This document shows, piece by piece, positions 1 to 26,272 of a DNA stretch of 26,272 nt (within the stretch, counting starts at the first letter, position 1; every line of letters starts with the position of its first letter). The position numbers and the translations under genes are program-made. The notes beneath the pieces were generated by a model. That model saw only the letters and a program-made list of their open reading frames with translations. It searched no databases and was not told the DNA's origin. This DNA is from a virus, in the IMG/VR virus record IMGVR_UViG_3300023313_000027, positions 1-26,272 of that record. The stretch is one strand, 5' to 3'.

Positions 1-345
1 CGTTGTGGTGTGGCCAATTTCAAAACGCACACGTTATATCAGTCGTGTCACATTCTTCACAAGCGCGGCAGATATTATATTGCTCATTTCAAAGAAATGT
101 TTGCTTTGGATGGTAAGTGCGCACCAGAACGAATTTCGGAAGAAGATTATGATCGACGAAACAGAATTGCCGAATTGCTTGAAAAATGGGGCTTGTGTGT
201 TCTGAAAAAGAGGGTCACTTGCTTTTCTGGCGACAAGCGAACCAAACTGTTTGTCTTGAAGCACAAAGAACTAGAAGAAACAGACGAAAACGGCAACAAA
301 AAATGGAAATTGGAGAGCAAATATGATTTCGAGAATGATTATTGA
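1..345 (+). CDS. regA: RegA-like translational repressor, 5' end cut off by window
   Basis: RegA of T4 binds early mRNAs at their start regions and represses their translation. The open frame runs in from the window edge and ends at TGA 343-345, so the N-terminus is missing. The visible 114 residues contain the stretches LYQSCHILHKRGRYYIAHF and KEMFALDG, which match the conserved core of T4 RegA (YQSCHILQKKGLYYIVHFKEM), followed by EERISEEDYDRRNRIAELL-like helical sequence and a basic C-terminus. T4 RegA has 122 residues, so only a short N-terminal piece is lost. In T4, regA lies in the replication gene cluster, consistent with the neighbours here. The 3' end overlaps the dUTPase start by 23 nt, suggesting translational coupling. 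Confidence 0.92.
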   Translation, partial: RCGVANFKTHTLYQSCHILHKRGRYYIAHFKEMFALDGKCAPERISEEDYDRRNRIAELLEKWGLCVLKKRVTCFSGDKRTKLFVLKHKELEETDENGNKKWKLESKYDFENDY

Positions 346-865
346 TAAGCAAAAGACACCAAAATTGGGCATCTACAAGATGTTCGATGACGTTGTTCTG
401 CCCGAATTTGCTACAGATCAGGCAGCATGTTTTGATTTGCGCTTTTATCCGCATGGTTCGGTTTTAGTTTACCGCAACAATAACAAACACGTCACTGGCG
501 AACCGATGAACGAAGAAACCGAAAAGCTGGTGATTGCTCCAGATACTCGTGTCATGGTGCCAACTGGAATCATTATGGATATTCCTAAAGGCTACAGCGT
601 CCGACTACATTCTAGATCATCGCTAGCACTTAAATCTGGTTTGCGACTGGCGAATAGTGAAGGCGTTATCGATTCGGATTACGTTGATGAAGTCATGGTG
701 TTGCTTCACAACTATTCGCACCGAAATGTTGAGATTGTTCGCGGAGAACGAATTTGTCAAGCGGAACTGGTGAAAAATCAGCCGGTTGAATTTGTTGAAT
801 GTAAAAATATTCCAGAAAGAAAAGGAAATCGCAAAGGCGGTTTCGGTTCTACGGGTAAGGAGTGA
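323..865 (+). CDS. dut: Trimeric dUTPase (dUTP diphosphatase)
   Basis: Hydrolyses dUTP to dUMP and PPi, keeping uracil out of phage DNA and feeding dTMP synthesis. 180 aa. All five motifs of the homotrimeric family can be seen: motif 1 AACFDLR (~34), motif 2 RSSLALK (~98), motif 3 GVIDSDYVDEV (~114), motif 4 RICQAELV (~142) and the glycine-rich motif 5 RKGGFGSTGKE at the C-terminus. It is a little longer than typical enzymes (about 150 aa), with an insertion between motifs 1 and 2. ATG 323 has GGAGAG at 312-317, 5 nt upstream; ATG 335 is an alternative start. It starts inside regA and is followed after 3 nt by the nuclease gene. The next gene's ribosome binding site overlaps this gene's stop codon. 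Confidence 0.93.
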   Translation: MISRMIIDKQKTPKLGIYKMFDDVVLPEFATDQAACFDLRFYPHGSVLVYRNNNKHVTGEPMNEETEKLVIAPDTRVMVPTGIIMDIPKGYSVRLHSRSSLALKSGLRLANSEGVIDSDYVDEVMVLLHNYSHRNVEIVRGERICQAELVKNQPVEFVECKNIPERKGNRKGGFGSTGKE

Positions 866-868
866 AAA

Positions 869-1234
869 ATGTTTGAATATAAAGCAGAAGTTGTGCGCGT
901 CATTGACGGAGACACCGTAGTTTTGAACATCGATCTTGGTTTTAACACGATCATTCGTGATGAGCATGTTCGTCTATACGGGATCGATGCTCCAGAAAGC
1001 AGAACGCGCGATCTAGCAGAAAAAGAAAAGGGTTTAGCGGCCAAAGATTTTCTTAAAAGTATTTTGTCGCCGGGTGATGTTGTTACATTTCGTTCTGATA
1101 GATATGATTCTACCGGCAAATATGGACGTTCTCTCGGAACGATTCTGAAAACCGTCGGCGATCAAGTGATCGACGTTAATCAGCTAATGATTTCCGAAGG
1201 TCACGCAGTACCATATTTTGGTAGCAAACGCTGA
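869..1234 (+). CDS. Staphylococcal-nuclease-like (SNase) endonuclease
   Basis: Calcium-dependent thermonuclease fold, 121 aa, a single SNase domain. Family signatures: VIDGDTV (~11), RLYGIDAPES (~35) containing the catalytic Arg, EKGLAAKDFL (~52), and DRYDSTGKYGRSLGTI (~77) containing the second catalytic Arg/Tyr region. There is no signal peptide, so it probably acts in the cytoplasm, for example on host DNA or RNA; that role is inference. AAGGAG at 857-862 lies 6 nt before ATG 869 and straddles the dut stop. The TGA stop overlaps the next ATG by one base (TGATG), so the cluster regA-dut-nuclease-1234 gene reads as one operon. Confidence 0.9.
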   Translation: MFEYKAEVVRVIDGDTVVLNIDLGFNTIIRDEHVRLYGIDAPESRTRDLAEKEKGLAAKDFLKSILSPGDVVTFRSDRYDSTGKYGRSLGTILKTVGDQVIDVNQLMISEGHAVPYFGSKR

Positions 1235-2115
1235 TGAAGGGTGTAGTCGAAGGCACGATTGTCTTATGCGACGATCGTGGTGTCTATGTGCCAACGCTTA
1301 GAGAAATCGTCACGAAAACAGATCAAGACGTTCTTTCTTGTTCGCTAGACGACAAGCAAATCAAACTGCTATCGCTTTTTGATTTCATCCAAAAAATCAA
1401 AAACGCTGAACCGCTTGCTATTGATTTGCTTCATTCGCAAAAGCAACAGGCATCGACGCCGGAATGGAACATGATTGTCGAACACAAAAACAAAGCATAC
1501 GCAAAAGATATGCCAGAAATGTTTAATTATTTTCGTTCGATGGTTGAACGCTATGGCATCGAAGGCACAAAACTGGCTTCGTTGAAAAAATGCTTGAAAG
1601 TGTGTGATGGCATTAGGATCAAATCGGAAACCATTGGTGATTATTCGATGTTCATGCCGGTATCCGAGTTTTTGTGGTTTGATAATACAGATGAAGATGT
1701 GTTATATGTTGTTTGCGACGAGCGATTTTCTTTGCTAACAACATTCGATGAATTTGAAAGAAAAGTGAAATCGATGATCGAACAAATCGAAACGGATGTG
1801 GGCATCGATGACAACGATGGTGTTGATTTTAATGCTGTATCAAAAGCATTGAAGATCGGCTATCAACTGAAATCGCTATATGAGAGCGGCGAAATCAATT
1901 TGACAACGGATCAACTAGAATTTGTTGATCGCGTTTCGTGTGGCACGATTGATATTGCTGAAATTCGTCCAGTCTTTAGTGATTTGTTGAAGGAAGTTGA
2001 ATCATTGAAAGAACAAGCACAACTACCAGAACACATCGATTGTGGTTTCTGGGACAATTTGTATCTTTCAGTTTGTTCGTTCGCTTGGGCGAAAAACGTG
2101 GCGCTGGTGATTTGA
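1234..2115 (+). CDS. Unknown protein, possibly divergent RlaP-type nucleotidyltransferase relative
   Basis: 293 aa, not securely recognised. Residues ~45-110 (LFDFIQKIKNAEPLAIDLL, then EWNMIVEHKNKAYAKDMPEMF, then RYGIEGTKLASLKK) recall the helical C-terminal part of phage RlaP-like predicted nucleotidyltransferases, but the GS...DxD catalytic motif is absent at the N-terminus. If related, it would be catalytically dead or very divergent. The C-terminal part is acidic and helical. No signal peptide or membrane segment is seen. The start ATG overlaps the previous stop (TGATG), with no strong ribosome binding site, so translation probably depends on coupling. Its own TGA overlaps the next ATG in the same way. 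Confidence 0.75.
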   Translation: MKGVVEGTIVLCDDRGVYVPTLREIVTKTDQDVLSCSLDDKQIKLLSLFDFIQKIKNAEPLAIDLLHSQKQQASTPEWNMIVEHKNKAYAKDMPEMFNYFRSMVERYGIEGTKLASLKKCLKVCDGIRIKSETIGDYSMFMPVSEFLWFDNTDEDVLYVVCDERFSLLTTFDEFERKVKSMIEQIETDVGIDDNDGVDFNAVSKALKIGYQLKSLYESGEINLTTDQLEFVDRVSCGTIDIAEIRPVFSDLLKEVESLKEQAQLPEHIDCGFWDNLYLSVCSFAWAKNVALVI

Positions 2116-2384
2116 TGAATCAAACCAAACTAGAATCGCTCATTGAATCACTGTTCAACACCATGTCTGGCTTCTTGCTATCGTGGCTGGCATGGATTTT
2201 TGTCGTTGCGCCATATTTCGGCATTCCGTTTGAGTGGACTTCGAGCATCGGTGTAACCATCTTCTTCACTTTTCTTTCGCTGTTTCGTAACTATGTCATT
2301 CGACGAATGTTTGCTAATGGCTTCCATGAAGCAGCGAAAGACTTGGCGAAGAAAATCTTGAAACTATCAAAAGGAGTTAAATGA
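2115..2384 (+). CDS. Small membrane protein, DUF7220-like
   Basis: 89 aa. Two hydrophobic segments can be seen, at about residues 18-36 (LLSWLAWIFVVAPYFG) and 44-57 (SIGVTIFFTFLSLFRNY), followed by RRMF and a lysine-rich tail. The pattern 'SLIESLFNT..GFLLSW....VAP.FG' and 'FT..SL.RNYVIRRMF' resembles the short DUF7220 membrane proteins common in phages and plasmids of proteobacteria; their function is unknown. An earlier in-frame start at 2040 is less likely because 2115 forms a TGATG overlap with the upstream stop. It probably sits in the host inner membrane. Confidence 0.8.
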   Translation: MNQTKLESLIESLFNTMSGFLLSWLAWIFVVAPYFGIPFEWTSSIGVTIFFTFLSLFRNYVIRRMFANGFHEAAKDLAKKILKLSKGVK

Positions 2385-2522
2385 ATGGCTAAAAAGAAAG
2401 CTGGTTCTATCAGCAACGACAAATTCACTTCAAAGAAAACTACAATCGGTAACGGGATTCATAGCCGCACATCACGCAACAAGCATTCAACGAAGAAGAA
2501 ATATCGCGGACAGGGCAAATAG
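2385..2522 (+). CDS. Small basic protein, 45 aa
   Basis: Short gene with a strong ribosome binding site: AGGAG at 2372-2376, 8 nt before ATG 2385, which is immediately after the TGA of the previous gene. The product is rich in Lys, Arg and Ser (begins MAKKKAGSISNDKFTSKK, ends KKKYRGQGK) and has no hydrophobic core, so it is probably disordered or nucleic-acid binding. The KKYRGQGK ending reminds me of small basic proteins in T4-like phages. No function can be assigned. Confidence 0.7.
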   Translation: MAKKKAGSISNDKFTSKKTTIGNGIHSRTSRNKHSTKKKYRGQGK

Positions 2523-2560
2523 GCACTTGAATTTCCGTTCGTGAAACACTACAAATATGC

Positions 2561-2581
2561 TGTGACGCTGAAAAGGTCACA
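2561..2581 (+). other. Hairpin in the hsp20 leader
   Basis: TGTGAC (2561-2566) and GTCACA (2576-2581) form a 6-bp stem with a 9-nt loop, in the 86-nt gap before the Hsp20 gene. There is no T-tract, so it is not a terminator. It could modulate translation of the small heat shock protein, as RNA thermometers do for cellular hsp20 genes, but it does not enclose the ribosome binding site (around 2596-2601). Confidence 0.35.
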
Positions 2582-2608
2582 CAAAATCTGCCGAAAGGAG
2601 AAGAATCA

Positions 2609-2968
2609 ATGTATTTCACGACACTTGACATGCTGGACAAGCATAATTCCTATCCACCATATAACATCATTAAAGTCGATGACGATAATTTCATCGTCGA
2701 AATTGCTGCTGCTGGCCGCACCAAAGATTCCTTTGAAGTTAGCCAGCACGAAGGCATTTTGACTGTTAAGGGTGATGCGCTTCCCGAACCGAAAGGGAAA
2801 TATCAGACGCAGCGCATTTCAAACAAATCATTCGTTCAAGAGTATTCGCTTGGTGAATATATCGACGTTGAGAAGGTGAAATACGACAATGGTTTGCTCG
2901 TGATTGAACTGAAACGCAACATTCCAGAAGCGAAACGACCGAAAGTGTTTGCTATTGAAGCGTCTTGA
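2609..2968 (+). CDS. hsp20: Hsp20-type small heat shock protein
   Basis: ATP-independent holdase chaperone, 119 aa, similar in plan to IbpA/IbpB. YPPYNIIKVDDDNFIVEIAAAG (~15-36) matches the start of the IbpA alpha-crystallin domain ([22 protein letters not shown]). GILTVKGDA and the closing YDNGLLVIELKRNIPEAKRP match beta strands 8-9 and the C-terminal anchor (IbpA: NGLLYIDLERVIPEAKKP). The N-terminal arm is short. Hsp20 genes are frequent in T4-like phages of aquatic bacteria, where a role in capsid or scaffold folding has been suggested. GGAG lies 8-11 nt before ATG 2609. A strong terminator follows 25 nt after the stop. Confidence 0.95.
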   Translation: MYFTTLDMLDKHNSYPPYNIIKVDDDNFIVEIAAAGRTKDSFEVSQHEGILTVKGDALPEPKGKYQTQRISNKSFVQEYSLGEYIDVEKVKYDNGLLVIELKRNIPEAKRPKVFAIEAS

Positions 2969-2992
2969 TTTGAAACAAAGATGAACAAATTG

Positions 2993-3015
2993 GCCGGCCA
3001 CTCGCCGGCTTTTTT
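2993..3015 (+). terminator. Rho-independent terminator after hsp20
   Basis: GCCGGC (2993-2998), loop CACTC, GCCGGC (3004-3009), then six T (3010-3015). It separates the regA-hsp20 operon from the kinase/polymerase operon, whose promoter -35 begins 2 nt later. Confidence 0.92.
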
Positions 3016-3016
3016 G

Positions 3017-3045
3017 TTGACAAGCGAAAGCCGTTGATGTATAAT
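3017..3045 (+). promoter_or_regulatory. Sigma70 promoter for dNMP kinase and polymerase
   Basis: Perfect TTGACA (3017-3022), 17-bp spacer, perfect TATAAT (3040-3045). It is immediately after the terminator, with GGAGGT at 3055-3060 downstream. Confidence 0.92.
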
Positions 3046-3064
3046 TGCGCAAACGGAGGTGTTG

Positions 3065-3610
3065 ATGAAAATTATTGGATTGACTGGGAAAGCACGCAGC
3101 GGCAAAGACACAACAGCCAAGTTTTTACAATCTAAACTTCATAACGCATCGCTATATGCTCTTGCTGATCCATTGAAGCAAGCAGCAGCAACCATGTTCA
3201 ACATTTCATTGTCTGATTTCTATGACGCCGAACGAAAAGAAGAAATCAATCAATTCTGGGGAATGTCGCCAAGAGAAATCGCACAAAAGTTGGGAACCGA
3301 ATGTGCGCGCGACGTTTTTCGTGAGGATTTTTGGCTCAAGCGTTGTGAAAGCCAGTTGTTGGACGATCCCGACTATTTCATCATCACCGATGTTCGCTTT
3401 GACAATGAAGCAGCATGGGTTCGTGAGCGTGGCGGATTTGTTGTCGAGATTGTCCGACCATCGCTCAATTCTGGTGTCGTTCGAGATCATGTTTCGGAAG
3501 CCGGTGTTTCCGACGATTTGATTGATCTAACAATCGTGAATGACAAAGATTTGACGCATCTTGAAAACCAAGTCAATCATTTCATTGAACATTTTTTGGG
3601 GAAAGCATGA
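3065..3610 (+). CDS. 1: Deoxynucleoside monophosphate kinase (T4 gp1-like)
   Basis: Phosphorylates dNMPs to dNDPs for phage DNA synthesis. 181 aa; T4 gp1 is longer (241 aa). The P-loop GKARSGKD is at residues 8-15. FGMSPREIAQKLGTECAR-like sequence (here WGMSPREIAQKLGTECARD, ~61) is the conserved substrate region of the T4 family, followed by ITDVRFDNEA (~107), the Walker-B like strand and DVRF motif. ATG 3065 is preferred over upstream GTG 3059 because GGAGGT ends 4 nt before it. The stop overlaps the polymerase ATG (ATGA), so the two are co-translated from the strong promoter at 3017-3045. Confidence 0.9.
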   Translation: MKIIGLTGKARSGKDTTAKFLQSKLHNASLYALADPLKQAAATMFNISLSDFYDAERKEEINQFWGMSPREIAQKLGTECARDVFREDFWLKRCESQLLDDPDYFIITDVRFDNEAAWVRERGGFVVEIVRPSLNSGVVRDHVSEAGVSDDLIDLTIVNDKDLTHLENQVNHFIEHFLGKA

Positions 3611-5136
3611 GCTTTTATACATCCGTTATTCCTTACGGCAACTATATTTTGTTGCGCGAAGTCGATGATTTTGGGAATCGCGTTCAGCGGCGAATCAAGG
3701 GATTTGCTCCCGAACTGTTTTTGCCGACAAACGACCCAAGTAAAGCTGTAGCAGAATCAATCGACGGAACAAAACTAACAAAGTGTCAAGATATTGACAC
3801 GATCAGCAAAGCGAAAGAGTTTGTTTACAACTATAGAGACGTTGAAGATTTCGACGTTTATGGCACAACCAATTGGGCAATTCAATTTATTTTGTCCAAT
3901 TATCCAGATCAAATCGAATTCGATTCGTCAAAAATTCGCATCTTCAACGTCGATATTGAGGTGTATGCTAAGGATTCATTTCCGCATCCAGAAGATGCTG
4001 TTTATCCGATCAATTTGATTCAGTTGATCGATTCTGACGATCCTTCAACTGTTCGTGTATGGGGAACTGGCACAATCGAACCAATCCCCGACACCATTTA
4101 TACCCAATGCCACGATGAACAGGAATTATTGTTAAAATTCCTCGAATACTGGGAATCGAATTGTCCCGATGTTCTAACTGGTTGGAATATCAAGGGCTTT
4201 GACGTGCCCTATATTTGTAACCGCCTAAAAACATTGTTCGGCGAAGCAACCATGTCTCGCTTGTCTCCTTGGAAGAACGTTAGAGAGACGAACTATCGAA
4301 ACGATTTCGGACAACAGCAAATGACACACTTGATTGATGGTGTTTCTGTTCTCGATTATTTGGATTTGTACAAGAAATACACCTATACCAACCAAGAATC
4401 ATATACGCTAGATCATATCGGGCATGTCGAACTAAAGGAGCGGAAAGTTGACTATTCCGAAATCGGCACACTTCATGGGTTGTGTGACACCAACTATCAA
4501 AAATTCGTTGAATATGGCGTGAAAGACGTTCGATTGGTTCAACGTTTGGACGATAAAATGAAGTTGCTTGACTTGGTTTTCACCATCGCATACATGACTA
4601 AGCAAAACTACACCGATACTTTTTCTCCAGTGAAAACTTGGGAAACCTTGATTTATACCAAGTTGCGCCATGAAGGGCGCTATACAAAGATCAAGACGAA
4701 AAACGATAATGTTCGCCATAGGAAAATTGCAGGCGCTTATGTTCAGCAACCAGAAACGGGAAAGATGCGCAGATGGGTGTTGTCTTTCGATTTGAACAGT
4801 CTATATCCCCACCTCATCATGCAGTACAACATTGGATTTGAAACCATGCGAAACAAAGACCCAAATTATATTGCTCCGAGCTTTGATGGTGGCGATTTGC
4901 GTCTGAATGATTTGGAAAAGTTGGTTGTTGCCGAATTTGACACGAGCTACGCTAAAGAACAATGTTGTTCGATGACAGCAAGTGGTTTTTTGTTTGATAA
5001 CAGCAAACAAAGCATCTTGTCCGAATTCATGGAATCTATCTATTTTGGGCGAAAACAGACCAAGAAAGAAATGCTTAGATTGTCGCAGATTAGAGAAGAA
5101 GTCAAAAACGAAATGACTAGACGAGGTTTGATGTGA
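3607..5136 (+). CDS. 43A: DNA polymerase gp43, N-terminal fragment (exonuclease plus palm motif A)
   Basis: Family B replicative polymerase, first half, 509 aa. Exo I NVDIEV has D116 and E118 (T4: D112/E114). Exo II is NIKGFDVPYICN (~195) and Exo III YGVKDVRLV (~300). Polymerase motif A is DLNSLYPHLIMQYN starting at D395. The chain ends in the fingers with FGRKQTKKEML and NEMTRRGLM. Motifs B and C are missing here and present in the gene at 6030. 509 plus 368 residues gives 877, near the 898 of T4 gp43, so almost nothing has been lost and the parts probably assemble as a two-subunit enzyme. That is known for split gp43 of some Aeromonas T4-like phages. The 3' end overlaps the convergent endonuclease gene by 20 bp. 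Confidence 0.95.
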   Translation: MSFYTSVIPYGNYILLREVDDFGNRVQRRIKGFAPELFLPTNDPSKAVAESIDGTKLTKCQDIDTISKAKEFVYNYRDVEDFDVYGTTNWAIQFILSNYPDQIEFDSSKIRIFNVDIEVYAKDSFPHPEDAVYPINLIQLIDSDDPSTVRVWGTGTIEPIPDTIYTQCHDEQELLLKFLEYWESNCPDVLTGWNIKGFDVPYICNRLKTLFGEATMSRLSPWKNVRETNYRNDFGQQQMTHLIDGVSVLDYLDLYKKYTYTNQESYTLDHIGHVELKERKVDYSEIGTLHGLCDTNYQKFVEYGVKDVRLVQRLDDKMKLLDLVFTIAYMTKQNYTDTFSPVKTWETLIYTKLRHEGRYTKIKTKNDNVRHRKIAGAYVQQPETGKMRRWVLSFDLNSLYPHLIMQYNIGFETMRNKDPNYIAPSFDGGDLRLNDLEKLVVAEFDTSYAKEQCCSMTASGFLFDNSKQSILSEFMESIYFGRKQTKKEMLRLSQIREEVKNEMTRRGLM

Positions 5137-5986
5137 TTCCTTTTTTGGATGTGTTTTCTTTTGCTAAAGTGCCGCTTGTTCCTAGAACAATTCCACGATG
5201 AGATTTGGTGCGACCTTTGATGATTTCCGAAAGGCCGACCGCAGTCAAATCCAATTGCGGAAATCTCTCCATCAATTCAATTCTCGTTCCTCTGAATGCC
5301 GTTTTTGATGGGACGTGGAAGAAATCATAGACGTTTTTGTCTGCGCTTGGATTCTTGATTCCTTTCATCGACGACCTTTGTGGTGGAACGTCTGATGTTT
5401 GAACCATCCAATTTTTACAGCAGCGATTTGGGTTTTTGATGATTAAATCAACTTCTGGGTGAGAAATGTCATAGTTGTCGATCAATTCAAACTTGGTTCC
5501 GAAGAAATGTTCTTTGGTTTCGACGTTGTAGAACAAGAAATTGACCTTGCCATATTTTGAAATGTCTCTAAGTCGGCTTTTCAATTTGTGGTTTGGTTTA
5601 GAATTCAATATCGAAAGAGAAACCGCTGCTGCTTGTTTTGCTTTATCGAACAGTCTAGCATTGACATAGCGCGGTTTCCCGTTGCGAAAATCGGTTGACA
5701 TTCTGCGCCACGCGATTGCCATTTTGTGTTCTTCTAAACCGACGCAAAATTCATAGAGCAAGTGATGAGCGACGAAATGTTCTTTTGCCGTTAGCAAGAC
5801 GATGTTTTCTTGTTTGTTTGAGCCGCCCATAGATTTTGGGAGAATGTGATGACATTCATAATAGATGAAGTTTTCGTCCGACGGCTTTAACTTTTTTCTT
5901 GCTTGACTTTTTGCTCTGGTGATGATAGCTTTGTACCACAAGAAATGCTTTGAATTTGTTTTGTGACCTAAAAATAAACGTTCCAT
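5117..5986 (-). CDS. HNH homing endonuclease inserted antisense in the polymerase gene
   Basis: 289 aa, encoded opposite to the polymerase halves it separates. The HNH core reads ECHHILPKSMGGSNKQENIV (catalytic His pair 46-47, Asn 61) followed by LLTAKEHFVAHHLL (His 70, 74, 75). The N-terminal MERLFLGHKTNSKHFLWYKAII is typical of phage HNH endonucleases. The C-terminal part contains two repeats of the type F(F/Y)NV..KEHFFGTKFELIDNY and FFHVPSKTAFRGTRIELMERF, probably DNA-binding modules. ATG 5986 is chosen because a late promoter motif ends 6 nt upstream; frame extension to 6181 would run into the polymerase C-fragment. There is no Shine-Dalgarno. Expected role: self-propagation by cutting uninterrupted gene 43. 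Confidence 0.88.
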   Translation of the reverse strand: MERLFLGHKTNSKHFLWYKAIITRAKSQARKKLKPSDENFIYYECHHILPKSMGGSNKQENIVLLTAKEHFVAHHLLYEFCVGLEEHKMAIAWRRMSTDFRNGKPRYVNARLFDKAKQAAAVSLSILNSKPNHKLKSRLRDISKYGKVNFLFYNVETKEHFFGTKFELIDNYDISHPEVDLIIKNPNRCCKNWMVQTSDVPPQRSSMKGIKNPSADKNVYDFFHVPSKTAFRGTRIELMERFPQLDLTAVGLSEIIKGRTKSHRGIVLGTSGTLAKENTSKKGITSNLV

Positions 5987-5991
5987 ATTGT

Positions 5992-5999
5992 TATTTATG
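5992..5999 (-). promoter_or_regulatory. Late promoter (CATAAATA) for the HNH endonuclease
   Basis: On the minus strand CATAAATA is followed by ACAAT and then the ATG. It resembles the T4 gp55-dependent TATAAATA. Its position implies a leaderless or almost leaderless mRNA. T4 homing endonuclease genes are also often placed under late promoters. Confidence 0.65.
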
Positions 6000-6029
6000 G
6001 TTTTTGAAAATCGATTTCGGGAGAAATAG

Positions 6030-7136
6030 ATGGTGGATAATTTGAATAATTTGAATAATTTGACTGATGACGAACTGCGCGAAAAATATGACGAGTTGGG
6101 GAAGAAAATCGTTGCTCTGGATAATGAGCAATTGGCAAAAAAAACGTTATTAAACAGTTGCTTTGGTGGATTTGGTAACAAATACTTTCAATTCTTTGAC
6201 CCAAATCTAGCAGAATCAATAACTTTATCTGGCCAGCTATCTTTACAGTGGATCACAAGAAAGCTGAATGAGTATTTTTCAAAAATCCTAAAAACACAAG
6301 ATAAATTAGTCATTTATGGCGATACGGATTCCGTCTATCTAGAATTATCGCCGATTGTTGATGCTTGTTGTGATGGTATGACCGAAGAACAGGTCGTCAA
6401 TTTCCTAGATCAATTAGCGAAAGAACAAATCGAGCCGATCATCGACAAAGCATATCAAGAACTCGCTGAATACATGAACGCATACGATCAAAAAATGTCA
6501 ATGAAGCGCGAAGCGATTTCGTCTTGTGGTTTTTGGAGTGGTAAGAAACGCTATGCTCTATTAGTACACGATAACGAAGGCGTTAGATATGCTGAACCGA
6601 AATTGAAAATCATGGGATTGGAAATCGTCAAATCGTCCACACCGGAAGCAGTCCGTGATGATTTGAAGAAGTTGGTCAAAGTCATGTTGACCGATGGCGA
6701 AACTGCAGCACAAAAATTCATTGAGGAAGTGAAAAAGAAGTTTTTTTCGTTGTCCGTTGAAGATATTGCTTCGCCTCGTGGCGTGAACAACTTGGAAAAA
6801 TTTGTTGATTCGTCTGGCAATTACAAGAGCGGGATTCCGATTCATGTGAGAGCAGCACACAACTACAATAAAATGGTGGATCGAACTGGCATTGTTGCCG
6901 AAAAAATCAAATCTGGCGACAAGATCAAATTTGTCAAGCTCAAGACACCAAACCCGTTGTGTCAAAACGTCATTGCTTTTCCGAGCCATTTGGGTTTGCC
7001 GGACGAATTTGGCTTGAAAGATTACGTCGATTATGCTACAATTTACGATCAAGTGTTTTTGTCTCCGGCAAAAGCAATGTTGGATGCGGTGAAATGGGAA
7101 GCAGAGAAACAGATCACGCTGGAAGATTTCTTTTGA
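6030..7136 (+). CDS. 43B: DNA polymerase gp43, C-terminal fragment (motifs B and C, thumb)
   Basis: Second half of the family B polymerase, 368 aa. It starts in the fingers (LTDDELREKYDELGKKIVAL), then motif B KKTLLNSCFGGFGN (38-50), motif C YGDTDSVY with the catalytic Asp pair (~96-103), KKRYALLV (the KxY motif, ~165) and the thumb. The C-terminal DAVKWEAEKQITLEDFF (ends LEDFF) looks like the sliding-clamp binding peptide of T4 gp43 (C-terminus ...LFDMFDF). GGGAGA at 6019-6024 lies 5 nt before ATG 6030, so it has its own good ribosome binding site. A short 9-bp repeat codes for the Asn-Leu rich start. An intact clamp-binding tail and catalytic site suggest the split enzyme is active. Confidence 0.95.
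   Translation: MVDNLNNLNNLTDDELREKYDELGKKIVALDNEQLAKKTLLNSCFGGFGNKYFQFFDPNLAESITLSGQLSLQWITRKLNEYFSKILKTQDKLVIYGDTDSVYLELSPIVDACCDGMTEEQVVNFLDQLAKEQIEPIIDKAYQELAEYMNAYDQKMSMKREAISSCGFWSGKKRYALLVHDNEGVRYAEPKLKIMGLEIVKSSTPEAVRDDLKKLVKVMLTDGETAAQKFIEEVKKKFFSLSVEDIASPRGVNNLEKFVDSSGNYKSGIPIHVRAAHNYNKMVDRTGIVAEKIKSGDKIKFVKLKTPNPLCQNVIAFPSHLGLPDEFGLKDYVDYATIYDQVFLSPAKAMLDAVKWEAEKQITLEDFF
6041..6063 (+). repeat. Short tandem repeat at the start of 43B
   Basis: TTTGAATAA is present at 6041-6049 and 6050-6058, with a partial third copy TTTGA at 6059-6063. It encodes alternating Leu/Asn residues (NLNNLNNL). It marks the edge of the endonuclease insertion and may be a slippage product at the site of past cleavage and repair. 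Confidence 0.6.
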
Positions 7137-7151
7137 TGCTAAAAATTGTTG

Positions 7152-7180
7152 TTGACAACGGGTGTGGTTTGTGTTATCAT
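7152..7180 (+). promoter_or_regulatory. Sigma70 promoter for the sspB-like gene
   Basis: TTGACA (7152-7157), 17-bp spacer, TATCAT (7175-7180). It gives an untranslated leader of about 110 nt before ATG 7297. The leader holds a small hairpin, GCGCCG-AAAA-CGGTGC with one G.U pair, near 7198-7213. Confidence 0.8.
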
Positions 7181-7296
7181 TCGATTGTTGGCTAGAAGCG
7201 CCGAAAACGGTGCTAGAACGCATTTGAATTTCGTTTGAATAGGTTGACCGCAGAAATAATTTTTGATTGATTTGAAGGCGGTTTTTGGAGCTTAGA

Positions 7297-7680
7297 ATGA
7301 AAATGATCGATATTGTCTTGAATGACATCAAAGAACGGTTTGAACACAACGTGCCATATTTCTATCGGTTGGGTTGCGTCGTCAATTCTGCTCTGGACAT
7401 TCCAGATCATGTTCGCGCGAAATACGAACAGCAAATTGTGTTTGAATTGCGCGACGATTTGGACGAATATGTTGACTATGATTTCAAAAGCAGAACGCTC
7501 ATCGTCAACATGCGGTTTTCCGGTGTTCCTTACACGGTGGCCATTCCGGTGGATAATGTGAAAGCGATTTCTGATGAATTGAACAATGAAATCATCACAT
7601 TTTCGCCGATCACCGAAGAACGCGAACAACCAAAACCGAAGAAGCCGCATTTGCGCGTGGTTTCTAGCGACGATGGCTAA
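7297..7680 (+). CDS. sspB: SspB-like ClpXP adaptor for ssrA-tagged proteins
   Basis: SspB tethers ssrA-tagged polypeptides to ClpXP. 127 aa. The core aligns with E. coli SspB: QQIVFELRDDLDEYVD (~45), then LIVNMRFSGVPYTVAIPVDNV (68-88, E. coli RFNARFGGIPRQVSVPLAAV), then the family's low-complexity acidic/proline linker (ITEEREQPKPKK) and the C-terminal ClpX-binding XB peptide, here HLRVV (118-122; E. coli ALRVVK). So both the tag-binding domain and the ClpX tether seem intact. ATG 7297 has GGAG 7287-7290 upstream. It has its own sigma70 promoter, and a tmRNA gene lies 1 kb downstream. The functional link between them is inferred. An alternative, a generic SspB-fold protein, is less likely given the XB motif. 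Confidence 0.86.
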   Translation: MKMIDIVLNDIKERFEHNVPYFYRLGCVVNSALDIPDHVRAKYEQQIVFELRDDLDEYVDYDFKSRTLIVNMRFSGVPYTVAIPVDNVKAISDELNNEIITFSPITEEREQPKPKKPHLRVVSSDDG

Positions 7681-7683
7681 ATA
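7677..7683 (+). promoter_or_regulatory. Late promoter motif CTAAATA
   Basis: CTAAATA overlaps the stop codon of the sspB-like gene and lies 24 nt before the GTG start at 7708. It resembles the gp55-type late motif seen at five other places in the window. Confidence 0.55.
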
Positions 7684-7707
7684 GATTGACTACGATGGGA
7701 GATTGTT

Positions 7708-8721
7708 GTGGCAGCATATTGGATTGATAAAAAGGGAAATTTCGTCGAATCAAGAGATAACCATATCATAATGATTATCTCTCATCCAGAACGTTTTGGC
7801 TTCACTAAAAAGAAAGTCGAAGATACATATAACAAATATGGCGAAGTCATTGGTTCGGAAGGCAAAGCACGGCGCGAATTGATTGATGACGTCATTTCAC
7901 GCGGCTTCATTCGCATTCGCCTATATCCTAGAAGTCATTGGTCGATCACGATCGGCAAATTTGATTCGCGTACCAGAAGTTTGGTGACTGAATTTGCGAA
8001 CAAAATTGTCAACAAAAAGATTGATCCGGGTCTGGGTGGCAAAGATGTGTATATGCCAGTGAAGCTCGTAGCAGTTAAATCGAGACAAGAAAACAAAAAA
8101 TACACCATTAAGGATATTGCTGATGGTGTGTTGTTGACGGGGGAGCCAGTGGTTGAAACTTTGAATTTAATGACGTTTGATGAATTTTTGAACGAAAGCT
8201 CGCTATCGAGAGTGTGGCAGCATTTCACCAACAACGAAAAGACGGTCGTTATTTTGACCGCTTTCCGTGATGAAAAGACAAGGGAAGAAAATTTGCGTGG
8301 CAATAAAGCCATTGCTGCTAGTTTGAAGAATGCCGGTTTTGGTTATTTCTTTGTTGAAGGACACTACACCGAAAACAAAGGAACAGAAGATGAAGTGAAG
8401 GTCAAAGAAGAATCGATCTTTGCTATTGCGGAAAAGAACAAGTCAAGAAACTTGATCGAACTAGCACACAAGCTGGCTAATAAATATAATCAAGATTCGA
8501 TTTTCGTGAAAGAAGGTCTTGGCGATAAAAGTCGAGTTTACTTTTACACGAAGAAAGGCACGAAAGACAAGATCGACGGCAAATTGTCGCTTGGCAAAGT
8601 TGGTGAGTTTTACACCAAGCTGAACAACAAAAAACGAGCGAACACGTTTGTCTTTGAAAGTGCTACTACTGGCAGCGGATTTTTCGCTCGCCATAGAAAA
8701 AGTTTGACGGGGATGAAATAG
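7708..8721 (+). CDS. Two-part late protein: N-domain, internal capsid-targeting-like motif, DUF3293-like domain
   Basis: 337 aa. It starts at GTG 7708 with GGGAG at 7697-7701. Residues 1-150 form an unrecognised basic alpha/beta domain (SHPERFGFTKKKVEDTYNKYGE). At residue 155 comes MTFDEFLNESS, a close match to the T4 capsid-targeting peptide with a gp21-type cleavage site (LNE|S). Residues ~172-300 (VVILTAFRDEKTREENLRGN, then AIAASLKNAGFGYF, then EESIFAIAE, then LAHKLANKYNQDSIFV) follow the layout of DUF3293: N..N..L...L...G...EES.....A..LA...Q.A+. The domain's role is unknown. The last 13 bases, including the stop, double as the 5' end of the tmRNA. It lies between sspB and ssrA. Confidence 0.8.
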   Translation: MAAYWIDKKGNFVESRDNHIIMIISHPERFGFTKKKVEDTYNKYGEVIGSEGKARRELIDDVISRGFIRIRLYPRSHWSITIGKFDSRTRSLVTEFANKIVNKKIDPGLGGKDVYMPVKLVAVKSRQENKKYTIKDIADGVLLTGEPVVETLNLMTFDEFLNESSLSRVWQHFTNNEKTVVILTAFRDEKTREENLRGNKAIAASLKNAGFGYFFVEGHYTENKGTEDEVKVKEESIFAIAEKNKSRNLIELAHKLANKYNQDSIFVKEGLGDKSRVYFYTKKGTKDKIDGKLSLGKVGEFYTKLNNKKRANTFVFESATTGSGFFARHRKSLTGMK

Positions 8722-9057
8722 AATCGACGGTGATTCTGAATTCTTGTAAGCACGCAGGTAGGTTGACCACCTTAAACGTTGACACTGTTATAGCTGCAAA
8801 CGATACTGTAGCACTCGCACGCGCCGCGTGATGACCTTCTGGGATTGCTCGCCAATCGGCGATTCTAAGAAGGACAATTAGATTGGCTAAGGGTTTGGCC
8901 TAGTCGAACCAAACCACGAAAACTTAGACTTGAGATATGGGTTTGTATTTGCCGGTTTCGAGACCATATCAATAAACTAGGATAACCGGATAAGCGTGTA
9001 GAAAGCATGTAAGGATGGTTACCGGACTCGGAGGGCGGTACTCCGACATCTCCACCA
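8709..9057 (+). ncRNA. ssrA: Transfer-messenger RNA (tmRNA), tag ANDTVALARAA
   Basis: Rescues stalled ribosomes and adds a degradation tag. The 5' end GGGGATG (8709-8715) pairs fully with CATCTCC (9047-9053), followed by discriminator A and encoded CCA (9055-9057). The acceptor has G3.U70, the alanyl-tRNA synthetase identity pair. GAATCGACGG near the 5' end matches E. coli GGAUUCGACGGG. The resume codon GCA is at 8796. The frame reads ANDTVALARAA and ends with two TGA (8829-8834); upstream TATAGCT resembles the E. coli UAGUC resume signal. Downstream there are pseudoknot-type helices (CCTTCT/AGAAGG around TCGCC-AATC-GGCGA, and GGTTTGG/CCAAACC). The length of 349 nt fits (E. coli 363). Odd points: it overlaps the preceding CDS, and its T-arm loop (GGCGGTA between CGGAG and CTCCG) lacks the usual TTC. 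The order is standard, not permuted. Confidence 0.93.
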
Positions 9058-9077
9058 ATTCGAGTTGTGATTTTTGC

Positions 9078-9106
9078 TTGACAAGTTGAAACGCATCCAC
9101 TATAAT
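9078..9106 (+). promoter_or_regulatory. Sigma70 promoter for the first duplicate gene
   Basis: TTGACA (9078-9083), 17-bp spacer, TATAAT (9101-9106), with an extended GCTTGACA context shared with the promoters at 9630, 10785, 13252 and 25107. Confidence 0.92.
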
Positions 9107-9135
9107 TTTGCTATCAAGAAACGGGAGTGAATTAA

Positions 9136-9633
9136 ATGACAGATAAAGAAAAAGCAAAAGAAATTCGAGCATTGCTGAAAAAGAAGTTCGGTCTGACTTC
9201 GCGCGATGTTAGTGTTCGTTCGCGTTCTTCGATTGATCTTGAAATCAAAACGATCAAAGCACTGATGATCAAGAGCAAAATTGAAAAGGAATCGTCGCAG
9301 TTTGAGAGAATTTTCCGCGATCATGCGACCGGCGAAATCCTTGCTGGTGGCAACACTTTTGTTTTTGTGTCTATCGAGTGGAAATTTCGCAAGAAGTTGG
9401 CTTCTGCTGTTGAAGCAGAAATTATGAGAACAACAAAGACTGGTGAATTGGAAAACGGTACAGTTGTTAAGTTGTTTGGTAAAATTGAATTGGCTAAAAC
9501 GAATCGCGGTGAATATGTTGTATCATATAAAAAAGCACACGAGTTTTTGGTTCACGATTTGAAAAGCAACACCAACTCTGTTCTCGGCTTCATCATCAAC
9601 AACGCACCCGAAGTTTTGAAAAAACTTGCTTGA
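9136..9633 (+). CDS. Unknown early protein, copy 1 of a duplicated pair
   Basis: 165 aa. Its N-terminus (KEIRALLKKKFGLTSRDVSVRS) resembles the LPD29-type domain of mobile-element proteins ('IR..LK..FP...FSVRS'), though I would not assign function from this. The central segment HATGEILAGGNTFVFVSIEW is very conserved between the two copies (165 aa each, about 60 percent identical by eye). The C-terminal half has diverged more. GGGAG precedes ATG 9136, and the sequence from that site to about codon 12 is nearly identical to the copy at 10007, so the duplication included the control region. The stop codon lies within the -35 of the next promoter. No membrane segment is seen. Confidence 0.82.
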   Translation: MTDKEKAKEIRALLKKKFGLTSRDVSVRSRSSIDLEIKTIKALMIKSKIEKESSQFERIFRDHATGEILAGGNTFVFVSIEWKFRKKLASAVEAEIMRTTKTGELENGTVVKLFGKIELAKTNRGEYVVSYKKAHEFLVHDLKSNTNSVLGFIINNAPEVLKKLA

Positions 9634-9658
9634 CAAGTGAAATCGATCGCGCTATAAT
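9630..9658 (+). promoter_or_regulatory. Sigma70 promoter for the 62-aa gene
   Basis: TTGACA (9630-9635), 17-bp spacer, TATAAT (9653-9658). The TGA inside the -35 is the stop codon of the upstream gene. Confidence 0.92.
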
Positions 9659-9688
9659 TCTGCTATCGAAACGAGAGAGGTTAAGTCA

Positions 9689-9877
9689 ATGAGATATGTT
9701 CTGTGGGCACTACCAAAGGGAAAGAAAGACCCGATCTATGAACGAATCCTTTTGTCGTCTGCTACAAAAGCTGACATTGCTAAAATTAAAAAGCTGGCAA
9801 CAAAAGATGGTTGGCATTCATTCCGAGTGATGCCGCTGGACGGCAAGAAGCCCGATTTTGTTGGTGCTATTCGCTGA
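9689..9877 (+). CDS. Small conserved-looking protein, 62 aa
   Basis: Begins MRYVLWALPKGKKDPIYERI and contains ATKADIAKIKKLATKDGWHS FRV, a helix followed by a beta strand, a layout resembling small proteins of proteobacterial phages and plasmids that I have seen only as hypotheticals. GAGAGG at 9673-9678 lies before ATG 9689. It is soluble with no membrane segment, and is expressed from its own strong early promoter, suggesting a host take-over or regulatory role. That role is inference. Confidence 0.78.
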   Translation: MRYVLWALPKGKKDPIYERILLSSATKADIAKIKKLATKDGWHSFRVMPLDGKKPDFVGAIR

Positions 9878-9888
9878 ACGGAATTGAT

Positions 9889-9960
9889 TTGAATGTCAAT
9901 TTTTCATTTCTGATAGCCATTGTCTTGTGGGCTTTGGCGATTTTCTTGTTGACATTATGA
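9889..9960 (+). CDS. Possible 23-aa membrane micro-protein
   Basis: A TTG-started frame (9889) with weak GGA upstream (9880-9882) encodes a short peptide, starting MNVNFSFLIAIVLWAL, almost entirely hydrophobic, consistent with one membrane-spanning helix. It lies downstream of the 62-aa gene and its 3' end overlaps the -35 of the next promoter. The unusual start and small size make this uncertain; a chance open frame is a real alternative. Confidence 0.3.
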   Translation: MNVNFSFLIAIVLWALAIFLLTL

Positions 9961-9977
9961 TTTCTAAATGCTATGAT
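9949..9977 (+). promoter_or_regulatory. Sigma70 promoter for the second duplicate gene
   Basis: TTGACA (9949-9954), 17-bp spacer, TATGAT (9972-9977). Confidence 0.85.
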
Positions 9978-10006
9978 TAGCGCATAAACAAACGGGAGTG
10001 AATTAA

Positions 10007-10504
10007 ATGACAGACAAAGAAAAAGCAAAAGAAATTCGTGCGCTGCTGAAAAAGGACTTCGGGTTGACAGCTCGTGATGTTAGCGTTCGTTCGACTTCTT
10101 CGATCAATTTGAACATCAAGACCGCGAAAGCTCTTGCTCTAAGGGAAAAGATCAAAAAGGCTGTAGCAAAATTCGAGCGAGTTTTTCGTGATCATGTTAC
10201 CGGAGAAATCCTTGCTGGCGGCAACACTTTTGTTTTTGTGTCGATTGATTGGAGTTTTCACAAGAAGTTGACCGAAGCAATCAAGAAAGAGCTTGATCGC
10301 GTTGTCGGCAGCGGTGAAATGGAAGATGGTACAGTTGTCAAGCTGTTCGGTAAAATCGATTTGTCAAAATATAATGGCGTTTATAGCATCAAGTATCGTA
10401 ACGAACGTAAACTTTTGCGCAACGATGTTTTGCGTTACAACTTGGATGAAATTTTGGAGTTCACCGCAAATAGCGCAACTAGCGTCTTGAAACAGTTTGC
10501 TTGA
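10007..10504 (+). CDS. Unknown early protein, copy 2 of a duplicated pair
   Basis: 165 aa, a paralogue of the gene at 9136 with the same length, same start (MTDKEKAKEIRALLKK), the same conserved core (GEILAGGNTFVFVSI then W) and the same ending pattern (VLK then LA). The region around the start, with GGGAGTGAATTAA before ATG, is copied too. Differences cluster in the middle helix and C-terminus, where copy 2 reads YSIKYRNERKLLRNDV. Function unknown. It is followed by a gene that overlaps its stop (TGATG), which copy 1 lacks. Confidence 0.82.
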   Translation: MTDKEKAKEIRALLKKDFGLTARDVSVRSTSSINLNIKTAKALALREKIKKAVAKFERVFRDHVTGEILAGGNTFVFVSIDWSFHKKLTEAIKKELDRVVGSGEMEDGTVVKLFGKIDLSKYNGVYSIKYRNERKLLRNDVLRYNLDEILEFTANSATSVLKQFA

Positions 10505-10776
10505 TGTTTGCTAAATTATCGTTGACAGCAATGGCGTTTCTTTTCGCTGGTTCGACACTTTACTACGAAAACGCTTTGACCAAACAAAAAGAAACGATGA
10601 TGAAGCAAATCGAAAAGCAACAAAAACGAATTGATGCCATCGAAGCTAAATTGATGGAAGCAAATCGAATGACGATTGACGATGTTCAAGATCGGCTCTT
10701 GAAAAAGGGTTGGTCTGAAAGCACCGCTAAATATGCCGCTAACGTTTGTGTTTTTAATGTGGCGAGCAACTTTTGA
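10504..10776 (+). CDS. Small membrane-anchored coiled-coil protein
   Basis: 90 aa. Residues 4-17 (KLSLTAMAFLFAGSTL) form an N-terminal hydrophobic segment, followed by a heptad-like coiled coil (ENALTKQKETMMKQIEKQQ and KRIDAIEAKLMEA) and a small C-terminal helical domain (DVQDRLLKKGWSESTAKYAA). It could be a signal-anchored inner-membrane protein facing the periplasm, of the type phages use for superinfection exclusion or lysis control; that is inference. ATG 10504 overlaps the upstream TGA by one base and is chosen over TTG 10501. Confidence 0.75.
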   Translation: MFAKLSLTAMAFLFAGSTLYYENALTKQKETMMKQIEKQQKRIDAIEAKLMEANRMTIDDVQDRLLKKGWSESTAKYAANVCVFNVASNF

Positions 10777-10784
10777 AAAAATGC

Positions 10785-10813
10785 TTGACATGAACGTTTA
10801 GATGATGTAGAAT
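10785..10813 (+). promoter_or_regulatory. Sigma70 promoter of the stable-RNA region
   Basis: TTGACA (10785-10790), 17-bp spacer, TAGAAT (10808-10813), in the GCTTGACA context. The transcript would start near 10820 and run into the hairpin region, the three tRNAs and probably the porin gene, since no terminator is seen before 12386. Confidence 0.85.
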
Positions 10814-11047
10814 TCGATTTGTTGAAACGGTGAGCAAAAACTCACCATCGGTGAAAAGCCGTAAAATGTTAAAGACTCCTCGACGTCTTCCTCCCGCGTC
10901 GAGTTGAGCGTCGGCCAGCGCGACGATCATGCGCCTCCCCGTTGCTGAATAGAAGCAACAAAGACGAGATATTGGACTCTGGGCCGGACAGTTTGTAAAA
11001 TGATAAGATAAAAATTTTGATCGGTTTAGAACACGACAAATAGTTTT
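10814..11047 (+). ncRNA. Candidate structured small RNA with anti-Shine-Dalgarno-like loop
   Basis: No convincing coding frame. Consecutive hairpins can be seen: GGTGAG/CTCACC (10829-10846), CTCGACG/CGTCGAG (10879-10903) with loop TCTTCCTCCCG, CGTCG/CGACG (10909-10925), then unpaired GCGCCTCCCC (10931-10940), then GTTGCT/AGCAAC (10941-10959). The loop UCCUCCC and the unpaired CCUCCCC are complementary to Shine-Dalgarno sequences. This resembles bacterial sRNAs carrying CCUCC loops that block translation initiation. It begins right at a strong promoter and ends at the 5' end of an initiator tRNA. It might instead be only a processed tRNA leader. Confidence 0.5.
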
Positions 11048-11123
11048 CGCGGTGTGGACAAATGGTTAAGTCGTCGGGTTCATGTCCCGAAGATTGGTGG
11101 TTCGATTCCACCCACCGCTACCA
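11048..11123 (+). tRNA. Initiator tRNA-fMet (CAU)
   Basis: 76 nt with encoded CCA. It folds as a cloverleaf: acceptor 2-7/66-71 paired, T-stem GGTGG/CCACC with loop TTCGATT, anticodon stem TCGGG/CCCGA with loop TTCATGT. All three bacterial initiator features are visible: position 1 C is unpaired with U72 (C1xU72, as C1xA72 in E. coli), A11-U24 in the D stem (GAC/GTC), and three consecutive G-C pairs (GGG/CCC) at the base of the anticodon stem. The anticodon stem is identical to that of E. coli fMet tRNA. An elongator Met or Ile2 tRNA would not show this combination. Confidence 0.93.
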
Positions 11124-11331
11124 AGTTTTGATCATCGACGGATGATCAAAGTGGCTGGCTGAATAAGCTCTCTGCAGAAGGAGCTAAAGCACTTGCTACA
11201 GGTTGTGCTGACACGATGCCGAAATCGGTGAGTGGTTCTTCGACAGAAGATAGCAAGGTTTCGCGGAAAAATGTATTTAAGGCATTCTGCTCCGTGATTG
11301 TGGGTAAAACCGAATCCCACGCCACACATAA
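11124..11331 (+). other. Structured untranslated spacer between tRNA-fMet and tRNA-Thr
   Basis: Starts with a 10-bp hairpin, TTTGATCATC/GATGATCAAA with a GACG loop (11127-11150), without T-tract. Then GTGGC (11151-11155) can close with GCCAC (11321-11325) around further stems: AGCTC/GAGCT (11166-11185), AGCAC/GTGCT (11188-11209) and GTGGG/CCCAC (11300-11320). This is an ordered set of nested helices, so an unknown structured RNA or processing element is possible. One plus frame stays open across it but lacks a usable start. I do not recognise the element. Confidence 0.45.
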
Positions 11332-11407
11332 GCCTCGTTAGCTCAATTGGTAGAGCAGTTGATTTGTAATCAACAGGTTGGCGATTCGATTTCGTCACGA
11401 GGCTCCA
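11332..11407 (+). tRNA. tRNA-Thr (UGU)
   Basis: Cloverleaf with acceptor GCCTCGT/ACGAGGC, D-arm GCTC/GAGC, anticodon stem GTTGA/TCAAC with loop TTTGTAA (anticodon TGT), T-arm GGCGA/TCGTC with loop TTCGATT, discriminator T and encoded CCA. Confidence 0.95.
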
Positions 11408-11496
11408 TTTTGCTTGCTAGTCACTACGTCGTTGACAGCAAAAATCAGGAATAGCGCGCCTTTGGTTTTCGATCAAGCCCATAAACGCGCCACCAA
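11408..11496 (+). other. Spacer between tRNA-Thr and tRNA-Asn
   Basis: 89 nt without a coding frame. It has GCGCG (11453-11457) able to pair with CGCGC near 11486, and a TTGACA at 11432-11437 without a matching -10. I see no further feature. Confidence 0.4.
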
Positions 11497-11571
11497 TGGG
11501 TTGTAGTTCAGTGGCAGAACAGCGGACTGTTAATCCGCATGTCGCAAGTTCGATCCTTGCCAACCCAGCCA
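11497..11571 (+). tRNA. tRNA-Asn (GUU)
   Basis: Cloverleaf with acceptor TGGGTTG/CAACCCA, D-arm GTTC/GAAC, anticodon stem GCGGA/TCCGC with loop CTGTTAA (anticodon GTT), T-arm GCAAG/CTTGC with loop TTCGATC, discriminator G and encoded CCA. Confidence 0.96.
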
Positions 11572-11595
11572 TTCAACAAAAATAGGAGAAAAACA

Positions 11596-11688
11596 ATGAA
11601 TTATACAATTTCTTTTGCGGTTATTTCCGCAATCGGAACCGCGCTGACTATCGGCGCAATCATCTTTCACGCAACCGTGATTTCTTGA
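11596..11688 (+). CDS. 30-aa single-span membrane protein
   Basis: ATG 11596 has AGGAGA at 11585-11589, a good spacing. The peptide starts MNYTISFAVISAIGTALTIG and is hydrophobic throughout, ending HATVIS, consistent with one transmembrane helix. It is followed 14 nt later by the porin gene, with that gene's ribosome binding site in the gap, so the two are co-expressed. It could be a small inner-membrane regulator or simply a leader peptide for the porin mRNA. Confidence 0.62.
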   Translation: MNYTISFAVISAIGTALTIGAIIFHATVIS

Positions 11689-11702
11689 GAAGGAGAAACT
11701 AA

Positions 11703-12362
11703 TTGAAGAAGAAACTAATCGCTATTGCTGCTATGGTATTCGTAACCGGAACAGCAAACGCATTTGAAATCGAAGGAACAGGAACTCTATCAGCACAAAG
11801 TAAATATGTTTGGCGTGGTGTTGAACAGACGACCAAGCCCGTTGCTCAAGGTTCGCTGGACTTCACGACCAAGTTTGTTGAATTTGGCGTCTGGGGTTCG
11901 ACGCTACAGCAGCAGAAGCAGTATGAAGTCGATCCCTATGTTGGCGTTCGCTATGAAAATTCTGGCGTCGAAGGTCGCCTAGGTTTGATTTCATACAACT
12001 ATTTTGGTGCTAACATCCAAAATCAACCATACACCGAATTATATGCTTCCGTGGCTTACAACAACGACTATGTGACGCCATCCGTCACCTACTATCGCTC
12101 AATTCAGTCAAAGGATGTTTGGATTGAAGGCGCGGTCGATGTTTCGTATGATATTGTTTCGCTGAAAGTGGGCACAAGTTATGGTCTGTATAAGTCGATC
12201 AAAGCACCGAACGGTTTTGAAACTGTTTTTGGTTCGCTGACTGCTGATCTAACAAACGGGTTTTCAGCAAACGTTGACTACAGCTTTGCTCTTGGCGACA
12301 AGAAGATTGCGGGCATCCAGTCGAAAAACTTGATTTCTGGTGGGATTTCCTACAACTTCTAA
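11703..12362 (+). CDS. Outer-membrane beta-barrel, TorF-family putative porin
   Basis: 219 aa, starting at TTG 11703 with AAGGAGA at 11690-11696. The signal peptide MKKKLIAIAAMVFVTGTANA is probably cut after residue 20. The mature protein starts GTGTLSAQSKYVWRGVEQTTKPVAQGSLDF, matching the TorF/Gcw_chp family pattern (S.YV.RG.SQT...PA.QGGLD), followed by alternating amphipathic strands (FGVWGST, YVGVRYEN, RLGLISYNYFG, TPSVTYYRS, SLKVGTSYGLY). It ends in a C-terminal aromatic, SGGISYNF, the outer-membrane sorting signal for BAM. Such porins are chromosomal in proteobacteria, so a phage copy is unusual. It could change outer-membrane permeability, or act in superinfection exclusion. Confidence 0.88.
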   Translation: MKKKLIAIAAMVFVTGTANAFEIEGTGTLSAQSKYVWRGVEQTTKPVAQGSLDFTTKFVEFGVWGSTLQQQKQYEVDPYVGVRYENSGVEGRLGLISYNYFGANIQNQPYTELYASVAYNNDYVTPSVTYYRSIQSKDVWIEGAVDVSYDIVSLKVGTSYGLYKSIKAPNGFETVFGSLTADLTNGFSANVDYSFALGDKKIAGIQSKNLISGGISYNF

Positions 12363-12385
12363 CCAAAATTAAATCGACAGCATGA

Positions 12386-12414
12386 AAAAGGGGAGGCATT
12401 TTGCTTCCCCTTTT
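12386..12414 (+). terminator. Rho-independent terminator after the porin gene
   Basis: GGGGAGGC (12390-12397) pairs with GCTTCCCC (12403-12410) with one G.U pair. It is flanked by A and T tracts (12386-12389, 12411-12414), so it can work in both directions. Confidence 0.9.
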
Positions 12415-12416
12415 GT

Positions 12417-12424
12417 CATAAATA
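12417..12424 (+). promoter_or_regulatory. Late promoter motif CATAAATA
   Basis: Directly follows the porin terminator and ends 8 nt before ATG 12433. A late transcript would begin at or just before the start codon. Confidence 0.6.
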
Positions 12425-12432
12425 ATTGCGCT

Positions 12433-12810
12433 ATGTCATCATTCACCGATCCTGTTATATTGAAAGTCTTGAAGCAACGGGAATTTGAAGTGTATGAAGA
12501 TTTTGAGTTTCACGTTGGTTGCTATCCATCCGAACGAATAATCACCGTGAAGCGCGGAACGAAAACTGACATTGCTACAATTCCTAGATTGTTTTGGATT
12601 TTTTTTCCACCAATCGGGAATTATACAAAAGCAGCAATCGTTCACGATTATTTGTATCGAACGCCAAGCGAGCGCGTTACAAGAAAAGAAGCCGATGAGA
12701 TTTTTCTTGAAGCATTGGTCGTTTCTGGCGTATCGCCGATTGTGAGATATGGTATGTTCTATGCCGTGAGATTGTGTGGAAAACGATTTTTCAGAAAAAG
12801 GACTTTCTAA
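12433..12810 (+). CDS. DUF1353 family phage protein
   Basis: 125 aa from ATG 12433; the frame remains open upstream to 12382 but that would run through the terminator. The DUF1353 signature is clear: YEDFEFHVG, ITVKRGTKTDIATIPRLFW (~38-56), PIGNYTKAAIVHDYLYR (~61-77), then RKEADEIFLEAL (~83) and a C-terminal amphipathic helix. DUF1353 proteins are common near structural or lysis genes of tailed phages; function is unknown. There is no Shine-Dalgarno, and the late motif lies only 8 nt upstream. Confidence 0.9.
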   Translation: MSSFTDPVILKVLKQREFEVYEDFEFHVGCYPSERIITVKRGTKTDIATIPRLFWIFFPPIGNYTKAAIVHDYLYRTPSERVTRKEADEIFLEALVVSGVSPIVRYGMFYAVRLCGKRFFRKRTF

Positions 12811-12811
12811 A

Positions 12812-12892
12812 ATGAACGACCCATTTCCCTACGACGTTATTGCTGTTGTGATTGCTATTTTTGCTGCTATTCTTTTGTACATTTCGGCTTAA
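12812..12892 (+). CDS. 26-aa single-span membrane protein
   Basis: ATG 12812 has AAGGA 9 nt upstream (12798-12802). The peptide begins MNDPFPYDVIAVVIAIFAAI and is one transmembrane helix with an acidic N-terminus. The stop TAA is directly followed by the next ATG (TAAAATG). It may be a small late membrane protein such as a lysis accessory; there is no direct support for that. Confidence 0.6.
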   Translation: MNDPFPYDVIAVVIAIFAAILLYISA

Positions 12893-12893
12893 A

Positions 12894-13244
12894 ATGTCAA
12901 GAACAATTCGCAGAAAGAAAGCCAAACATGAAATGGCTTTTTGTGAAGGCGATGCAGCTATCGAATGGAAAGGTGGTCGTCGTTACATTTCGTTGAAATT
13001 TCTTTATGGAAAAAGTATCAATGATGTCGTTGTGATGGAAGGTCACAAATGGAAAACATACGTCAATCGCTTCCATTCCGACAAATACGAAACGATGAAC
13101 AATGCTCCAAAGTGGTATCGCCAGCAGTTAAATAGAACGTTGAAGCGAAAACAACAACAAGCACTGAAACGAGCAATCAAAACAGAAAATCTTGACGATT
13201 TGGCTATGCCTAAACAAGTTAAAGACGCAGCTTGGTTCTGGTAA
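12894..13244 (+). CDS. Basic protein of unknown function, 116 aa
   Basis: Starts MSRTIRRKKAKHEMAF. Contains WKTYVNRFHSDKYETMNNAP followed by KWYRQQLNRTLKRKQQQALKRAI, a strongly basic helical region suggesting nucleic acid binding, and ends with a Trp-Phe-Trp tail. The motif 'NR.H.DKY....NAP.WYR' looks like that of small proteins often found in T4-like phages. ATG 12894 follows the previous stop by one base, so it probably depends on coupling; TTG 12852 would overlap the membrane peptide and is rejected. Confidence 0.8.
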   Translation: MSRTIRRKKAKHEMAFCEGDAAIEWKGGRRYISLKFLYGKSINDVVVMEGHKWKTYVNRFHSDKYETMNNAPKWYRQQLNRTLKRKQQQALKRAIKTENLDDLAMPKQVKDAAWFW

Positions 13245-13251
13245 TTTTTGC

Positions 13252-13280
13252 TTGACATTCTCTTTTGGATGACGTAGAAT
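13252..13280 (+). promoter_or_regulatory. Sigma70 promoter for the uvsX operon
   Basis: TTGACA (13252-13257), 17-bp spacer, TAGAAT (13275-13280), in the GCTTGACA context. Confidence 0.88.
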
Positions 13281-13304
13281 ATCGAAAATTCAAAGGAGAG
13301 TATG

Positions 13305-13559
13305 ATGACTGAAAAAACTAAAATCGAAGTTGGTGTTGATGACGCGGTGGTTGTATTTTCGCCCGAATGCGACAACGCCTATGGTCTGACGTTTCACGCA
13401 CCAAAATCTATCACAAAAAATCCCGACGATCCAGTTCCTGTACATCTTCTGGTTGCTTCGCAGATTGTTCATTTCATTTCGGATGATGCCAATTTGCGAA
13501 TCATCAATGACTATTTTGAAAAGACAATCATGGGAGAAAATAGCAATGAGTCTGACTGA
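13305..13559 (+). CDS. Unknown acidic protein before uvsX
   Basis: 84 aa, acidic, mostly beta with a C-terminal helix (ASQIVHFISDDANLRIINDYFEK). AGGAG at 13294-13298 fits ATG 13305 (6 nt) better than ATG 13302 (3 nt). It overlaps uvsX by 14 nt, so the two are translationally coupled. By position it could be a small recombination or replication accessory factor, but no homology is recognised. Confidence 0.75.
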   Translation: MTEKTKIEVGVDDAVVVFSPECDNAYGLTFHAPKSITKNPDDPVPVHLLVASQIVHFISDDANLRIINDYFEKTIMGENSNESD

Positions 13560-14565
13560 ACGTTTGTTGAAAAACAGTTCGCTGAAAGGCAGAGGTTCAA
13601 TTTTAAGCGAATCAAAAACCATTGTTGCTAAAGAGTTGTGTTCGACCAATATCCCCATGCTTAATGTTGCTCTATCCGGCAAGCTGGATGGTGGATTTGG
13701 TAGCGGATTGACTGTTTTGGCCGGTCCATCGCGCCACTTCAAAAGTGGGATTGGTCTGGTCATGGTTGCTTCATATCTGAAAAAATATCCCGATGCCGCT
13801 TGTTTGTTCTATGATTCCGAATTTGGTACGACGACCGACTATTTCGAGAATTTTGGTGTCGATTCGTCGCGTGTGATTCATATTCCGGTGATGGATATTG
13901 AAGAATTGAAATTTGACATGATCAAACAACTAGACGAATTGACTGCCGATGATAAAGTCATTATTTTCATCGATTCGGTTGGCAACTTGGCATCAAAGAA
14001 AGAATTGGAAGATGCCAAAGACGGGAAATCTGTTGCTGATATGACACGAGCAAAGAGCCTAAAAGCATTGTGGCGAATGGTGACGCCATATTTCAATCTG
14101 AAAGATATTCCATGTATCGCTATTTCTCACACATACGACACACAAGAAATGTTTTCAAAGAAGGTCATTTCTGGTGGCACTGGTATCATGTATAATGCTA
14201 ACACGGCATTCATTTTTGGCAAGCGTCAAAACAAGAATGGTACTGAATTGATCGGCAACAATTTTGTCATTAACGTTGAAAAATCAAGATTTGTGCGCGA
14301 AAAATCAAAGATTGATCTGAATGTCACGTTTGAAAATGGCATCGACAAATGGACTGGTCTGCTCGAAGTTGCTCTTGAGACGGGTCATGTTGTGAAGCCG
14401 TCAAATGGATTTTACATGCGAGCGCATATCAAAGATGACAAGAAAGTTCGAGAAAAGGCTACGCATTGTGCTGAATTTTGGATGCCGGTGTTTCAAGACA
14501 CCGATTTTCCAGACGCCGTAGCAAAGAAATTCTCGTTATCTAATGGTGGCCAAGATGAAGAATGA
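13546..14565 (+). CDS. uvsX: UvsX RecA-like recombinase
   Basis: Strand-exchange ATPase for recombination-dependent replication and repair. 339 aa against 391 in T4, shorter mainly at the acidic C-terminus. IPMLNVALSGKLDGGFGSG (~36) matches T4 IPMMNIALSGEITGGMQSG. Walker A is GPSRHFKS (60-67), then CLFYDSEFGTT, Walker B VIIFIDSVGNLASKKE, SDMTRAK-like VADMTRAKSLKALWR, and HTYDTQEMFSKKVISGGTG. ATG 13546 with GGGAG upstream is chosen over TTG 13453. Early sigma70 promoter at 13252. Confidence 0.97.
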   Translation: MSLTERLLKNSSLKGRGSILSESKTIVAKELCSTNIPMLNVALSGKLDGGFGSGLTVLAGPSRHFKSGIGLVMVASYLKKYPDAACLFYDSEFGTTTDYFENFGVDSSRVIHIPVMDIEELKFDMIKQLDELTADDKVIIFIDSVGNLASKKELEDAKDGKSVADMTRAKSLKALWRMVTPYFNLKDIPCIAISHTYDTQEMFSKKVISGGTGIMYNANTAFIFGKRQNKNGTELIGNNFVINVEKSRFVREKSKIDLNVTFENGIDKWTGLLEVALETGHVVKPSNGFYMRAHIKDDKKVREKATHCAEFWMPVFQDTDFPDAVAKKFSLSNGGQDEE

Positions 14566-14797
14566 TGCTGTTTCGTATCATGTAGTTGACAAAGACGGCA
14601 AAGCGTGTATAATCATCGATGGGAGTGGCGCAATCATTTCTGACATCGATTTCGATGAAGAAAGCGAAAACTTCACGGTAAACTATAAGCTATCGGAAGA
14701 TCACGAATTGCCGGAGAACATCGACAATTTTGAAATGAAATTGTCGCTTGCTATCACCGATTTGATTGAAAGGATCGCCAATGACGAAAATCGATGA
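14543..14797 (+). CDS. Unknown small acidic protein between uvsX and gene 41
   Basis: 84 aa from ATG 14543, overlapping uvsX by 23 nt; ATG 14555 is an equally possible start (80 aa). It begins with beta structure (VSYHVVDKDGKACIIIDGSG) and ends in a helix (KLSLAITDLIERIANDE). No family is recognised. In T4 the uvsX-41 interval holds small genes of unknown function (40 and others), which fits the position but not any specific identity. Its stop overlaps gene 41 by 17 nt. Confidence 0.72.
   Translation: MVAKMKNDAVSYHVVDKDGKACIIIDGSGAIISDIDFDEESENFTVNYKLSEDHELPENIDNFEMKLSLAITDLIERIANDENR
14586..14613 (+). promoter_or_regulatory. Possible internal sigma70 promoter before gene 41
   Basis: TTGACA (14586-14591), 16-bp spacer, TATAAT (14608-14613) inside the coding sequence of the small gene. 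It would drive gene 41. Spacing is one short of the 17 seen elsewhere and the hexamers encode ordinary residues, so it may be fortuitous. Confidence 0.45.
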
Positions 14798-16175
14798 TTC
14801 GCTAACAATCGAATCTATCATTTTAGCAAATTTGGTCAACAACGAAGAATTTGGGCGGCAAGTGTCGCCCTATCTTCGACCTGAATACTTTGAAGAACGT
14901 TCAAAGCGCATCTTGGTTGACGAATATCTGAATTATTTGCGCGACTATAATTCGATTCCAACGAAAGAAGCACTGTTCTTGGAAGTTGAAACCAGACGCG
15001 ATATTGATTCGGGTTTGCTCGAAGATGTGAAAAACGATCTGAACGAGATTGCTGCGCACGAAGAAAAGCAAAGCGTCGAATGGCTGCGAAAAACGACCGA
15101 GCAATACTGTAAAGATAGAGCGGTCTATCTTGCTATCACTGAATCAATCGGAATCATTGACGGTAGCGACACTAAGCGCGACAAAAACGCCATTCCGGGC
15201 ATTCTGGCCGATGCTCTGGCTGTTTCTTTTGACGAATATATCGGGCATGACTATTTTGAAAATGCCGGAGATCGATGGGAATTTGCTCATCGAAAGGAAA
15301 AGCGTCATTCTTTTGACATCGATTGGTTTAATCGAATCACTGGTGGCGGCATTCCACCAAAAACGCTTAGTGCTATTCTTGCTGGCACAGGTGTTGGCAA
15401 GAGTTTAGCAATGTGTCACATGGCTGCTTCATTCGTGATGGCAGGGAAAAATGTGTTGTATATCACGATGGAAATGGCAGAAGAACGAATTTCCGAACGC
15501 ATCGACGCCAATCTGCTGAACAAAGATATTTCTAGTTTGGTTGAAATGGAAAAAGAAGTGTTTGAAACAAAGATCAAGAATTTGCGCGAACGCACGGTTG
15601 GTAAGTTCATCGTTAAGGAATTTCCAACCGCCGGTGCGCATGTTGGTCATTTCCGCCATTTGATTCGTGAATTGAAGTTGAAGAAAAAGTTTTCGCCCGA
15701 CATTGTTTTTGTTGACTATATTAACATTTGTGCTGCTGCTAGAGTTCGCGGCGGTGAAAGCACTTATACATTGGTCAAAACAATCGCCGAAGAATTGCGT
15801 GGACTAGCAATCGAAGAAGAAATTGCTATCATCACGGCTACGCAATCAAATCGTGATGGTTTGGGTGCCAGTGACATCGACATCACTAACACGTCCGAGT
15901 CTATTGGGCTGCCTGCTACACTAGACACATACGTTGCTATGATTTCGACCGACCAACTTAATGCTCAAGGACAGGTCATGTTCAAGTGTCTAAAAACGCG
16001 CTTCACCGATTTGTCTGCTGTTAAACCATGCGTGGTGGGCATCGAAAGATCGAAAATGAAGTTGTTTGAATTGGAAAACAACGTTGCTCAAAAATTGAAT
16101 GGTTCGACCGACAACATCGTTGAAATTGAACCAAAGAAAGAGAAGAAGAACAAGTTTGCCGGCTTCAAGATATAA
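14781..16175 (+). CDS. 41: Replicative DNA helicase gp41
   Basis: DnaB-type hexameric helicase that unwinds the fork with primase gp61. 464 aa (T4: 475). Walker A is AGTGVGKS (201-208), followed by LYITMEMAEERISERIDANL (H1a-type motif), Walker B PDIVFVDYINI, and an H3-like region ATQSNRDG (Q) with TSESIGLPATLD. The N-terminal ~160 residues are the helical primase-interaction domain. ATG 14781 has AAGGAT 6 nt upstream and is preferred over TTG 14766. A late promoter lies just at its end. Confidence 0.96.
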   Translation: MTKIDDSLTIESIILANLVNNEEFGRQVSPYLRPEYFEERSKRILVDEYLNYLRDYNSIPTKEALFLEVETRRDIDSGLLEDVKNDLNEIAAHEEKQSVEWLRKTTEQYCKDRAVYLAITESIGIIDGSDTKRDKNAIPGILADALAVSFDEYIGHDYFENAGDRWEFAHRKEKRHSFDIDWFNRITGGGIPPKTLSAILAGTGVGKSLAMCHMAASFVMAGKNVLYITMEMAEERISERIDANLLNKDISSLVEMEKEVFETKIKNLRERTVGKFIVKEFPTAGAHVGHFRHLIRELKLKKKFSPDIVFVDYINICAAARVRGGESTYTLVKTIAEELRGLAIEEEIAIITATQSNRDGLGASDIDITNTSESIGLPATLDTYVAMISTDQLNAQGQVMFKCLKTRFTDLSAVKPCVVGIERSKMKLFELENNVAQKLNGSTDNIVEIEPKKEKKNKFAGFKI

Positions 16176-16181
16176 TAAATA
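16174..16181 (+). promoter_or_regulatory. Late promoter motif AATAAATA
   Basis: Begins 2 bases before the TAA stop of gene 41 ends, 25 nt before ATG 16207. It marks the switch from replication genes to the late block. Confidence 0.6.
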
Positions 16182-16206
16182 GTTGAAACAGAAAATAGAG
16201 GAATCA

Positions 16207-17076
16207 ATGTTATCTTTTCGTGAATATCTATTGAAAGAAGGTGGCAACGCTATCAACGACGTTGTTCGCATCAACCAAGAAAACGTCGATGCTACAATGA
16301 ACAAAATCTATTCGACTGTAGTTAAGGCGCTTGGATTGAAGCGAGAAGATACAGCGTTGCTTGGTTCCACTGGCAAAAAGAATCCACATTCATCGTCTGG
16401 TGATATTGATTTGGCCGTTTCGATCACGTCGTTGATGGCAGCAAACAAATCGCTGAAAACGGTGAACGATGTGATTGAATTTGTTGCTCGGAAAGCGAAA
16501 ACTGTTGTCGATGATGTTTTGATTTTGCGTGGTACTGGTATCGTGACAATGGGATTCCCGATTGTCAACGCTGACGGAAAACAACCCGACCAAAAGGTTC
16601 AGCTAGACTTGATGCTTACCGACAATTTAGAATTTTCGTCTTGGATGTATTTCTCGCCACACGAGAAGGATTCTCCTTGGAAAGGTTTGTATCGCAACGC
16701 GATCCTATCCGCTATCACGCACTATGCTGACCGTCAAGGAAATGACGAAGAATGGTCTAGGTATTTGCTACACTTCCAGAACGGTTTGTCTCGTGTGATG
16801 ATGAGCAGAAAAGGCAAACGCGGATTGTTGAAGAACGCCAAAGTCGTTGATCGGAAGGTTCCGATGAAAGACCCAGATAAAATTGTGGCGATTCTATTGG
16901 GACCATCATTCAAAGCAAAACAAATTCTGACTTATGAAAACGTGTTCAATGCTTTTATGAGTCCAAAATTTGTGTGGGCAAAATATCGAAAGGAAATTGC
17001 CAAGCGCGCTGCTGATGATATTTTGCGCAAAGGCTATCCTGTTCCCCAAGATTTAGCGGATGTGGCTGGAATATGA
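16207..17076 (+). CDS. Pol-beta-type nucleotidyltransferase with capsid-targeting-like leader
   Basis: 289 aa. The leader MLSFREYLLKEGG resembles the T4 capsid-targeting sequence (MKTYQEFIAEA) with a gp21-like site LKE|G. The catalytic core has LLGSTGKKNPHSSSGDIDLAV (51-71: GS followed by D66 and D68) and the third Asp in VQLDLML (D134), the pattern of the DNA polymerase beta superfamily. The C-terminal half is helical, with SPWKGLYRNAILSAITHYAD and PMKDPDKIVAILLG. Substrate is unknown: it could modify tRNA, nucleotides or protein. ATG 16207 with AGAGGA just upstream is preferred over TTG 16183. The stop overlaps the next gene (ATGA). Confidence 0.85.
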   Translation: MLSFREYLLKEGGNAINDVVRINQENVDATMNKIYSTVVKALGLKREDTALLGSTGKKNPHSSSGDIDLAVSITSLMAANKSLKTVNDVIEFVARKAKTVVDDVLILRGTGIVTMGFPIVNADGKQPDQKVQLDLMLTDNLEFSSWMYFSPHEKDSPWKGLYRNAILSAITHYADRQGNDEEWSRYLLHFQNGLSRVMMSRKGKRGLLKNAKVVDRKVPMKDPDKIVAILLGPSFKAKQILTYENVFNAFMSPKFVWAKYRKEIAKRAADDILRKGYPVPQDLADVAGI

Positions 17077-18191
17077 TTTCGTTCCGTGAATATGTAAACC
17101 GCTTTCAAACAATCACCGAATTGGCGCATTTCACTGACCTAATGAACCAGAAGGGCAACAATTTTATTGATGAATTGCTGAACCGGACAATCACCGTCAA
17201 TTTGAAAATCGATCAATCCGCTTTCGTTGTCGGAAATGTCAACGGCGAAATTAAGTATTATGGCCGCGAAGGCAGAACCGAGATCACCAAGCATCGTCGC
17301 AAGGGCATGGATTTATACGAAGAACCAATCCGTCATTTGGAAAGCCGCGACTTGAGTAAAATCCCGTCCGGTGTTTTTGTCTATTTGGAATTTTTCGATG
17401 ATCGGCTGCCAACATTGGTCAAGTATATGACTAAGCCAAAAAACAATCTCATTATTTCATATCTGAAAAAAGACGGCAAAATTCTATCTCCAGCGCACTC
17501 ACTAAACGAAACGATTGCTAGATTGCTTGATGTTTCGCCGCCCCCCGTGTTGTTTCATGGTAAATTGTCCGCAAAGCAGAAAGAGTTGATTCTCGACTAT
17601 GCTAACACACCAAGCGATGAATTGACAAAGAAATATGGCGGAAAAAACTTTGTCCAATACGTCTTGTCTCTATTCGTACCATCACAAAAGATGAAATATC
17701 TAATGACTGACAACTTGGAAGGCATGGTGTTCTATTTTGACGATGGCAATAAAATTGACATGGCGAAAATCAACGACCCATCTTTTACCGAAGGCATCAT
17801 CGATAAAGGAAACAAAGACGATCAGTATAACCGCTTGATGATGGAAGTCATTTATGACAATTTGGAAGATTATGCTAATCGTGTCAAAGCTAGCAATTAT
17901 GACGATTTGATTTATCAACTGACCAAGCTATATATCAAGCATCCGAAAATCAAAAAGCTAGACAAATATCATTCGCAAGTGACAGCAAACCGCTTTTCTC
18001 GCTTGACGTTTTCGTTGCTGCCCTCAAAGGTTGAAAAATTGGTCAATTCAACGTGGTATGCCGAGGACGTATATCGCATTCTTCATTTCCTGCTGGAAAA
18101 ACCAAAACGGCGAGCAAATCCTAGAAATGGATTGACGCGCGAACGGAAAGAAATGGTGAATCGCGTGGTTGACAAACTGAAAGGAATCTGA
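17073..18191 (+). CDS. DNA/RNA ligase-like covalent nucleotidyltransferase with capsid-targeting-like leader
   Basis: 372 aa. It begins MISFREYVNRFQTITE, a leader of the same style as its neighbours. Then superfamily motifs: motif I KIDQSA (K45, D47; classical KxDG has Gly where Gln48 stands), RRKGMDLYEEPIRHLE, motif III-like GVFVYLEFFDD, motif IV LEGMVFYF (E216), motif V-like MAKIND. This is the layout of ATP-dependent ligases and capping enzymes, in a form I know from T4-like phages as unannotated large proteins. Activity (sealing DNA or RNA, or adenylating something else) cannot be told. The C-terminal 100 residues are helical and basic. Confidence 0.78.
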   Translation: MISFREYVNRFQTITELAHFTDLMNQKGNNFIDELLNRTITVNLKIDQSAFVVGNVNGEIKYYGREGRTEITKHRRKGMDLYEEPIRHLESRDLSKIPSGVFVYLEFFDDRLPTLVKYMTKPKNNLIISYLKKDGKILSPAHSLNETIARLLDVSPPPVLFHGKLSAKQKELILDYANTPSDELTKKYGGKNFVQYVLSLFVPSQKMKYLMTDNLEGMVFYFDDGNKIDMAKINDPSFTEGIIDKGNKDDQYNRLMMEVIYDNLEDYANRVKASNYDDLIYQLTKLYIKHPKIKKLDKYHSQVTANRFSRLTFSLLPSKVEKLVNSTWYAEDVYRILHFLLEKPKRRANPRNGLTRERKEMVNRVVDKLKGI

Positions 18192-18197
18192 TAGCAT
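18169..18197 (+). promoter_or_regulatory. Sigma70 promoter giving a leaderless methyltransferase mRNA
   Basis: TTGACA (18169-18174), 17-bp spacer, TAGCAT (18192-18197), inside the end of the ligase-like gene. ATG 18204 follows the -10 by 6 nt, where transcription would be expected to start. Confidence 0.7.
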
Positions 18198-18203
18198 TCG
18201 TCG

Positions 18204-19100
18204 ATGAATCTCAAACCTGTAAATGAGCATCTAGATACAGTCACAATCGAGGACATTGAAAACCACAAACTGCTATCCGACAACGAATTGCTAGACGATC
18301 TGGAACGATTGATCGAATACGACGCATCAACAAATCGGAATTGCTTTTATGGCAATCCTTTTCTTTACCATTTCCAACTTAAAAACTTGATGCGTTGTCG
18401 CAGAAATAAAGCAAAAACCATCTATGAATTAAATGCCGCCGATTGGAATGTTCTCATCGAACAAACCCGCAAACGCAATCGTGGTGGAAAAACTGCTGCT
18501 GGAAATGTGTTCGAGTGTTTTCGCGCGAATTATGGTTCGGTTGTCATGTTCAAAGCAACCACCGCCAAATACATCTATCAAAAATACGGCGCGAAAAAGG
18601 TGCTAGACCCTACCGCTGGCTGGGGTGGAAGAATGCTTGGCGCATGGGCGCTTGGTATCGATTATACGGGGATCGACACTAATACGCAATTGATCGATGC
18701 TTATTATGGGATGCTGTTCTATCTAAATGACTATCCGCAACTATTCAAACCAAAACTGGAAATGATTTGGGATTCGTGTCTGAACGTCGATTTTTCTGAC
18801 ATTGACTATGATTTCGTGCTGACCAGCCCACCATATATCAATCTCGAATTATACGAGAATATGACGCCATTTGAAAGTGAACAAAGTTTCTATGTTGATT
18901 TTCTCATTCCCCTATGGAAGAAGTGTTGTGACAACATAACCGCTGGCGGAAAAGTTTGTTTCAACATATCGCCGAAAATGTATGAAGCCGCTAAATATCA
19001 TGGATTGCCTGATTGCGATTTCGACGAAGATTTGAAACAGCAGCTAGGTCAACAAAAGAACAAGAAAAAACAAGACAAAATCTATATCTGGGCGTGTTGA
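18204..19100 (+). CDS. DNA methyltransferase (TSPPY class)
   Basis: 298 aa. AdoMet-binding motif I DPTAGWGGRMLGA (135-147), then GIDTNTQLID, then catalytic motif IV TSPPYINLE (207-215), then YVDFLIPLWKKC and GGKVCFNISP (motif VI-VIII region). TSPPY is seen in N4-cytosine and some N6-adenine methyltransferases, so the modified base is uncertain. The N-terminal ~100 residues (helical, basic RKRNRGGKTAAG) may recognise the target. No Shine-Dalgarno is seen and ATG 18204 is 6 nt from the -10 of its promoter. A possible nuclease gene starts one base after the stop. Confidence 0.9.
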   Translation: MNLKPVNEHLDTVTIEDIENHKLLSDNELLDDLERLIEYDASTNRNCFYGNPFLYHFQLKNLMRCRRNKAKTIYELNAADWNVLIEQTRKRNRGGKTAAGNVFECFRANYGSVVMFKATTAKYIYQKYGAKKVLDPTAGWGGRMLGAWALGIDYTGIDTNTQLIDAYYGMLFYLNDYPQLFKPKLEMIWDSCLNVDFSDIDYDFVLTSPPYINLELYENMTPFESEQSFYVDFLIPLWKKCCDNITAGGKVCFNISPKMYEAAKYHGLPDCDFDEDLKQQLGQQKNKKKQDKIYIWAC

Positions 19101-19101
19101 A

Positions 19102-20223
19102 TTGGCAACTTACAATAATGTACCGCTGACGCTGACTGACGTTAAAAAGCTAAAGTTTGACGATGCTGCTGCTAATGACATCATCGCCTTTTTGTTTTCT
19201 AATTTCAAAAAGACGTTTGGTGTTGATTGGAAAGAAGCTGCGCCCATAGCAGCACAAAAAGTTAAAGCAAATAGCGTCAAAATTCGCTATGCTTATGATC
19301 TGACCAAACTTCAATCGCTATTGAAAAAACAGTTTCCCGAATATGACGTAACAAAAGCGTCAAAATCTGTTTCGGTGAAGAAAGGTCGCACCGTCGTTTT
19401 GAAATTTGAACACGGCGAAGGTTCGCGCAACAAAAAAGCCGGTGGTGGTAAAGCTGGCTTGAAGTTTGAACAAGATTTGGCTCAAGATTTACAAGCATAT
19501 CCTGATAACACCATAGTCAAAAAGCACAAGAAAATCGTTGACGAGATTTATTCGATTTTGAAATCCGAATATCAATTGGACTTGATGATAGATGATTATG
19601 ATGTGATAATTGAAGGTGACAAAAACAAAAAGCGAAGGCCGTCTTGGGACGAAGAAGAAGGCGTTAGGTTTAATCCATCGGGCGACATTGGCCACATCGT
19701 TACTGACGTTACAGTGAAAACGAAGAACAAGCAGGCATTTCTTTCGCTGAAATACACCAGCCAATTTTACATGATAAATGCTTCTGTTGCTCCATATCTC
19801 CATTTCAATCGACCGGACGTTGATGTGCCAGAACGAAACAAAATCTTGCGCTATTTTGGTTTCAATCCAAAAGATTTTTGTGCTGGCTATGAAATGGTTA
19901 GTGACGACAACGCACAAGAACCAGATTCCAAAATCAAATCAAATTGGGCGAAGATTTTGAAAGAGGTCATCGGTAACGGCTATATCTATGTTGTTGGTGG
20001 TGGCACGCATGATATTGTCATTAACACAAAGACGACGCCAATCATTTCCATCGCGTCGATCAATGACAGAGTTTATGCTATTCCAAACAAACGCAAGTAT
20101 TCAAAAATTGGCCTAACCGCAAAAATCGACGGTCGAACCTACAATCTCGATTGTCAATTTCGGGGAACAACCGCGACCGACGTATATCCGAAGTATTTGC
20201 GAGTGTTGGTTAAAACTAAATGA
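19102..20223 (+). CDS. Unknown protein, possible PD-(D/E)XK-type nuclease beside the methyltransferase
   Basis: 373 aa, starting at TTG 19102, one base after the methyltransferase stop. The central part contains GDIGHIVTDVTVKTKNKQ followed by AFLSLKYTSQFYMINASV, where D...(x)LSLK could be the Asp and Lys of a PD-(D/E)XK fold. YNLDCQFRGT is near the C-terminus. The N-terminus is helical (LTLTDVKKLKFDDAAANDI), with a Gly/Lys-rich linker around residue 110. The catalytic assignment is a guess from a short motif; a structural protein is the alternative. Adjacent to a DNA methyltransferase, it raises the question of a restriction-modification pair. Confidence 0.72.
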   Translation: MATYNNVPLTLTDVKKLKFDDAAANDIIAFLFSNFKKTFGVDWKEAAPIAAQKVKANSVKIRYAYDLTKLQSLLKKQFPEYDVTKASKSVSVKKGRTVVLKFEHGEGSRNKKAGGGKAGLKFEQDLAQDLQAYPDNTIVKKHKKIVDEIYSILKSEYQLDLMIDDYDVIIEGDKNKKRRPSWDEEEGVRFNPSGDIGHIVTDVTVKTKNKQAFLSLKYTSQFYMINASVAPYLHFNRPDVDVPERNKILRYFGFNPKDFCAGYEMVSDDNAQEPDSKIKSNWAKILKEVIGNGYIYVVGGGTHDIVINTKTTPIISIASINDRVYAIPNKRKYSKIGLTAKIDGRTYNLDCQFRGTTATDVYPKYLRVLVKTK

Positions 20224-20226
20224 TTG

Positions 20227-20233
20227 CTAAATA
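20227..20233 (+). promoter_or_regulatory. Late promoter motif CTAAATA
   Basis: Ends 7 nt before ATG 20241, so the mRNA for the kinase-like gene would be leaderless or nearly so. Confidence 0.6.
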
Positions 20234-20240
20234 ATTCACT

Positions 20241-21626
20241 ATGAACGAATCGCTTTTTTCCGAATTTCAACTGCTACTCAAAAAGCACAAAATCAAGCCA
20301 GAAGTTTTGGCTCAAGTCAAGAAGTTTAATGCTAAATGGGATTCGATGCCCGGAATGCGCACCCAACGCTTGCTTGACGTTCAGTTGAAGAAATTAGCGA
20401 AAAAATATGAATCGGATTTTGGTGGCGATGCTTATCGAATCATTAAAGGAATGTTCGACCAGCTTAATGCCAAAGCGAACAAACACAACTACGCCAAACC
20501 AGACACATCTTGGGGAACACACAAAATGAGATTTGCCGAATGGGTGGAAGAACAAGATCGCCTTGACGAACGCTTGATCGTTCTCAATAACAGCAAAAAG
20601 TATAATAATATCATTATTTTGGCCGGTGGCGCTGGCTCGGGCAAAGGCTTCGCGCTTTCAAATTTCATTGACGCTTCTGGCTATAAGGTGCGCGACGTTG
20701 ACGAAATCAAGCGATTGGTTCAGCGCATTTCTGAATTGGGCAAGATCGACGCCCGAAAGATTTGGACAAAAGAAGCACAAGCAAAGTTTGACAGCAAAAC
20801 AGCGAAAACTGTATCGAAAGTTCTAGCACAAAATAACTATCGCCTAGATCATTTGATTCTCAAAGAACCCGATCACGTTCTAACGCTACACATCATCACT
20901 GATTTGATTGGTTGGAAGAAGAAATCGCTGACTCTATTGAGCAAAACGATTCCGACCAATTCTGACCACAAACCGAACATCGTCTTTGACATGACGGCGA
21001 AAGATCGCAAATCGATTGAGAAAACTGTTCAAACAATGCTTGACATTGGTTACGAATCTGCTAACATTCACTTGGTTTGGGTGTTGACAGACTATCAGAT
21101 TGCTATTCAACAGAACGCCCAGCGCAAGCGTGTTGTTCCTGCTGATATTCTGCTACAGACACACAAAGGCGCAGCAAACACAATGGTTGATTTGATTGGT
21201 GGTACTGTTCCTCGTGGCATTGATGGCGATATTTGGGTTATTCTCAACAACAAGGAAAACACGCTATATTGGAAGCGCGGCGATGGTTCGTTGAAAGGAA
21301 CACCAGAGTTTCACGAAGATTCCAGCAATCAAAAAATTGTTGCTAAAGTTGATCAAGATAAGTATGATCGCATTTATGGTAAAGGCGCTTTCGCCAAACG
21401 TAACAAGCGCACTGGTGGTGACTTTGAAAAAGAGAAAGCAGTCATCAAATCGTTTGCTCGAATTAGGGTGAAGAAAGCAGGCAAAACAATTGGACAAGAC
21501 GTGTTGCCATTCAAGACACAACTGTTCAATTGGGTCATTAAAAACGTCCCAGCCAACGCCGTCCATGCTATCCGACGTTCGTTTGGAATCATTCTCGGCA
21601 AAGATCACGGCGCGAAATTGAAATAA
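20241..21626 (+). CDS. Zeta-toxin-like P-loop kinase with internal capsid-targeting-like motif
   Basis: 461 aa. Residues 1-95 form a helical domain. At Met96 follows MRFAEWVEEQDRLDERLIVLN, similar to the leaders of neighbouring proteins. The kinase domain starts NNIIILAGGAGSGKGFALS (Walker A GGAGSGKG 129-136), then GYKVRDVDEIKRL (zeta-toxin-like D..D pair after strand 2) and NIVFDMTAKDRKSIEKTVQTML, then HLVWVLTDYQIAIQQNAQRKRVVP (lid-like). Zeta-type kinases phosphorylate UDP-N-acetylglucosamine or nucleotides, but the substrate here is unknown. It has late promoter motif CTAAATA 7 nt before ATG and no Shine-Dalgarno. An in-frame ATG at 20526 with GGGGA at 20512-20516 could give a shorter product starting with the leader. 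Confidence 0.82.
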   Translation: MNESLFSEFQLLLKKHKIKPEVLAQVKKFNAKWDSMPGMRTQRLLDVQLKKLAKKYESDFGGDAYRIIKGMFDQLNAKANKHNYAKPDTSWGTHKMRFAEWVEEQDRLDERLIVLNNSKKYNNIIILAGGAGSGKGFALSNFIDASGYKVRDVDEIKRLVQRISELGKIDARKIWTKEAQAKFDSKTAKTVSKVLAQNNYRLDHLILKEPDHVLTLHIITDLIGWKKKSLTLLSKTIPTNSDHKPNIVFDMTAKDRKSIEKTVQTMLDIGYESANIHLVWVLTDYQIAIQQNAQRKRVVPADILLQTHKGAANTMVDLIGGTVPRGIDGDIWVILNNKENTLYWKRGDGSLKGTPEFHEDSSNQKIVAKVDQDKYDRIYGKGAFAKRNKRTGGDFEKEKAVIKSFARIRVKKAGKTIGQDVLPFKTQLFNWVIKNVPANAVHAIRRSFGIILGKDHGAKLK

Positions 21627-21641
21627 AGAGGAAAGACAGTT

Positions 21642-22028
21642 ATGGCATCGTTTGAAACAATTAAAAAAGTCATCTATGGAAAGAATGTGATCGTTGATAG
21701 AAACACCAAGCTCAAGTTTGAGAACATCAAGCTCAACACAAGGAAATTGTACATCAAACTTGAAACGGTTGTTTTTTATCACATCGAAAAGCTCGGAATT
21801 GACGTAGAAGAATATGACGTAGAGCCAAGAAATTCGGTTGACGCAAAGGGACGAGACGAAAAAGTCGTTTATCTTGTCCATGTCACCATCAAAAAAGCAG
21901 ACGACAAAGCATACAAAAAGACAATCTCCATCTTGACGAAAAAGTTTGGTGGCGAATTGATGAAATCTATGTCTGGCGCGCATTCTGGCAATAATGGCAA
22001 ATACGACGTTTATGTTATCGTAAAATGA
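21642..22028 (+). CDS. Unknown basic protein, 128 aa
   Basis: ATG 21642 is preceded by AGAGGAAAG. The product is basic, with alternating beta strands (KLYIKLETVVFYHIEKLGIDVEEYDV and VVYLVHVTIKKAD) and a central EPRNSVDAKGRDEKVV region; no membrane segment. No family is recognised. It stops within the start of the next gene (ATGA overlap), so it is part of the late block. Its size and position fit a virion or cargo-associated protein, but it lacks the leader seen in its neighbours. Confidence 0.75.
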   Translation: MASFETIKKVIYGKNVIVDRNTKLKFENIKLNTRKLYIKLETVVFYHIEKLGIDVEEYDVEPRNSVDAKGRDEKVVYLVHVTIKKADDKAYKKTISILTKKFGGELMKSMSGAHSGNNGKYDVYVIVK

Positions 22029-22477
22029 TTTCGTTTAAGCAATTCCTAGATGAATCCGCCGCCGCTCAAGCGAAACTTGCTCAACTAAGAGCAAAGAAGC
22101 AACCCAAGCAGCGCACCCTGATCACCAAGCAGCAACTTGGCGCATTAGAACGTCATCTTGACCAATTGTTCAGGGATTTAGGAATTGATATTGAGTTCAC
22201 CAAACACTTTTTTGAACGTTTGCGTGACGCCAGAAACAAGAAAGACATCACCATCGAAGAATTGAATGATATTTTTACCAAAGCACACAATCGCTATGGT
22301 TCGTTGTTGAAAGGAAAGCCGGAAGATTGGCAGGCTGTTCTGAAATCGATCTCGACAAAGATCAACATTCCATTTGTCATCAAGATTGAAAAGAATGGAA
22401 TGATTGCTCTTGTTTCAAAAACCGTGATGCGCAAGCAAAACTTTCAAACGCCAAATCAAGAGTTGAAGGTTAGTTAA
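22025..22477 (+). CDS. Late protein with capsid-targeting-like leader MISFKQFLDE
   Basis: 150 aa. MISFKQFLDESAAAQAK is a very close match to the T4 internal-protein leader; LDE|S fits the gp21 protease site. Then a coiled/basic helix and HFFERLRDARNKKDITIEEL (~62), KAHNRYGSLLKGKPEDW, then IALVSKTVMRKQNFQTPN at the end. The second half recalls a small domain in many T4-like phage proteins, with pattern 'HF.ER..D.RN.K.I...EL...F..A...YG', which to me is of unknown function. Candidate injected internal protein. It shares ATGA overlap with the previous gene. Confidence 0.8.
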   Translation: MISFKQFLDESAAAQAKLAQLRAKKQPKQRTLITKQQLGALERHLDQLFRDLGIDIEFTKHFFERLRDARNKKDITIEELNDIFTKAHNRYGSLLKGKPEDWQAVLKSISTKINIPFVIKIEKNGMIALVSKTVMRKQNFQTPNQELKVS

Positions 22478-22478
22478 A

Positions 22479-23093
22479 ATGGATTTGGATTATATGGAAA
22501 GTTTTGCTGACTGGTATAATAACAATGGTGGCGATGATTTGTCACTATCTGCTATTGAGGAAACATGGTCGCCAGAATCAGTACCGAATAAGCGAACAAA
22601 TAAAGTCGAGTTGTTTCTCGGCAGACTTCAACCCGTTCATTTGGGTCACGTTAAAATCATCAAGAAGATGAAAAACCCGATTGTGGTTTTGGTCAAAGGA
22701 GCAAAAAGCTCACAAGACAAGAATCGGAACCCATTGAGCGCAGAAGAACAGAGAAAGCTGTTGAAAAAGGCTGTTCCTCGTGTTAAAGTTGTTGTCGCCA
22801 AAGCTGGCTATTTGCCAGAAATCATCGCCGATTTGAGAGAAGCCGGCTACGAAGTTGAAACCGTATATGCTGGTTCTGATCGAATTTCCAGCTATAAGCG
22901 CCAAGTCGATTCTGCTAACAAAAAATTGCTTGACAAACAAAAATTTGATGTTACATTTAGGGAGACGGAACGATTTGCTTCTGCTACGGAAGTTCGCAAC
23001 GCGATTCGTTCCGATGACAAAGACGAGTTTCAAAAATTGATGCCAAAAGAGTTGTGGTCGGAGTTTGATCACTTAAAGGAGCTAATGAAATGA
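22479..23093 (+). CDS. NMNAT/PPAT-like nucleotidyl (adenylyl) transferase
   Basis: 204 aa. The Rossmann HxGH nucleotidyltransferase signature reads LFLGRLQPVHLGHVKIIK (45-62; HLGH 54-57). LVKGAKSSQDKNRNPLSAEEQ follows, like the KxxxxS/NPxxxxER region of NMN adenylyltransferases, and the distal ATP-binding motif is ASATEVRNAI (the [SIT][ST]xTxxR motif). NadM-type substrate (NMN) is plausible, consistent with known phage NAD salvage genes, but PPAT or CTP-type transferases are not excluded. The N-terminal MESFADWYNNN (Met at 22494) resembles the leader of its neighbours in relaxed form. The stop overlaps the next gene. Confidence 0.85.
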   Translation: MDLDYMESFADWYNNNGGDDLSLSAIEETWSPESVPNKRTNKVELFLGRLQPVHLGHVKIIKKMKNPIVVLVKGAKSSQDKNRNPLSAEEQRKLLKKAVPRVKVVVAKAGYLPEIIADLREAGYEVETVYAGSDRISSYKRQVDSANKKLLDKQKFDVTFRETERFASATEVRNAIRSDDKDEFQKLMPKELWSEFDHLKELMK

Positions 23094-23350
23094 AGGTGCT
23101 ACACTTCACCAGCAGCGGAACGATTAAGGTCAAGTGGCTGCCGATCAAGGGTTTTGCTACACCAAAAACGAACACGACGAAAATTGAAAGCGGCGACGTT
23201 TTGAAAGTTGTCAAAGAAACACCAACTGAATTGACGCTCAAGACACGGTTGGGGATTCAGTTTGTCGTCAACAAATCCGAGTTGAAGAAAGTGCGATATA
23301 TTTCGGAAAATCGTTATCTCGACACCATTAAACGGGTGTTGAACGACTAA
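23090..23350 (+). CDS. Unknown small basic protein, 86 aa
   Basis: AAGGAG at 23076-23081 precedes ATG 23090, which overlaps the adenylyltransferase stop. The fold looks like a small beta barrel (GTIKVKWLPIKGF, then GDVLKVVKETPTELTLKTRLG, then IQFVVNKSELKKVRYI), similar in strand pattern to SH3- or OB-like modules. No catalytic motif or membrane segment. Unknown function. Confidence 0.75.
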   Translation: MKVLHFTSSGTIKVKWLPIKGFATPKTNTTKIESGDVLKVVKETPTELTLKTRLGIQFVVNKSELKKVRYISENRYLDTIKRVLND

Positions 23351-23351
23351 G

Positions 23352-23813
23352 ATGCCCAATTCATACATTCAAAAATTGGCCAAATCGGGAAAAGGCACGC
23401 TTCGAGATTTAGAGAAGAAGTGGAAGAAAGCGGTCGAGATCGCCAAAAGCGATGGCGAAGCAGATAACTATGCCTACATCACCGGAATTTTCAAAAAAAT
23501 GATAAAGGAAAAGAAAACAATGAAAACTTATGCTGAATTTATCAACGAAAGCGCATCTGGCAAGCGAGTATTGATTCGCTCACTTAAACGCCAGCTATCT
23601 AGCGATTGGTCATTCGGTGGCGTAAATACGCTTGTTGCTATGGCCGATGAAGATAAAGCATCAATCGAAGATGCTGTAAAAGCACTTGAGACCATTTCGG
23701 GCGTCGGTAAGTTTGAGAAAGCTAAACTTGCTGGTGGCATGAAGGCCAGTTATGACGGCGGCATCATTTCCGTTGTTGTATCTGGTGGCAAAGTTAGAAT
23801 CGAATACGCATAA
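23352..23813 (+). CDS. Small N-domain followed by internal capsid-targeting peptide MKTYAEFINE
   Basis: 153 aa. Residues 1-56 (MPNSYIQKLAKSGKGTLRDL, then EKKWKKAVEIAK and YAYITGIFKKMI) form a short helical domain common at the start of phage proteins ('KLAK.GKG....EKKW.KA...A...G...YAY.TGI'). At residue 57 MKTYAEFINESASGKR is almost identical to the T4 IPIII leader (MKTYQEFIAEA). A small alpha/beta domain follows (DKASIEDAVKALETISG, GGKVRIEYA). ATG 23520 has AAAGGA upstream, so the leader may also start a shorter protein of 97 aa. A bidirectional terminator follows 2 nt after the stop. Confidence 0.82.
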   Translation: MPNSYIQKLAKSGKGTLRDLEKKWKKAVEIAKSDGEADNYAYITGIFKKMIKEKKTMKTYAEFINESASGKRVLIRSLKRQLSSDWSFGGVNTLVAMADEDKASIEDAVKALETISGVGKFEKAKLAGGMKASYDGGIISVVVSGGKVRIEYA

Positions 23814-23814
23814 C

Positions 23815-23840
23815 AAAAGGGGCAATCAAGCCCCTTTTTT
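23815..23840. terminator. Bidirectional terminator between convergent late operons
   Basis: AAAAGGGGC (23815-23823), loop AATCAA, GCCCCTTTT (23830-23838) plus further T. The symmetrical A/T arms allow function on both strands. The stop codon of the small minus-strand gene lies in the loop. Confidence 0.9.
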
Positions 23841-23921
23841 CTTTCCGAAAATCTTTTCCCAGTTCTTCCGGTATTCGTCGGTCACTGGTTTCTGATTTTC
23901 ATTTCTTTCCTTTTCTGCCAT
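23826..23921 (-). CDS. 31-aa protein ending in the terminator loop
   Basis: On the minus strand, AAGGAG lies 6-11 nt before ATG 23921. The product is a short charged peptide, starting MAEKERNENQKPVTDEYRKN and ending WEKIFGKKKGA. The stop TGA is 23828-23826, inside the terminator. The pattern 'YR.NWE.IFGKK' is one I associate with very short phage proteins that are easily missed in annotation. Good ribosome binding site and operon position support it. Confidence 0.7.
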   Translation of the reverse strand: MAEKERNENQKPVTDEYRKNWEKIFGKKKGA

Positions 23922-24216
23922 TCCCTACTCCTTTTTGCGCGAATAGAAAAGTTCCATTGTCTTTATGACGAAGAAAGATGTCGGGATTGCCGTTTTTCCT
24001 AGCATAAGCGCGAATAGCATCAACCGTGTCATTTTTGCCGATGAACGAATGCCAGCGTTTTCCTTTTTCTCTGCCTAATCTGGCTTTGTAAAATGTGTCG
24101 CCGTCAACATTGAAATATGGTTTGCCGAATGCCATCCCATGTGGTTCTGCCGGAGCAGCACCATCGCTTGGCGAATGTGATGCCAATGCTACGCTAGTTG
24201 AAACTTCTTCTTTCAT
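23899..24216 (-). CDS. Unknown late protein, 105 aa
   Basis: Starts MKEEVSTSVALASHSPSDGA, with a low-complexity Ala/Ser/Pro-rich N-terminus, then PHGMAFGKPYFNVDGDTFYKARLGREKGKRWHSFIG, a compact basic beta-rich region, and a C-terminal FLRHKDNGTFLFAQKG. No family assigned; the layout resembles small proteins encoded next to head genes in T4-like phages. The ATG overlaps the upstream gene stop (ATGA). Its 3' end covers the start of the 31-aa gene by 23 nt. Confidence 0.72.
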   Translation of the reverse strand: MKEEVSTSVALASHSPSDGAAPAEPHGMAFGKPYFNVDGDTFYKARLGREKGKRWHSFIGKNDTVDAIRAYARKNGNPDIFLRHKDNGTFLFAQKGVGNGRKGKK

Positions 24217-24716
24217 AGTTCTGTAACCCCAACGTTAATGAAATTCATTGTTTTGCCTGACAGAATATCTTTGCCTTCGTATATAGCATATCCGAAAAAC
24301 GATTCGTCTGTTTTGGTGACATGACGCAACAATCTATCGTGAAACACGACACTCTCTGACAAGATTTCTTCGCGTTCGTCCGATTCAATATCGATGTCCA
24401 GTTCTTCACAAATAAATTCGATTGTTTCGTCCGTCAAATTTAGGTGTTCACGAAGCAACCACATTGCTGCTGCTAGCGACGCCATTTTCGATTTGCCGCC
24501 GACTTTTTGAACGACACGCTTCAAATTCGCGGCCAGTGTTTTCATTAGGCTCATTGCTTTTTGTTCTTCATCCGTTTTTGAATTTCTGATCTTTTTTCCG
24601 TTCTTATCAATGAGACCGAGCTTATATGCTTCCCATTCTTCCCACGGCTTAGAGATTTGTTTCAGCAACCTATACGCCGTCAAAATTTCAATCGAGTTGC
24701 TATTGGCAACTGGCAT
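24213..24716 (-). CDS. Unknown helical late protein, 167 aa
   Basis: GGAGGAAATATA before ATG 24716 gives a good ribosome binding site. Sequence ILTAYRLLKQISKPWEEWEAYKLGLIDKNGKKIRN is a domain I recognise as recurrent in T4-like and other large phages, where it occurs alone or fused to others; function unknown. The C-terminal half is helical and acidic (EFICEELDIDIESDEREEIL) and ends with YAIYEGKDILSGKTMNFINVG. Second gene of the minus late operon. Confidence 0.78.
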   Translation of the reverse strand: MPVANSNSIEILTAYRLLKQISKPWEEWEAYKLGLIDKNGKKIRNSKTDEEQKAMSLMKTLAANLKRVVQKVGGKSKMASLAAAMWLLREHLNLTDETIEFICEELDIDIESDEREEILSESVVFHDRLLRHVTKTDESFFGYAIYEGKDILSGKTMNFINVGVTEL

Positions 24717-25090
24717 TATATTTCCTCCAATGCTTTTTCTAGTTTCATGTCCGGTTCAATTTGATTTAGGTTGACTTCCGGTATTTCGTCTGGTAGAATG
24801 CCCAAATAAAGAAATATCGTTTTCAGTGTGCTATAGTGTTGTTCGTCGGCAATAAAGAATGACATTCGGCAAGCGGGCAAAGCACCGAACACATTTGTCA
24901 TTATGACGAAATGATTTAGCATCATTCGCACGTTGTTCATTCCAGACAACCAGCGAGTGATTGCTCTTTTGCCGCTCTGGATTCGTCGCATTTCGCTGTT
25001 AAATTCGTCCAATGATGAACAGGTTGAAACGTCGAATGCTTTTGTTGCGTAAATAGCAAAGTTGTCTTTCGTCAAAACATCAAACTTCAT
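24716..25090 (-). CDS. Unknown late protein, 124 aa, first gene of the minus operon
   Basis: Start ATG 25090 is chosen because CTAAATA ends 6 nt upstream; a longer frame to 25171 would cross the primase promoter. MKFDVLTKDNFAIYATKAF, then RITRWLSGMNNVRMMLNHFVIMTNVFGALPACRMSFF, then TLKTIFLYLGILPDEIPEV. The pattern 'LNH.+...NVFG...A.R+.FF' plus 'LKT.L.+L..LP' is familiar from T4-like phages as a conserved hypothetical of about 120 aa. No Shine-Dalgarno. Last bases overlap the next gene's ribosome binding site. Confidence 0.8.
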   Translation of the reverse strand: MKFDVLTKDNFAIYATKAFDVSTCSSLDEFNSEMRRIQSGKRAITRWLSGMNNVRMMLNHFVIMTNVFGALPACRMSFFIADEQHYSTLKTIFLYLGILPDEIPEVNLNQIEPDMKLEKALEEI

Positions 25091-25095
25091 AATGC

Positions 25096-25102
25096 TATTT
25101 AG
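25096..25102 (-). promoter_or_regulatory. Late promoter CTAAATA of the minus operon
   Basis: CTAAATA followed by GCATT then ATG 25090, the same spacing as at the endonuclease gene. It abuts the divergent early promoter at 25107. Confidence 0.65.
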
Positions 25103-25106
25103 TGGC

Positions 25107-25135
25107 TTGACAAGCGATTCTATTTGGGCTATAAT
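25107..25135 (+). promoter_or_regulatory. Sigma70 promoter of the primase gene
   Basis: TTGACA (25107-25112), 17-bp spacer, TATAAT (25130-25135) in the GCTTGACA context. ATG 25144 follows after 8 nt, so the mRNA starts at or next to the start codon. Confidence 0.88.
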
Positions 25136-25143
25136 TCTCGCTA

Positions 25144-26163
25144 ATGCTAATTGACTCTCAATATCTAACAATGCTATCGTCGAGATTGAGGAATTTCCGC
25201 AAGGTCAATTCGCGTTTGTGGAATTGTTCGTGCCCGATTTGTGGCGATTCAAAAAATTCGCCGTCAAAAGCTCGTGGCTATTTCATCCCCAATAAAAAGG
25301 GGCAGGGGTTATATTATTATTGTCATAAATGTAACTGCGCGATGCCATTTGGCAAGTTTCTGGAATCAATCGACCCGGTGCTGTTTGATGACTATAAAAT
25401 AGATCGAATGAAAGGTCGAACGTCAAAGAAATCGATTGTTGTTCCTGATATGTCAAAATCGATTGAACGTTTGAATCAAATTGCTGATGAAAACGAATTG
25501 CTTGCTGGCACAAAGAACATTCTTGAAATGCCCGATGACGTTCGGCAATATATATTGAGCAGGAAGATTCCAAACGAGATCGTCTGGAAGTATTTTCGAT
25601 ACACCGACGATTTTCGCGCACTAGCAAACAGGATTTGTCCAGATACGTTTGCTGCCGATGCTTTGAAATTCAAGGAACAACGTCTTGTTATTTTGATGTA
25701 TGATTTTGATGGTTCATTGCTTGGAATACAGGGGAGAAGTCTAAATCCGAAGTCAAGAGCAAAATATATCACAATTAAACGACCGGACAAATCGAAAAAG
25801 ATTTTTGGACTCGATAGAATAGACAGACGACGGGAAGTGATCGTGTTGGAAGGCCCAATCGATTCTTGTTTCGTCGAGAATGGGATCGGTGTTTGTGGCG
25901 CTGATCTTGTTTCACAAGTGCGGGATATGAAAATCGATCCGGTGTTTTGTTTCGACAATGAACCGTTTTCGCCGATCATAACTAAAAAGGTCGGTGCTGC
26001 TATTGACGCCGGATTGAAAGTTGTTGTTTATGATCGGAACGTTCGTCAAAAAGATATAAATGATATGGTGTTGGCTGGAATTGATGTCAATGATATGATA
26101 AAGCGCCGAACGTTTTTTGGTTTACGAGCAAGAGTTGAATTCACAAAATGGAAAAGGTGTTGA
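25144..26163 (+). CDS. 61: DNA primase gp61
   Basis: Makes RNA primers with helicase gp41. 339 aa (T4: 342). The zinc ribbon is CPICGDSK (C30, C33) and CHKC (C60, C63), with NSPSKARGYF between, as in T4 (CPVCGDSKTDQNKARGW). LMYDFDGSLLGIQGRSLNPKSRAKYITI (~190), then the Toprim-like VLEGPIDSCFVENGIGVCG (E236 region) and VFCFDNEPFSP, with KDINDMVLAG near the end. Start 25144 keeps the conserved MLIDSQYLTMLSSRLRNF N-terminus. No Shine-Dalgarno, promoter 8 nt upstream. Confidence 0.95.
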   Translation: MLIDSQYLTMLSSRLRNFRKVNSRLWNCSCPICGDSKNSPSKARGYFIPNKKGQGLYYYCHKCNCAMPFGKFLESIDPVLFDDYKIDRMKGRTSKKSIVVPDMSKSIERLNQIADENELLAGTKNILEMPDDVRQYILSRKIPNEIVWKYFRYTDDFRALANRICPDTFAADALKFKEQRLVILMYDFDGSLLGIQGRSLNPKSRAKYITIKRPDKSKKIFGLDRIDRRREVIVLEGPIDSCFVENGIGVCGADLVSQVRDMKIDPVFCFDNEPFSPIITKKVGAAIDAGLKVVVYDRNVRQKDINDMVLAGIDVNDMIKRRTFFGLRARVEFTKWKRC

Positions 26164-26167
26164 TTGG

Positions 26168-26272
26168 ATGAAGTTAGGAATTCCTTATATGGGGTCAAAA
26201 CGAAAGATTGCTAAAAAGATAGTCGATTTTATTCTAGCAGAAAACCCCGATTGCGAATATGTGTATGATTTG
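26168..26272 (+). CDS. dam: DNA adenine methyltransferase (Dam/D12 class), 3' end beyond window
   Basis: 35 codons before the window edge, beginning MKLGIPYMGSKRKIAKKIVD and continuing ...CEYVYDL. PYMGSK/R is motif X of D12-class adenine methyltransferases (P..G.K), and YDL leads into the expected F.G.G motif. It probably methylates adenine to protect phage DNA. No strong ribosome binding site; it follows the primase stop by 4 nt, so is likely coupled. Confidence 0.85.
   Translation, partial: MKLGIPYMGSKRKIAKKIVDFILAENPDCEYVYDL

Follow-up and report, generated by a model that had tools for sequence, protein, structure and literature searches.

An initiator-type tRNA gene with an altered anticodon loop in a T4-like virus fragment, and its possible role in escape from host nucleases

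The purpose of phage tRNAs has been a matter of debate for decades. Since an initiator tRNA acts only at the start of translation and compensation for codon usage does not apply to it, it offers a clean case in which to ask why a virus carries a tRNA gene. The question is raised here by a T4-like fragment of 26,272 bp, a whole virus record (the window), which encodes a tRNA-fMet with an abnormal anticodon loop. Neither tRNAs nor initiator-type tRNAs are new to phages, and the idea of nuclease escape is also already known.

A tRNA-Met(CAU) was placed at 11048-11123 both by ARAGORN and by Rfam (RF00005, 60.2 bits). Its sequence is CGCGGUG-UG-GAC...GUC-G-UCGGG-UUCAUGU-CCCGA-...-CACCGCU-A-CCA. The acceptor stem displays a C1/U72 mismatch, with G2:C71, C3:G70 and G4:C69 paired, and the D-stem is 3 bp long (G10:C25, A11:U24, C12:G23), with an A13.A22 mismatch absent from the original prediction. 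The anticodon stem, UCGGG/CCCGA, has the pairs G29:C41, G30:C40 and G31:C39 and presents the anticodon CAU; the 3′ end consists of A73 and an encoded CCA. RNAfold gives -28 kcal/mol (z -1.9), and the acceptor, anticodon and T stems form. Bacterial initiators are characterized by the lack of a strong 1:72 pair and by the pairs on which formylation relies, 2:71, 3:70 and 11:24, as given in the accessible part of a review (PMC11231383). In the window tRNA, position 1:72 is the C1/U72 mismatch, and G2:C71, C3:G70 and A11:U24 are all present. The CUCAUAA loop, which is near-invariant in bacteria and is not a listed functional determinant, is absent, and UUCAUGU is found instead. The C1xU72 mismatch, A11-U24 and three anticodon-stem G-C pairs from which the initiator identity had originally been predicted are thus all seen in the gene, and on its sequence it is confirmed as a complete, CCA-encoding initiator-type tRNA(CAU).

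Table 1. Positions of the tRNA-fMet gene, its anticodon arm and the neighboring RNA features in the window.
Feature	Position	Strand	Basis
Phage-encoded tmRNA (RF00023)	8709-9057	+	Rfam 109.1 bits; missed by ARAGORN
Sigma-70-type promoter-like element TTGACA-17-TAGAAT (putative)	10785..10813	+	Consensus scan, 11/12 matches
Initiator-type tRNA-fMet(CAU), CCA encoded	11048..11123	+	ARAGORN, Rfam, models R1/R2
Anticodon stem, 5′ side, UCGGG with G29 G30 G31	11074..11078	+	Sequence
Anticodon loop UUCAUGU; G37 = 11084, U38 = 11085	11079..11085	+	Sequence, bacterial baseline, viral sample
Anticodon stem, 3′ side, CCCGA with C39 C40 C41	11086..11090	+	Sequence
manA RNA (RF01745), between tRNA-fMet and tRNA-Thr	11129..11330	+	Rfam 90 bits
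tRNA-Thr(UGU), ordinary loop	11332..11407	+	ARAGORN
tRNA-Asn(GUU), ordinary loop	11497..11571	+	ARAGORN

Two covariance models were built from fetched loci and stand in for the tRNAscan-SE isotype models. Model R1 holds 44 initiator-type tRNAs from 104 usable references, the window's own excluded; every second reference was taken, and eight odd ones were then taken out by hand. Model R2 holds 26 of 36 CAU references without initiator features, after removal of five with an unpaired 1:72 and, by hand, of three initiator-like sequences and two near-duplicates. The window tRNA-fMet scores 71.8 bits with R1 and 60.8 bits with R2, a preference for the initiator model of 11 bits that is partly built in, because the R1 references were gathered by a pattern demanding the GGG/CCC stem. 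An identity as elongator Met or Ile (k2C), named beforehand as the isotype call that would overturn the identification, is unlikely. As controls, the window's tRNA-Thr scores 49.7 (R1) and 64.4 (R2) and its tRNA-Asn 58.8 and 59.2. The tRNA-Met pair of Erwinia phage pEa_SNUABM_44 separates into an initiator-like member (78.0 with R1, 63.4 with R2) and an elongator-like member (64.4 and 81.3).

A scan of viral contigs with a pattern combining the anticodon arm of initiators and the T-loop yielded at least 120 loci, some of which may be host flanks, and an ARAGORN-confirmed CAU tRNA with GGG/CCC is present in 112 of 120. The loop counts below use these 112 tRNAs, the eight loci without a confirmed tRNA being excluded. 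In a blastn search with one viral initiator, 429 of 50,697 phage records match; many are annotated only as tRNA-Met, and some resemble bacterial assemblies or short fragments. A tRNA-fMet is also mentioned for an Erwinia jumbo phage in the accessible part of PMC7760394. A phage initiator tRNA as such is not unusual. The surprise originally attached to a phage-borne initiator is therefore not borne out by these viral contigs and phage records, and of the original prediction the initiator identity stands, on the hallmarks and the model comparison, while its exceptional status for a phage does not; that the gene raises or replaces initiation capacity, as was also predicted, is possible.

What sets the gene apart is the loop, UU-CAU-GU against the usual bacterial CUCAUAA, a feature overlooked in the original prediction. 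The bacterial baseline comprises three genome samples (497 genomes searched, 150 matches listed per sample); the matches were counted by eye in two samples, the third was taken as equal, and three G37 rows from seed genomes, themselves chosen for a G37 match, were dropped. CTCATAA is found in 444/447 bacterial initiators among the matches listed. In the 112 phage initiators (from at least 120 viral loci), 75 have CTCATAA and 37 deviate, the commonest altered loops being TTCATAC and CTCATAT with 13 each. Position 38 is not A in 33/112 phage initiators, as compared with 2/447 bacterial initiators among the matches listed. Fisher tests against the bacterial initiators among the matches listed give 4e-25 for any loop change and 5e-23 for position 38, in rows that are related to one another and to which a genome can contribute several copies.

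The window tRNA differs from this general bacterial norm at both 37 and 38. Change at 37 is the rarer event, seen in 4/112 phage initiators, with G37 in 1/112 (from at least 120 viral loci). A G37-specific scan returned 108 viral stretches, and 79 stretches in 84,980 bacterial and archaeal species. ARAGORN confirmed G37 tRNAs in 108 of 201 viral loci examined (two viral scans together) and in 35 of the 79 loci from bacterial or archaeal genomes; several of the latter duplicate viral sequences. In a search of 45 T4-like records, no inspected CAU tRNA combines GGG/CCC with G37. Neither a G37/U38 initiator nor the contrast between an invariant bacterial and a variable phage loop was found in the literature searched, which was thin in subscription journals.

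The reading that is tentatively favored is that of a spare phage initiator whose loop would resist host anticodon-loop nucleases such as VapC. The tRNA-fMet, manA RNA, tRNA-Thr and tRNA-Asn would be cotranscribed from the putative near-consensus sigma-70-type promoter. Judging by the determinants present, the tRNA-fMet would be a substrate of the host enzymes for charging with Met, for formylation and for loading into the 30S P site. The anticodon and its stem are retained, and both changed bases, 37 and 38, belong to the 3′ part of the loop, which VapC-type nucleases attack; the altered loop would block recognition by these enzymes, and the spare initiator would keep phage translation starting once the host initiator is cleaved or limiting. 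A VapC-type enzyme of S. flexneri reportedly cleaves between 38 and 39. The accessible parts of PMC7180214 and PMC8522696 describe tRNA-cutting VapC toxins as cutting within the anticodon or on its 3′ side, and several VapCs as cutting tRNA-fMet within the anticodon stem-loop. Escape from anticodon nucleases has been put forward for phage tRNAs whose loop is altered (van den Berg et al. 2023, PMC10264068, accessible part). The window tRNA would resemble these candidate escape tRNAs if its changed loop bases lie near the cut site of a host nuclease. It differs in being an initiator, whereas S. flexneri phages generally avoid tRNA-fMet, according to the same part of that source.

In favor of nuclease escape are the 11-bit preference for R1, the initiator anatomy, the contrast between bacterial and phage initiator loops, the A37 A38 kept by most other phage elongators, the covariation of bases 32 and 38, and the ordinary loops of tRNA-Thr and tRNA-Asn in the same array. 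Against it are the rarity of G37, the avoidance of tRNA-fMet by S. flexneri phages, the lack of GGG/CCC with G37 among the CAU tRNAs inspected from T4-like records, and the variation of position 38 in phage non-initiator CAU tRNAs as well. On the sequence evidence nuclease escape appears the most likely single reading, one still far from established, and the altered bases 37 and 38 suggest a replacement for depleted tRNA and not simple dosage. Should the changes at 37 and 38 give resistance to initiator-cutting toxins, they would constitute a one-gene counter-defence that is directly testable; should they give none, this would suggest that loop positions near-invariant in bacteria can be changed without loss of the initiator body.

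A serious rival, and itself quite possible, is that the gene is a plain supplement that raises initiation capacity, its loop having drifted because the host already provides such a tRNA. Phage initiators are common, and position 38 varies about as often in the phage non-initiator CAU tRNAs, as drift would produce: the loop is not CTCATAA in 11 of 37 distinct sequences, although no change at 37 was seen in these 37. In 13 unselected loci with both CAU kinds, altered loops occur in three initiators and in the non-initiators of four loci, thus the position 38 change is not specific to initiators. Loop change as an initiator-only trait, which had also been considered, is weakened by both counts. 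Drift is countered, however, by the intact determinants of the acceptor, D-stem and anticodon stem and by the behavior of other phage elongators. For Asn, Tyr, Thr-UGU, Lys-UUU and Cys in the initiator loci, 67/72 keep A37 A38 (Fisher test against phage initiators at 37-38, 1.6e-4). Bases 32 and 38 also covary in phage initiators, which is what a loop that stays functional should show: C32 occurs with A, U and C at 38 in 75, 13 and 2 cases and U32 in 4, 2 and 15, one U32-G38 initiator being omitted from the count.

That the gene is decayed, or a non-translational tRNA-like element such as a nuclease decoy or processing punctuation before manA, is improbable. The odd loop, the 3-bp D-stem and the tight packing against manA would fit such an element, but all stems, the CCA and the initiator determinants are intact. 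Extended codon-anticodon pairing through base 37 is on record, and G37 is complementary to a C at -1, which would make the tRNA a specialized initiator that favors certain starts or pairs with a -1 C in phage messages. This is very unlikely because none of 16 picked Shine-Dalgarno-like window starts has C at -1 (A 11, T 3, G 2). An elongator tRNA-Met or a lysidine-bearing tRNA-Ile2 would share the CAU anticodon, but the mismatched 1:72, A11:U24, the GGG/CCC stem, G37 and the R2 score 11 bits below R1 leave that identity with hardly any credibility.

Nuclease escape may be extended to a broader proposal, which is speculative and rather unlikely as a whole. Phages would widely carry cut-resistant initiators, with the anticodon and stem kept and 32, 37 and 38 rewritten, and the tmRNA and tRNA-linked manA would make the region a translation-rescue island. 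If this is true, the host would destroy its own initiator to abort infection, and translation would start only on the initiator supplied by the phage.

The closest known tRNAs are the bacterial tRNA-fMet of the E. coli metZWV/metY type, parts of whose sequence are taken as general background. The window tRNA shares with it the 1:72 mismatch, the 2:71 and 3:70 pairs, the purine-pyrimidine 11:24 pair, the three G:C pairs and CAU, and many of the listed bacterial initiator matches continue GGG/CCC with CCCGAAG, as the window tRNA does. It differs in having U32, G37 and U38 instead of C32, A37 and A38, a 3-bp D-stem, and U72 instead of A72. With the phage initiator-type tRNAs (Erwinia pEa_SNUABM_44, the Caulobacter CcrColossus group, Mycobacterium phage matches) it shares its phage origin; these often lie in tRNA arrays and are mostly filed as tRNA-Met. 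Unlike the window tRNA, most sampled phage initiators keep CTCATAA, and the pEa_SNUABM_44 loop is TTCATAT. The best blastn neighbor is an initiator-like tRNA of Bacillus phage FADO (L231:1500-1575, 82%), which has a very similar D-arm, is also altered at 37/38 (CTCATTC) and scores 56.7 with R1 and 45.7 with R2, R1 being ahead by 11 bits. It differs in its other loop letters and in its stem, CUUGG/CCAAG, which has two, not three, of the G:C pairs. The FADO gene is unannotated and is overlapped by an annotated hypothetical protein.

Other initiator-like sequences were noticed. Two, L577:1500-1574 and L578:1500-1574 (from records of 225,268 and 233,234 bp), have an initiator-like acceptor and D-arm, with A11:U24 and a weak 1:72, and an anticodon stem UUAGC/GCUAA instead of GGG/CCC; their R1 scores are 78.3 and 77.2 bits. 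A third, in Erythrobacter phage vB_EliS-L02 (L233:1459-1525), combines the GGG/CCC stem with a D-arm that is very short, receives no ARAGORN call, and scores 47.0 bits with R1 and 39.7 with R2.

The tRNA-fMet is one of three tRNAs found by ARAGORN in the window, and the promoter-like element listed in Table 1 stands upstream of the RNA cluster. A structured leader between them, at 10820-11047, is unsupported (z -1.5). This element is one of four near-perfect sigma-70 promoter-like elements within 1.8 kb, the others being at 9078-9106, 9630-9658 and 9949-9977; those at 9078 and 9630 have 12/12 consensus matches.

The manA RNA is separated by 5 nt from tRNA-fMet and by 1 nt from tRNA-Thr. Rfam confirmed 10 of 11 manA-like loci submitted. 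Same-strand tRNA genes lie within 12 nt of manA in four of these ten (L493, L501, L507, L568), a tmRNA adjoins it in L497 and lies some 217 nt away in L514, and four have neither a tRNA nor a tmRNA on the locus. Five of ten matching isolate records were inspected: manA lies about 5 nt before tRNA-Gly in S-SSM7 and S-SSM6a, and before talC or hypothetical genes in P-TIM40, S-SSM4 and P-RSM1. A head-to-tail arrangement within tRNA or tmRNA clusters is found in the window (11129-11330) and in L493, L497, L501, L507, L568, L613 and L617. This repeated placement suggests that manA RNA, which is filed as cis-regulatory, is at least in part an independent, processed RNA linked to translation. Of the literature on manA, PMC2864571 and PMC9964418 discuss 5′ UTRs, and their accessible parts make no mention of adjacency to tRNAs.

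The tmRNA lies 2 kb upstream of the tRNA-fMet. Its tag, ANDTVALARAA, ends in ARAA; the familiar ending is ALAA. A blastn search of the phage collection with the tmRNA gave no match.

As to the virus itself, Pfam domains in the window include dUTPase, nuclease, Hsp20, dNMP kinase, polymerase B and a DnaB-type helicase. The nearest isolates by UvsX are Acidovorax phage ACP17 (60.8%) and Stenotrophomonas phages (about 58%). In viral contigs, UvsX identity is at most 57% over most of the query, with two partial or split matches at 62-64%. No match was obtained by blastn in an E. coli genome collection. Two similar 165-aa ORFs (9136-9633 and 10007-10504) flank a 62-aa ORF in an apparent duplication, and a Pfam search with the first of them (9136-9633) gave no match. 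The family B DNA polymerase is apparently split between two ORFs (3607-7136), and the gap holds a minus-strand ORF of 354 aa (5117-6181), on visual inspection similar to an HNH homing endonuclease.

What the first reader, a model, noticed from the sequence alone, without database searches (positions are those of the whole stretch)
16207..23813. Set of enzymes with T4 capsid-targeting-like leaders: candidate injected effectors
Leaders: MLSFREYLLKE (nucleotidyltransferase), MISFREYV (ligase-like), MISFKQFLDE (22025), MESFADWYN (adenylyltransferase, Met 22494), MKTYAEFINE (23520), MRFAEWVEE (kinase) and MTFDEFLNE (8170). T4 internal proteins and Alt carry MKTYQEFIAE-like peptides that direct them into the prohead and are cut by gp21 after (L/I)xE. 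Several of these genes follow late promoter motifs. The cargo would include nucleotide-transfer enzymes, kinase-like and ligase-like proteins that act at once after DNA entry.
Basis: partly seen in the sequence, partly recalled or inferred. Interest (0 to 1): 0.86.

Follow-up and report, generated by a model that had tools for sequence, protein, structure and literature searches.

The report
Capsid-targeting tags on packaged phage enzymes
This uncultured relative of phage T4 puts the short address tag that T4 uses to load helper proteins into its head onto a whole set of enzymes, including an S-adenosylmethionine-destroying one, and related enzymes with the same kind of tag have already been found in purified virus particles of marine phages, so they probably enter the host together with the viral DNA.

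Summary
All seven peptides are at the stated coordinates, on the coding strand. They exceed chance (7 observed, 0.27 expected; 0 of 5000 shuffles reach 7). They match the T4 capsid-targeting sequence (CTS) at the positions T4 IPIII mutants define: aromatics at 4 and 7, hydrophobic 8, Glu 10. The same regex run on T4 returns ipI, ipII, ipIII and 61.1 at gene starts.

Corrections: three of seven are not N-terminal. The kinase tag is internal (the relative G001 has no Met there), the S-adenosylmethionine (SAM) lyase tag is internal, and 23520 is ambiguous. Met22494 is not conserved. T4 Alt has no such leader. 'Ligase' is unproven.

A composition-matched permuted pattern gives 16 collection hits, none at an ORF start; the leader gives 120+ stretches, 104 sites at ORF starts, 47 unrelated cargoes, with unselected Glu10 in 32 of 47. 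Leaderless homologues begin right after the tag (NTase LLKE|GGNA versus Phosso M-GGNA). Published virion proteomes contain tagged relatives: S-CREM2 SAM lyase, cytidylyltransferase, kinase, Cas9-like protein; S-SCSM1 NMN adenylyltransferase. Two relatives encode the T4-type protease.

Verdict: a real CTS system carrying enzymes. Packaging very likely, cleavage likely, injected effector function plausible but unshown.

The parts
7676..7683 (+). GCTAAATA late-promoter-like motif upstream of the SAM-lyase gene
   Evidence: same motif upstream of portal and gp23 in relative G001
7708..8721 (+). SAM-lyase gene with an extra ~154-residue N-terminal domain and an internal tag
   Evidence: Pfam S-AdoMet_lyase 1e-10; G001 copy A aligns over nearly the full length
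8170..8196 (+). internal tag MTFDEFLNE, followed by the conserved SSLSR
8170..8718 (+). SAM-lyase-like domain, T3 SAMase / Svi3-3 family
   Evidence: Pfam 2.9e-11; model's best PDB matches 6znb and 6zm9; Gly64, Glu80, Gln108 invariant
16176..16181 (+). TAAATA (in ATAATAAATA) upstream of the nucleotidyltransferase gene
16207..17076 (+). nucleotidyltransferase with N-terminal leader MLSFREYLLKE; homology to Phosso starts at the next residue
17073..18191 (+). protein of unproven function (reader: ligase-like) with leader MISFREYV; possible site ITE at residues 14-16
   Evidence: no Pfam or PHROG match
20226..20233 (+). GCTAAATA late-promoter-like motif upstream of the kinase gene
20241..21626 (+). 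zeta-toxin-like P-loop kinase with a ~95-residue N-terminal extension and an internal tag
   Evidence: Pfam Zeta_toxin 6.5e-07; phrog_5268 5e-51; G001 orthologue 60%
20526..20552 (+). internal tag MRFAEWVEE; N-terminal in Klebsiella/Enterobacter phage homologues (MKSFKDF) and in L013, L015
22025..22477 (+). 150-residue protein of unknown function with leader MISFKQFLDE|S; G001 orthologue MLNFKDFLIE|R
22479..23093 (+). cytidylyl/adenylyltransferase with a ~34-residue leader-plus-spacer extension (MDLDYMESFADW...AIEE)
   Evidence: Pfam CTP_transf_like 9.8e-08; leaderless X1 homologue starts at the residue equivalent to 35 of the 22494 reading
23352..23813 (+). small protein with tag MKTYAEFINE|S, internal in the window ORF, N-terminal in G001
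   Evidence: leader matches the start of phrog_2667 'internal head protein' at E 0.02
23520..23549 (+). tag MKTYAEFINE, nearest to T4 ipII/ipIII MKTYQEFIAE

Best explanation
The peptides are T4-type capsid-targeting sequences used by a distant T4-superfamily phage to load enzymes into the prohead core. Proposed steps: (1) the cargo is made late from GCTAAATA/TAAATA promoters [inferred from motifs]; (2) the aromatic 4/7 face of the tag binds the prohead core, as shown for T4 IPIII [inferred by homology]; (3) the S77 prohead protease cuts after (L/I/V)xE, freeing the mature enzyme [inferred; the protease gene is present in two relatives]; (4) mature enzymes stay in the head [shown for related tagged enzymes in S-CREM2 and S-SCSM1 by published proteomics]; (5) they are ejected with the DNA and act before phage transcription [inferred]. 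Most readable cargo: a SAM lyase, which would destroy SAM on entry and so blunt SAM-dependent restriction. The others (nucleotidyltransferase, cytidylyl/adenylyltransferase, zeta-type kinase) would act on nucleotides, NAD or phosphate groups, with targets unknown. In the kinase and the SAM lyase the tag sits between an extra N-terminal domain and the enzyme, so it may work internally and cleavage may split the protein.
For: Chance and control: 7 vs 0.27 expected; T4 positive control. Fit to IPIII determinants 4, 7 (targeting) and 8, 10 (processing) (PMC9026906). A permuted pattern gives 16 stretches, none at an ORF start. TAAATA within 40 nt upstream in 20/47 deduplicated vs 168/1044 controls (P 3e-5). 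64 of 101 loci carry a T4-core gene. Tag as add-on: NTase homology to Phosso begins at GGNA right after LLKE, where Phosso reads M-GGNA; X1 cytidylyltransferase lacks the first 34 residues; kinases in L013, L015 and Klebsiella/Enterobacter phages start at the tag. Virion data: S-CREM2 MS-detected ORF6 SAM hydrolase MKDFDSFLEE, ORF14 kinase VKRFDAFLTE, ORF154 MKNFSSFLTE, ORF12 Cas9-like LRFASFMAE, ORF136 MQTFSMFFSE (PMC10665884). A PSSM trained without S-CREM2 ranks 154 and 6 first of 219, and 5 of its top 7 are MS-detected (P 0.009). S-SCSM1 virion NMNAT is MKSFLQFLKE (PMC9602691). Head genes: G001 and AG-345-L05 have S77 protease; G001 has leader ORF MISFSEYITE between portal and protease, where T4 has 67/68.
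Against: No virion data exist for this phage or any close relative, and the window lacks the head genes. Three of seven tags are internal or undecided, which has no direct T4 precedent that I tested. Two (17073, 22479) lack Glu10. In S-CREM2 many MS-detected non-structural proteins have no tag, two high scorers (16, 30) were not detected, and the overall rank test is modest (AUC 0.62, P 0.025). Virion MS can include carry-over, as the S-SCSM1 authors say themselves. Packaging does not prove ejection or activity.
Confidence: 0.8

Rival explanations
1. The tagged proteins are packaged, but as residual prohead-core components rather than injected effectors. The tag recruits them during assembly and they do nothing specific in the new host.
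For: G001 has a tagged 79-residue protein in the prohead-core gene position. In T4, gp67/gp68/gp22 core proteins are cut and mostly expelled (PMC9026906). Injection was not shown here.
Against: Most readable cargoes are enzymes with intact family signatures (SAM lyase, cytidylyltransferase, kinase), and relatives are recovered from mature virions. T4 Ip1-3, with the same tag, are injected restriction inhibitors (PMC12373910).
Confidence: 0.12
2. The motif is another short linear motif shared by late T4-like proteins, for example for the sliding clamp or a chaperone, not for the capsid.
For: The aromatic-rich FxEF core resembles short binding peptides in general, and some tags are internal.
Against: Location at the extreme N-terminus in most cargoes, the unselected Glu10 followed by Ala/Ser that fits the prohead-protease site, agreement with T4 ip genes, and virion detection of tagged relatives.
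Confidence: 0.05
3. Only the strictly N-terminal tags (16207, 17073, 22025 and near-terminal 22479) work. The internal ones at 8170 and 20526 are relics left after a new N-terminal domain was added, and those proteins are ordinary late intracellular enzymes.
For: T4 targeting peptides are N-terminal. The extra N-terminal domains are aligned in the G001 orthologues, and no Met precedes the motif there.
Against: The internal motif itself is kept in both phages at ~44-60% protein identity, including aromatics, hydrophobic position and Glu (MRFAEWVEE / IESFTNWIDE; MTFDEFLNE / IDDYSDFLEE). S-CREM2 ORF12 has its tag near residue 17 and is in the virion.
Confidence: 0.25
4. Chance resemblance in an A/T-rich, Phe/Glu-rich proteome.
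For: The pattern is short; T4 shows two internal false positives in 169 kb.
Against: 0 of 5000 shuffles reach 7; the permuted-pattern control is empty at ORF starts.
Confidence: 0.01

Closest known systems
T4 internal proteins IPI, IPII, IPIII and their capsid-targeting sequence (CTS)
   Same: Same ~10-residue tag (aromatic 4, aromatic 7, hydrophobic 8, Glu 10), late-promoter-like motifs, gene-start position in most cargoes, unrelated mature sequences behind one shared tag
   Different: Cargo here is larger and mostly enzymes rather than small basic inhibitors; two or three tags are internal; mature parts share no homology found here with T4 Ips
Virion-associated enzymes of T4-like cyanophages (S-CREM2 SAM hydrolase, cytidylyltransferase, APH kinase, Cas9-like; S-SCSM1 NMNAT)
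   Same: Homologous SAM lyase and cytidylyltransferase cargo with recognisable tags; in S-SCSM1 a block of virion proteins lies between gp41 and gp61, as do the window's tagged genes other than 8170
   Different: Different phage lineage; the S-CREM2 paper's main text contains none of 'targeting', 'N-terminal' or 'leader'; the window adds an NTase, a zeta-type kinase and internal tags
Phage SAM lyases (T3 SAMase, Svi3-3)
   Same: Pfam S-AdoMet_lyase, predicted ferredoxin-like fold with best PDB matches to Svi3-3, conserved Gly/Tyr/Glu/Gln positions
   Different: Carries a capsid tag and, in the window, an extra N-terminal domain; T3 SAMase is made after entry (own knowledge)
T4 Alt
   Same: Capsid-borne, injected enzyme (ADP-ribosyltransferase) cut by gp21 (PMC9026906)
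   Different: Leader is MELITELFDE, not of this type

Membership tests
T4-type capsid-targeting sequence (CTS) | Aromatics at positions 4 and 7 (targeting determinants in IPIII) | tested here: met
   All seven peptides have F/Y and F/Y/W three residues apart; determinants from PMC9026906
T4-type capsid-targeting sequence (CTS) | Hydrophobic residue 8 and Glu 10, i.e. an (L/I)xE site at the tag end | tested here: inconclusive
   Met for 8170, 20526, 22025, 23520; shifted by one in 16207; only later ITE/IEE sites in 17073 and 22479
T4-type capsid-targeting sequence (CTS) | N-terminal position | tested here: inconclusive
   Met for 16207, 17073, 22025 and nearly for 22479; not met for 20526 and 8170; undecided for 23520
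T4-type capsid-targeting sequence (CTS) | Same tag on unrelated proteins | tested here: met
   47 unrelated cargo clusters in IMG/VR; Glu10 in 32 of 47 against 5.9% background
T4-type capsid-targeting sequence (CTS) | Phage encodes a T4-type (S77) prohead protease | tested here: met
   In relatives G001 (E 7e-39) and AG-345-L05 (E 3e-36); not testable in the window fragment itself
T4-type capsid-targeting sequence (CTS) | Tagged proteins are found in virions | tested here: met
   For homologues and analogues only: S-CREM2 ORFs 6, 12, 14, 136, 154 and S-SCSM1 ORF91; not for this phage
T4-type capsid-targeting sequence (CTS) | Tag removed by the protease; mature protein injected | not testable with these tools
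   Needs N-terminal peptides of virion proteins and an entry assay
T4 internal proteins Ip1-3 (GmrSD inhibitors) | Homologous mature sequence | tested here: not met
   No Pfam or PHROG match of any mature part to Ip families; only the leader resembles phrog_2667
Phage SAM lyase (PF23780) | Family profile match | tested here: met
   2.9e-11, 43.9 bits against a cut-off of 28; 13 of 13 family members match
Phage SAM lyase (PF23780) | Residues equivalent to Svi3-3 Gly56, Tyr58, Glu69, Gln104 | tested here: met
   Gly64, Glu80, Gln108 invariant; Tyr66 in the window, Trp in some relatives; roles from PMC7877911. Equivalence assigned by eye from spacing
Phage SAM lyase (PF23780) | Fold | tested here: met
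   Low-confidence model (pLDDT 55, pTM 0.57), but best PDB matches are SAM lyases 6znb and 6zm9, E 4e-4, prob 1.00
Phage SAM lyase (PF23780) | SAM-cleaving activity | not testable with these tools
   Needs a biochemical assay
Polynucleotide ligase / covalent nucleotidyltransferase (17073) | Motif I KxDG and the ligase fold | tested here: inconclusive
   KIDQ only, seen by eye; no Pfam or PHROG match; model pLDDT 36

The most novel reading that the evidence does not exclude
The T4-type tag is a general, partly position-independent cargo code of the T4 superfamily. Many phages carry a pre-loaded set of enzymes in the head, with a packaged SAM lyase as a widespread first-minute counter-defence, and the tag can also work as an internal protease-cut linker that delivers an N-terminal domain and an enzyme from one gene.
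Probability: 0.4. Interest if true: 0.85.

Novelty: new variant of a known kind. Interest (0 to 1): 0.72.

Why it matters
T4 itself is known for a few tagged proteins, and published cyanophage virion proteomes list enzymes in the particle without saying why they are there. A ten-residue rule that links the two makes virion cargo predictable from sequence across environmental T4-like phages. It also points to testable early functions: SAM destruction on entry, nucleotide transfer and kinase activity before any phage gene is expressed.

Tried and rejected
Relatives of the NTase, the 17073 protein and the SAM lyase in IMG/VR by the patterned peptide search gave none, so NTase/17073 comparisons rest on INPHARED records. 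Pairwise BLAST of the window NTase, 17073 and 19102 proteins with the X1/Ps15 block is not significant except for the cytidylyltransferase, so I do not claim that the four-gene block is conserved. A single-sequence model of 17073 is unusable. phmmer of the SAM-lyase domain against PDB sequences gave only spurious hits and the family profile reached T3 SAM lyase only at E 0.067, so I relied on Pfam, fold and residues. The strict window regex fails on S-CREM2 (position 6 is S/A/M there); the relaxed pattern was written after seeing those N-termini, so the fair test is the PSSM trained without S-CREM2. I considered and dropped Alt as precedent for the leader. PADLOC matched only the untagged methyltransferase plus weak hits.
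Full report
What was checked. The window is a 26,272-base virus record with T4-type replication genes: split gp43, UvsX, gp41 and gp61 (gp41 finds 2645 phage records, best in marine T4-like phages). A six-frame regex finds exactly seven leader-like peptides, all on the coding strand. Expectation is 0.26-0.27, and 0 of 5000 residue shuffles reach seven. As a positive control the same regex, run on T4, finds ipI, ipII, ipIII and 61.1 at gene starts and two internal false hits in 169 kb. Alt is not matched; it starts MELITELFDE.

A related 95-kb contig (G001, IMGVR 3300003873_000004) gives orthologues for most genes. The kinase motif is internal in both phages and has no Met in G001 (KKIESFTNWIDE). 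The SAM-lyase motif is internal in the window and in G001 copy A. Met22494 is Phe in G001. The 23520 tag is N-terminal in G001 (TTG start) but lies in a longer ORF in the window. So three tags are N-terminal, one is near-terminal, two are internal and one is undecided.

Is it a capsid-targeting sequence? In T4 IPIII the first ten residues suffice; residues 4 and 7 direct targeting, 8 and 10 direct processing, and gp21 cuts after L/I-x-E (PMC9026906). The window peptides keep the two aromatics and, in most, the hydrophobic-x-Glu end. For an unselected test I scanned 2.9 million viral contigs for DNA encoding MK[ST]FKEF. 104 sites start ORFs of at least 40 residues, in 47 clusters without shared mature sequence. 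Glu10, which was not part of the pattern, is present in 32 of 47 against a background of 5.9%, followed by Ala or Ser in 13 of 32. A permuted pattern of the same composition gives 16 stretches and none at an ORF start of that length. TAAATA, the late-promoter core, lies within 40 nt upstream in 20 of 47 deduplicated cases against 168 of 1044 control ORFs. 64 of 101 loci also carry a T4-core gene in the stretch held. Cargo families include ADP-ribosyltransferases, a poly(A)-polymerase-type NTase, a methyltransferase, a zinc-protease match and DUF3008.

The tag is an add-on. The window NTase aligns with the Sinorhizobium phage Phosso protein from its residue 12, GGNA, directly after MLSFREYLLKE; Phosso reads M-GGNA (E 6e-13). 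Cutting after LKE would restore the N-terminus of the free-standing homologue. The Xanthomonas phage X1 cytidylyltransferase lacks the first 34 residues of the window protein as read from 22494. Kinase homologues in Klebsiella/Enterobacter phages and in L013 and L015 begin at the tag. In G001 the slot right after gp41, where the window has the NTase, holds a different tagged protein with an HELSHW motif, which looks like cargo exchange.

Link to the head. G001 and AG-345-L05 encode the S77 prohead protease. In G001 a 79-residue ORF MISFSEYITE|GSVKD lies between portal and protease, where T4 has genes 67 and 68. The G001 promoter motif GCTAAATA precedes portal, gp23 and the tagged gene at 79065; in the window it precedes the SAM-lyase and kinase genes.

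Virion data. The published S-CREM2 virion proteome lists 52 of 219 ORFs (PMC10665884). Its non-structural members include the SAM hydrolase (MKDFDSFLEE...ESSLSRL), the cytidylyltransferase (MKNFSSFLTE), an APH-like kinase (VKRFDAFLTE), a Cas9-like protein (tag near residue 17, LRFASFMAE) and small proteins MKDLHSFLTE, MNFSEFNE and MQTFSMFFSE. A matrix trained only on window, T4, G001, AG-345-L05 and Klebsiella-phage tags ranks ORF154 and ORF6 first and second of 219. Five of the top seven are MS-detected (hypergeometric P 0.009) and none of these is a structural protein, but over all non-structural proteins the separation is modest (AUC 0.62, P 0.025). In S-SCSM1 the virion NMN adenylyltransferase starts MKSFLQFLKE|A and sits in a block of virion proteins between gp41 and gp61, the interval that holds six of the window's seven tags (PMC9602691). 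S-SM1 virions also contain a cytidylyltransferase (PMC3037559), whose N-terminus I did not read.

The SAM lyase. The domain after the 8170 tag matches Pfam S-AdoMet_lyase (2.9e-11), as do 12 of 12 relatives. Gly64, Glu80 and Gln108 are invariant and correspond by spacing to Svi3-3 Gly56, Glu69 and Gln104. A weak AlphaFold model finds Svi3-3 structures 6znb and 6zm9 as its best PDB matches. Seventeen of the 83 tagged sites first listed belong to this family by sequence, so a tagged SAM lyase is common in environmental T4-like phages. T3 SAMase is a known counter to restriction (PMC7877911); a packaged one would act from the first moment. That is an inference.

How it most likely works, and limits. 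Late synthesis, core binding by the aromatic face, cleavage by the S77 protease and ejection with DNA follow the T4 precedent, where Ip1-3 are injected inhibitors of GmrSD restriction enzymes (PMC12373910). Shown here: tag statistics, add-on nature, protease in relatives, and virion presence of tagged relatives (published). Not shown: virion presence, cutting or injection for this phage, and function of the internal tags. The nucleotidyltransferase call rests on similarity to phage proteins and a GSxGK...DID motif seen by eye; the 17073 protein remains unassigned.

Novelty. The CTS is known, and reviewers have suggested that T4-like phages use it to load various proteins. New here are the enzyme set, the internal tags, the connection to cyanophage virion enzymes (the S-CREM2 paper's text does not mention leaders or targeting) and the packaged SAM-lyase family. 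Only open-licence papers could be searched, so earlier reports may exist.

Noticed in passing
window 8709-9057 (+): Phage-encoded tmRNA (Rfam RF00023, 109 bits, full length) directly after the SAM-lyase gene; its tag reads ANDTVALARAA before TGATGA. ARAGORN did not report it.
   Followed up: partly
window 11129-11330 (+): manA RNA motif (RF01745, 90 bits) between tRNA-Met and tRNA-Thr.
   Followed up: no
window 5117-6181 (-): HNH-type homing endonuclease-like ORF on the opposite strand between the two parts of gp43 (DNA polymerase); assigned by eye.
   Followed up: no
window 9136-9633 and 10007-10504 (+): Two paralogous 165-residue proteins (MTDKEKAKEIRALLKK...) near the tmRNA.
   Followed up: no
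G001 69826-70452 and 71304-72398 (IMGVR 3300003873_000004): The relative has two SAM-lyase copies, one with the extra N-terminal domain and internal tag, one short with a reduced leader MKSFNE|SSLSR next to what looks like a tRNA 3' end.
   Followed up: partly
G001 79065 (+): Tagged protein with an HELSHW metalloprotease-like motif in the slot after gp41 where the window has the NTase.
   Followed up: no
L007 2481-4714 (Campylobacter phage CC_R7): Cluster of adjacent genes with leader-like starts (NTFKEYLYE, MKFIDYL, MTFKEFILE) around a SAM-lyase-like gene.
   Followed up: no
T4 61.1 (L008 18966-19130, -): T4 gp61.1 starts MKTFKEFIKE|D, a full tag by this rule, on a 54-residue hypothetical protein.
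   Followed up: no
LR756500 265966-266469 and 267175-267900 (-): In a jumbo phage record, homologues of the window cytidylyltransferase and the 17073 protein are close neighbours on one strand, hinting at a functional pair.
   Followed up: no
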